This document shows positions 1-64,000 of a DNA stretch of 64,000 bases, piece by piece; position 1 is the stretch's first letter, and each line of letters opens with the position of its first letter. The position numbers and the translations under genes are program-made. Source of the stretch: Sarcocystis neurona (taxonomy: Eukaryota; Apicomplexa; Conoidasida; Eucoccidiorida; Sarcocystidae). A model generated the notes under the pieces. The model saw nothing but the letters and a program-made list of their open reading frames with translations. It did not search any database and had not been told where the DNA came from. Location of the stretch: assembly GCA_000727475.1 (NCBI GenBank), contig KL647290.1, positions 1,300,910 to 1,364,909 on the forward strand. Reading direction: 5' to 3'.

Positions 1-130
1 GAAATGTACGCGTATACACTTGCTCTTGCAGGTATTGGAGAGCTGAGGTAAGGTCGAATGCGGAAGGGCATTCCTACCGCCTGTGTGCAGCCCTCGGGCC
101 TCGTACAACAAAGAGGTGTTCGTGTCGCAC

Positions 131-154
<24 letters not shown>
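131..154. repeat. (TA)n microsatellite
   Basis: An uninterrupted AT dinucleotide run of about 24 bases. It is the first of many TA or CATA simple repeats in this window. Confidence 0.9.
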
Positions 155-161
<7 letters not shown>

Positions 162-1132
162 TAGACGTGTACATACTGGTACACGACTAACTCAAGCCTG
201 AAGGCGTATGTCGTTGCGTACACGCAAACATAGGTACACATATTGCATACATTACAAACATATATATGTATATACATGTATACACACACATATGTATATA
301 TATACAGATATATATGTACACGAATAATGATTTGTTACTAGTAAAAAATCGAAGGGCTTGTCACTTTTTCGCGTGCAGACGCATAAGCGCCTTGTGTCTG
401 CAGCGCATTGTTAAGCGGAGACATGCGAACAGGGCCACTTGTCCCGTGGATGCTTCCCTTCTTTCTTCGGCCCTCACGAAGCACCTTAGATCTCTTTTTA
501 CACACCCCGATCAATACACGGTGATCACTGGCGCTGGCCTGATACGCGTAATTGCAGGAATGCGTCGGTTTGAAAACTGTATAGTTGCTTTCCCCCAACG
601 GCCGTTGACACACTGTTTCAGTCGAGCAAATCGCCTCGGTGGTTGCGTCAGTCTTATACCGCTTGCACGCCACACATATGCCCTTACTGGCGAAGTGGGC
701 CACTGCAGCCTCACTCGTAGTCGGCAGCCGGAGGAGGCAGCGTTTGCTGCTGCTGGGAAAGCAGGCTGCTGCTCTCTCTGCTTGTTTTCTTCGCAATGCT
801 GCTGCTTCTGCTGCTGCTGCCTTTTGCATCCCTCGCCCCCCGCGGCCGCTGCTGTTCGGCTTTGCCTGCTGCTGAGTGTTTCTTCGAATCCAACACAATG
901 GGTGGCACCTGCAGCAGCCAGTCGCAACAGATTCAGCGCCAGCAGCAGCAGCTGTGTCTCTGACAGCAGCGCGCCATCAGCCGCAATCAAGGCAACAGCA
1001 GAGGACTGCTGCCTGCGCGCGTGTGCGGCAACAGCTGCAGGACCCACAGCAGCAGCTAGAGCGGGACCACTACTAGTACTACCAGCTACACGCTGTATCT
1101 ACTATGCTTACGTAGGAGGTGCAGAACACAAC

Positions 1133-1152
1133 TATATATATATATATATATA
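1133..1152. repeat. (TA)n microsatellite
   Basis: About ten TA units, followed by CA-rich sequence. Confidence 0.85.
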
Positions 1153-2819
1153 CACACGCGCAGATGCAGAGATTCATTATACATGCGTAGGACGTGTAAT
1201 ATACATGTGTACACGTGTATGACTAAACATACTTGTGTACGCATCTAAAAATTGTACAGACGTGTGTAGAGTGACACACAGGTCAGTTGACGACCCAGGC
1301 AGGGCCACGGATGCAGCTCGCGTCTCCTGCCCCAGGCTCTTTCGCGGCTGTAAACAGTCGGGAGTTTCAGTTGACTGTATGAATTGTAGTCGCAGCAAAT
1401 CACAGGTGCGCTGTTGAGGGACGTCAAGCAGGTACGGAAACCGTACAAGAGTTAACTATGTCCAGCCAGTTGTCCAGAAGATTTCTGCCCTTTCAAAGTG
1501 TAGAAAAATGTACGTATGTAGAGAGTGCAAGACATCTCCACACATACAGATATTCTATATATATGTATAAGTATATGTATATATATATGAATAGATAGAC
1601 AGATGTATGCTACGTATGTAATGCTGCCCAGAGACTGGCACTCCCTGCTTCAGTGGTTACTATTGCTGTGTGCGTCCTCCATTTCTCTGAAAATGTTCTC
1701 CAAGGGTCACAAGGGTAGGGACCCCCCCCGCTTTGCGCCGCCGCACAGGAATAACGAACCGAGTACCTTGTAAGCAGCTGCCTGTTCGACGCTGCAAGGG
1801 CACAGCATGACTCTGATAACCGGCTGCTGCTCCAGCGCTGCAGCTGTCAACGGGAGATTCATCGGCTGCGATATGTCGCTACAGAACTGCAGAAAGCGCT
1901 GCAGCAGCAACAGCAGATGAGTTGCATGCGCCCGCACGCCCTTCTTGTGTGGGGGCTGCGCCACCAGCTGCAGCTCCACGCGGTGCCCTGCAGGCGGTAA
2001 AAACACAAAGAAGAAGACGAAGAAGAAGACAAAGAATGACAAGGGGCAGTCGGGCAGCCGAGCGGCATCCAGTCACCGAAGGAGCAGCAGCAGCAGCACG
2101 GAGAACAGCCGCCGCGAAACGGCAGCGCAGAGACGCAGCAGAAACTGGGAACTGCAGCATCAGCAGCAGCAAGACTGCGACAGAGCGGCGCAGCAGTGTC
2201 AGCAGGGCAGCAGCCACCGGGGAGCAGCAGAAACAAATAGGACAGCTGGAGCAGAAGGCGGCACAGCAGCACGGGCGCAACAGTTAGATACCAGCAACAG
2301 CATCTGCGGCTGCAAATCTCGTAGAAGGAGGAAGCTCATTTCAGCAGGACGAACGCGGGGAGCAGCACTAGTAGCAGCCGCACGCGACGCAGCAGCGGTA
2401 CTGTTGGCAGCAGCGGCAGCAATGGTGGCAGCAGCAAGGGTGGGGGCAGCGGCAGCGCTGTTGGCTGCGCAAGCGGCAGCACCACCGATGCACACGAGAG
2501 CTACATCCCGCCTGTAAACAGCAGGAGCAGCAGCAGATTCGACACGTGGACCTTCGTTGCAGCAACAGCCCCTGCGATAGCAGCACCGTAACAGCAAGCA
2601 AGTGAGACAGCAGCAGCAGGTTCAAAAGGAGCGCGCGCCTGCAGCAGCGCTGCAGACGCGAGTACCAGTTGCACCACGCGAGCAGCTGACGTGAACAAGT
2701 AAAACCGCAGCAGCGGCAGCACCTGCGCCAGGCGCATGCAATCGGAAGAAGCACGAAAGAAGCGGCGACAGCAGCGATCCTGTTGGGAATGGAACAGCAG
2801 CAGCAGCAAGACGAGGCCA

Positions 2820-3050
2820 GCAACAGCAACAGCAGCAACACGTAGACGAGTAACAGCGCAGCAACACGTGGACCAGCAGCAGTAACACGTGATCCAGCAG
2901 CACACACGTGGACCAGCATCAGCAGGAACATGTAGACTAGCAACAGCAGCAACACCTTAACCAGCAGGACCAGCACGTAGTCCAGCAGCAACAACACATA
3001 CACCGGCAGCAACAACACGCAGACGAGCAGCAGCGAGACGTAATGCAGCA
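2820..3050. repeat. degenerate CAG/CACGTGGACCAG minisatellite
   Basis: Imperfect units built on CAGCAACACGTGGACCAG recur through this stretch with variable spacing. In the plus frame that would read Gln-Gln-His-Val-Asp-Gln, stop codons (TAA, TAG) interrupt it repeatedly, so this is not an intact plus-strand coding repeat. The minus-strand reading is a run of leucines and valines, which I treat as a by-product of CTG. Confidence 0.7.
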
Positions 3051-3689
3051 GCACCAGCTGTCGGGGTCGCAGCAGCAGCAGCCCGGTGACCACGGCGCGT
3101 AACGGGCGCTGCTGCTATCTGCTGCGTCGTATGTACCAAATATCGGCAGCGGGGAAGGAGAAACGCTGCAGCTGCCCTGGGACGCCAAAACAACAGGAAA
3201 TCACGTAACTAGGCATGGACCTACATGCACGTACATAAAAGCTACACACATATATGTACATATGAATTTAGCGAGCGCCCGCATACACATCCGCGGGCAC
3301 AGATAGATGTATAGGGAACCTCCCTGGTAGATACTTTTCCAGAAAAAGAGGAAGACAGAGCGGAAGAAGAGAGATACCCGGGTTACACGTAGACAGACTC
3401 GAGCGCGCAGGACGGAACGTGTCATGGAGCGCACGCGCAACACACGTCGACACGCAGAATCCCCTGTGCTCCTCTACCGAGGCAGCGCGCCGTGCGCTGC
3501 AGCCTGGACGGAGGCCCTGCAAACGGAAATATAAAATGAAATAGGAAGACGTTATGCAGCATCCGCACCATCGTTCGAACGTGGCCCTTCCGCGCCAGTC
3601 GTTTTCCAGAAGTAGGCGCAGCCGCACACTTCCTCGACGTACTTACACAACCCGCAGCTCCAATCCTTTCTCCTATGCGTGTGGGCGCT

Positions 3690-4050
3690 TCGCGCTGCGG
3701 ATATATATATACGTATATATACATATATATACATATATATACACGTGTAAATATATCAATATAGACGTACTGCTGCAGAAGTATATATGAATTTACGTAT
3801 ACAGAGACACAGAGTATGTGTGTGTGTGTGCGTGTATATACGTGTATGCGTGTTGTACACTTCCGCATACATACCCGTGACAGCGAGACTGCGGAAAAGG
3901 ACATCTCTTCACTCCTTATCACACATATACCCGTACTCATATAAATATATATATATACATCCCTATACACATATGTATGTACATGTATATACACAAAGAT
4001 ACACACAGGTATATGCATGTACCTACATATATATACTCATGTATATATAG
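3690..4050. repeat. TA/CATA/CACA simple-repeat cluster
   Basis: Dense alternating ATATAC, GTGTGT and CATACA runs of the type found throughout the spacers and introns here. Confidence 0.8.
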
Positions 4051-4983
4051 CGTGCGCGCGAAGGCGCTAGGGGCGCATGAGCTAGATGTGTGCTGCACCT
4101 GTCTATGGAACATACATACAGAAACGACCGGAGAGAGATCCAAACATCTGAGACGGCAGACATACCTGCAGAGAGAAACTTCTTCGCGGTGGAAGCGCTG
4201 CGCAGCATGTCGCGCTCGTCGCACAGTCCACTCACGCGCACCGCTGCGAGCACCCCAGAACAGCCCCACAGCAGCATCAGCAGCAGCTGCTCCTGCAGCA
4301 CGAGCAGCAGGACGTGCTGCTGCAGCAGGAAAGGACGAGCGCCATTGCATGCAGCCGCAGTCGACGAAGCATCTCCTATGGCATAGCAGCAGCAGCAGAA
4401 GCCCCTACGCCAGCAGGAGCAGCAGCCGCGGCGCCTGAGCACAGGATCTGTTGTCGTAGCAGCAGCAGCAGGAGCAGCAGCCCACCTTCGGTGGCGCCGG
4501 CAGTGGCGACTGCTGCAGCAGCAGCAGCGGCAGCGAAAGTGTATCGAGCTCGGAAGCAGCCACTTCTGCAGCAGCGCTACCAGCACTCCTCGAGCGGTTC
4601 CAATGTCAAAGCTGGCACCTGCAGCAGCCCCCGCCGTAATCGAATCTTCGCAGTAACAGCAGCACCGGGAAAAGTAGCAGAGACAGCAGCAGCACTAAGC
4701 CAGACAGCAGAGACGGCAGCAGCCGCAGTTGCATCGCAGTAAAAGCAGGAACGAGGCTACACACGTGTACCCCTCTCCAGCTTACAGCAGGAAAGCAAGA
4801 AGAAGAGACGTACGGGACGAGAAGCACAGCAGCCACAACGCGGGCCCACCTTCTCCCACACTCGCACGCAGAGCTGCCGCAGCCGAAGTGCACCTGCGTC
4901 CCGCCACAGAAGGAGCCCCATAAGCAGCACGAGAAGCACGCAGCAGCAGCAGACGAACACTTCTTGCGCAGACACAGAGAGAC

Positions 4984-7026
4984 CTACAAGGGAGCCGGCA
5001 GCAACACCAGCAAGAGAAAACGATAACCAGCCAGCAGCAGAAGTAAAGCTTCCCACGTGTTTTTGAAAAACGCACTTTTTACTTTCAGCGAGGGATCAAA
5101 TGTGAAGCGCGCCGGACGCGCTTCTTGCTGCTGTCGCCTGTTTTTTTGTCCCTCCTGCTGCTTCCACTGCTGCTGCGGCTGCTGCAGTGGCTCCTGCTTC
5201 AACGGCTGCTGCTGCTGGACCAGTGTCAGCTGTTCAGAAGCCTGCGCATGCAGATCCTTGTGCGGACGCTGTTGCGAAGGACTCCCTAGCTCCTGCAACT
5301 CCGCATGCTCCTGGTGCAGCTGCTGCTGGGGTTGGTCGACGCCTGGTGCCTGTGGCCGCGGCTGCTGCTGCTCTTGCTGCTCGTGCTGTTGCTGCCACTC
5401 TGGCTTCTCTCGGTGCTGGTCACGCTTCCCCGTTGGCTGCGGCTCACTTCTCTTGTCGAAGTGCCGCATGCTCTGCAGCTGCGGTTGCTGCCGTTCTACC
5501 GCCTCCAGGGGCTGGCTCACTGCAGGCTGCTGCTGATCCTGCTCCAGGCGCGCTGGGACTGTTCCTTTCGGAGGGCGGTGTACACACGCCTGAGAGCTGA
5601 AGAAAGCAGCAGCGGCAAAGCAGCAACTCTCCCTCTTCTGCCGCGGTTGCTTAAGTGCTCTATGCACTTGCTGCTGCTGCTTGTGGGGCCACGACGAAAT
5701 GCAGCAGCACCGCCGCTGCTGCTGCAACAGAAAAACTTGGCTGCGCTGCTCCTTGTTGACCCCAAAGCGCCCCTCCAGCTGGACCACCACGAGCCTCTGC
5801 TGCTTCTGGCGCAACACAGCTAACCGCCGTTGCTCGTGTGATGCAACGGGCTGCTGCAGCTGTGAGTAGTGCTGCGGGAACGTTGGAAAACGTCCGCGTC
5901 GCTGCAGCTCTCGCCGCTGCTGCTGTGGTTGCTGTTGCTTGCTACACTTGACCCGATGAGGGCCACTTTCTTGCTGAGGGCTCCACACAGCGAATGAGCG
6001 CCGGTGCAACGCTACCGTCGCAGCTGCTGTTGCTGTTGCTACTGTTGCTCTTGCTGCTGTTGCTGTTGCTGCTGCTGCTGATGCGAGGGCCCGTGTTCTC
6101 GCGTGTGTTAGTGCACTTCCTTCCTCTTGTCCTCCACCTGCTTGCTGCAGAAGGACCAGTCTGCCTGGTGTATAGGCTACGCTGCGCCACTCGTAAGAGC
6201 TACTAGCCGGAAGGAGACGTGCAGCCGGTGCTGCAAATGGTGAGCTGCCCCAGCGAGCAGACGCTGCTGCTAACGCCGCTCGAGCTCCTGCTGCTGACGT
6301 TCCTAAAACTGTCGAGTCTCCTGCTGGTGGTGCAGAGGCTGCTGCTCCTGCTGATATCCGAGTGACTCCCCAAAAAATTCCTGCTGCTTCGGTAGGTGTT
6401 CCTGGTACTATTCTTCCAGCTGCTGGTGCTGCTGTGGGGTCTCTGCGTCCTATTCTTCCTCTAACAGCTGCACCTCCTGTGACGCGTCCTGCTACTTGCG
6501 TTGTCGTTGCTGTTATCTCTGCTGCGACTGCCGCCGAAGCGACACATCCCCCTCCTGCTACGCATGCAGAACCTGGTGCTCCTGCAGGGGCAACACCTGC
6601 TGCTGCGGTAGGGAGACCTGCTGCTGCGGAAGGGACACTTGCTGCGGCGGAAGGGACACCTGCTGCGGCGGAAGGGACACCTGCTACTGCGGTAGGGATA
6701 CCTGCTGCTGTGGTAGGGACACCTGCTGCTGCTGTAGACACACCTGCTGCTGTGGTAGGGACACCTGCTGCTGCAGTAGAGACATCTGCTGCTGCAGTAG
6801 AGACATCTGCTGCTGCAGTAGAGACATCTGCTGCTGCTGTAGAGACATCCGGGGCTACTGGAGAGACACGTCGGGCTGCTGAGGAGGCGCTTGCTGCGGC
6901 GGAGGCTGCGCCTGCTGCCGCTGGTACAGCAGTCACAAAGCACCGTGCTGTTTCAGCAGCTCCCGCACCTGCAGCAGCTGCGACTCTCTTCACGTACACC
7001 CGCACCAGGGATAAGGAGGGCCTCAT
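4984..7026 (-). CDS. unidentified Ala- and Gln-rich frame, probable exon
   Basis: I do not recognise this. A minus-strand frame of about 680 codons stays open from an ATG at 7026 to a stop at 4984. The first half is Ala/Val/Pro/Thr-rich and contains a 21-base tandem array. The second half is Gln-rich with dispersed Arg, Pro and Glu. The end near 5058-5110 reads like ordinary protein (RFTFDPSLKVKSAFFKNT) and meets a possible GTGGGA donor, so the frame may be one exon of a longer gene running left. A plus-strand frame (about 6362-7222) is also open over the array. I prefer minus because sense-strand CAG marks exons in the better-supported genes. Low-complexity sequence stays open by chance more easily than normal sequence. 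Confidence 0.3.
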   Translation of the reverse strand: MRPSLSLVRVYVKRVAAAAGAGAAETARCFVTAVPAAAGAASAAASASSAARRVSPVAPDVSTAAADVSTAAADVSTAAADVSTAAAGVPTTAAGVSTAAAGVPTTAAGIPTAVAGVPSAAAGVPSAAASVPSAAAGLPTAAAGVAPAGAPGSACVAGGGCVASAAVAAEITATTTQVAGRVTGGAAVRGRIGRRDPTAAPAAGRIVPGTPTEAAGIFWGVTRISAGAAASAPPAGDSTVLGTSAAGARAALAAASARWGSSPFAAPAARLLPASSSYEWRSVAYTPGRLVLLQQAGGGQEEGSALTHARTRALASAAAATATAARATVATATAAATVALHRRSFAVWSPQQESGPHRVKCSKQQQPQQQRRELQRRGRFPTFPQHYSQLQQPVASHEQRRLAVLRQKQQRLVVVQLEGRFGVNKEQRSQVFLLQQQRRCCCISSWPHKQQQQVHRALKQPRQKRESCCFAAAAFFSSQACVHRPPKGTVPARLEQDQQQPAVSQPLEAVERQQPQLQSMRHFDKRSEPQPTGKRDQHREKPEWQQQHEQQEQQQPRPQAPGVDQPQQQLHQEHAELQELGSPSQQRPHKDLHAQASEQLTLVQQQQPLKQEPLQQPQQQWKQQEGQKNRRQQQEARPARFTFDPSLKVKSAFFKNTWEALLLLLAGYRFLLLVLLPAPL
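6590..6870. repeat. 21-base tandem array, about 13 copies
   Basis: The consensus is close to GGGACACCTGCTGCTGCGGTA, with copies drifting in the triplet part and, at the right end, in the GACATC part. The 21-base period preserves frame on both strands: Thr-Pro-Ala-Ala-Ala-Val-Gly on plus, and Val-Ser-Leu-Pro-Gln-Gln-Gln in one minus frame. Confidence 0.9.
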
Positions 7027-9374
7027 CCTGCTGCTGCCGTGTGAACTGTGCAAACAGCGCAGAAGGCTGCAGGGGCTGCTGCTGCTGCATAAGGCGGTGT
7101 CTGCTTGTCCAGCTTCGATACAGCTTGCATCGGAGCCGCAGAATTCCCGGGAAGCGGAATTAGACGAGAATGGGAGAAGGAAGGACGGAGAGGCGAAGTC
7201 TGTGTGGCTGGGCGCTGCATGACGGTCGGAGCAGCAGCCGAGCAGAACGAAGCAGAACAGCCTGTAGACAGCAGGCGCGCGACGAGGTGTGCATCCACTG
7301 GAGGCAGCGCGATTGGTAGCAGCAGCAGCAGCTGGAGCAGCAGAAGGGAAAGTGACTCGGAAGCAAGACCCGCAGCAAAAGCAGTACCAGCAGGCCGGCC
7401 GGCGGTGCTGCAGCTACGGCAGCAAAAGCCCTGCGGGTCTCAGGCCGAAGACGCAATGCTCACGGGTCCCAGCAGCAACAGGAGCCGTGCAGGACTGCGA
7501 GCGGCAGCAGCCAGTAGCAGCAGGAGTACAGGTGGTAGCTGCTGAAGAAGCAGCAGCAAGCACGTAAGACTGCGGCAGCAGCAGCAGCAGTGTCGCCGCC
7601 CGCAGGCAGCCCCTGCGTGCGTTCTGCTATCACAGCACCCGCTGCTGCTGCAGCAGGCACTGCGAGCAGTGGTAGTAGTAGTAGTAGTGGTAGTAGTAGT
7701 AGTAGTAGTAGAATGCACTGGCGGCAGGCGTTGAGAGAAGGGTACTCCGAAGAAGTGAGGAGACGCAGAAGTCACGAGCCGCGGAAGTGTGTGCAGCAGA
7801 GTGTGTGTGGCACTGGGAGAGGAGAAAGCAGCGAGAATAAAGGCAGACAAGCAGCAGCAGCAAGAGGCGGTGCGTCCTTTGTTCCTTTATATGGAGCACA
7901 ACGCTGCAGCAGTAGACGCAAGTAATCCGCCACACGGCGAGGAGACAGAAGTCGCCCTCAAAGACGGCACGCTGAAAACAGGCGCCACTACATCTGCTGC
8001 TGCCGACAGGTGTTGCTGCACTGCGGCTGCTGGTTGGTGCAGTCGCTGCTGGTTCCTCCTGTAGTGGCGGTTACTTCATTATCGCTGCTGCTTCTCGTGC
8101 CGGCCGCTGGTACGCTGCAGCCGTGTGTGCTGCTGCTGTTCCTGGGGCAGCTGCTTCTGGCTCGCTCTCGCACAGAAGTTGCTGTCTGCGGCGGGTGGCC
8201 AGACGCTGCTGCGCTGCTTCGTCTTGTCCCTGCAAGAAAGTGGCTGACTGTGGCAGCGGAAAATCGAAGAAATTGCGTCGAGTGTGCGCGGCCGGCCCGT
8301 CGGTAGCCGCACTGCATGCGTGCGTGCTCGGGCTCGACAGCGGCCCGCCGGAGTAACAGCAGTGGCATTTGCGGTGGCCGTGCACGCGCGCAGAGCGGAG
8401 TGCGCGATAGGAGCCCGTTCACAAAGCTTGGAGAAGCAGGAAATGCTTCTGGCACAGAGCAGCGGACCGTACTTCTGCAGGGCCTGTGCTGGAGGACCGC
8501 GATGATACGACGGAGACACAAGAAGGGATGGACAGCAAGACGGCCTCCCCAAACAGCAAGGCGCGCACGCGCAGAGGCAGCCGCGTATTACGCCGTGCGG
8601 TCGACGCTCCAGAAACACACAGAGGACGAGAACGGCCCCAGTCCGCCTTTGACGGCAGCGGTTAGTCAACAGGCGGGACAGAAGGGGCAGCACTTCTGCG
8701 GCAACACAGCAGGAGCACAGGGAGTCCGCCATATTCGTTCGACTGTGGCCGTACACAACGGAGCAGCGTTCGGCTCTGCGCGTCCTTATGTACAAGCGAT
8801 TGAAACACGTCCTCTGTCTGTAGTCCTCCCGTGCATTTGGGTGTGTGGGTCTGCATGTGGAAGTGAGAGCAGGAGTGAAGTTAGCAGCAGCTGCAAGACA
8901 GTAGCAACAGAAGCGTGCCCGAAGGCTGAGAAGCTGCCGAACAGACGCGGTCATATGCGTGGAGTCAGCGAGCGGCAGATTTCTGAGTCACTTGCTGCTG
9001 CTGAATTCACCAGCCACTACGCTTAAGCGGTGACTTTGTCTGGGTGTGCACTACCGCAGATGCTGCACCTGGACGTACTACGGTTACACCGCTGCCGCTA
9101 ATTCTGCCACTGCTGCGATTGTTGCAGGAAGACTCCCGTAGTGCTGCAGGACCCACTGGCGCTGCTACGCAGACCACATTTCGCGGTGTCTCGCTGTTTT
9201 GGCAGCTGCTGCTTCTCCGTCGTTGCGTGTCCTTGTGGCGCGGCGCGAGTTTGCTGCTGTGGGTGCTGGTGCTGCTGCCGTCTGCGGGTGCTGGTGCAGC
9301 AGCTGCTGTGTTGTTACATCGGCGGCTGCTGCTGCTGGCCGGTTCTCCTTGCTGATGATGCTTTTGCTGCTACT
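7027..9374. other. triplet-rich DNA upstream of the FKBP gene
   Basis: CAG triplets dominate the plus strand at about 7300-7600 and CTG at about 7990-8250 and 8990-9350. Frames of 200-290 codons exist on both strands (plus about 8316-9026, minus about 8079-8954), but they overlap, have no recognisable domain, and read as Ala, Arg and Ser. The CTG-rich 8990-9350 stretch gives way to CAG at about 9500 and may be 5' untranslated or intronic DNA of the FKBP gene. Confidence 0.4.
7669..7711. repeat. (AGT)n trinucleotide run
   Basis: A nearly pure AGT/GGT run encoding a Ser/Gly stretch on plus. It differs from the CAG/CTG triplets used almost everywhere else. Confidence 0.9.
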
Positions 9375-12300
9375 ATGAAGGCGGCACCAGATATCCAGGC
9401 CTCGGCAGCAGCCCTGCGCTCCCTCTGCGCACGGCTCCGCACCCTCCAGGCAGGCTGCCACAGAAAATGTACCTGTTGCTGCGAGTCAACTACTACGAGG
9501 AGAAAATTACGCTGCAGTGGTAGCAACAGCAGCAGCAGCGCCGCCAGAAATTGCTGCTACAGCAACAACGTCGACAAGAACAGCAACAGTCCGCAAGTCA
9601 ACGGTGCCACGAGCAACAGCAGCAGCCACCGATGGAGTTACACCGACGGCAGCAAAACGGACAGCAGCAGCTGTCATGCCTACAGCAAAACTTACCGCGG
9701 GCTTAGCACAAGAAGTCTCGAGAAGCCGTGGAATACGAGGAACTTCTGCAGCGGCCATACAGACGCCTACTGCAGCAACAAGCGCATGCTCGGCTACAGC
9801 AGCATCACTACACCCGGCCTCTTCAGTGTCAGCAGGGAAGGAGAATATGCAAGCAAGAGGTTCAGCAGCAGCCCCAACAGGCACTCGAGTTTCACCAGCA
9901 GCGGCGTCCGCGCTAGGCGCAGAACCCTTCGCGGCGACAGTAACAGCAGCAGCATCAGCGACCCCAGTGGCCACAGCAACAGAACCATCACCAGCTGCAG
10001 CAGCAGCAGCATCACCAGCTGCAGCAGCAGCAGCATCACCAGCTGCAGCAGCCCCAACACCAGCAGCAGCAGCAGCGTCAGCAGCAGGAGCACCAGCAAC
10101 AGCAACAGCGGCAGCACGAACTGCAGCAGCGGCAGGAAGAGGGATGAGAACGCGGCAGGAGGAAGAAGAACATCAGGAGACTCGCCACCGGCACCGCCGT
10201 GCCTACTATCGAAGGGCTGGTGGTTGTCCGCTACCCCCTTTCAGGCTGCGTCCCTCGCGCCCAAGCAGCAGGCACGTCAGTCTCACTCGCTGCAGCACCA
10301 GCTGCAGGCTGACAGGGTCCTGCAGCACAGGCGGCAACAGCAATACTCGCAGCAGCAGCGGCAGCACCTGCCCCACCTCCACTGGCATCAGGTGGAGCAG
10401 CACTGGACGCAGCAGCAGTCCTGTAGCAGCAGCAGCACAACCGCGAGCAGCAAGAGTGAGGACGCCGCTGACGGTCGTGCTGCTGCAAGGAAAGGAGGCT
10501 TCATTTTGGCGTTACTGGCGGCGCCCCTGGCTGCTGCAGTATCTGCCGCAGCGCTAGATGGACCACAGAAGGGAAGATGCTATGGCCCTTCGAGCAGCAG
10601 CAGCAGCGACAACAGCTCCACATGCTGCAGTATCCACAGCAACAGCAACGACGCCTCCTGCAGCAGCGTGACGAAAGGCAGAGATGCGTTTAAGGGAGCC
10701 TCAAGCCAGCAGGCGGAGCGCAGAGAGCGACCGCTGCTGTGGGGTGCGCGCCTTCGTACTCTGCAGTGTTCAGCAGGTGCTGCAGCGCCGTCGTCGCCCT
10801 GTGCGGCAGCATCCTTGGCAGCGGTGTCAGCAACGAGAAACAGCAGGGCAGCTGCGTCTTCAGCAGCTGAAGCAGCAGAAAGCGCAGCAACAGCAGAGGG
10901 CGCAGCAACAGCAGAGGGTGCAGCAACAGCAGAGGGTGCAGCAACAGCAGAGGGTGCAGCAACAGTAGAGGGTGCAGCAGCAGCAAAACCCGCAGCAGCG
11001 GCAGAGTCCGACACAAACTCAGCATCGAGTAGCACGTGTAGGAAAGAGGTGGTGCAGCGCACCGCAAGAAACGGCAAGAGCCCCACTGCTGCTCCAGCAG
11101 ATGGCGGAGGTGCAGCAGCAACAGCAGAAGCAGGTGGGGCTGCTGAGAAGCATAGCAGTGGTGCCAGCAAAGTGCCGTACTTGCAGAGGTTCGCCATTTC
11201 CAAGGAGAAGTTTCTTGAGAAGAAGTTCCAGGGAACTGCGACTGAATACTTCCGCACGCCCTCAGGTCAGTCGCGGTGTACGTGCACCGCAGGAGCGCAT
11301 AGTTCCGGTCTAATTTCCGTCCGTGCAAACTTGTACATGCATGGATTACGCGAAGGCGTTAATACGCGTGTGAGCGAAGCCTCACCTCCAAGAATCCCAG
11401 CGTGAGAGCCCAGTAGACAACGGGCTGCCCGTGTAAACGTTGCTGCACGGCTCGGATTAGTCACGCATATCTTCTGCTGCTGCACAGCCAACTCCTGGTG
11501 GCTTCTGTAGGTCACAGCTGACGGGTCAGCAACGCGGGCACACATACATACATATATACATGATAATCAGACACATATGTTTACATATGTACAACATATA
11601 TATGTGTGTTATCATACATATGTGTATAAGTGTACAGAAAGAAAAGGAGGCGTTACCGAATGGTGCTGCGGTCCTCCTAATGCGTGGGGTCGCGTCTTCT
11701 GCTGCTGTTGGGGTGAGGTGCGTCCTACGTCGATGTCAGTCTGCAGTTGCCGTGCAGGTGTTGCTTGATTGAGCTGCTGTACTTATTTTCTGCTGCTACT
11801 CTGCTCTGTGCTGCTCCGTCTAATCTCTGCTGCAGCAACCCTCTTCTCTGCTGCTGCTGCTTGCCTTGCTTCCCCGCACACGTGTTCCGCTATGCCTGGA
11901 GACGACTTCTTGTATCTCCCTGCTGTCACTTTCTTCCTGCTGCTGTTCCGCCTCCTGCTGCGCTGCGCCCTTGCTGTTGCACTCCCACTTCCTGCTGCTC
12001 TCCCACCTCCTGCCGCTTCCCCACTTGCTGCTGCTCTCCGATTTGCTACTGCTCTCATAGTTGCTGCTGCTCTTTTCTCAACTGCTTCGGTCCCTTCTAC
12101 CGCTCGTATGATTTGCCGTCTATTTTCCCTCTCGCGAGGCTCCTCCCTCCGCTGCTTCCCTTCCCTGCTGCTGACCCCGTGGTGTGGCTCGGCTTTGCTG
12201 CTGCGACGCCCTCGGCTGCCGTTGCTGGTACCGCAGGCGTGTACTATTGCGACAGGGAGACGGGCTGGGGCGAGGAAGCGGCAAAGGAGGGAGACGTGGT

Positions 12301-15300
12301 TTGGCTGCAGTTCGCTGCACGGCGCAGCAGCGACGATCGTCTATTCGAAAGCACTGACGCCGCTACTCTGCCTGCGCCTATACTTTCACTCTACCGCTTG
12401 TAAGTGACACCCGCCCGTGAGGCTCTTCATCAGTACATCAACTGGGGCACTAGAGTATCTGCAGAGTAATCTTCTCACGCTGGAGCCACAGGTCTCTGCC
12501 GCCGTCTCGGCTGCAAGATTGCTGCTGTGCCGTGGCTGATGCTGCTGCCAAGCCGGTGGTGCTGCTGTGTGGTAGCCTCTGTGGTTGGACTTGTGCGTTC
12601 CGCGTGCGGAGGAATACAACATTCCTGTTAATCCGAACGGAGAAAATGTTGCTTGCTCTGCTTTTCACTACAAATACAAGTTCTTACCTCCTAGAAGCGA
12701 GTTTGTCACTGCTGCCAATGCTGTTGCCTTTAGAAGTCGCTGCTGCACGCAGCTCTGGTGCTGCTGTGGTGGGTGCTCCTGCTGTTGCTGTAACGGGTGC
12801 TGCTGCTGCTGCTGAAGAAAGCTGCTGCCACTACTGCCCAAGTGCTGCTGGACTAGTTGCAGAATTTCCTCACACGCTGTGAGAGACCCCGTCATCGCAT
12901 AGGATGCGCTTGCAGGCATTCTCTTACTTCCCCGCACGCTTGAGACGTTCCTCCGTCGACCTGCTTCTCCTGGGTCTCCTGCTGCTGGTGGCAGTACTAC
13001 TGGTGTCGCTGCTGTCCTCTGCGGTTCCACGCTCCGGCTACAATGTCACTGCGGCTCCTGCTACGGTGTTTGCTCCTCGTGGCTTGTCTCGAGCAGCGAC
13101 AAAAGACAAGGGCGCCTTTTTTTTAGACAGTAAAAGGAGAGTCCACCCGCTTTTTTAGCTTATGACAAGCTATGTCAGCTACTGCAAGTTTCGGCGGCGA
13201 TACGATTGTAGCCGGCCACCTCTGCATGTACCTCCCTGGTAGCCGGACCTTCCAACAGTCTCCGTACGGCCCCTTTCTTGTCTGGAGCTCGTGCTGTTGC
13301 TGCTGCCGTTGCGACGATCTGAAGTTGCGGCTCCTTCTGTCTGGCTGCTGAATGTGCTGCTTGTGGTTCTGCTGCTGCTGTGCTGAGGGCGTCCGCTGTT
13401 AGACTCGGTCTGAAGAACGCAGTGAAGGTGCCTACCCATGGTCGATATGTCTGCATCAAATTAGAAAGCATTCCCCCCTCCTCCACCAGCAACAGCTGCC
13501 GCAACAGAAGCAATACCTGCAGCAACGGAAGCGGCAGCAGCGTTAGCAGCAGCTGCGCCGGTGGCAGCAGCAGCAGCAGTTGCAACAACACTTGGATCAG
13601 TCCTGATGGCAACACCACCAGCGGGAGTGAGGAAAAGCCAAAAGCCAAAAGCGTGGTCCCGTTGCTCCCCCCCGAGGGGCCTTTTCGGGATGCCACCACC
13701 GACGCAACCGTCACGGCGCACTCACCAGCAGCAGCGACCCGAGGCGAGCGGGCAGCAGCGTGCTCGGCGACCCTTCCACTACCGGCAATGGCAGACGGCG
13801 AGAAGGCGGCAGTGGAAACACAGGCAGCAACAGCAGCGGCAGCAGGAGCCGAAGCAGCAACCACAAGAGCCACAGGCACCAAGGCAGCTGCACCAGGAAC
13901 AGCGGCACTGGAAACAGCAGCTGCTGCAGCAGGAGGAAGTGAAGAGAACAACGGGGCATCCGGTCGACGCGTGTATGATAGAGTCATCCCCGCTCTGTAT
14001 GAAGGCGTCCGTGGCATGCGAGTGGGAGGTAAACATCAGCTGATTCTCTCTTCTGTGCCGTTTTCAAAATTCGTATGTTCTTCTCTACATACACACATTT
14101 AAATACGTAAAGCTGCACGAACGCGCTAGTGGTGCGGAACATCCCAAGCAGGAGAACGACTCTTCGTCGAGGAGCGGGAGTGACGCCACGGTGATCTCCG
14201 GTGCACTGTTCTTCAGGCATTGGTCGTAGTGTAGACGTAGAGGAGAGTCGATACGTGCGTGTACATCTCTGTGTGTGTGTGTGTGTCCGCATGCAGTACG
14301 TATGTGTGGTTGTATCTAGATGAGTAGTTCGGCGTGTAAGATCGGGACCCACCTGCTCAACCTACTCTGTAAACTGTGTGTGATCGTACATGTAGATATA
14401 TATCTACCTATCTATATATACGCAGGTATACGTATATGTATGAACATCTGCTAGCCGTCACATCTTCCTATGCAGTGCATTACACGCCACACGTACGCCA
14501 AGGATACATACATGTATAAGTGCTTGTATGTAAAGTTATTTGATTCCTCGATCTGTCGGCATGCGCATCTGGAGAGTGCTTTGTTTTTGCATTCATTAGT
14601 CGCGTCAGCTGCGCTTCTCAACCCCGACGTCTAGAGAGAAATTGGAGAGACACGAAAAGACACAATACTGTGTAGGAGAATAATGTGTAGAAGAAAGAAC
14701 GAGGAAGAAGAAGCGCGTCGCTGATGTGCGAATTTCTGTTCTGTACCTTCTCTGCTTTTTCGCTGCGGTGGACCTACACCCCAGGCCTCCGAGAGCTGAT
14801 CGTGCCTCCGCACTTGGCGTATCAACACTTGTGTGACGAGGTACGTCTTTCCCCTGCTTCCGGTCGGGTTGCTTAAACGGCAGAACTGCTGCAGTGCAGC
14901 GAGTCTCTTTTCCGGGGCAGCACGTACGCCAATTTTGAGTAGACAAGGATTTCACAAAACGTGTGCACATACTAGGTTGCGCATTCGTAGCGTGTCTCCT
15001 GCGTTTTTGCACCTGTCACATATCTGTGTGTGATTCGATGTGAGGTGGCGTGCATGCTATCTTCCGGCGCAGGACTATGTGCTTGCCTTCCTAGTCAGTC
15101 TCCACGTAGAGACTGACGCATACGCAGTCGGGTGATGTATAGAGGCGCTTCTGGCAACTTCTCTTTATCATTTAGCTACTAAGCCGGCGCGTGCAGCAAT
15201 ATATACATATAGCCGTCTTCATGCGTGGACCCCTCCGTGTCTGTAGAGGCGCTTGTGTACCTATGCATATGCATGTGTAGATAAAATACGTAGTACTGTG

Positions 15301-16872
15301 TTAGTGCCGGTTTGCCAGCTTCCATTCAGTAGCGTTTGTTCACCTATACTCCTTGCATTTTGAATCATACTTCACAACCGATGAACACGTACACATGTAT
15401 ACGTACGTATAAACGTATGCACGTCCTGTTACACACATGTACTGCATATATGTGAGGCTTCCACTTGATGGTAGAAAAAGCTGCTGTCACGTGACTGCTC
15501 CTCGAGACGACTACTGCACGCTGCTGGGCCAACACTGGTAAGGCGGGCGGGCATGGACTGACATGCAGTTGAAAAACGTTGTAAACTGTTGTTGTGCTCT
15601 ATGTACACTCGGATGAGTATGGGACCTCGAGTTCGAAAATAATATTTACTTATTTTCTTCTGAAGGGACAGTGAGGCAGTGCGCACGACTGCACGAGTGT
15701 GACCGTGTGACCGCAGAAGTCATTATTCCCGGGGTCCTTCCGCTTGTCTACTGGCCATGAAGGAGGGAGAGGAAATACCTCTTCTATCGCCATGTTGCTG
15801 CGAAGTCCGGCGTGCGAGCGCGTGTCTGTATCTGGTTTGCGAATGATATAAGCCATCAAGTAGCAGCAGCAGCACGCCCTACGTTAAGAGTTCTGCGGCA
15901 GGAGTGACAGATGGGAGAAATTGTGTTGCTGGCGGCGGCCACCGTGTCCAGGCTGAATAAAAGTAGTGCTGTGTTTCGCAGACTGCTACGTGTAAACGCA
16001 GGTGCACTGCGGGCACCTAGCACCCTCTAGTGCGCTATGCACTAGAGGTGGTAACTCATCTTCTCGCAGTGGCTGCACTCGTACAAATGTATATACATAT
16101 GTGCGGTCAGCGTCTCTGACGGGGACGATATTGGTAACCTGCTTTCACAGTGACGCTCCTGAATAGTCGGTCAATTGACTGCGTCGATTTTGAACTACGC
16201 TTTTGACTGCATTTCATTGTGTCTGGGGGCGAGGGAATGGCGCGCGTACACACGTCGCGTGCATCCGCATACAACACTCACCTGTCAAGGCCTCCACGAA
16301 TACACGAATGGTCAGTTTGTTTATCTCTTGCACGGATTTACGCAGCTTAACGTATTTTTCTATCAAATGCGAATAATTATCTTTGTTTGAGGCGATATGG
16401 TCTCTGCTACTGCTGAGTTACCAATGGAAGTTCGCGTATCGCGTACTAAAGCGAAAGGTAGCGAGTTGAGGACTCTAGAGGCAGCGTCTTGCAGCAAGCT
16501 TTTGTGAGCGGCGTTTTTTACTGCAGTTATCCCACGTCTTCCGTGGCCCCAGAATCAACCGACAGAAAAAACTGCGGAAGCATCAGTAATCTCTCGATAG
16601 ACGGTATCTTCATAAACACTGTCGCGCCTCCCTGGTGAACGTCATCACAACAAACAGTCTTCACTTGCTGCTGCTCGTGCTGATGGTGGCAGTCTGTTCT
16701 TATCCCTGTTGCTGGTAACGGTGCTGTAGCTGATGGGGTCCCCGTTGTTCTTCGATTGCAGGTGCTAATTTACGAAGTACACCTCGCGTGGATAGGAGAC
16801 ACGCTGCCGCGCAGTCGGGGTCTGGTCGATCGTGTGCGACGTGTCCTTAGTGCTATCTCGAGCACAAGGTAG
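9375..16872 (+). CDS. FKBP-type peptidyl-prolyl cis-trans isomerase
   Basis: FKBPs catalyse cis-trans isomerisation of X-Pro bonds and assist protein folding. Proposed exons, all phase-consistent: 9375-11265, 12237-12399, 13388-14028, 14785-14840, 16762-16872; 953 codons. The junction of exons 1 and 2 creates TPSGVYYCDRE, followed by GDVVWLQFAARR and LFEST, the usual start of an FKBP domain. VIPALYEGVRGMRVGG ends exon 3 (V884, I885) and LRELIVPPHLAYQ fills exon 4. VLIYEVHLAWIG begins exon 5, matching the last FKBP strand. About 195 residues rich in Ala and Ser (exon 3) split the domain. The canonical Phe-Asp of the active site reads Phe-Glu here, so activity may be altered. The first 630 residues are Ser/Ala/Gln-rich and have no signal peptide. 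9375 is only the first in-frame ATG; upstream exons or an acceptor near 9350-9500 are possible. The domain call is firm; the 5' end is weak. Confidence 0.8.
9987..10058 (+). repeat. 24-base tandem repeat, 3 copies
   Basis: The unit ATCACCAGCTGCAGCAGCAG plus CAGC occurs three times in exon 1 of the FKBP gene, encoding ITSCSSSS in frame; the third copy diverges at its end. Confidence 0.9.
10884..10973 (+). repeat. 18-base tandem repeat, 5 copies
   Basis: The unit GCAGCAACAGCAGAGGGT lies in the FKBP exon 1 frame and encodes a six-residue Ala-Ala-Thr-Ala-Glu-Gly repeat. The first copy ends in C instead of T, and the fifth has a single change (Ala to Val). Confidence 0.9.
11266..12236 (+). other. 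FKBP intron 1 with sense-strand CTG repeats
   Basis: The intron runs from donor GTCAGT to acceptor CCGCAG. Its second half (11,690-12,230) is packed with CTG triplets on the sense strand. The flanking exon 1 has CAG on the same strand. Confidence 0.7.
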
Positions 16873-19800
16873 ACCTTTTTTCATTCTGTCTCAAACGAGA
16901 TTGAACAACTTAAAATACGTGTGCTGTCGCTTGCACCAGGTGCAGTAGAAGAAGCTCAGCATTTGTAACAACTCTGAGATATGCTGCCTCACGTGGGGCA
17001 TTAACGGGAACAGCCCACGTGCACAGCTCTTGCGTTTGTGCTAGCAGGGTCACGTGAAATAGACACCTCAACCCGTTGTGCATTCTCCTCCCCCCGAACG
17101 CCCTGAAAGGTAACTCCCTTCTCAGGAACGCGAACTTTGTGACTCGTCCGTGTTCGCAAGAGGAAGAATACCACAGTGATAGGCTTCTTGGCTTTCGGGA
17201 TATCCGCAGGCGTATGTGAGAAGACGAAAGGAACAGCCAGACGAAGTAGATTGATTTTTCAGCAGATGCAGTTTGCTCACAGCAGTGACAATTTTCTTTC
17301 GCACTCTCCCGGCGAAGTTACGCGTTGCACGGTGCAGCCGTGTCCTTTACACAGAATGGTTGAATCTTTTGCGTTTTCGTTCTGCAACCGTGTACAGCAG
17401 AATACCGTGTTGATCGGTGTTTAGTTTGGCGTTTAACTGGATGCAATAAGATACTATTGTTGCTTTAAAACTCTTTGTAGTTCTTTGTGAAATTGGTCGC
17501 CCGGACACAGAATTGAAGAACTTCGTGTCGCGCTGTCCAGTAACTGAGTCACAACTTAGAGTTTTTGTGTGTTGGGAATGTACACACTTTTAACCTGTGT
17601 ACTTCGATGACAACCAGCGTGCGATTGAAAACGAAATGCGTCGCGAGAAAAAAAAAGAAATCCTCTGTTTTTCGGAGTCACCCGGCTGTTTAGAAGACGG
17701 AATGATCTATTCAGATAAAACGCGTGTTGTCAGTGCCTAAGGTGCCTCAAAAGAAAAGTAGTTCCTTGAGAGGTTCGACAAACACGAGTGTACAGCCCCG
17801 CCGTCTGCACTTACCTGTATCGTTTTGGGGGTTTCGGGGACTGTTTTTTAAAATTCTGCAACAGCTGGGGATGTTTCAAATCAGCTTCATTGCATCAGAC
17901 GGACCCTCTAGTCTTTATAGCGCAGCCGCGCGCTGTCCGCTTCTTATCCTCTGACAGAAAGCAACTACTCAGAGCGCGAGGACGTGGTTGAGGCTTGTGT
18001 GGCAGCCGGAGGAGGCCCTGCAGGTTTGTTCGTGCTGGTGACACATACGAACTGTGTGGCCTAGGAGACAAAGCACTGTGTTCCGTTTCACATTCAAGTT
18101 AGCGCGTGTCGAAGCCCCTCGATCGCCTACACACGCGCTCTGTGTCGCATTGTAAATGAGCAGCGTTCTCTTGCTCATGCACAAGCTGACCGGGACAACT
18201 TGAGCGATGGCTGCCTTTCAAGCCGAGTATCAGGTACGTAGAGATCTGTCTTCCGGTCATACACAGGACGAAATCTTGCGCAGAATCCTCTTGCACGAGT
18301 GAGTTAAACGGCAACTAATGCTCTCTCTGCGCATACGACGCACGCACGTGCAACTTGGCATGCGGGTATGACATATATGCAATATGCCTTTTGCTCTCGG
18401 ATATGTATGAAAGGCGAAATTGTGTGAAGCAGATTTTTCCATTCTCAGCCGGTTACACGACAAAGTAGCTCTTGACACTGCACACGGGATGAATTGCCTC
18501 CACGTGATTCCAGATACTTTCCCTGCAGCAGACTACAGACTTTACATTTGTCCGCTTTCTTATACGAACGCCGCTTCTTGTCCGTCGGATTATCCAACTA
18601 GTGAAATTCATTGTTGTGCTGGTAGAGGAAGGAACAGAACGTGGGTCCGCACAGTACTCCGCGCCTTCTCAAAATAAAGTCGCAGAGTTACGTTCCTTGT
18701 ACACCGCAGTGACACACTTATTCACGCACTTTCCCTTTCCTCAGGATAGCAGAGGATCACATTTGCTACAAGGAACCTAACGGGGGTTGTGTTCCTCTCG
18801 GTAACTAAGGTGAGCAGCTTTTTGAACAAGTGCTCTACAGATCAGAGCGCAGGTGTGTCATGTACTGTTCCGTCAGCTGTCCTTCGACAACTAGTAATGG
18901 CGCGACACCTTTACGCGACTCGGTCCTTGAAGTTACCATGTGTGCTGTGCCACTCGTGAGGTGGACGCACCTTCGCAACAGAAAAGACCGCAAGCAGCCT
19001 CTGAGGGCCACCAGGTGTGCAACACGTGAAAAGTGTATTAAAAAGTCGTGCCGATTACGCGTAACTTACCTAAAGAGGTGAGAGGAAGAAGGCGACACCA
19101 GGTGCCGCCTGTTTGTGAAACAAGCAAAACACGTGGTGATCAAGAAAAGCACCCCATGTTGCTCAGGCTGCCGCAGGGTACTGCTCTTGTTCTGGTGCTG
19201 CTTCAGCTGAGCTGCCTTTATTAGATGCTCCCTCCCTCATTATATGCCGACGGCATCACCTTTGCTGCATTTAAAAGCAAAATCATGCTCACCGCACCGT
19301 TCTTGCGATACTCCGTGGGGCTCCAGTTGGGCAAGTAGTCTTAACCGCATATTTGCCCGGAAGCAGTGGCCATCCAGATGGACAGGTGTTCGGCGGGCGT
19401 TTATCTAGAACAAATTTTTGCCTGCCTACGTAGTTTTCTGTTTCGAAAAAGATTGACGCACAAGTTTCACAAGCACAGACGAAAAATTGGTGCCACAAAG
19501 GTTTGCATAAACACCGCAACCGAAGCAGCGTGAACGTTGTCCACATGAAAGCACACTCCCGCCCACTTTAACAAAGGTTCCTTTTGAAAAAGTGTGATGT
19601 AAATGTGCAAATATGTCCTTGTGGCGACAGAGTGCTTCGTAGCATTTATGTTGCAGTCAACAGAGACACCTTCTCTCTGAGTGCAGATTCTGGAAACCAC
19701 GGAACACATCTGGACACACAAACAAAACGGCCTGCTAATTTCATCGCAAGTCTTTACGAACCTAACTTTGAGACCGGACCACACACATGGCCAAAGGGGG

Positions 19801-20142
19801 CGTACATCTTCTTTCCTCGACAGTGGTCTCATCGATTCTATCTGTTGAGAGCTCTTCTTTTCCGGACATGTGTCTACGATGTCCTGAGATCTACATTGTA
19901 TGTCGACACAGCACCTGCGTTTTGCTCTGCCACGGGCACCGACCTCCACAACTGAATTTGCCGCCTGCGTCACCATGCTGTTATTGTTTCTACACAATCC
20001 ATCAACTAAAGTTACACAAACAAAAGTATATAAGTGTCACTATAGATATAAACAGATAGATATCTCTACATGGGATTCCCCCTTTGAGCATCGTCTTCAC
20101 ATCTCAGCAGGGTCTCCCCTGTGTACAAAACTACAGACTGTT
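16873..20142. other. spacer without a recognised gene
   Basis: Only frames shorter than about 180 codons occur, on both strands, with no domain or signal peptide that I could support. Triplet repeats are nearly absent, which marks this as a repeat-poor block. It separates the 3' end of the plus-strand FKBP gene from the 3' end of the minus-strand knottin-like gene. Confidence 0.6.
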
Positions 20143-21114
20143 TCACTCGCCGTCCGCATTCCTCCTTGTGAGTGTTCTTGAATTGCTTGGGAGACGGTAT
20201 TGACCTGCAAAACCAGCTCTTCTGCTCCGTCCTATGCCGTCGCTTTCCTCCGTCGCGTTTTCACCTCTTAGCGAACCTCCCGTCATGCCGAATGATTCTA
20301 CGGCTACTGCTCCTGTCTCTTCTTCTCCCCCTCGTGCTGTCGCATCAGAGAATCGAAGGGCAGCGGCACTTCTTCGGAAAGGACTGCTTGCTTCCCCCCC
20401 ATTTAGCAGACCTGCGCGGCCACTGAGCAGACCGCCGAGTACTGTTGTCCCTAATCCAGGTTCGTCTCTCAGTGGCACGACAGGGTCCATCTGTATGGGC
20501 AAACGAAAGACAGAGGTTGGGATTGCTGCTGTGCTCCCTGGTTGACAAGTTCCTCGTCCATCTGGGCGTGGGGGTTCGTAGGAGTTGTTAACGGGGATGA
20601 GGCACTGCAAATCTTCGCAGCAAAGAGTCCCAGCTGCACAGGGCTGTCCCGACGTTTTGCAAATAGCTGTTGGACTGTGCAAGGGTGGGGCATCAAAAAT
20701 GGAACGACTGAAGAGCTGTAGAGCCCGCCACGACGACGCGCCCAGTAATTTAGAAGTGGATCCAGATTGAGGGGCTGGGGGGAAATCAGAAGAATTGGAA
20801 GCGGGAGATACAGGGAAAGAACAGAAGAAGACGATAATGAAAGAAGAAGCAGCAGCAGGGGCGCGAAGGGTCACGGGAAAGACAGGAAAGGATTTAAACC
20901 GGAGAAGAGTCAGGGGCGGAAAAAGCTGCGCTGGTTGCTCCGAAGAGGAAGCAGCAGATACATCTGTTAGAGGCTGCAGACGTCACGACTCCTCAGCTGC
21001 AGCTGCAGCGGTGTGTAACACCGGAAGACGTGCAGCACTGTCAGCGAAATGATCCTCACGTCGAGAAGAGCACAAGCAGACACACCAGCAGAGGTTCCCG
21101 AAAAGACGGCGCAT
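20143..21114 (-). CDS. secreted protein with knottin-like six-cysteine pattern
   Basis: I do not recognise a named family. Proposed exons: 21114-21060 (ATG, MRRLFGNLCWCVCLCSS leader, GTGAGG donor) and 20774-20143 (acceptor after a long pyrimidine tract ending in CCCCCCAG); 228 residues, phases agreeing. Mature part: six cysteines at 57, 64, 70, 71, 76 and 95, spacing C-6-C-5-CC-4-C-18-C, within ICKTSGQPCAAGTLCCEDLQ and following residues. The order C..C..CC..C..C is that of inhibitor cystine knots, though the last loop is longer than usual. The C-terminal 130 residues are Gly/Ser/Arg/Glu-rich without cysteine. The second exon stays open upstream without ATG as far as I read, which supports a spliced start. 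Function is unknown: a structural or surface role is as likely as anything else, and the fold is only a pattern match. Confidence 0.5.
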
Positions 21115-22329
21115 GGTTCCTTCCGTAACAACAACACTCGCAGACAACGGAGTTGGCAAGGAGACTGCAGGTAAGAAACGCCTATGACGCGCCCAAGGTG
21201 GAACAAGCCGGAGGTCAGCATCTTGCTGCGGAGCAGAGTAAGTGCAGGAGCAGAAACTGGAATCGAAGTTTGAAAAGCAACTTGAGCACCGGATCCTCGT
21301 GTACGGGGCCTTAATTCAAGTGAGTAGCTGCTCCAGCCCTAACTGCTCACCCTTCTGTCTTAATTGAAGCAAACGAAAGACCGGCACATGAGTATCGAAC
21401 GCATATCACAAAGAATAGTACTGGTGGTTATGCAGTGAAAAAGAATCGTTTTTGAGAGCGCATACGTCACGAATGCGAAGACTCACACAATTCCGCGACC
21501 AGGCGCGGCGCTTTCCTTCTAGAGTTTGATTGGACGAGTGGCGGTCATGTACAGTCTGAGTGAGTCCTGGCAAAATTGTGAAGATGTACAAAGTCTGGAG
21601 CTGAAACGCACTGTAGATTTCACGACACCAAACAAGGAATGTAAGAGACAAATACTGGAGAGAGCAGGGAAGATTGTTGTCGGATATGCACGGGAAGAAT
21701 GAGGTAGCATCACATATTCATAAATGCTAGTTTATTCTGCGCTGCCCGAAGTACTGTAACGTTCACACAAAATATGCAAAGAAGACAGCTACACGCAGCA
21801 AACATCTGTAGTCTATCCTAGTGAGGACAATTCTGCATAGATACCCGCCATGATCACCTCTGCTGGCTACAGGTGCAGCTGGCCCATAACGCACCCACAA
21901 GGTAAGGAGGTCACACGTCATGCGACACTCTTCTGCAGACGAACGATTACTAAAACATTGATACATGTACGCTGCAGGCATAGGCTCACAAAACTACTTG
22001 ACACAGTCAAGGTCGGGGTGCCTTCTGCAGGCAGGTACTCAATTCCCATGAATTCTCGTTTCCGCAGCGGTCACACAGAAGAGGAAAAATATGTAGGAGT
22101 TAATTCCTGTGCAGTTATGGTCGTGTTGGTGGAGACATCAGAGCAAGGCGATGAAGATGAAGAACGGTAAACACTCAGGTTACAGGAGCTGTAAAGTTGA
22201 ATACATCGTGCTCGAATGGTGTTACAGCTGAGCTAGTCAGTGGCTAACGCGATACACAAACTTGTACGTACAAAGGCAACGAGGGTAAGACGTCTATTAA
22301 TCTCCACTACATACGCACAGACACTTACA

Positions 22330-22560
22330 TAATTGTGCGTACGCGTGGATGTATGAACGTATGCATGTATTTATGTATGTATGTATATATGTATATATAT
22401 GCGCGTACGGATGGATGGATGGATGGACGCATATATATATATAGATATATACATACGTACGTACATACGTACATGCCTGCATACACACATACATACAAAT
22501 ATGCATGCATACACAAATGCCTAACTATACACTCATATACATGCATACATACGCACATTC
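22330..22560. repeat. GTAT/GGAT/CATA simple-repeat cluster
   Basis: Tetranucleotide runs switch from GTAT through GGAT (about 22,409-22,425) to TA and CATA. Confidence 0.9.
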
Positions 22561-23240
22561 GTGGTAGTGCTTCACGTTTGCACATATACATATGGATGCG
22601 AAAGTAGGCTCTGTGATAGCGTGGACACAGTGTTCACCGTATATATTGATATATCGGAATGAATGCAATCGACAAGGCCCACGTGAATGTCGTACCGCAG
22701 CCTCTCCTCTAGCATGTGGACTTGCATACTGGAACATATGTCACAATCAGTAACCCTATTTTCTTTTAGACGACAGCATGAAGCACTAAGCCACAAGTAC
22801 TGTCTCCTACATTAATTATGTGCACTGCAGCCGAACGCCCTGGACTAGGACGGCAGTCCGCCCAAATTGAAGACCTGACTTCGTTTCAGTATTACACCTG
22901 TCTTTGCCAGACTCTGCGCATATAGAGCAGTACACGATTTTATGCAGACACGAGCACGTATCCTTATGCATGGGTGCTACTACGTGAATATATAATTGAC
23001 GTGCACCAGCTCCTTAGAAGGACCACCAACATATTCAGCGAATCCAACGGGCACGTATCCGTATATGTACGTAATTTCCCACTGAATTGCTCCCATATCA
23101 CACACGTGCACCTTCGTATGTCCAACTACGAATCATGGATAATAGTGGATGCACAAAACCGTAGCTCCGAACGCGGAACTCTTCTCTAGAAAAACAAGCG
23201 TGATATGCCACAAGTTTTTCCGTCAATCCTGAGCAAGGCA

Positions 23241-23354
23241 CCTGCCTTTCTTCCCTGCTAGTTTCACACTGAATCTGCAACTTGTCCCTTCCGTGCGCCT
23301 GTCTTTCTACGCTGCTAATTTCACACTGAATTTGCAACTTGACCCTTCCCTGCG
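23241..23354 (-). repeat. 57-base tandem duplication
   Basis: Copies at 23,241-23,297 and 23,298-23,354 differ at only a few bases. The period is a multiple of three. A minus-strand 89-codon frame (23,367-23,098, ATG) reads through both as a 19-residue repeat with core KLQIQCE. The array begins some 20 bases past the stop codon of the Gln-rich gene. Confidence 0.85.
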
Positions 23355-23376
23355 CTCTCTTACTCATCTCGGTCGG

Positions 23377-26300
23377 CTAGAAATTTTCACACGCTGCAAC
23401 GCAAGCCTTTATCCTACCGCCAAACCTTTTCCCACCTGCAGTTCTGTTCCGCAGGGTGAGAGGTCGTCCAGAACGCTGCTGCTGCGGATACTTGGCCTTC
23501 TCTTCTGCCTCCTTTTTCGTAAACTGTCCTGCGCCTCCATTTTCCTGCACGGGTGCATGACCGTCCACAAAGGCCTGCTGCTGCCGCTCCCATTCTTTGG
23601 AGTCAAAGGTGCCGAACAGCTTCGAGAGTTCTTCCTTCTGCTGTTGCAGTGCGCGTTTTCTCTGCTCCAGCTCCCCTTGCTGCTGCGCGACTCGATCGAC
23701 CAAAATGGCCAGTCTCTCCTGGTGCTGCTGCTTCATCTGCTGCAACCGTTGCGTGCGCCTCGGTACTGTAGTTTCTGGGTGCGGCTGACCTGCAAATTCA
23801 GTGCTCTGTTCTGCGAGGGAAAACGACTTTTGATCTCTGAGTGAGTTACGCCCTCCTTTGTCACAGTCCTGCTCATGAGCTGCTTTAACTGCAATGTGTA
23901 ACCGTGCTGTTGCTTCCGGCAACAACTCAGATTCTTCCGCAGGCCGGACTGCGACAACAGCTGCTTTGCTGCAGTCCTGCCTTCCTTCTTGGGGTGGTTT
24001 CTCTTCTCCACATCCAGGCAAAGTTGCACATCTCCAGTCTCCAACTTTAAGACGCGTACAGCCTGTGTTTGTTGGTCTCGCTGAAAGAGTCGTTGTTGTT
24101 TTGCCTTCACTGTCTTCGTTTGTGCCTGCACCAGTGATTATCTCTCTCACTTGCGGAGCTCCAACCTGCTGGCTCTTGGACCCCCCACTAGAGTGTTTTT
24201 TTCCAAGCTCTCGCCGGGGGTCTGAGAACACTTTTGCGTCCACGTTAGTCACACTGCTATGTGATATCGTCGTGGTCTCCCTCTCTCCCTCTTCTGTTGA
24301 ATTCGCAAATGCTGTTCCCTGCGAAGTCGCCGTCTCAGGTGACATTTTGGAAAGTGATGGTACCTGGGCATCGGGGGGCTGCTGTTCGTCTCGGTGCTTG
24401 CGCGCTTGCTGGTGTCGATCTGGGACTTTATAATCGTTAACGCTTCCCGTGGTGGCGACATGCGTTTTTCTGTGGCTTTTTTTTTCCGCTGCGTTCGTAG
24501 GTGCCTGGGTAACTTCCTCGGCATTAGATTCACGGATCGAGGTCGTTGACTTTGGCTGTGAGCTTTCCTCTGCCTCGCAAGGCTGCCTCCTCGGCCCCGA
24601 CTGCACGTCAGCTTGTTTGCCATTCTCACGCTGTCTCCTCTCCTCCTGTTTCGTGTACTCGCCTTCAACAGGAAAAGCTGTGAATATTTGTGACGGCTGC
24701 TCGAAGTGTGAGGCCACAAACTCCAGGTTTTCTGTGGATACGCTTGGGACCTGCGGACCAGCTGCCGAATGTTCTAACGAATCCTGGAACGAAGGCAGCC
24801 AAGGGCTACGCACGATATCCGAAAAAACCGATTTTGTGGAATTGTGGGTAGCAGTGTCTATGTGGTGCTCCTTGTCAGGTTTGTTGTCGTCTCCTTGCTG
24901 TTTATCGCGGCTGACGTCTCGTTCGTAATCGCTCTCTCGATGAAGACGCTGCGCTAACTGCTGCTGCGATGAGTGCTCCGCCATCTGCTGCGGCTGCGGA
25001 GGACGTTCTACGTTGTGCGGCTTTTGCTTGTCCCGGTTACTCTCCTTCTGGTACTGTGGGTGCCCTTTCTTCTCTGTCTTGTCTCGCTCCTGAGCTGTTC
25101 TACCTGGTGATGCTTTAGCGAGCTCCTCGATACGAGGTGGCTGCACGAATTCCTTCAGCGCAATCTTGAATTGTCTCATTTGATAAAGGCTGCTGGTGCC
25201 AGTGGCTAAAGGTGAAGTTCCGCCGTCCGGACCATTAGAGCCACCCAGGTGCTGAGACGATGCACTGTGCTGGACCTCCGTCAAATCCGGTGTTGGTGGT
25301 GGGGCAAAGGACCCTGCGGGCATTTCAGCTGCCTCGTGTGCAGCAGCAAGAAGGTCCGAGTTCAGCGCGAGCACTCGAGCGGTTGCACTCTGTATTCGCG
25401 TCCACTGCATGAAGCTCTCGAACAGAGGGTAATTTTCGACTGCGCACGTGTCCTGGGAAGGTTCCTTACTTGGCGCAGGCGATACACTTTGCAGCTGTTC
25501 AGGCTGCTCGCTGTCTTCTTGTCGCAACTTCTGCCGTTCCTGCCTAACCGTCTCCTTTCCCCGCTTATGTATGAGCTTTAGTTGCTGCACCAGCTGAAGC
25601 TGCAGCAAATGAAGCACCTGCAGCTGCTGACGTAACATTTGATAGGCCCTCAGCTGCTGCTGCCCCTTGTCAACGTCCCGCCCTAAGGCAAAGATCTCTT
25701 CAAGAAGTTGCTGCTGCTGCTGCTGAAGCTGTTCTTGCTGTTGGTCTTGTTCCCTCTGCTGTTGCTCGCCGTCACTCCGCCCTGGCTGCCCACGCACATG
25801 CTGCTGCCAGTTATATTCCCCCCCGCCACCACTGCCATTTTCTCGTTTCTTCTTGCTGCTCGAGCGTTGCTGAGGTTGATCATAATTGAAAAACAACTGT
25901 GGAGAATTCTGAATTAGCACCTGAGACAGATTTACCTGCTGGGGCAGCTCAACATCAGGAGCTTTCGTTCCCCACATTACTTTCTGCTCTTGCCCTCGTA
26001 CATCTGGGGCGCTATCTGGTGGACTTCCAACAGGTTGAACTTGCTCTACTCCGGTGTCTCTTTCGTCTTGGCTCCGCATCTGTTGGTGAACCTGCTGTTC
26101 AGTTGGAACACCAAAGTCAAGCGCCTGCCGCTGTACAATGTGCTGCAAAGCACGAGGAGCACCTGCTCGGTCTAGTATCTCTTTTGGCACTTCTACGACG
26201 CTTAAAGAGTTGGGGTGGCGCTTCTCCGGTGAAATCAGCTCCTGTTGCTGCTGCGGTTTTTGTGACTCCTCCAGCTGCTGCCACGTACGAAAAATGTGAT

Positions 26301-27156
26301 TGTGTTCTTGATGTTGCATGTTGCGCTGCTGTTGCAACCGCCAAAATCCTGGGTGCTGCTGCTGCTGCACCTGCGTCTCCCCTACCAGCAGCCGCCTCAC
26401 AGCTGTACCAATTTCTTGCTCGTGTCCTCTGTGCTGAACCTGTTGCGGCTGCACCTTCTTTTTCCCCTCCAGTTGCTGCGGTCTCACGTGAGCGAAATGC
26501 TGCTGGTGTCGTTCTTGCTGCTCTGATTGCTGGTGCCATTCGCAGTCCTCCTCTTTTTGCTGCATGCCTCGTACCTCTGGATGAGCGGTGCGTTTCTGCA
26601 GCTCCCAGTCGTGCATTAACTTGCGCAGCTGGGGTAGCTTTCCCAGCGACTGCTCCGCCTGGTGATCTTGCTTGTTAAGTTCGACTCGCACCTGCCTCTT
26701 TGGGAACCGCTGATGTCTTCGGTGCTCTGTCAACTCATGCTCCTCTTGTCCCAGCGACAGCTGTTGCAGCGTTCGAGGCGAATGTCGCTGCCGACCTGTG
26801 AATGTCCTTTTCCGTTGGTGCCTCTGGCAGTGAGGCTGGTGTAGCTGGAGCGCCGTTCGTTGTATCACCAAAGCATCTGGACCAGGGCTAGAACTGGCTG
26901 CTGTGTCTGCTAAAGAAGGGTCTTGCATCTGTTGCACCTCCCCTCTATAACTGCCAAACCATTTGTGTTGCGGTTCTACTTGCCTGGCCTCGAAAAAGTT
27001 GCCATGTGCCGGTGTAGGATTGTCGAGTAGTTCGACTAACGCTGGGGCCCCTGACCTGCGGGGAGGTGTTTCTTCGCTTGCTCTTGACGATGCTGCTGCT
27101 GCTGTTGCTGCTACGCCAGCTGTGCAGACAGCAACAATACGAAGCACACGTAGCAT
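23377..27156 (-). CDS. large Gln-rich secreted protein, function unknown
   Basis: A single open frame of 1259 residues. I chose the ATG at 27156 over one 23 codons upstream because it starts directly with a good signal peptide (MLRVLRIVAVCTAGVAATAA). After the leader come about 100 ordinary residues. A long Gln/His/Arg-rich segment follows (roughly 110-640), likely forming coiled coil. A less repetitive middle part contains helical stretches such as NYPLFESFMQWTRIQSATAR, then a Lys/Glu/Thr/Ser-rich part with a few cysteines. A Gln-rich coiled-coil-like segment (QQQGELEQRKRALQQQKEE) lies near the C-terminus. The protein is secreted or enters an organelle, by inference from the leader. Introns are possible but not needed. 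The sense strand carries CAG, so the triplet tracts read Gln. No family recognised. Confidence 0.65.
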   Translation of the reverse strand: MLRVLRIVAVCTAGVAATAAAASSRASEETPPRRSGAPALVELLDNPTPAHGNFFEARQVEPQHKWFGSYRGEVQQMQDPSLADTAASSSPGPDALVIQRTALQLHQPHCQRHQRKRTFTGRQRHSPRTLQQLSLGQEEHELTEHRRHQRFPKRQVRVELNKQDHQAEQSLGKLPQLRKLMHDWELQKRTAHPEVRGMQQKEEDCEWHQQSEQQERHQQHFAHVRPQQLEGKKKVQPQQVQHRGHEQEIGTAVRRLLVGETQVQQQQHPGFWRLQQQRNMQHQEHNHIFRTWQQLEESQKPQQQQELISPEKRHPNSLSVVEVPKEILDRAGAPRALQHIVQRQALDFGVPTEQQVHQQMRSQDERDTGVEQVQPVGSPPDSAPDVRGQEQKVMWGTKAPDVELPQQVNLSQVLIQNSPQLFFNYDQPQQRSSSKKKRENGSGGGGEYNWQQHVRGQPGRSDGEQQQREQDQQQEQLQQQQQQLLEEIFALGRDVDKGQQQLRAYQMLRQQLQVLHLLQLQLVQQLKLIHKRGKETVRQERQKLRQEDSEQPEQLQSVSPAPSKEPSQDTCAVENYPLFESFMQWTRIQSATARVLALNSDLLAAAHEAAEMPAGSFAPPPTPDLTEVQHSASSQHLGGSNGPDGGTSPLATGTSSLYQMRQFKIALKEFVQPPRIEELAKASPGRTAQERDKTEKKGHPQYQKESNRDKQKPHNVERPPQPQQMAEHSSQQQLAQRLHRESDYERDVSRDKQQGDDNKPDKEHHIDTATHNSTKSVFSDIVRSPWLPSFQDSLEHSAAGPQVPSVSTENLEFVASHFEQPSQIFTAFPVEGEYTKQEERRQRENGKQADVQSGPRRQPCEAEESSQPKSTTSIRESNAEEVTQAPTNAAEKKSHRKTHVATTGSVNDYKVPDRHQQARKHRDEQQPPDAQVPSLSKMSPETATSQGTAFANSTEEGERETTTISHSSVTNVDAKVFSDPRRELGKKHSSGGSKSQQVGAPQVREIITGAGTNEDSEGKTTTTLSARPTNTGCTRLKVGDWRCATLPGCGEEKPPQEGRQDCSKAAVVAVRPAEESELLPEATARLHIAVKAAHEQDCDKGGRNSLRDQKSFSLAEQSTEFAGQPHPETTVPRRTQRLQQMKQQHQERLAILVDRVAQQQGELEQRKRALQQQKEELSKLFGTFDSKEWERQQQAFVDGHAPVQENGGAGQFTKKEAEEKAKYPQQQRSGRPLTLRNRTAGGKRFGGRIKACVAACENF

Positions 27157-30100
27157 GATTTCGTCTGTGTAATGCCGTGCAAGTGGTTTTGCAGAGAGAG
27201 GAAACGTGGCGTCCGCCTCGAGCATTTTTCACCTCATTTCTGGCAATACATCCCACAAAGACTTGGTCAGGTTGTCTACCGTCGCATGGATATGGACTCC
27301 CGTCCCCTTTCTTATTTTCGCGCAAGAGTCATTTTACCCGACTCCCGCGCGGACACAAATTACTGTAGCAGGACCTACGTTTTGGAATGAAGACACCTTA
27401 AATAATCTTCGTTTCCTGCAGTGTTAGAAGAAGAAGTGGAGGCCTACGCGTCCCATCAACGCCTGTGCAGACTCACGTACCCTCGCAGGGGCTTGCGTGT
27501 CCCTCTTCTGTGTATATTTGTGTATAGTCGCCAGAGGTTTTTTGATTGTGATATAACCCTGTGCACCTTCAAGTATTGACTTCCCGTACACTGAAGCGAC
27601 GTTTACAAGCGGCGTCGATTACAACACATGCAAACCCACAAGGGCTACCATGAATCACCAACTGTGAGGCATGATGTCGCCGCATAGTATACTGTAACGT
27701 ACGGTATTGTTCCCGTGTTTAAGCTTACGGGTCAAGCCCTGCAGAACCACCAAATTAAAGCTGAACGTGCGCAGGTGTCTCTTGGTGTATGGGCTATGTG
27801 CTTATTGTGTGCCACTGCCACGGCACGCGTTGGAACGCTTTCCGGGCAAGCCACGTTAGCTGACACCTCATGCTAGCAACACAGAATTGCTATTCTGTGT
27901 CGTTCCGGAAGTCCCCTTTAGCGGGCGAGTATATATTTTTGTCTGAAGCGGCGTTACAACCTAAAGTGAAGTGAAGATTTGGGGCCTTCATAGGCTACAC
28001 AAGTAACCTTTGGTTGCACGGAGTAGGACTGAGGTCGGTTGCGTCCTTCTTGGTTTGTTTCGCTCTAGGTGCGGTGTCTGGAAAACGCCGAACCCTGACG
28101 GCCAAAAGCAGGCAGGAAAGTACGCTAATCCTAAGGTGCAGACAGACGCAGACACTCGCTGCAGACAAAACCTGCAGACGGAAAAGCTCAGGATTCACAG
28201 CGCTGTAGTGCATACCGGCGGGAACAAATACGAAAAGGATTTTCGCACAGTCAAGAGGATGCAGCATGCTACGGACAACCAACCCACGGGCGAAAGCGTC
28301 ACAAATGACAGTGGAGCGTGCTTAGCGCAAATGCTCGCTCTTCTACTGCTTTAAGGTTCGTGGGTCGTCCTAATTCTCCTTTTCGCTCAGCTAAACGTTC
28401 GTTTTGCCGTTGTGTCCAACGGGTTTGCGAGAGCCACTCGTGCGCGTAGTGCTGTAGATGGTGCTTCACGCTCGAATCGACCGCCTGGTGGTGATTCACC
28501 TCCTTTGGTGACCTGCTCATTCTCTTGACGCCGCCGCCTTCCGACTCTCCCGCAAGTGCACCCGAAGCAATGGCAACACAAGTTGCGGATCTGAATACAA
28601 ACGCAGGCAGCGGCTGTAGAAGCAGAACCAGCAGCAACATCAACGTCCTCAGTACCGCCGGCAGGAGCAAGTAAACCGAACAGCCGTGTTGGCAGTTAGC
28701 CGACCACAGCTATCTCAGAAAGCCAGGCGATGCACGGGCAGAGTTCCTTGCTCAGCTCGAAACCCATACACATCTCGGAACTTAGGGCCACAGTGCTGCC
28801 TCAAAACTTTGGGTTTGCGCCCGCGTTGACTATTTGGCGCGTGTATGCAAGTACATGCACACACTGTTGATCTAGCTTCGACGCTCTAGTTTGAATTCCT
28901 CCCCGAGCTTCTACAGCAAGTGCAAGACCGTTCGCACAGGAACAGTAGGAGCACTTGTACGACTGGCGACTCGCAGGTGTAACAGCAGTTGTCTGCCAGA
29001 AGAGCAGCTCAGTAGTAGATTCGGCAGCGGTATTGCGATTGGCAGTGTGCTTGTCTGAACACGAACGTCGGCGTTGGAGGAGACGTATTGGTGTTCGACC
29101 AAAAATGACGAATTCCACCACAAGCAACTATTAACCTGATACTCCAGACAACTGTTCTCTTGTGTACTAGCTGGAGGCATAAGAAGAGCAGTGGAAGCCG
29201 TAAAACTAACGACGAATTCAATAGCAACTCTACCTCTACTACCAGTATTGCCACCAGCGGTACCCGTATGCATCTGTGTGGCGTCAACGGCAACACTCTG
29301 GTGTAATATTTGTTTTTTGGAGGCCAGTAGGGTCAAAGGAGTGTACACACATTCACATGATCATGACTGCACAATGTGAAGGCGGCGGTTCATGTAAACT
29401 GCACACACTACGTATGTACAAATATATGTACACATGATGATGCAACATCCTGTACACGAAAGCAGTTGAATTTCTCCTGCTTTCTGCGTGTCTTTAGCTG
29501 CTGCAATAGCCTACATATAGAAGGAGATCTCCACTATCTCTTCCTATTGGTGTTTTCAAGTTTTCAACCACTGCAATACAGAGAGTCGCGTTTACGTGTG
29601 CTTATTGAAGCCGTCTCTTGTACTGGTCATGAATCCAATGATGTTGCAACTCAACAGCGCTGCTTCGCCTTCGGCCGTCTACCAGTATCAGTCGAGAGAA
29701 CGTGCAGCTGGACTTTATGTGCCACGCCCCGAATATGCGCGATAGTGCATCTAGTAAGTAATAGCGTGCAAGCTGCGTAGTCTCTTGACAGTAATGGCTG
29801 CAAAATGTCAGCTAACCAACTCTGTTAAACACTATCGCTGCATCATTACAAGGAAATAAATAATCTTGTAGAGACTGTCAGCCGCAAGTGTCATCGCCAA
29901 GAACCGTTGGCACAAGTGAAGAGAAGCAGTACAGCCGAGCAGAGAGGACGCGCTGTTCACATATCTGCTACAGGTCGCAATACAAAAATTTCGAGTTTCT
30001 GCATAGATGTAGAAGTGTAACACATAAAGTGCGTGCATAACTGTGACAGGATTGGTGGGCTGCCTGATGTGCGCTGACTGCTTGAGTGTCACCTCAGTAT

Positions 30101-33100
30101 GACGCAGGGGAGAGAACGCACACTGCCCTTTTTCTGCATAAGTGGGGGACCCATAAGCGGACACATTTGGTTAGTCGTGTTCTTTGAACGTGTGAGCCGC
30201 CAGATATGCACAAACACGTTGAAGGTGGAAAATCACGTGCTCCTACCTCACAAGACAGTGATACAGGCCAGACTGGAAATGCATTCATCCTTTATCTACG
30301 ACTCTGGAGTCGAAAATATAATATACTTGTGCTTTGTTCAGCCGCGGCTACGTTGATAGCTTCAGCAGCCTAACGCATTGCACAGGTCTACCTGCACCCG
30401 CACTAATGGAGGGCACTTCATTAAGTTTTGGAATTTTTCTTTGGGCTAACTGACCGTGTTGTACTGCAAGATGTGGGGAAGATACCTGCTCGTGCCCAAA
30501 TCGGATTTTGGGCGCCGAATTTCTGAAAAGTAACTTTGCAGGTAGACAGTATAATCGCTTAGGCACGGCCAAAATGCTCAGCAGTCTTACCTCTACTTGA
30601 CAATGAATATACTGCCTTCGTGAGCACGCTGGTGCTCCCTCTTTTTCCAAATGATATGCTCGAATCGTGGAGTACAATGACCTAGGCGGTGACTCACTGC
30701 AGAACCATCAGATTCTTGATGTTAAAGTGGAAGGGTACACACTGGTGCACACGTGCACTCCCAGGAGATTTCACGTCCCTTCACCTACCGTCTCAAGCAG
30801 TGTTCGCAGGATGTACCAGTTTGACGAACTCGCAGTCGCAACTGCAAGTACAGTGTCACGTGGCCCATACTTCGCAGAAATGCATCTTCCTTACTCGAGG
30901 CTAAGCGTCTAGTTTCGAGCGTTCGCGCAAATGCTATGTCTATCCCAGCAAATGATTATTTCTACGAAAGTAGGGACCAAGGTGTCCGTAGATGTTATCG
31001 CCACACGCGCATGCAAAGGCGCAGCTTCGTGTTGCAAATGCTCAGGCCTCACGATGCTTCGTCGAAGAACATGTGGAAAGTACAAAGCAAAGCAAGTGAA
31101 GACTCCAGATCCCCACCACCTCACAGCGGTGTGTTTAACCTGCATTCGTTGACCTACACGGTCGAAGCAAGGACCTCCTCGTTCAAATGGAGTACACACA
31201 TGATACACTGAGATACGTAGACGTGATACGCATCCTACTCATGAAGGGACTTGCACCGGAGTTCCAAAAATATGCAGTGTGGGCGATGCATTCACACACG
31301 CAAACACACATATACAGATTATGATTTTAAAGCAAACCATCCAAGAAGAGAGCTTTCCCACCATGACATTGCGAAGCACGTAGCCTTCGCTCCCATGCGA
31401 ACAAAGCACAAATGTTGCAGCTGAAGTGTGCAGATGCGGCGTCAATGAGTACCTTAGTAAGGCCAACATTTCCAAGCACTAACTGCAGCGTGTCATGTTC
31501 TGCCGGATTCAGAGTCGCACTCGACAGAGAAGTGACCATGGAAAAGAAAATCACTGCCGTTCTGATGTTTTTGCAGTACTTGTGCTCCATCTAGATGTTC
31601 TACACCAGGGCACCACCAGCTGTGGAAGTACTTGCAGAGGCAGAAGGAGCAGTTATAGGGGCCATGGTGTGGTACGTTTCTAAGTGATTACGTAAAGGAA
31701 GTTAGTGGAGACACGAATCACAAGAAGAATCCCCGAGACACTGGTAATATCCTCCGGTAAAGCGCTATAATTTAGGAAGGAGCAGGCCTCCGTACCATTT
31801 GCTGAACCACTTCCTAGCCGATCGATTACACTGCTAAGTGTCCTGATTTTATTGCGTGTGACGCCTGTATACAAACAACGAGAGATACAACAACACCCCA
31901 GGTTACACCCAGTGAGCCGTACACTCGTCGCGGTTGTTGAAACCGCGCGTACAGCATACTGCAACCAATATCTGCAATGGATTTGCACCCCACATAATCT
32001 CATCCGTTGTCGATGGAAGAAAACATAACTGTCGCCACAACAGACAACCGGGCTGAAACTACCGCTTCCCCTACAGTTTCTGGCCTCAAAGATAATATAA
32101 GCATGCCGGCTAGTTTTTTACTAATATTGCGGAGATTATTGCTCTATCTGCTGGCGTGCACAAAGTTGCTGCAATATACCCATGCATTCCGGCAGATATC
32201 TCTTCAACTCTTCGTCATTGTATCTACACACACGTACCTCGATATATGGATAAATAGATGTCGTGCACACATATACACACACCGAAATGTCCTTACGCTT
32301 TTGGGAGGGCGTAGTGGCAAAAGACGTATGGATACATCACATATACGGTATGCAGGGCGCTCTGAACGCCGCAGACCTGTGCATACAGATTGGCCATTCA
32401 CCAGGCTAGCGAAGCATGGGAAGCAAGAAGGAGGGACGTCTAACGTACAACAGGTACATAGATCAGCATGGCACGTAAATAGTTACTGACGGCGACGTAC
32501 AGAAGCACACGGATTCCCTTTTGCGACATTCATAACAGATCCGCTAATTGTTCCCACGTGCATACGCGCATACCGCCGCATCCTGCCCACCTACATGTAT
32601 GCGGGTTTATGACTGTATCCAGTGTCAGGCAGGTTCCTGTGTGCTCCTGCGACACCTTCGTCGTGGGATGCGCGTGTCGCCCACTTCTATGAACAGAGAT
32701 ATCAATGTGCACGCAGCTGTGAATCGTACGTTCCCCCCTTACAAACACGCATGGACACGTATGCGGAAGGATGCTTGTAAATTTACGTATATGTACGTGA
32801 TGCACGCGTAGCATTCACGGATATGCCGTGGACCGCGTTTCATGTGTGCACGTGTAACATGTGCATTGATTTCTTTCTACGCATGTATAAAATAGTTGTG
32901 AGGACAGGTCTGGCGTTACCCGTACATACCTCTTAGGATAGAACCGCTTTGCTTCGGGTCGACTTCCCTACGTATATACTTAGAGCGAGACAAAAGGCAT
33001 TCATATAAGTGAATTTGCTTCGTGGGTACTCGCACGTGGGTGGTCACTTCCATCGGAGCGTCGACCCCTGCATATCTGCTCGTGCACGAAGTGTCGTCGT

Positions 33101-33400
33101 AAGGGCGTTCATCGGTCAGAGGCACGGCATGGAGACACGCGCGCCATACGCGGAGCGCCATGCGCCCGTGCCCGCGGGCTGAACACCCGTTATTGTGTGC
33201 GTAACACACTTGTCGTTGAACAATATTACGTTGGTTGTCCATATTCTGGGTCTTCGTGTGTGCATCTCCTCCGTGTGCGTATCTCGTCCGTATGCGTCTA
33301 TTAACTGTAGACATACCTTTTGTGTATCAAGAGGTAGGCCGTCGCCACCTACCTGCAGAAGGAGGTCCCTGGCTGTCTTGCAGACTTCCAGCCGCATGCA
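27157..33400. other. repeat-poor spacer
   Basis: A plain 6-kb block, with one candidate small gene (28,299-28,640, listed separately). Other frames are below about 160 codons and show no signal peptide, domain or convincing splice chain. I saw no mobile-element coding motif. Confidence 0.6.
28299..28640 (-). CDS. possible small secreted protein
   Basis: The frame has 113 codons from an ATG at 28640. It opens with a strong hydrophobic leader (MLLLVLLLQPLPAFVF) and continues as a polar, His/Gln/Arg/Glu-rich chain (residues about 40-110) without repeats. It lies upstream of, and on the same strand as, the Gln-rich secreted protein. No family is recognised. The leader depends partly on CTG-type codons and could be chance; a plus-strand frame of similar length overlaps it. 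Confidence 0.25.
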   Translation of the reverse strand: MLLLVLLLQPLPAFVFRSATCVAIASGALAGESEGGGVKRMSRSPKEVNHHQAVDSSVKHHLQHYAHEWLSQTRWTQRQNERLAERKGELGRPTNLKAVEERAFALSTLHCHL

Positions 33401-34170
33401 TGCAGTGCAAATTTTTACCGCAGCAGCAGCACGAACATCGGTAGCTACGCGTCTCCGCAGCTACCGCATTGTGCGAGCAACTTACTTCGACATGCACACG
33501 AAGGGACAAAGAAGAAGTCTACCTTTTATCTCTCGGCCGTAAGCTTGTACTATATGGTGTGCAATGTCTTCCTGTATGTGGACGGCGCCGAAGTCTAGCA
33601 GCAGCAACAGAATCTTTGGAGGCAGCCACAGCAACAGAATATAGCAGCGGACCTTTGTAATACGGCAACAACAACAGTTGAGAGTCAAGTGTGAAAAGGC
33701 TCCGACCGCAATACTGAGAAGCTCCCGAATAAAGAGCACCAGGCGCCACCAAACAGCTGCAGCAGCCGTCGCGGAGGGTAACTGCGACAGCAAAGCAGCA
33801 CCGAAGGTGTCTTATCACATGAAGCAGCCGCACCAACAGCAGGCGCATAGTCGTCAGCAGCGGCTGTAATGCAACAAACGTGGAAAAGTACCAGCAGGGA
33901 GGTGCAGCGGGCAACGGCGAGTAACAGGAACTGCAGTAGTTGAGGGGGTCGGGGGCACGAGCTCCGGCGAAGAAACAGCAGCAGCAACAGTAAGACCATC
34001 GCTGCCGTAGCAACACAGAAGCCGCTCTGGGTCCTGACATACACTTTCCGAGCTGCCTTCACCTACGTGTGCCGCAACAACAACATGAATTATCAGACGC
34101 AACCGTAGCAGTAGCACAGACAGCAACATCCCAACACAGCAGCGCCGCAGGCGCGCCTATGCACCTTTGT

Positions 34171-34185
34171 GTGTGTGTGTGTGTG

Positions 34186-34216
<31 letters not shown>
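34171..34216. repeat. composite (GT)n(CT)n(TA)n microsatellite
   Basis: Three different dinucleotide runs directly abut one another. Confidence 0.9.
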
Positions 34217-34218
<2 letters not shown>

Positions 34219-35749
34219 CAGTGAAAGAGAGAGACGCACGTACGCGCATATTTATGTGTGTACATTTCTTTGTTCTGTCTGTCTACCTATTGGCGCAGCT
34301 GTCTACAGCTGTCCTTATCATCTGCTTAAGTCGCTGGCGCAGCATTTGCGCCGCAGGAGCAGAGTCGCCAAGACAGGAAGCCGTGCGAGCGAAGAAGTGA
34401 CGCCTCACAGAGCAGTGTTAGCACCAGCACCAGCGGAGAGACTCCTTCCATTTGCACAGCGTTACTGCAGCAGAAGGCGCGCCACTTTTTATCGAGCAAC
34501 AGCAGCCGCAGCAGCCCCGTTGAATCATAGCGCACCGTTAGCACTTCCGCAGTTGTGGACAGGATACAGCTCCGCGCCTGGCCGCCTCACAGAGTCTTCT
34601 GCGCATACAAGCAGCGTAAGATAAGAGGATTTCTCATGAAGCGCCATCGTAGCCGTCGTTACTATTAGTAGGAGAAAAGAGGAAAATAGCTACTGTTGTT
34701 ATACGGGAGTGTGCAATGTGCAAGTTTCATCCTCTCCGCTGACAACACCCCTTCCTCTTCTTCTGCCCCCTCATTTCCGTGAATTTAATCTTCATTAAAG
34801 GATATCACGTCTCTCGTTTCTCTGCTGGGGGTCTTCCGCCGCATACAAAAAGGCAACGCCGCGGCGCGAAAGCGCACTTCGAGTGTGCGTACACACCCTG
34901 CGTCCAACGAGGCATCGGGCTGGCGCACCAGTGACAAAAAGTGACGCGCACTGTGGCTGCCTCCCTTCTCGCCACGACGCCACCAGCAAGGGCAGCAGCA
35001 ACAGCAGCACTTGCAGTTCCAAGAACAGAAACAACAGCGACAGCAGCGACGAAGGCAACAGCGCACAGCAGGGGCAGCAGCAAGACAGACCACCAGGGCG
35101 GCGTCGAACGGGCTGTACCTACACCAGCTGCCGCGTGAAGTCGCATAGATCAAGCTATGCGCTTCCGCACGCTGTGCCGGTGCTGCTGTTGCAGCGAGAC
35201 GGCCGCGCCGGCAGCAGTCGGCCGAGGTAGCAGCGGGGCGACAGCAGCACAAGCAGCTGCAGTGACACAAGGTTAAGGCAGCCTTTCTTGCATCTCTCGT
35301 AGATCTGACACACAGCAACCAAAGGGGGGAAGAGGCTCCACACGAAAGGAGCAGCAGGAACTGCAGCAGGCCACGCACCAGCGACAACCAAAGAGCGGCA
35401 TCGGCAGGTGCGCCGGGGCGACTCAGCAGCACCAGCAGCACAGGAAGCAGATGGACAAATAGCAACTGCAGGCGGAGAAGCCGCAGGAGTCGCAGCAGCG
35501 GCCCCGGCAGCACAGGCAGCTACAACAGGAGTTTTAGGTGGCGCAGACGCGCAGCACTTGTGCTGCCGGAAGGGCGAGACTGCAAACAGGGGAGGACGGA
35601 GGGAGAAGCCGCAACACTTGTCTGCATGCAGAAACAATCGCAGCCCGAGCAGCAGATGACGTTTGCAACCTCACTAAGAATTTCTAATGAATGAACGTTT
35701 GTACAGACATGTACATTTCTCTGCCTGATACGCAAGCCGGCGTGCCTAT

Positions 35750-35975
35750 ATCTGTATATATATATACATGTGTATGTATATATGTCTGGATGTAGAAATG
35801 TATGGACGTAACGACCCGTGTCAACATTTCTGCATACACACGTATGTATATGTCCCCGACGATTCATCAGTATTCGTGCGTTGGTATACATATACATGCA
35901 TGTGTATATATTTGTATACGTATATATATGTGTATATAGATATGTATATATATATATGCATATACATATAGAGAG
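35750..35975. repeat. TA/CATA simple-repeat cluster upstream of tRNase Z
   Basis: Runs of TATA, CATA and GTATA end in a short GA run at about 35,970-35,980, roughly 150 bases before the proposed start of the tRNase Z gene. Confidence 0.85.
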
Positions 35976-36127
35976 AGAGAAGGGAAGAAAGAAAGAATGA
36001 GCAACATTTTTACATTTGTACGAGGTCATTTCGAGATCTTTTTCTGAGGGGCGATTTTTCAGTATGTAGCGTCCAGGTAGCTGCACGTGGCGCATGGTGG
36101 GCAGCAGCGGAAGGCATCTGCTGTAAG

Positions 36128-39100
36128 ATGAGTACATTTCTTCGGAGTGAAAGAGGCGGGAGCGCGAGAGCTCTGCACTACCAGCCCCAGCTGCTACTGC
36201 TGCTGCTTTTTTTGTTCTGCTCTCCGCTGCTGCTGCTGCTGCCCGGTGTGCTGCTGACACTGCTGCTGCAGCTTCCACGGCTGCAGGCTGCGGATGCGCT
36301 GCGTTTGTATGCTGCTGCGTCAGTCGTTCGTTGCGGCAGACCTGTCTCTCCTCCGTCTGCTGCAGCAAGCACTGTACCCTGCTGCCTTCTCAGCCAGCAG
36401 CAGACTCCTGCCCAGGAGCTGGGTGCGCGGGAGAAGCCAGAGCAGCAACCGCAGCAGCAGCGCCGAGGCTGCTGTTGGCAGCAGCAACAAGAACTCCTGC
36501 CACAGCAACAAAGTGTAGGGCGCCCTCTGCAGCGAAGCGACCAGCAGCAGCAACGCCGACTTCAGCAAAAGCAAGGGCACCCGCCGGAATACTGGCGCTC
36601 CCTTGTTCGAACGCGCCCACAAGTTTTACATTGCATCCCCACATCCGCTTCACATCGACGCCATTCCCAGCAACAGCACAGACGCACGGCCAGAGGCAAA
36701 CGCTGCAACAGCAGCAGGAGCACCTACGGAGCCAGCCGCGTGAAGGTGCCGAGCAGCAGCGACAACAACAGCAGCAGGAGCAACAGCACCGCGGACAGCG
36801 AGAAGGTTCAAGGCAGCGGCCGCCACATCGGCAGCAGGAGCGAAGGCAGGAACAGCAGAACCAGCAACACGAAGAACAATAGCAGGAGTCACAGCAGCAG
36901 CAGCAAGACAAGCAGCAGCGCCACCAGCAGCAGAAGCCTTCACAACAGCAGCAGCAGTAAACCCCTCACCCCACGTCTGTTTCCAAGTCTGTTGTGTCTC
37001 TCACGCGTTCTTGGGGATGATGCAGGAATCGCCGCCGATTCCGCTGTCTCTGTGGCTGCTGGACCGTATCCGCAGACCCTACAGGCGCTATCCCGGCCTC
37101 TCGCATTGAGCGCTTCTTGTATGGTGCAGAGTCTTGTGTCGCGTCGGAAAGCAGCAGCCGCTGGATTTCTTGTAGTCGCATTACCTGCAGCTGCACAACT
37201 GCCGGCTGCTGCTGTTGCGATGGTCTGCTGCAGGGACGGCAACGCCCACAAGAGCTGCCTGCGTTGCGACAAACTTCGCCGCGACCGAAAAAAACCTCGC
37301 AGCGCTTGCTTTTTTTGCTGCGTACACGAACACGGCGGCATTTGCTGCAGGAAGCCGTGCACCAGCCTCAGCAGCACTCGCGCCAGCAGGATCATCAGCG
37401 TCTCTGTTCCTCGCAGCCACAGCAGCAGCAGGGGCAGTGGAAGCCCTAGCAGCACAAGCAACAACGATGCCTGCAGTGGAGATGAGACTGCCCGCTGCCG
37501 ACGAGGAATGCTTCAGGCTGAAGGGCTCCGAATTAGTGTACAAGTAAGCAGATTAGCTGCTACTTGCGGCAGAGAGGAAACGGCAATTGGTGTAAGTTCA
37601 GACGATGCTGCTGCTGCTAAAGTAGCAGCTGTTGAGGATGCTTTTCTCTCCGTTGTGCGCTCGGCGCGGATCTGGCTGGCCCTTAAAAGTAATTCGTTTG
37701 ATACGCCTCGCCTTGCTGGGTCTGCGAACGCCGCTTCTGCTGCACCGCCCTCTGCTGCCGCTGCTGCTGCCACTGGCGGTGTTGCTGCTGTTGCCGCTCC
37801 AGGACCTGCTAGTGCGAACTTCGGCAGCAGTGCTGCCGCAGCAGGGGGTGCACCGGAGGCTGCTTCTCCAGTCACAGACACTGGGCGATGTATCACTGCC
37901 GCTGCGTCTGGTGTAGCAGCTGCTGCTGCGGAACCTGCTGCTGCTACGCCTAGCGCTGCAACGGCAGCAGGTTTTCGTGCGCATGTGGCGTGGCAGCAGC
38001 TACAGGAGGCGGTAACGGCCTTTCACCGCGTCGCCAGACAGGCTCTAAACGTTCCAGCGCCGCAGCTGCAGCCCCACAAAAGAGGGAAGTTGCAGTGTGA
38101 CGATGCTACTGTGCAGTCTTCAAAAACGCAGCAGCAGGATCAAGAAGTAGATCTGCAGAAACAGTCTTCGCAGCAGTCGCAGAACCAACAGCAGCGTGGA
38201 GAGCAGCCGCAGTCGTCTCACCATCAGCAGCAGCAGCAGTGGGTAGAAGAAGCAAGAGCGAATGGAACGCATTTACTTGGACGGGGGAGCAGCACCAAGG
38301 GAAGTTGCATACCTGCAGGCCACTCTGCTACAGGAAGCCCACTAAAAGGAGATCGACAGAAGAAGAGCAAAAAGCGAGGCCGCAGTGCTGCTGACAACAG
38401 CAGCACAGAGGACGCGAGCTCCTACAACAGCACCGCCCCACTTGTGTGGTATGACGAAGGGAAGAGGAAACTGATGGTTGACCGACAGCAGCTGCTGCGA
38501 GAGAAAGGAGAAACATCGCGTGGAAGTTGGACTCTGCGTTTCCTTGGCACGGGCTCTATGCAGTCATCGGTACGAATCTTGAACGATTCAATTTTGCTGC
38601 TGCTGTCGCTGCTGCTGCGTGAGCCGTGGTTCTCATTGGGCCACAGCCCCGGGGACTACTGACACATCTATTTGAGAGCTCTCCGTTACTGCAGCAGCAG
38701 CAACTGTGACTGTCTCTGGTGCAATCACTTGGTTTTCCTGCTGCTGGGGGTACACTCCATTGCCACTTCAGCTCCTGAGTTTCCTGCGACTGGCGTGGCA
38801 TGTTTACCGGCTCCCCGGCGCGGCAGTAGTCGAACTTGCTGCTGGAGTGGATCCTCACTTTTGCGACCGCTTACATTCTTGTTGCTGCCCAGCGCGTGTC
38901 TGTGAGTCAGCTCCTTTACGTGTCTCGCTGAAGTTGAACTATTTCTTCAATACCTTTGTCAATTTCTCTTCTACTACGCGTAAATACACATGCTATGTAT
39001 CCGTGAGAGCACGTGTGAATTCGCGGGTGTGTATGTTCAGGTGTGAACGTCTACATACATACGTAAATGTGTACACGTGTATATATTTGTGAAAATGACG

Positions 39101-42100
39101 CAATGCCACTTCGCCTGGTTGTACGCAAGTTCATTTATATTGGCCTCTTGTTCGAGTGGCGCATGCTTCAGCGCAGTCTTTGCTGGGGTGCTGCATGCCT
39201 CGGGTCCCTCGTGCAGGAAATCGGCAGAGATGACACGTAGCACTGCTTTAATACTTGCTGCTGCAGCTTAGTCTTCAGTACTTTCGACTACTTGTCTCAA
39301 TAGGAAAGGGAGGCGAGCTGTCTGCTTGTCAGCAGGACTACTCTGCTACTGCCGCTGCTGTTAGCTACATGCTCCTACCCTTGCTGCACTCATTTTTTAA
39401 CCCGTCTCCATATATATATATATATATGTATTTTTCCTGTATACACACAGGTACGTAAGCGTTGAAGAACGGATCTGCTTCACTCACCCGCTTACTTTTT
39501 GCCTTTATTGCTGCTGTGGCTGTCACAGCGCTGTTGCCGCTGCCTGGGTGTACACCGTCCTCCTCACTCCTGTGCTCTCCCCTTGAAGGCAGTCGTCGGT
39601 ACACAAGTTCGTTCTTTTTATGGGTTGCCGTTGCTACGTGTTTTCCCAGCTGTCTCGCAATACGTCTGCTATTTTGTTTACCAAAGGAGACGGCGTCTCG
39701 TGGCTCTTCGATTGCGGAGGCGGCCCTTCTGCAGCGACGCTACCTCCGCCTTCTTCTTCTCCGTTCAAAAGCCGATCTTCTCCGTTCAACGAACGCCTTG
39801 AAGCAGTTGCAGCAGGAAGAGAAGGGGAACCGAATGGCGACAGAGGAGCCGTTGTCTGTCAAGATGCCGTTCCCTCGGATTCTTTCTCTTTTCTCTCTCC
39901 GGCAGCAAAAATGGCAGCAGGAGCTCCTCTAGAAGCGTCCACACCTTCTTCGGTAACAGCGGCAGTCTCTCCACAACCAGCTGCCCCTCCGCAGCCACCA
40001 CCAGCAGCAGCGGTAGCGAATCTATGTGAAGCGGGGACCGCCGCGGCGGCACCGCCAGTAACCACGTCTGTGCGTCCTCTGCCTTCGCGTCTGCAGACGA
40101 ACGGTGTGGCGTGCACGTCTGCTGCTCACGCGGATGAGAAGCGTTACTCCGCAGCAAGTGAAGCAGACTCTGCGGGAGTTGGGTCGGCGGTGGCTGCTGC
40201 TGGACGAACGCAGACAGAACCTGCTGCTGGACCTGCTGCCGCTGGTGCTGCAGCGGCCTCCGCTGCTGACAGTGCTGCGGCTGCTGCTCCTGTCCTCCTG
40301 CCCGTCGCAGCACCTGCGAACTGCAGTACACTTAGCAGCTACGCACAGGCGGCAGAGGAAGACACCCCAGAGGGCATTGCAGCAGCCGCTGCTATCGCTG
40401 TAGCAGCAGCAGCAATTCGGGGAGCCGTCAAGTCCGACGCGAGCCAAGACATAGATTTCCACGCGCAGCCGCGGAAGGTAACGGACAGTCCACTACCAGC
40501 AGCTGACCAGCAGCGTCTTCAGAGGTCCGCTTGATACTGCACGTGTCTGCTGTTCCACTGGTAAAGGCATTACATCTGTGCCTGCAGGGGGCTATTGATT
40601 CACACGCATCTATACATATGCACATAGAGATGTATATTTAGATATATAGATATCTACGTGTCTGTATATGTATATACGTATATGTGAATATATATATATA
40701 TGTGAACAGATATTTAGATATTCAGATACCTATATATGTATGTGTAAGAATACATATATATATATATATGTATGTGGACGTATATAGGTGTATAGGTACG
40801 TACGTGTGTATATATGTATATGTAATTCTGCAGAACGTTCGCGTAGTTGTGGGGGACGACTACGCCGGTGTACAGGAAGCGACAATAATTTCGTTGGAAA
40901 GGCTGCAAGAGGGGAAGAGGACGCTCCGTATTCTCAGCATGTTATCCGCCAATATCTAGATATATGTATATATGTGCCGGTGACTGCTGCTGCTGCAGAA
41001 GCGGGTGAGTCGGATCGCGGCCGTCTTTATCACGCACCTCCACGGCGACCACGTCCTCGGACTTCCTTCGCTGCTCTCGCAAATCGCTGCCTCTCCGGCC
41101 CTGCAGCTGCAGGAAGGCGACTGCAGCAGCAGCAGCAACAGCAGCAACGGGAAGAAGCAGCTGGACGAGGCAGGTGATCTCCGCCGAGGAAGTGAGGCGC
41201 AACCACTTGCGCCAGAGGACGCAGAAGACGCAGCCGACGCGCGCGACAGTGCTGCCTCCTGCGCTCAGCGGCAGCAGTTCCCCGTAGTAGAAATTTACGG
41301 CCCACAGGGTCTGCGCAGCCTCCTGCGTGCGATGTTTCTGGTAAGTTCTGCACACGTGCATTTTCTTGAATGTGTGCTCCCACTTATAGAGAAAAAGAGA
41401 GAGACACACACAGACTGATACGTGCGTGTGTATGCATGCTCTCCCACCAAGTGGCGTATGTCGATCCATACACGGCTATATATCCACACTTATATATGCA
41501 TATATATATATATTTTTCTTCGCATATACGTACCTGTGTATATGTGTGTTTCATTGTAAACACATGTGTGTCTCTATATATATGGCGTCACGACGTTCAA
41601 CTTGAATTTTTTACAGGAGCGTGTCTATGCAAACACTTCCTGCTAATACACAGGCATATGCACATACATGTATCGCGATGATGTTCCACCTCAATGCTGT
41701 GTACATACACGTATCTGCGCATCTATGTGCCGGATGAGTGTGCACATACATATCTATATAGAAGCAAAGGGAGTAGTGTGTATTTGAAGGATGGCCCTAT
41801 ATATATGCAGATGCATTTGTATGTCTGCCTGCGTCGTAGAGAGAGAGAGAGTCACACTTGACTGTTCGATCTTTCGGTTTCTGTGGTCGTCTGCCTTTCC
41901 TTCTTTTTTCGGCTGTTTTTTTCTTGAGTTCGTAACGTCCTGTCCGGCCGGAGTTTTCGTTGCGCGCTTTCCTTTCCGCTAATTTCTCGTTTCCCCCTGT
42001 TCGTCTTTCAGTTGTCTTGTTCGTCTCCTTTTCCGCCGTGAACGGATGTCTGTGTCTCTCCTTGCTTCCAGCTTTTCTCTTCCTGCCGTCCTGTATTTTT

Positions 42101-45100
42101 TCTTCTCGTCACATCCCCATTTTGCTCTTCTTTCGTCCCACGTCTTCTCGCCTCCAACTTCACTTCGTGTCTTCACGCTTGTCCATCTTCTCTGCATGTG
42201 TACACTTCGCGTTAGTCCGCGCTTCTCTGTGCACTTCGCTGCTTGTACTCCACGAGCTTTTCTTTCTTCTCGTTTGTTCCGTTTCCCAGTCCCCGCCCCC
42301 TCTCCTCCTCCGTCTTCTCTTCCGTTCTTCTCTCTTCCTTCCCCCGTCTCCTATCTTGGCGCGTTTCCGCGCCACCCTTTCTCCCACTTTTCTCCTCCGT
42401 CTTCGCTGTTCACTCGGTTTCTCATTTCTCGATAGTGTGTGGAAGGTCACCCGGGTAGTCGGGAGTTCTTTTCTTTCCTTCCCCTGGTCGTTCTTGTCTT
42501 CTCTGCAGGGAACTTACGTGCGGCGCTGCGCCCCGTACCGCGTCCACGAGTTCAAAGAAGTGCCCTGCCTGCATCACGCCCATCCCGGCGGACGACGCTG
42601 CCAGCACGCGGTGCTGCCTGAGCTTCCGCAGTATGAAAATCTCCTCAGATAACTGCCTCTCACGCCACTTGCAAACTCAACGACGTAGACACGGGAAAGA
42701 ATAGTCAGCTGCATGCCTCGTTCTCGAAAGATTGCGCGGGGGAGGATTCAAAGTGAACAGCTGCTTGACTGACGGGTACAGACGTGACATGTATAGAGGG
42801 GCGGATGTATAAGTGTGCCAGTGCAAATCTGTATATATATGAATATGTATACGTGTGTGCGTGTGTGGGTGGGTGTGTGTGTGTGGCTACGTATACTGGA
42901 ACACATATGTATGCACATATGTGCGTGTAGGTTTTCGCGTACGTACACTTTTGTATGCGTTTGTACACACACGCGTAGACGCGTCGCCACATGTGCATAC
43001 ATGCGGACGTATAAAATAAGAATATATACGTATTTACGTACACAGTAGTACTCGGTCGTGTGTGCGTAGAGCAGGGCTGACTACCGCGTGCACATCAAAA
43101 AAGAAGGCGGACTAAATTTTGGTCTCTTCTTGTGCAACAGAATGACTGAAGATCCCGAAAAGATAGCTGCCCTGCAGTACACGCGCGCATAGTACACATC
43201 TGTGTCTATACTGCAGTGCTGCAGCGCAGGTATATCTGCATATATGAATTAGTAGCGTCGCGTCTTTTTTATCCAGAAAAAACCACTCTCACGAGTGGGG
43301 TAAAAATTTATACACGTATACGTAAAACACATATATGTGCGTTATTTACGCATACACGTACACGTATTGTTACGCGTGTAGGCCTGCAAAACATCTGGGA
43401 GCTGCACACAGAATAAGATTATCACACGCATGGAGGTTTTGGGCGGGGGGACCCCCCAGGACTATCAACTCCACACGGCAAGTGAGGTGTGGCGGGAGCT
43501 GCTCTCGGTAGGTACAGGGCTCCGCGGTCAATACAAAGGTGAAAGTCTCCACCAAAAAAGCACAACAGCCACAGAAGCAGTGTCGTATGCGAGGTATGAG
43601 CCTTTTATTCAGTAGGTGGATCTTTACCTGCTTCTCGTTCTACGCAGACGTCTGCGTATCCACCAGTCTACACGCATACACGGCTCCGTGTCCACAAGTC
43701 TGCCTATGTATAGCGTGGCGGACTTTCAACCTATCTTCTACAGCCACCAGCGTAGCCACGTGTGCGAGAAATGTCCCACGACCCCACCTTCCATGTGCAG
43801 ACAGCGAAGACGTCGCGATGTAGGCAGCGTTCGCAGAAGCCTCGTTGCCGCTGCAGGGGGTTTGTCTGTTTCTCTTCTGCTCTCTGAGCTGTTGTTCTAT
43901 ACGTTGTGGCCGTTCCCATACGGCGTGTCTGCGTCCTGACCGTCGTCTTTTTTGGCCGACGTCGTCTTTTCTCCACGTCGAGAAGGGTCGAACCACGCCT
44001 AAGCAGCTTGACGCAGCAAAAATATCTTTCTCTATACGATAGGCGAACCTGTGGCTGCTGAGGGCTAGCAACCCCTGTCTGACTGCCAACCACCGCTATA
44101 CGCATCAAGAGTGACGAAGCCTGGACAAACCAGGTGCCAACGTTGGTAAATTTGTGTACACCTGTGCAGGCACGTGCGCGTAGCTGTTTTCTCTGAGGCT
44201 GCGCGTACACGCGCGCCTGACCAATTTTTTTTTTCTGGGAGTGTGGTGACGCTGCTGCTTGTACGAGGCCTACCCAGCAGGAAGGAGGACCTTCTTTGAG
44301 CCGCTGCGGGTGACAACTCTTTCAGAAGCGACCGCAGCCGTTTACTCTTTTTCTGCAGAGTGGGGCCATCTTGTTGACTTTGTCGCTCACGGCAGCTGTT
44401 GCTGTCTAGGCGCGGGCACGTACACATGACTGTTGTTGCTGCTGCGCCGATCAGGACGCCGTTTGAAATCGAAGGAGGAAGAAACATCCCTGCGCGGCCA
44501 GACGGAACATACGAAGCGCACGAAGAAGCAGGAGCCAACGTTCTCGCCGTCCCCATACGGGTGGGCTAGTCAGGAAAAATCACCCACACACGGTTCTTGC
44601 TGTCTACGTGTACGTCTGCCTCTACGAACAAGCAGATGCACATATGTGTGTGCGCGCACATGTATCTGTGTAAGGCCTTAAGCGCAGCTGGGAAACTTCT
44701 CTGCAGTTTAGGTGTATTTGTCTCCAGGTGGCGCGCAGTCAACTTTCCACACTTCCCAAGTACATACATACGGATACGCCACACACACACACACAGAGGC
44801 CTTGGGGGGGATGCCTGTAGTTTACCTTCGGTCAAGCCGCACGCGTGTGCCGGCAGGTCGTGTGTACAGGACAGCTTCTTGGGAGATGCTGCAGTGTGAA
44901 TGGCGTCCTTTACGAAGTGCAATCGACCAGTTAGAAAGCGACTGTTCTTCTGCACACAGAGAAACACCAGAGCGTTGATCGTGGTGGTGTTTCTTCGAAG
45001 CTCACTGCTGGCCCGATAATGACGACGAATTTGAGAGTGGGTCAGGTTGCCTCTTGTGCACTTGTTTCGACGTGCGGGTGCGTAGATGCATAGGTAAGTT

Positions 45101-48100
45101 GGTGGATAGATTGATAGGTAGATACGTAAGTAGATGGGTGGATCTAGGCAGAGAGATAGAGAGAGACAGATTTAACTAGATGTCTATATATATGTATATG
45201 TATGTACGCGGTGACGTACCTATTTACGTCAACATAATCGTACTGCACCTTTGCTTATATGCGTAATATGCCTCCGAGACTACACGTAGTGGCGGAGCTG
45301 TTGACACCAGCGCACTCCTATTATAGCTGAATGGACACCCGTCCATAGTTACGCATTGCTTGAGCTACAGCAGTTCATTATTGTATGCACCAATCATCGT
45401 TGTAAGTGAAGCAACAGGTTTTCCTCTTCGCATCTGTGGATCCGTATCAGCTTCTTGTCTCTTGCCCCTTGCAAAAGAGTTTCCTCTTTCGAATCTGTTC
45501 CTTTTCCATCGTCTTTTGGCTCCTCCGTGTATGTCTTTCTTTGAGTCGAAACCCTCCCCACTCTCTGTCTATTACCTATTTAGCTGTTGACTTCTCTTTC
45601 TTTCGTTCCCTTGTCGTGTCTTTGTACCTCTGTCTCTTTAGTTCACATCTTTCTGTGGCACTCTTCCTCACCGAAGAATCGTTGCACTCTTTGGTCCAGT
45701 GTATTTCTCTGTTTCCTACACTCGGTTTCTCTCCTCGTCTGTGAGCTGTTCTTCCTGTGTGCATTTCCCCGTCTCTCGATGCGTCAATCTCTGACTCTTC
45801 CTTCCTTTTTATACCTCTCCTCTTGTCGTTGCACGTCTCGCTTTCCCAGGAAGAATATTCGTTGGTTCCCCGCTGTTCGCTTCTCGTTCCATCGATGTTG
45901 TCGACGTTATGTGTTGCTCTCCGTCTCATTTGCCTTGCGCGTGTGTGTGTGTGTGTCTCCTGCCGTTCAGCACATTGTACCAACTGTGGGGTACGTGGTG
46001 GAGGAGACCGGACGCACGCGACGGCGCCTGAACGCAGCAGCCGTCTCTCCTCTGGTGGAGCGAAACGCAGCCGCCCTTGCGTTGCTGCCCGCCTTGCAGG
46101 GACAGCCGAAAGCTGTTTTTAAGGCAAGCCACGCGAGCCGAAGACAATGCAAAAGACGCGAAGGAAGAGTGCGAGTACAAGGAGAAGGGAAAGATAGTGA
46201 GAGAGGGAAGCGCAATGAATCATCGCTTACAAGGATCGTCGCTTACAAATACATAGCTCTATGCACCAAAGGCTGCTGCGTTGTTGAACGTTGCTACCGA
46301 GAGCGATATGAAGTGTGACATCTTCAGCATCAACTTTAACTGCTACGAGGATTACACCAGCGCGTGTCGCTGTTCTCGTCGTTTGCCCCCGTGCTGCTCC
46401 TACGTAGGACTCGAAGAGGGACACAACATTCTCGTCTGAACAAAGGGGCTTGAATGCGTGTGAAGCACGCAGTACCTTGTAGGCTCGGCGCTCTTTCTGA
46501 ACAGCTGTAGAAATACGCGAGCCAGGGCAACAGTACTTGCTTCAAGGTTTACGTATACGCAGTGCCTCTGTCTTTCGTGGGTTGACAGATGCTCCTCTTA
46601 GCTACAAAGGCTGACAAAAGGGAAGAAGAAAGCAGGTGGGAGACATGTGTAACTGTAGAGGAAAGAACTTGACTGCAGCTTGGCAAGAGATCCAAGACTC
46701 TCAAGAAAAGCTTTTCCGCCAGCGTACAGAGGCACCCACTCCATAGCTTTCCACTTAGGTTCAGGTAGGAGAGAGAAAGACGTGAAAGTATGGTGAGCAC
46801 TCGGGCGATCTCTTGCTACGAGAATTTGCATGTCGGTGCAAGGCAAACAAAGAACAGCGCTTTTCACGAGGGAGACAGTTTTAAAATTTTAAGACAACCC
46901 TTCAAGGACTAGGCAAACTCTTCTTGATCGCTTCAGTCTAAGAAGGATCGTTAGCATTAAAATTTTAGAAAGGCAGCACACCAGCACGAGCGGCTGGTGT
47001 CGTCACCGACATGTCTTCTTTCCTCTGCGTGGACTGCAGGTTCTCTCCAATTTGATGCCAGGAGAATCCTACACGTTCCCCGACGGCACGACGTTGCAGC
47101 ACGAAGACGTATTCGAAGAGGAGACACAGCAGTTGCGGAAGTTTTGCCTGTGCCTCGACACGTGCGACGCCTCCACCATGACCACTTACATCCGCAACTG
47201 CGATGTGATGGTAAAACCGCAGAAGTGCAGCAGTGTGAAAACGCCCGGGCTCCACGTGAGGAAGGGAGTTGCAGAAAGCTGTAGAGACGCATGTGTCTTA
47301 GAAAAAGATTGGAACTTGTTTGCCGGAGTATGTGTAGACCTATGTATACGCCTGTGTATATCGATACTTACGTGTGCGTATCTATCTATCAACGTGTACG
47401 TGTAAATATATGTGCCTCTGTTCAGCTGCGGGTTAAGACTGTCCCGAGGTCGTCAGCCACTGCAGGAATTCGGTCCAGCTGTCTAATTTTTGTCCGTCTC
47501 TTGAGTTAACACGGTGTAGTTGCGGTTTGTTCTTCCTCGAAATTTTCTCTAGTGATGCTTGGTTGACTTTTCCGACAGATTCACGAAAGCACACTGTGCG
47601 AAACTGGACGAGCCGGTGGTTCAAAGAGTGCGATGGAGGTGGACGGCGACGACGCGTCCAGAAGAGTCAGAGGCGACGGCGAGCTGGGCCCGGACTACTG
47701 CAGTAGCATCAGCAGCAGCCGCAGCAGCAACAACGCTAGCAGCAACAACAGCGTCGGCACAGAAAAAAAAAAGGTCATCTGGGAAAACACCCGCGGAACG
47801 TGCAGACGACGCTGGAGTGCTGCAGATGAAGAAGCTTTTCCACGTGGACATTCGACCGCTGCGCTAGCCGGGGAGTAAGTATAGAGGGCGGAGACGCCAC
47901 AACTATAAATCCAGGAAAGGAGGGAACTTATCAGACTGGTGCTTAACCGCTGCTCTGGGTACACAGCCATGGGATCAGCCGCGGATTGTCCCTCAGCTAC
48001 AACTAGGCGCGATTATGCTCATAAGGATTGACGGGATAGAAAGTCAGTATCGGAGGAGTCCGTTGTCTAATCATAACAGCTGATATACACTCACTGTATA

Positions 48101-50108
48101 CTACTGTGGAGGACCTGAGAAGGCCGCTTTACAGCTTGTATGTATAGAAACATTATTTCCATTTCCTCAGACATCTTTCCTTTGAGGCCCCCAGGAGAAA
48201 GAACCGTCCTGAAACGTCTACTCATAAGTAGCAACTGAGTAGTACGATGATAGCTGCAAATGTGTGAATTTTATTCCAGTATGCGCGAAGGGAGCTTCCT
48301 GCGATGTTGCTGAAGGCCTGAGAAAACGTTACCTCGGCTAACATGACCAACCGGAATATCATTATGTAAGGCGCGTGTTTTTTGCCGGAGAGCCTATGCT
48401 GTGAAAATAGGTTTTTAGCTCGTGGGAAATTTTTTTCTAAATGTGACCGCTGGGCAATTCCGCAGTAAAGTGGCATTCTCATAATTCCCGGCTGTTACCA
48501 CCGGTCTGTGCACAAGTTGCTTCTGGATACATAAATGAATACGTCTTCTCCAAAGTTTAAGGGAAGTGGAGGTGAGAGTTGCACAGTTTTGTGTTGCAGA
48601 AGTGGAGGTGAGAGTTGCGCAGTTTTGTAATGCAGAAGTGGAGGTGAGAGTTGCACAGTTTTCCGTCGCGATTTGTGTGTTTGTGTGCGTCTGTCAATTT
48701 TAAGCGGAAAGCAGCCGAGTCGAGTTTTGACAGCAAAATATCTCCCATGTTGTGTGCACGCCGTCCAATCGTCGTTGTGGCAAAAGGCTTTCTGCTGCGA
48801 TGTACAGTTCGTGCGTCTCTCCCAACGGGGTCTTCTGTTGCAGCTAAGTATTGCCGACGCCCTGAGGTAGAGCGAGTCTTATCTGAGTGAAGCCGTCTCT
48901 CTCGTTGATATAACTATCTGCGTCCCAATGGAGCTGAACGTTTTCAAAAGTTCTTGTGGTGGGGCAGGACCTAAATTTTTTAACAAGCTGGGTTTGACTA
49001 CCTCTCAATTACGTTTTGTCCGCGGCGGGGGGCGTTTTCGCGTAGTAAGGCAGGTGCCCAGTGTTACCTTTTCTGTCTACCAAACAGTGACTACTTAATT
49101 ATCAAAATAGTAATTACTCTTCCCAATAACGGTTGCCCTGCTGCTGTTCGCGTTCTTCTGCGGCCTACGGTACAGCTTTGCTGGACGTGTCGGCGCACGA
49201 CGCCTTGTGCTGACGCACTTCTCGCAGAGGTACAAGGGCGACGCGAGCCTTACGTCTGCCGTTGTGATGCAGCAGGTGGAGCAAGAAGCCTTGTAAGTTA
49301 GTATGATCTCGTATCTGCGTTTGCGTGCGTGTCTCTTTAGACATGTGTAAAAAGTTTTTCGGCTCTGGGCGAACGTACTGCTTGTCAGCAGCGTGTGTTC
49401 AAGAGCCACGAAGGCTGTCCGTGGCCAACTGAGCTCCGTTCTCCCACGAGACAGTACAGTGGTACCTGGTCCATCCCACAGTAGCGGCGCAGACCTGCAC
49501 TTGACAGTGCCGTCCGCATAGTCGATAGTCGTGTTTATCACTGAGTGTTCCATCTGCGCTCTGTGAAAAAGAAGCCTGTCATTGTCTTTTAGCCATATTT
49601 TTGACTAAAATATTGTGAGACGTTTTCAGTGTACATCTCTCTGTCGTTGGCTTTCGTACGTGCCTTCACACGGAGTTAGATGCGTGCTGGGACTGAGGTG
49701 CCTCTTTCTCGTCTTGTAAGTAGTCTTACAGAATTGTTTTCACCTGCAGATTTTTACATGTGCACTCTAAGAAGGTGATACCACATACGCACACGGGGGG
49801 ATCAGGTCGTTTATTACGCCAGGCTGCCAGACTGGTTCCACCCTCCCTACGTGGGTCGTTCGTTCTGTAATTGCAGACAGGTTTACTAATGGCTGACGCT
49901 TCCACGTGTGTGCTTTGGCGGTGATGTTTGTAGAGAATCACTCCTGCGCGCTGAATGCCGCGGCAGCTCCCAATTAAAGCGGCTTGACGTGGTGAAAGAC
50001 CGCACGGCTGCAGCAAGGTGTACGGAAAAAACGCACTCTTCACCTCTCCAAGTTCTGGCAGCTTTTGATGGCCTCGTGTTGCACATCCCTCAGCGCAGGG
50101 GCCTGTGA
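36128..50108 (+). CDS. tRNase Z (tRNA 3'-end processing endonuclease)
   Basis: A zinc metallo-beta-lactamase-fold nuclease that removes 3' trailers from tRNA precursors. Phase-consistent exons: 36128-38569, 39650-40477, 40999-41340, 42509-42610, 45971-46123, 47040-47210, 47579-47874, 49176-49292, 50018-50108; about 1513 residues. Motifs in order: LRFLGTGSMQSS joined to LSRNTSAILF; FDCGGG; zinc-binding HLHGDH (1103-1108); EIYGPQGLR; YRVHEF; HIVPTVGYVVEE; NLMPGESYTFPDG; CLDTC (D1329); IHESTL, formed across an intron; GHSTAALAG; LVLTHFSQRY; and a C-terminal AFDGLVLHIPQRR. Oddities: an Ala-rich insert of about 250 residues between FDCGGG and HLHGDH, a Ser/Asn-rich insert between IHESTL and GHST, and Leu for the usual Gly before D1329. 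The first 780 residues are low complexity and may hide introns (a GTAAGC donor at 37,544 suggests one). The leucine-rich N-terminus (24-50) could be a leader or a CTG by-product. The donors of exons 4 and 5 and the start of exon 9 are the weakest points. Confidence 0.85.
38570..39649 (+). other. tRNase Z intron 1 with sense-strand CTG repeats
   Basis: Donor GTACGA to acceptor TTTTCCCAG. CTG triplets on the sense strand cluster at 38,590-38,620, 38,740 and 39,250-39,530; a TA run lies near 39,410-39,430. Confidence 0.7.
40620..40825. repeat. TA/GATA simple-repeat cluster in tRNase Z intron 2
   Basis: TATA, GATA and GTATA runs lie between the exon ending near 40,477 and the acceptor at 40,998. 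Confidence 0.85.
41341..42508 (+). other. tRNase Z intron 3: microsatellites then long pyrimidine tract
   Basis: It begins at a consensus GTAAGT. TA/CATA and GA runs occupy 41,460-41,850. From about 41,860 to 42,508 the sense strand is strikingly C/T-rich, ending in the TCTCTGCAG acceptor. Confidence 0.75.
42611..45970 (+). other. tRNase Z intron 4 (3.4 kb), same layout as intron 3
   Basis: GT and CATA runs lie at about 42,830-43,030, GATA/GTAGAT runs at about 45,080-45,215, and a pyrimidine-rich tract at about 45,400-45,960 runs up to the acceptor. Within the intron, 43,430-43,510 looks exon-like: an ATG, the frame PQDYQLHTASEVWRELLS, and a GTAGGT donor. I could not place it in the tRNase Z chain. 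Confidence 0.6.
48565..48664. repeat. 36-base tandem repeat, 2.8 copies, in tRNase Z intron 7
   Basis: Copies start at 48,565, 48,601 and 48,637, and share AGTGGAGGTGAGAGTTG at their left side. They are nearly identical, with few substitutions. The repeat lies between the exon ending at 47,874 and the exon starting at 49,176, and contains a donor-like GGTGAGA in every copy. Confidence 0.95.
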
Positions 50109-52243
50109 CACATCTGTGCTGAAGAAGCGGGTTTTTTAGACTGACGGTTGGAGAGATTTCACTACACCGTTGCAGGCAAGCTGGCCGTGGTAGGCGGCGT
50201 CAGCTTTCCATACCCTCTGCTGCCGACAAGCGAAACCATTACGGATGTTTGGTTGTGGATCCGAGCGTCTGTGCATGTTCGCTGTCGGACACTGAAAAAA
50301 CTGTAGTACTGGCGACAATAACTGGTAACGGCGTGGTTGACAGTCCCGTAGAAGGGAAATTAATGCAACAAACCCACAAAAATCAGTCTGTTTCCCGCCT
50401 GCACATCCACTACCGCGTGAAGTTGCTCAGAATAAGATTCGGCAGAGCTGACAACGGAGAGTAGCACGTCAAAACCATAACCGGTTCAATTGCTTTGGCT
50501 GACTTGCACAATGGAGACTGGCATGACGCGATTGTGAATAAGCCGCCCAGGCACTGCGAACGTGCAGCACGACAGCGCGGCTCAAGACGTCATAACGGGT
50601 AGATCTACGAGTGGCAAGCGAGATCTCCTTTATGAACGGGCGTCACCTTCGATTGCGTATATAAGTCGCATATTGCTATCGATGTATGAGGCACTCTCCG
50701 CTACAATCACGTGAATGAAAAAGCAGGCCCAAGCATGAAATAAACCGCGTAGATACTTGGGTAAAATGGTATGCAAGTTCATAATTTAGTTAGCGTCACG
50801 CTAAATCTTGAGGCTCCACAATCTCTCCCCTGATAAACAGTTTGTGATTCCTGCGGTGGACTTTGAACTAGAATAGAGAAACTGGCACTGTCGCCGAAAT
50901 CTGCGAGTGGCGTGTTCACAGCTGTGCCATCCGGATGGTAACGATTGCCGAGCTCCTCGTCTGGTGTGCACGGCGGAAACGCTCACGCAGTTATTCACGT
51001 ATTCACAGGTTCTTTTAAGACGGTGGCGGAGACGTTCTCAGCAGGTTCAAATACCTTCGTTGCAATCAACTGATGAATAAGGCGTAATGCAGAAGGTTTA
51101 TTGTCCTGACACACAAGACAGCATCGCCGCAGGATGGACGTTAAACCGTTGTTTGTAGCATCTCAGTGGACCGACTTTACACAGTTTGTCCTCAACTATT
51201 TTTGCATTGGTGGTTTCGCAAGGTATAAGGCGTGTCCGCGCACGAAAACGGTTAAACATAAAACGGGGATGGTATGTATGTCTTAGGAGTGTCCGCTGCC
51301 AAAGTAGTATACCCGAATTAATCGTTCAAGAGCTGAAAATCTCCAGAAAGGAGACGCTGGAACGTAATGTGAGTCGTCATCGGCTATGGTAATTAAACAC
51401 GTTGCCGTCTTTGTGTGGGGCAACATAGCATTTCAAATGCGGGGCGTCCACTCCGGTTGACCCGCTTTCCTTCTTTTGAGAACTGTGACAGACTTTCATG
51501 TTATAACCCTTCAAGGTAATAAGGTCGGTTAGCGTTTGCGCTAAAAGCCTCCTCGAAGGCAATCTGTGAGCGCGTGTGGACAGCCCAGTGGCGTCCAAGT
51601 TCAAAGTGGCGAGCAATGCTGAGATGAGGCCGACAAGCACAATTCCAAAGTGTTCTCTTGCGAGGTCTCTGCAGACCTGGTAAAGTCAAAATAAAGGTGC
51701 TTCGTCAGATGCCCGGAAGGACAACAGGACGCAGGCTAAATGGTCTACCAATGAAAGTGCCACCTTACGTAAAATCCTGGAAAAGATAAGTCATGATCTA
51801 TTCAGGAGTCCTGAAACCAGAACAGTTCAGCGGGCTGTCGGTTACCTGCGAAGGCAGCTTCCTCTTCAGAAGTGGCCTCCTCAGAAACTACTCACTTTCT
51901 TGTATATCCGTTGCCACACTAGCGCGAAGCGTCGAGCCGGGGTCTTCGCCTTTTTACGTACCCACATCAGTGCATGAAGAAAGAAACACAATCAAACAAG
52001 ACACAATACAATATAGTTGTGGTTCTCGGGGCCACACCACAGTGCTGTTGAATGTAGTGGATGTCGTGTCCCTTCCAGCGTATCAGCTCATCCTGTATAA
52101 TGTGACAACGAGTAAGAAGTCAGCGACACGCATGGAAGATTAACTTGTTAGACGGCACTACGTCAGTCCATTATTGGAGACCAAAGCGAAGACGCACCGG
52201 GGAGCCCGTCCAAAGCGGATATCTTTGTCAGCGTTGTCTAGCA
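50109..52243. other. spacer between tRNase Z and the Dpy-30/GAF gene
   Basis: Frames do not exceed about 116 codons. One with an ATG at 51,793-52,143 has no recognisable feature. This spacer should hold the tRNase Z 3' end and the promoter of the next gene, but I see no motif I can defend. Confidence 0.55.
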
Positions 52244-55200
52244 ATGAGCGCGACAGTCACACCACCTGGCTCGGTGCCAGGCGCCGCGCCAGATCTCGCG
52301 CATTCCGCAGGAGCAAAGCGTACTTTGGGATATGATGATCACGTTGAGAACCCTTCTTCTCCTGCGAAAGGAAAGGCACTTGTTGAAATTCTGCAGCGTC
52401 ACCGAGTTGTACAGGCAGAGACCAACGAATTCCTTGAAAAAACGGTTGCGAGGCCGCTCTCCCAAGGCCTTGCCGCAATGGCCCGCAAACAACCTTTCGG
52501 TAGGGATTCACTCCTTTATGTCTTTACCTTTTCCCATTTCTTGTGCCCCGGGAGGCACACTGAAATTAATACGCTTACTAGCGAGTGCTTCTTCAGCCAA
52601 ACAGCAAGGTGCTTCTGGAAACTGTGTTGGCCATATTGCTATGGAACGCCAGCAGTATGCAGTATCCCACACATGCTACACGTTCTGAAAGGACTCCAAC
52701 AGCCACGGGATACCTGTGCATAGCGCGGACCTGCTCTGGATGAGTGGGTACGGAGCAGAATATGTGAACGCTACATACCTTCTACGACAAGTCTCCTTTA
52801 CCATGGCGACGACTCGACTGCCACTCAAAGCGTGAAATGGCTGTACGTTTAGTCTACGTGCGCATGCGGGACGCCTGAATACTTAGATCCCGTTGACTAT
52901 CTAGTCCAGTGGCTACGCCGGTATGCGGAGAATGAAGAGAGGAAGAAGGTGCTAGCTGCGGAAAGAGCGGTGAGAAAATTCAAGGACAGGTACAGTGCAC
53001 ACTGAGCTGAACACTCCTGTCACACTGAGCAATTTCACCCGTCTCTTCAAAAAGAGGGACTACAGCTACCTGTTCACACCGCAACGAAGACAACATGCCT
53101 TGCAATTGAAGCCGCGTTCCCGCGTCACAAAACAGAAGCTTCTTTATGACTAGGCCCTGAACAACACTTCCTAAGAGGATACCGTCAAGTGCAAAGCTTC
53201 CCTGTTGTCTAACATTGACTCTGCAGCAACTGGTAAAGGATCGAGCAGAAATAAAACTTAAGCGGAAGGACGAGCTCCGCGTCGAAGCCGAAAGGGCTAC
53301 AACGTACGACAGCGAAGGTCTGACAAAGGAGGACAGAGCCGTTCTGGATACACTAGAAAACACTATTTGGATGTCAGAAAAGGAGTTCCAGCGAATCCTG
53401 GACTACTTAAAATCTGCATTAGGTGTTAAAGCGGCATACATGATGCAGCTATACGGCGAAGGAGACTCTAGCGGTGCAGTGCTTCAATATGTTGGCGCCG
53501 ATAGCGAAAGCATGTTTCTGGTCGACATGACACTGAAGGAGGTAAATTATACATGCACACTTACGGGAATTGCCTCAGAGCAGGTGCCACAATTCTTGTA
53601 AGTCTGAGGTGATAATGACACAGAAGGCGAGAGGTTCAGTCGCGTGGAAGCAAATCATCCAGGCTCCTATTTTTTCTCTCTTATTATCGTAAGACTTCGA
53701 GGGGAGTGCAGGGGGGACTCTCCACATCTCTGTGAGTGCTCTGTGGGACGATTTCCTACGCTGCGTGACACACGTGGAAACGTGTACAACTTGGAAACCA
53801 CGAGACAGAGTGAGAGAGTCTTCCTGTAACCAGGTTGTGGGTAACTTACGTCAAAAGCAGGTCGAACCGATCCATTTGCCTTCTCACGCTGCCTGTTAGT
53901 ATCACGATCTGGCACAAATAATTCGGATCCAAAAATCAGTTCCATAATTTGTCTTGCAGGATGAGGGAGTAGTATGGGATGCCTTGCCAGAAACGATCGA
54001 GCCCGAAAGATCCCTCAGCGAGGACAGTACGGATTCAGACAGCGATGACGATATTTCCGATGAGAAAGAAGAAAAGAAGGAGAGTGAGACACAATCGGAG
54101 AGCGCAGATAATAAGGACACACAGGCTGAAGGAGATCAACCGAAGGGCAGAGTTGGAACGCCGCTTATTGTCGCCGACGTGATGGCAGACGAACGAGTCA
54201 AATTTTGGAAAATGGTGAGGCCTGGTAGCCTCGCGGCTGTTTCGCTGATATTTGAAGATCCGGCCAACAAAGTCAACGTCGACGCCATGAGAGAATATCT
54301 AATCGAAGTGCAGAATAGAGAAAGAATTATTGAAGAGGAAGAAAGCGCCCGCAAGCAAGCGGCCTCCACAGGTGCGGGCGCAGGCGGGATCTCCTCGTGT
54401 GACCCAGATTAGGGTTGCAAATCTGGGAGGGCGAGGAGAGTCACAGGCGCTTACGTCGTTAACAGCACTGAAGAGACACCCGCTTCTTTGTGTGACGGGG
54501 AAGGAACTGTGTCGAGAATTATTAGCTTAAAAGTACTGGATAGGGGCGCATCTTCGGCGCCTTCGCTGTTCCATTGTCTCCTAGTGTTTTACCCGGAAAG
54601 TGGTGAAATCGCTAGCACACTAGCACACGGCAGACTTCTCTGCTGGACACCTACACGTGGACGGGTCTTCTTAGACGTTCTACGGAAATATGCGAGCAAT
54701 AATTTCTACCGCAGTCCAGTTGCTCTTCGTTCCAAAGCGGGCTACACATCTTGTCCTGGATCACTGTGCTGTTCCAGAGCATAGAAAGTCTCTCAGCAGG
54801 AGAAGTTCTATGTCGAGTGGCTTGCAAAGTAAAAGAACCACGCTTGGAGGCGAAGCGGACCCTGAGGCAGACAACTCTGATGTAGAGGGAGACTACGAGC
54901 GGCGAAAAAGCGAGACAGAAGACGATAAGGAGGCATTGCCTCCCCCTGTCGCACCTCCCACGTATACACACACCACAGTGAAATTGGTTTTCTGTATCGA
55001 CACTCTGGGTATGGATGAAAGAGTCTCTCCACAGGCGGTCACAAGGCTGTCAAAATTCGTCGAAGCAATCAAGAAGCACTGCATTAGAACGCGACTTGCA
55101 GCCGTCAGGGCCCAGGTGCAGATCCACATCTCGGAACGACAAACACCGTGTGTATGGATGTCATTAGCGATCGAAGCAAATGGCGTGTGGAACGTACCGT

Positions 55201-57457
55201 CCTGTGGTCGACCCAGTACGTAGGGCCCTCGGGTCACACTAGATGGCATCGACTCATGGTCAAATCTTCTTTCCACACTCCCTGTGTGGCTCCGCATCCT
55301 CAGAGGCACTCTGAGGCTTCGCCGTCATATTCACCAGACACACTCACTCTATTAGCGGAAAGTTCTGCCTGTTTTCTCTGCTTCGGTTGAAAACTGGGAT
55401 TCTGCGCTCGAAAGGCAGAGAACAGCATGGATGAAGAACGGAGAAAGGAGCGCGCGTATGCAATCGAAAAAGGCTTGGAGAAGGTAGAAGCGCAAGCAGC
55501 TCCAGATATAGATGCAGAAAAAACTCTTGCGCTCGAGCGCCTGGAAGCGAAGCTCCAGCAAGAAAAGGAGGAGCGCGTCAAGCGCAAGCAAGCGCAACTG
55601 AAGCAAGCTGAGGACAAAAAGAGACGCCAGTTCGAAAGGAAGCGAGCAGCGTACGTAAGGCGACAACAAAAAAAGAGTGAGGTGTCAGAAGAACAGCAGC
55701 AAAGCGATGCGGAGGGAGAGCACTCGGAAGATGCGGAAGACGGGGAGGAAGAACTCACAGATGGTAGAGCCGAGGACGATGACGAAGGGCCAACCAGCGA
55801 CCGCCAGCGCGGGACAGGAGGGGAGGATGATGAAGCAGGAGGGGGTAAGACAGAGAGGGAAAGCGCTGAGGAGGAAGGTAATAGCGAACCAGATAAGGAA
55901 GAACAAGACGACGACGACTTCATGGAAATGCTAGACCCGACCTTTTTTCTGGACGAGGCGGAGGCGAAAGTCAAATATGAAAAGACTTGCGAGTTCGTGT
56001 GCCAGCAACATGGAGGTTTACTGAATGAAATGGGTAAGTGAAAACGGCCTTCCTATGTAAACAAGGTCTTTCCAAGGAAACGGCTACTACGGGGACGAGC
56101 ACACGCTCCACGGAATACCGAGAAGCAAGCCTTGCCTCCAGCCTGTTTTCCTGTGTGATTCCGCGTGCTCTCGATTCCTGTATATACGAGAGCTTGTGCC
56201 TGGGTGCCTGTTTTGCAGAAAGTATGTTTATTCCACTCACGGCATCTGCCGAGCCGATTTTGGCTGCCTGTCTGCTTTTGTTGGGAGAGCGTCCGGGCTC
56301 CCTCCGCATGAATTCGAAGGCGCCCGAAACGGACTGGGACTGGCAGAAAATGCGCAGCAGGCTGGGTAGCTCTTTCGTGCAAAGGCTCTCCAGTTACAAG
56401 CCAGCAGGTATCTCCACAATCTAGAGTAAATACAGCTTCGCACTTCGTTCTACTACACAGACGCACAAACATGAGACCTCCTAGGCACGTTCCGCGCTTC
56501 CCTAATTACGTCTGCCAGACTGGCGATCACTTGCACAATTGCTGCGCGAAGGACATGTTTTTTTGAAAGAAGTGAGCTGTCTTCCTCCACAAAAATGGCA
56601 CATCGTCCTGCCTACGGTGTATCTTGTTTTTTTCGGTCACGGTAAGAGGACACTACGTCGTCCCTTGCGCTCACATCTGTTGTCGAAAACGAATGGCAAA
56701 CATTACAGGTCACATGAGTGAAACAAGCGGTGAGGATCCGACCACCTGGAACTGTGTGTGAAGCGAATACCTGGACGGTGTCCTGCGCATCCTGTGAAAG
56801 TCGCGACTATGCTTTCGCGCAGCACCTTGCAGGAAACCTGTGCCAGCTGCAGAGAAGGGCTCTATGATCACAGCAGTCTTTCTTGTTTATCGTGTGCGCA
56901 GTTCCCCGCCTGCCGCCGTCTTCCAATGCCTCGCCAGCGGACAAAGATACAGTACTGTTGTATCAGATAGCGCGGATTGTCGAAGACCTAGCGACTCTTT
57001 CTGAGGAGACAGTGCCTCTTATCGAGATGTCCCCGGCGCTTTTTCTGCTGGAGAGATGGGTTAAGGTAAATACGCTGAAAGTTTCACCTGCTGCATGCCA
57101 GGTTACATAGGGACATATTGATGCCTCTGCCACAGACCTGGATGTAAGTCATTCTGCCAAACGCCTCTAGCGGTGCGCTTGCGTAACGCAGTTACAGAAT
57201 AACAACTACTGGTAAACTGACAGGCTTCAAAATCGTCGCGAGAACACGCCCGGCGACTCTACTCATCGTATCCTCCTTTCCCTTTGACAATGCAGACTGC
57301 AGTCGAGTACCGCCTAAAATATCTCACAGTGACAGCTGCCACTGTTCTTCGTGACGCCAAGCGCAACAAAAGACCACCGCCACGACTTGAAACCGAAGTA
57401 GACATAGACTTTCAAGACATTCCCCTTCCCTCGGTGCTCCTCTCGACAGACGCTTAG
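52244..57457 (+). CDS. Dpy-30 motif and GAF-like domain protein, radial spoke-like
   Basis: Nine phase-consistent exons: 52244-52499, 52887-52969, 53227-53541, 53960-54371, 54715-55115, 55415-56033, 56219-56407, 56902-57065, 57296-57457; 866 residues. A Dpy-30 dimerisation motif (about 63-100) is rebuilt across intron 1: EFLEKTVARPLSQGLAAMA then PFDPVDYLVQWLRRYAE. GAF-like segments follow: about 160-218 (QRILDYLKSALGVKAAYMMQ); about 300-340 (RVKFWKMVRPGSLAAVSLIF), after an acidic Ser/Asp/Glu linker; and KLVFCIDTLGMDE in exon 5. Exon 6 is a long charged coiled coil with an acidic tail. The C-terminus (696-866) is helical, with LLLLGERP and an aromatic DWDWQKM. The Dpy-30 plus GAF combination is known from Chlamydomonas radial spoke protein 2, so an axonemal role in flagellated microgametes is inferred. 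A further small exon between 54,372 and 54,714 is possible. Confidence 0.8.
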
Positions 57458-57806
57458 CAGGCGTTGCAAAGCACGAAACACACATACCACTCTCTGGTTG
57501 ACCAGAAAACGCAGCGCTTTCTTCTGGGTCATTCTCAACAGCGTGTTCCTCTGGACGCAGCCCATTCGAGCAGACCCCGTCCCGGTGAATGCACAAGAAG
57601 TGGCGACGCGAACAGTTACCAGGTACAATACAGTACCTGTAACCTGAACAACTGATGATACAAAGAGTGACGTCATCTTCGTCTCTCCCCTGATCGCCTT
57701 CAGTTGCAACATAATTTGCACAACTTTCCCACTTCCCTACTTAGATCTGTAGTCAACTGATTCTTCCCTGATAGCACGAAGGAATCCCAGGAGCGGCAAG
57801 GGCCGC
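57458..57806. other. short shared 3' region of two convergent genes
   Basis: 349 bases separate the stop codons of the plus-strand Dpy-30/GAF gene and the minus-strand HAD-like gene. No terminator-like element is evident; both 3' untranslated regions must lie here or overlap. Confidence 0.7.
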
Positions 57807-60800
57807 TTAACTTGCAGGGTGCTCAGGCACTGAAATGTCCTGTACGACCGTGTCTTCTTCTCCAATAAAGCCGCACCAGCGCAGCCAGCGCCTCACTTTG
57901 TAGTCCTCCATCCACTCCGGGGGGCAGCTGGTGTAACCGTGAGTCCACTGCCGCGCAGGAATATTCGCGGGGGTGCTCATGATTTTGACGAGCTCCATAC
58001 TGTGCTTCACGTATTTGATCCTGTTAAGACAAAAACCAAAAGTCACTCTTTGTCTGTCGCCCCTGTCGCTACATCAGATACAGTAGGTCTCCGCTGCCGG
58101 GTGGTGGGACGGTGGAATAACGTCTGTCAAAGAGCCACTGTGACCAATGCTCCTGTCCTGAAAAGAGACCCCTACGAAGTGACATGATAAGAACATTTTC
58201 ATTTTGTGTTACAGCAGGGCATGCCCACCCGCTAGCGAGAAAAGCAGCTGCCTTATCTTCGATAGTTGAGTGCCCCCACTCGCAAAAATACAGGCGAAGC
58301 TGGCGTGGCCTGCGGTGAGAATGGCACAAACACGCGAGGTCGTCGCGCAGGTATGGAGCACCAGCGTCAGAAAGGACGGCTACGGGCAGCACGTAGTCTT
58401 CTACGGGAGGACAACTAGATAGAACAGCTCTTACATTAAGGAATCGCGCAGTGCGAGGAGGCTTCGCACGCTGCCGTCAACGACGTGAACGGGCTTCCAG
58501 GCGTTTTTCCCCGCGCGCCAGCCACGCAGAATATACCTTAAGGCCGAAAGTTTGAGGCAAGCCGTCTCTTCTTCTTCCTAAAACCAGAAATCAAATATGT
58601 TCGGTGTGTCGACGCCGTATTACGCTGACAAAAAGGGAATTCATTGAGCAATTCTGACCCTTCTACTAGCTGGGAAGTTGACAACGTTCTTTTTTCCTGG
58701 CCGCAGCAACCTATTTTCCCGTGATCCCCTGGCTCCACGCCGTAGCGTAGAATGTGCACGCAACAAGCAAAGAAAGTTGATCCTTTCCGCAAGGCGAAAC
58801 ACAACTTTCGTTTAAAACGCAAGCACACCGCCTCCTCCAGAACTCATACTAAATGCTGGGAACGTGGCCTTTTCACGACACTCGGTGCTTCACGCTTGGT
58901 GAGAAGCTTTCCGCTGCTGATGCGCACGGCAGAGCAGATGTTGCCATGTCTTACTCTTAAAGCAGAAGGTGTGAGAGTGCAGCCTTCCTTCTCAGGGGCC
59001 CCTTCAGTCGACGCCCGTTCTCGCTGGCGCTCAGCGCACTGATTTTTTTCAGCCGCTACGAGCTGCTCCATGGTGTCCCGCCCGTAGACGTGGACGAGCC
59101 TGGCTGCTTCCACGTCTGCAGCCGACAGCCCCATCAGACGCAACATTGATAGGACCTCAGCGGACTCTTCCCATACCGAAAGGATGTGCACCGGGCGACG
59201 CCAATTCTACGTGCAGCAGCCAAACCGCAGACACACGTGCAACAATTTGCCTTCTCTGCCCGAAACTTCAATATTGTGTGAAGTCAACTAGGACTACACA
59301 GTGGTACCTTGATTACATTGTTGCAGAACTACAGGATAGCTTCGATCCTGAATACGTACTCAGGAATCGTACTGTCCACTCACCGCGGAATAAACAGCTC
59401 TCTGTGTGGCAGCAACTTACGTTGATGTGGTTGTTCAAACACCAAATCGCAGCTGGGTTGAAGCCTTCGTAGATCCCCAGTCTGTCAGCATCAGTCGGAC
59501 CGATATGCGTCAAAGAACCGCGGTACTTCACATGCTCGTTCCAGCTTTTACTGTTGGCCATCTTCCATGCCGCACGGGCGTGATTGAAGGCCTGACAAGG
59601 TCACAAGAAATGAAACGGTCTGTTGCCGTCTGAAATTCTTGGCCTACACAGAAGAACTGCGGCTGCCCCGACGGGACAGATCTCGCTTTCCGCCGATACA
59701 GAGACTGTCGGCCACCTGCAAAAAAGCCTCCTTATCAAGTAGAAAACCAGGGAAGACAGAGTTCATACCACTCTCTCACAGCTTTACGCGCACTCTCAGT
59801 ACAGCTTCCCACAGGAATGCAACGCGTAGTGCACACGCACGTCTTGGTACTCAGGCACGTCTTGGTACTCACAGACACAAGTAGTATTAGATGATATTGT
59901 TGTAATCTAATGACAAGACAGCTTTCTAATCAGCAGGTCACGATATACGCTTCTGCACTTCATGATTCAGTGTAATATCCAGCTCAGGCAATTTCTCTCG
60001 TAGGTAGCATTTGAAACTGAAATTACCTGGTCAAGCCACGTTAACTCATCCCGACTGGCAAAACAAAAGCGAATACCTGTTGAAGTTCAGCCTCGGTCGT
60101 GTTGTAGCGTTTGTAAAGAGCAGCCCTCTCCCCGTTTGCCTCCCACCCTTGCAGCGATCGAACCATCCACGGGTACGCGGTGTCGTCTCGAGTTCCTGTT
60201 GCATCCGCTGAGCCGCGGCAGAATTTAAGGGTATCTTGAATGTTGAAGAAGTTCCCACTTTTGGTCACTAGCCACATCTTTTCTGCAGCTTTCATTTTCT
60301 CCCATTTGTCTTGAAAGCACTTCTCGTTGCGCTCTGCAAATGAGTCGATTGTGGACCCACGCCTTTTCTCCTCGTACGTCAACAGCTCCACAATGCGCCT
60401 CATGGCTACCATGAAGTCAGGGCTGCCCCGCAGGGCAAGAGATCTCCGAACGTCACGTATCCGCGCCTCCAACCACGCAGGACACTCCACCCGAGCAAAT
60501 CTCTGCGTCGAGAAAATTTCCGCGAAACGGTGACCAACAGCTGCACCCGCTGAGGGCGGGACAGAAGTTTCGTTGTCACTCTCGGCGGCACGAGGCTTTT
60601 GTGGTCCTTTGATTTCTGTCCCCTCCTGAAGACTACGATATACCAGCGGGGTGGCAGTGGGGTGACACCGCGACCTGCCACCGGATTCGTCAGTAGCGTC
60701 ATTCTTCTGTTTTTCCAGGTGCTGCCAGGCATGAATGGCTGTATGGGTCACTTCTCGTAGATTTAGCTGAATCACCGTGTCAAAGTCCAGCACGTAGACA

Positions 60801-62056
60801 TCTTGAGGCCCTTCCAGATTCACAGCTAACGCGAGATTATCTCGCCACTCGTGCATGGTGAGCGGGCCACGCAGTCGGTCCTCATAGAGGTCGTTGGCCT
60901 TTGTAGTCGATTTTGACCTTACGCCTCCATGCTGCGGCACCTCCTGCTGCTGGAAATGTTCCGCCTTCTCGTCGCCGTCGAGCACCACATAGCTACCTTC
61001 AATTTCTTGAGATGGGCAAAGCAAACTGGGATTGACAAAAATTGGAGACGTTCGCGTTGGCGGCAGCGGGGGTGTCTCTACAGGGTCTCCAGGCCTGACA
61101 AAAGTACCAGTGTCTCCAGCTACAGAAGCAAGCTGCCACCTACTTGTATCGTCCGGTTCTTTGTGCACGCAGGTGTTGGGCAGCTCCTCAAGCGTGTGGC
61201 CTGCGTCCTGCAAGGTGGTTGCTATCCTTTTGCTAGAGGGAGGGGGTCGAAATGAGGGCCGGTTGCTGTTTACGTGCTGTATGAGCTGGTCAGGACGACG
61301 ACCTAGATCAGTTGGTGCTGCAGTGAACGGAAGATCAAAAGGGGCTTCTGACAAAAAAGAGCCTGAGGAGAACGAAGTCGGCACGCGTGAAGCGTGGACG
61401 ATCCTCTGTATCCGACAGGGAGGTCGCACATATTTTGCGTTACGTATGCGGTCTGAACCCACCAAGCGTTTCGCTGCGTTCACAAAGTGTGATTGTAGTT
61501 GCCGGCCAGGACCATGCTCAGAACACACAGGTGGACCTCCTTGTAGTGCCCATTCATAAGCCATTTTTCCTCCGCCCCTGGAAAGAGCTGCAGTTATTTT
61601 GTCGCGGTAGTCTTGTTGGCGCGCTTCTCTGTATGTTGTGGTAGCCGCTGAACTGTGCCCTGATGAGTGGCAGCTAGTGCCGCCACCCACAGCTACTTCC
61701 TTCATCAAAGAGGAACGGACAATCAAGAACGCATGCGTCACCCACAAATGAATTTTTCGATTCCCCTGTATTTTCCTACGAGCAGTTCGGTTGACTTTGA
61801 AGCACATGCCACAGCGAGCAATCCCACTGGCCACATCTGCATTATGGCAAGTTATCACCCGCCGAGAGACGGCGAATTCCATCTGACCACATGACGTCCT
61901 ACAAACGCAGCTCTGAAGCCCTTTTATTGTGCAGGGACTCCCTTTGGAGATACTGGAGCTGTCTGCAATCCTTTTGCAGATTGTTTCACGCCCTACCGCC
62001 ACAACATCGCGGAAAAGAATTTGCACAAGCGCCGAAACACTGATGAGCGCAATCAT
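57807..62056 (-). CDS. HAD-like fold protein with N-terminal leader
   Basis: Six exons, all phases agreeing: 62056-60077, 59591-59421, 59206-58955, 58577-58435, 58309-58229, 58020-57807; 946 residues. The HAD-type features are in order. Motif I is VYVLDFDTVIQ (D424, D426), then TAIHAW. Motif II is VHILSVW (S727). A Lys-rich stretch, GWRAGKNAWKP (K825, K829), is a motif III candidate. Motif IV-like VHVVDGS (D835) is followed by LRLYFCEWGHSTIEDKA. The last pattern, a hydrophobic strand then W-G-x-x-T, recalls plant HAD-like proteins ending in DWGYNT. Motif IV has one Asp followed by Gly, so catalysis is uncertain. The N-terminus (MIALISVSALVQILF) is a likely signal peptide or anchor followed by a Ser/Arg/Cys-rich region; apicoplast or secretory targeting is inferred. 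About 280 disordered residues and a loop with ordinary composition surround motif I. Fold assignment is by pattern only. Confidence 0.7.
59835..59871. repeat. 18-base direct duplication
   Basis: CACGTCTTGGTACTCA occurs twice in succession inside intron 1 of the HAD-like gene. Confidence 0.8.
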
Positions 62057-64000
62057 TTAGGGGCTGCTGAGTCGCGATGCGGCCGTGAAATCATGTGGCG
62101 CTGAAATATTTGAGTTAAGGGGAACGGTGCGTTGGCCTCTCGCATGCTGGCGGCGTGCGCTGTTCACAAACTCCCCTCGCCTTCGGCTGCAGCAGGTAAC
62201 CACGATGCGATGAGAACTTTGCGGCCACTGACAAACTTCTGCGGAAACGCAAGCGTTTCAGGACAGGAAACAATTTCCTCTATATGTGAGGAGACGATGT
62301 GTAAACTCTTGTTGGGCGGAACAACCCCTTGGGTGCTGTGTCCCCCCACAGTAGAAGGGGGAGAGTTGCCGCCATCTAGATGTGCAACGAATGCACCGCA
62401 CCGGTGTGTCCCACGGGAGCTCTTTCGCAACACATCACTCGTTTAGAGATGCAGAGAAATATTTTCTCATAACTGCGCGGATATATAACTGCGGACTTGG
62501 CAGCACTACAAGCGGCTTCGAAGCTTCCTTCTTCGCGGTCAGCCCTCAAATGCGGGCCTGCCTCGGCGCCTCGTGGGCGTGACGTGGCATCACTAGTACC
62601 CACCGGCGGAGAATATGTATGTATGCATAGATCCAGGACGTGCGTACGCGCATACATGCGCACATACACACATACGTTCTGTTTTGATGTGTTCCACTCA
62701 GACTAGCTACAGTTGGAGTGGGCCGCGTGACTGCTTGCGCACTCCGACGGGCAACTGTCTCCACGCGAATCAATTGCGCTGACGTCTTCTGTTACTTTGA
62801 ATCTGTGCCACGTGTACCGGAGAGGCAATAACGACGGTGGACGAATCAACAGCGCCCAAGGATGGCTCATTAGCAATTGAACATCAGTGGAGAGGCACAC
62901 AAGGGGGAGGGAGTTCGCGTGTCTCTCATGTTGAAGGCAAACGCCTTAGCGTATGCTGTTCAGCTATCCGCTCTCAGCGGGTGATTCAGTCAGTACCGGT
63001 AAATGTGCATCAACCTACATTTGTACCAGTATGTGGGCATCGACCCATTGTTGTCTTCGTACCTGTCACGCGAGTGCTAAGCGACGTGGACGCATGTGAT
63101 GGCACAGTGAATGGTTAAAATTACGACTAGATGTGTCCACGGCGAATAGAAAGCAGCAGGCGTGTGCGGCCAGATGGGAACAGAACGGCGCCAGTCCGCG
63201 AGCCGGTCTTCAGTTTTCCTTGCTCACCCTACTCCCGTGTCGCACAGTAACTTCTGCGAAATTATCTGACAGCTGCTCGCATGTGTCATTGACATCCGAG
63301 TAAGATACGGCGTGCACGCTTCTATTATAATTCTTCATACCTCCTCGTACAAAAAGTGATTCTTGTGCACGCTGCCGTGTGCGTGTGGAAGGGCAGTGGT
63401 AATGTTACTGCACGTCACGTGGACAAGCCGCAGAAGCACGGCGGGGTTCCACTGGTGAAATTGTTCGTATCTTCGAGTGTTGCAGAAACATGAAAAATGG
63501 ATGTTGAAAATTAAGTACGAATGCACGCGGTTACTCATACTGCCTTCTGAAGTTGCATTATCACGAATGGGCTGAATTGTGCACTACAGCTAGATGTTGA
63601 GCCCCTTCAAGGCAAATTTTCTCTGGGGGGTCACCGTGTCACGCACAGTTCAAACCAGTACTACTGTCACGTCTGATTGCTCAGATCTGGTGTGTATCAC
63701 GGCCGTCGTGAAAGAGCGTATGCCGGCGTTTATCTGGTGGTACGTGACCCCTGCATTGCTCCCGCTTTATCAATTGTGACCGCTTCCGTTAATGCCACAT
63801 ACCATTAACCGACGCCGTGCTGCAGGCTCCGCCATAGGAAGAGGTCCTGACAGCTGCTTCTAGGTAAACGGTTTTCCTGTGTGCGCCGATCCGCGTCTGA
63901 CGGTGCAGTATTCAGCCTTCAGCGGGCACCCAGCCGAGAATATAGTAACCACAGGGAAATTGTGAATCTTCCTACCGAGTACACGAGCCCTCGAAGCCCC
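62057..64000. other. right-hand spacer upstream of the HAD-like gene
   Basis: No frame here exceeds about 104 codons, and none carries a recognisable domain. A weak CATA-type run lies at about 62,610-62,680. The promoter of the minus-strand HAD-like gene must lie at its left end, but I see no motif I can defend. Confidence 0.55.

Follow-up and report, generated by a model that had tools for sequence, protein, structure and literature searches.

CAG and CTG repeat polarity in an FKBP-type gene: protein frame and intron composition as probable filters

In one FKBP-type gene of the window, as the whole 64-kb stretch of DNA analysed is called here, triplet repeats tend to read CAG in exons and CTG in introns, which raises the question of what orients them. 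A preliminary description suggested selection on splicing, with CAG as a possible exonic enhancer and CTG as a possible acceptor context, and placed the switch of polarity near the splice sites. The gene lies on the forward strand. Exon 1 (9375-11265) starts at the frame's first ATG, ends at a CAG/GTCAGT donor and contains a CAG-rich low-complexity N-terminal region, of which the part at 9.46-10.3 kb is putatively coding; its sense strand holds 166 CAG and 47 CTG, and its CAG runs of two or more units are read as Ser (18), Ala (13) or Gln (4), its CTG runs as Ala (4) or Leu (1). Intron 1 (11266-12236) has a CAG/CTG count of 14/53, with CTG mostly in the second half (11/13 and 3/40 by halves) and a pyrimidine fraction that climbs from 0.49 in the first half to 0.71 in the second. 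Exon 2 (12237-12399) encodes the conserved first half of the FKBP domain, ends at a GTAAGT donor and shows no CAG bias (4/6). Both halves of intron 2 (12400-13489) are CTG-rich (6/37 and 7/32, or 13/69 overall); several in-frame AGs are possible acceptors, and the one with the best pyrimidine tract, at 13489 (17/20), was adopted. In exon 3 (13490-14071, its 3' end putative) an Ala/Ser-rich insert coded by CAG precedes the conserved VIPALYEGVRGMRVGG portion of the FKBP domain, and the count is 37/11. The proposed switch near the predicted splice sites is confirmed for this gene, with the qualification that exon 2 lacks a CAG bias.

The spliced piece is predicted to encode an FKBP-type peptidyl-prolyl isomerase, as it scores 25.2 bits against Pfam FKBP_C (family cut-off 21.1) over profile positions 1-65 of 94, in a match made without the exon 3 insert and the C-terminal third of the domain, and finds PDB 4jys with an E value of 1.9e-6. 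When 5.8 billion predicted proteins were searched for FKBP relatives, eight candidates came back, and none reached E <= 0.001. The two introns open with GTCAGT and GTAAGT and close with CAG acceptors. A codon model ranks the FKBP frame best of the sense frames in every exon 1 window from 10302 onwards and across exon 3 (windows 13420-14019), and not consistently best at 9462-10421; antisense frames outscore it in several windows.

The FKBP gene was chosen because the pattern is visible there, and the fit was gauged by placing the gene model every 10 bases along both strands of the window (11,862 placements). The observed score of 238 was reached by seven placements, four of them within 40 bases of the gene start and three on the opposite strand of FKBP's own repeat segment. 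With exon 3 starting at 13403, the score was reached by 11 of the 11,862 placements (ten beside the gene, one on the opposite strand). The fit is therefore rare within the window and yet equalled by a meaningless placement.

Two further loci of the window had been cited in agreement with the pattern. A Gln-rich open frame of 1283 aa on the reverse strand (23380-27228) matched no Pfam family and bears on the coding side only, where it does agree, with 198 sense CAG against 66 CTG and with CAG runs of two or more units read as Gln (22), Ala (2) or Ser (1) and CTG runs as Leu (1) or Ala (1). The agreement claimed for intron 1 of a putative tRNase Z gene (forward strand, 40532-40998, its end uncertain) is slight, since it shows little polarity (6 CAG and 9 CTG in 40532-40960). 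A (CTG)4-CAG element occupies 40984-40998; its (CTG)4, which ends at about 40995, would belong to this intron if the CAG at 40998 were the acceptor. A metallo-beta-lactamase-like stretch at about 40990-41091 stays under the Pfam cut-off, and six-frame Pfam scans of 14-43 kb gave nothing beyond weak matches of this kind.

The comparison was extended to a 276-kb sample of the 123-Mb genome in which splice sites were inferred from homology; P-values are nominal, for each single test. A bias in the FKBP direction is present in this sample and weaker than in FKBP itself: CAG is in excess in 18 of the 25 long open frames linked to conserved domains, and CTG in 26 of 39 introns. The introns together contain 974 CAG and 1489 CTG (log2 -0.61, bootstrap 95% -1.01 to -0.17), and when they are grouped by family, contig and strand, CTG-biased groups outnumber the others by 18 to 6 of 24. 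With other trimming the sign test is borderline (26 vs 13, p 0.053), the removal of the six most CTG-biased of the 39 introns moves the log2 from -0.57 to -0.16, and one intron leans strongly towards CAG (114/22). On the exon side the long open frames hold 345 CAG runs of two or more units against 194 CTG runs (12 against 5 for runs of five or more), and six in-frame insertions within conserved domains hold 176 CAG and 65 CTG, with CAG in excess in five. The conserved matches themselves, 113 in number, show no bias (887 CAG, 903 CTG).

The exonic half of the splicing proposal can be examined in the alanine frame, because both polarities give the same residue there, CAG as GCA and CTG as GCT, so that upkeep of exonic CAG at the RNA level would give more GCA than GCT. 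Frames were scored for runs of two or more units in the flanks of matches in the 25 long open frames. CAG runs are spread evenly over the Gln (117), Ser (111) and Ala (117) frames (p 0.90 for equal frames), whereas CTG runs are concentrated in the Ala frame (139, against 38 for Leu and 17 for Cys; p 3e-29), so that alanine accounts for 0.72 of CTG runs (bootstrap by gene 0.59-0.82) and 0.34 of CAG runs (0.25-0.44). Within the Ala frame CAG polarity is not preferred (GCA 117, GCT 139; log2 -0.25, bootstrap 95% -0.88 to 0.44), although the ratio is imprecise and leaves room for an RNA-level preference for CAG of about 1.4-fold at most. Fourfold-degenerate sites carry T over A (log2 -0.21 and -0.28), the opposite of what a preference for purine-rich enhancers would give. 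By codon position the log2 A/T is 0.37, 0.45 and -0.09 in the long open frames, with A in excess at positions 1 and 2 only, and 0.72, -0.09 and -0.18 in conserved exons. The suggestion that CAG acts as an exonic enhancer is therefore unsupported, and the exonic CAG excess arises because CTG runs are scarce in the Leu and Cys frames; protein tolerance, rather than splicing, probably accounts for it. Codon usage in Eimeria lies in the direction expected of an RNA-level effect: GCA is ahead of GCU in E. tenella cDNAs (4159 vs 3388; PMC3315734), and PMC11313453 lists GCA with the most frequent optimal codons across six Eimeria species.

In the introns the CTG excess is part of a general T-over-A skew (log2 -0.36). 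It equals the dinucleotide expectation and is found outside repeat runs as well (715 CAG, 1026 CTG). When 32 triplet pairs are ranked by their exon-intron difference, ACA/TGT comes first (1.14) and CAG/CTG second (1.03), followed at 0.94-0.96 by AAA/TTT, GGA/TCC, AAC/GTT, AGG/CCT and CAA/TTG; TAA/TTA (0.01) and AAT/ATT (-0.25) break the A-to-T rule. The skew leans towards the acceptor. Counts in splice-site flanks, which are independent of the acceptor-choice rule, show a CTG excess at acceptors (49 vs 16 of 68, p 0.0001), also among flanks not used before (25 vs 5, p 0.0003), and no clear excess at donors (46 vs 35 of 86, p 0.27); the acceptor-donor difference in CAG/CTG triplets has a p of 0.034. 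The acceptor side is likewise richer in pyrimidines than the donor side (0.539 vs 0.501, p 0.035) and more skewed from A to T (-0.49 vs -0.22, p 0.053), the second intron halves are more CTG-biased than the first (mean log2 -0.86 vs -0.29, n=35, p 0.078), and T over A reaches several hundred bases upstream of acceptors. For the 39-intron set composition in the last 20 bases is biased by construction, since the rule used to choose acceptors prefers pyrimidines there. Runs of two or more units in complete introns, taken by thirds, number 25, 44 and 36 for CTG and 18, 12 and 9 for CAG, but the repeat runs are CTG-biased about equally on the two sides of introns (CTG/CAG 94/45 and 91/47). The reading of CTG as acceptor context is thus partly supported, by the triplets of the flanks but not by the runs; as the skew is also present in non-repeat sequence and the runs are alike on both sides, orientation of the repeats by acceptors does not follow, and a contribution of acceptor context to the intron bias is possible.

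It is proposed that a common stock of CAG/CTG repeats passes two independent filters, and this is probably the explanation of the pattern. In exons the protein would filter polarity via the reading frame: CAG arrays are read as Gln, Ser or Ala, all of them presumably tolerated in disordered insertions, whereas CTG arrays are read as Leu, Cys or Ala, of which chiefly Ala would be tolerated. Selection would then remove the Leu and Cys frames and leave CAG runs almost twice as numerous as CTG runs in exons, even though polarity at the RNA level appears neutral from the frame counts. Introns would be free of the protein filter, and their sense strand is T-rich, more so on the acceptor side, a composition that CTG units suit and CAG units do not; the skew itself may stem from selection for a pyrimidine-rich acceptor context or from a mutation bias linked to transcription. 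In a multi-exon gene that coincides with a repeat-rich segment, as FKBP does, both filters together would make polarity seem to track the splice sites.

A possible, though clearly less likely, alternative is that a transcription-associated mutation bias makes the sense strand T-rich throughout and that exons depart from it solely through amino-acid selection. The excess of T over A at fourfold-degenerate sites as well as in introns and the CTG bias of runs at both intron sides agree with this, but a uniform transcription effect does not predict the larger skew on the acceptor side. Coincidence, whereby polarity blocks of about 0.5-2 kb alternate and one gene lined up with them by chance, is unlikely: in its repeat-rich parts the window does show alternating blocks of both signs, and the FKBP model scores as high on the opposite strand of the same segment, but the direction recurs in the long open frames and in the new acceptor flanks, so that the genome sample largely disfavours chance, which may nevertheless explain why FKBP is cleaner than the average gene. 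Equally unlikely is avoidance of cryptic 3' splice sites, by which AG-bearing CAG would be purged from introns and CTG, containing neither AG nor GT, would remain. Near acceptors CAG is rare and CTG frequent, such avoidance is described for short introns of Drosophila and other eukaryotes (PMC10946897), and at 100-300 bases from the acceptor the AG asymmetry is -0.16 vs -0.11 expected. Within 40 bases of it, however, the asymmetry is -0.26 vs -0.23 expected from base composition, AA (-0.54), AC (-0.38) and GA (-0.36) are more depleted than AG, and the AG-free triplets ACA, CAA and AAA are skewed in introns at least as much as CAG; AG avoidance as the specific cause is thus unsupported next to the acceptor in the 32 AG-ended introns, a set in which weak avoidance could escape detection. 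The CTGCAG junction of a CTG with a CAG array, considered as a ready-made acceptor, is about as frequent at acceptors (2 of 32) as among background CAGs (66 of 1009).

Splicing selection as the agent that orients the repeats in exons and introns alike is quite improbable: the change of polarity near the FKBP splice sites, the acceptor flanks, the second intron halves and the thirds of complete introns speak for it, but the Ala frame, the fourfold sites, the unbiased conserved exons together with FKBP exon 2, and the runs biased equally at both intron sides speak against it. That CTG- and pyrimidine-rich territory up to several hundred bases upstream of acceptors functions in intron definition, perhaps via a CUG-binding protein, is very doubtful, the more so as the runs are CTG-biased alike on donor and acceptor sides.

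The alanine frame is a simple control by which causes of repeat polarity at the protein level can be told from those at the RNA level, and it is usable wherever a genome has coding triplet repeats. The pyrimidine skew on the acceptor side of these long introns offers a testable lead on intron definition in this organism. Were the territory functional after all, repeat expansion would yield disordered protein insertions with one polarity and acceptor context with the other.

CELF and MBNL are splicing factors that bind CUG repeats, and CTG-rich intronic RNA is the type of sequence that they bind; the introns described here would resemble such targets. No publication on exon-intron repeat polarity was found among the literature matches listed, and the available parts of the Eimeria repeat literature (PMC7564333, PMC9131526, PMC4287421) do not treat polarity in introns. 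The CAG repeats and HAARs of the Eimeria type are alike in being enriched in coding sequence, where CAG is read as Ala, Gln or Ser, and in forming repeat-rich and repeat-poor bands; the long open frames show the same coding enrichment of CAG runs across all three frames, and the window has repeat-rich bands, at about 0.5-14 kb and 33.5-41.5 kb, as well as repeat-poor ones. Long perfect arrays (seven or more units) in a large share of genes would be expected of Eimeria-type HAARs; a perfect (CAG)8 is found here in at least 28 places of the genome, overlapping places included. At 123 Mb the genome is larger than the roughly 50 Mbp of chicken Eimeria and the 39.7-73.3 Mb of rabbit Eimeria. Selection that shapes the 3' ends of introns, through the polypyrimidine tract and against spurious AG (PMC10946897), has the pyrimidine excess towards the acceptor in common with the present introns. 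The present introns differ in that no AG-specific depletion was detected beside the acceptor and in that T over A spans several hundred bases upstream.

The FKBP gene lies on the plus strand and is predicted to comprise exon 1 (9375-11265), intron 1 (11266-12236), exon 2 (12237-12399), intron 2 (12400-13489) and exon 3 (13490-14071). Judged from its sequence the predicted gene is real, because joining exon 1 and exon 2 to the conserved end of exon 3 gives a piece that matches the peptidyl-prolyl isomerase of PDB chain 4jys (E 1.9e-6) and the Pfam family FKBP_C (25.2 bits, cut-off 21.1), the unspliced frames scoring 11.7 bits. The intron donors are GTCAGT and GTAAGT; the acceptor of intron 1 is the CAG at 12236, and of the in-frame AGs that could end intron 2, that at 13489 follows the best pyrimidine tract. 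A codon model built without CAG- and CTG-type codons ranks the FKBP frame first of three sense frames in exon 3 and, from 10302 onwards, in exon 1. At 9462-10421 of exon 1 this frame is not consistently the best sense frame, and antisense frames outscore it in windows starting at 9222, 9582-9942, 10182, 10662-10902, 13660 and 13780. These frame calls are weak evidence, since only 128 of the 181 training windows were assigned their correct frame by the model. Opposite exon 1, the minus strand carries Ala-, Leu- and Ser-rich open frames (9510-10172 and 10583-11358) that are candidate coding sequence.

The preliminary description had proposed that splicing orients the triplet repeats, with CAG in exons and CTG in introns. 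In the FKBP gene the switch is confirmed by sense-strand CAG/CTG counts, CAG prevailing in exons 1 (166/47) and 3 (37/11) and CTG in introns 1 (14/53) and 2 (13/69); exon 2 (4/6) does not follow it. The Gln-rich open frame on the minus strand (23380-27228, 1283 aa) agrees as claimed, its sense strand being CAG-rich (198/66). Intron 1 of the putative tRNase Z gene (40532-40998, plus strand), also said to agree, shows little polarity, with six CAG and nine CTG in 40532-40960. A (CTG)4-CAG array that could serve as the tRNase Z acceptor occupies 40984-40998, on or immediately ahead of a stretch resembling metallo-beta-lactamase (about 40990-41091); no general enrichment of CTGCAG at acceptors was found.

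When the FKBP gene model was slid along both strands of the window in 10-base steps, its observed score of 238 was equalled or exceeded in 7 of 11,862 placements: four adjoining the gene, and three where the model covers this repeat segment on the other strand. With exon 3 starting at 13403 instead, the figure is 11 of 11,862, of which ten adjoin the gene and one lies opposite. CAG and CTG blocks alternate in the repeat-rich parts of the window; therefore a single gene proves little and a test is needed elsewhere in the genome.

The genome holding the window (122,989,501 bases, 74 contigs) was searched for FKBP, protein kinase, DEAD, Cpn60_TCP1, Helicase_C and kinesin domains, whose matches fall exon by exon. 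The kinase, DEAD and Cpn60_TCP1 searches supplied a sample of 90 loci (276,494 unique bases). Gaps bounded by adjacent same-strand matches with continuous profile positions were taken as introns, or as exonic insertions where the frame stayed open and the length was divisible by three, which gave 39 introns, some partly covered by the loci, and six insertions. In-frame low-complexity insertions in DEAD, Cpn60_TCP1 and kinase domains lie, in the whole assembly (G000), at contig positions C8:1397194-1397418, C1:8925745-8925972 and C25:181072-181842.

Conserved matches are unbiased (887 CAG, 903 CTG; n=113), whereas the six insertions are CAG-biased (176 vs 65; five of six), as are the flanks of the match in 25 distinct open frames of at least 500 aa, which are cut at locus ends and whose flanks may include a second matched piece (2017 vs 1485; 18 of 25 frames; log2 0.44, 95% 0.16-0.69). 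CAG polarity therefore belongs to repeat-coded protein parts and not to exons generally. Alanine is encoded in one frame of either polarity, as GCA or GCT, so in this frame the protein places no constraint on polarity. CAG runs of at least two units fall evenly in the Gln (117), Ser (111) and Ala (117) frames, and CTG runs unevenly in Ala (139), Leu (38) and Cys (17). No CAG preference was found in the Ala frame at two or more units, with 117 GCA and 139 GCT runs (log2 -0.25, 95% interval -0.88 to 0.44 when bootstrapped by gene); the counts are 32 vs 41 at three or more units and 5 vs 16 at four or more. Poly-alanine tracts of at least four contain 152 GCT and 125 GCA, all codons of the long coding stretches 723 GCA and 697 GCT, and fourfold sites favour T over A. 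A CAG preference kept in exons for splicing predicts the opposite of the Ala-frame and fourfold results, and our conclusion is therefore that amino-acid tolerance accounts for the pattern on the exon side. The CTG runs of FKBP exon 1 (four Ala, one Leu) fit this.

The 39 introns, whose acceptors were picked by a rule that itself prefers pyrimidines over the final 20 bases, contain 974 CAG and 1489 CTG, with CTG in excess in 26 against 12 and one tie (log2 -0.61, bootstrap 95% -1.01 to -0.17); other trimming gives 26 vs 13 (p 0.053, uncorrected for the number of tests, as are all p-values here). The bias is uneven from intron to intron. In flanks of up to 400 bases past the in-frame stop on each side of conserved exons with a continuing domain, CTG is in excess in 49 vs 16 acceptor flanks (n=68, p 0.0001) and 46 vs 35 donor flanks (n=86, p 0.27), or 25 vs 5 (n=32) and 27 vs 19 (n=49) outside the 39 introns and six insertions. 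The bias is stronger in acceptor than in donor flanks (p 0.034), and acceptor flanks are also richer in pyrimidines (0.539 vs 0.501, p 0.035). The intron bias is not specific to CTG, as among 32 triplet pairs ACA/TGT shows the largest exon-intron difference, CAG/CTG the second and several others lie close behind; TAA/TTA, AAT/ATT and similar pairs do not follow the pattern. Outside runs the introns still hold 715 CAG and 1026 CTG, and the log ratio of -0.61 observed for the introns as a whole matches the dinucleotide expectation of -0.60. Repeat runs of at least two units show about the same CTG bias on the acceptor (CTG/CAG 94/45) and donor (91/47) sides, and with runs masked the CAG/CTG counts are 353/526 and 471/569, respectively; the acceptor gradient therefore sits in dispersed sequence. 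No AG depletion beyond base composition was found within 40 bases of the acceptor. Introns are thus T-rich, somewhat more so towards the acceptor, and CTG suits this composition. In the sampled introns, the 50-200 bases on the donor side contain more A and G than the remaining intron.

Overall, as far as the precision of these data goes, the exons lend no support to the splicing hypothesis; for introns it survives in a weaker form. FKBP illustrates cleanly how two ordinary filters act on one repeat stock, of which one would be protein tolerance in exons and the other T-rich composition in introns.

Repeat-rich and repeat-poor bands are described in Eimeria, and the banding of the window is alike, with CAG/CTG-rich sequence at about 0.5-14 kb and 33.5-41.5 kb and a poorer remainder except for the Gln-rich frame (23.4-27.2 kb). 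A 671-aa minus-strand open frame at 60044-62056 has no Pfam family; its PDB matches to TAL-repeat proteins, which span about 30-60 residues with no stretch passing alone, look like low complexity. The triplet arrays of this genome look short and interrupted relative to published Eimeria, since perfect (CAG)8 was found in only a small number of places, at least 28, across 123 Mb. Passages of earlier Eimeria papers already describe CAG as enriched in coding sequence and read as Ala, Gln and Ser (PMC9131526, PMC4287421, PMC7564333). Codon counts for E. tenella cDNAs excerpted from PMC3315734 (GCA 4159, GCU 3388) lean more strongly towards GCA than those of this genome (GCA 723, GCT 697 in the long coding stretches sampled).
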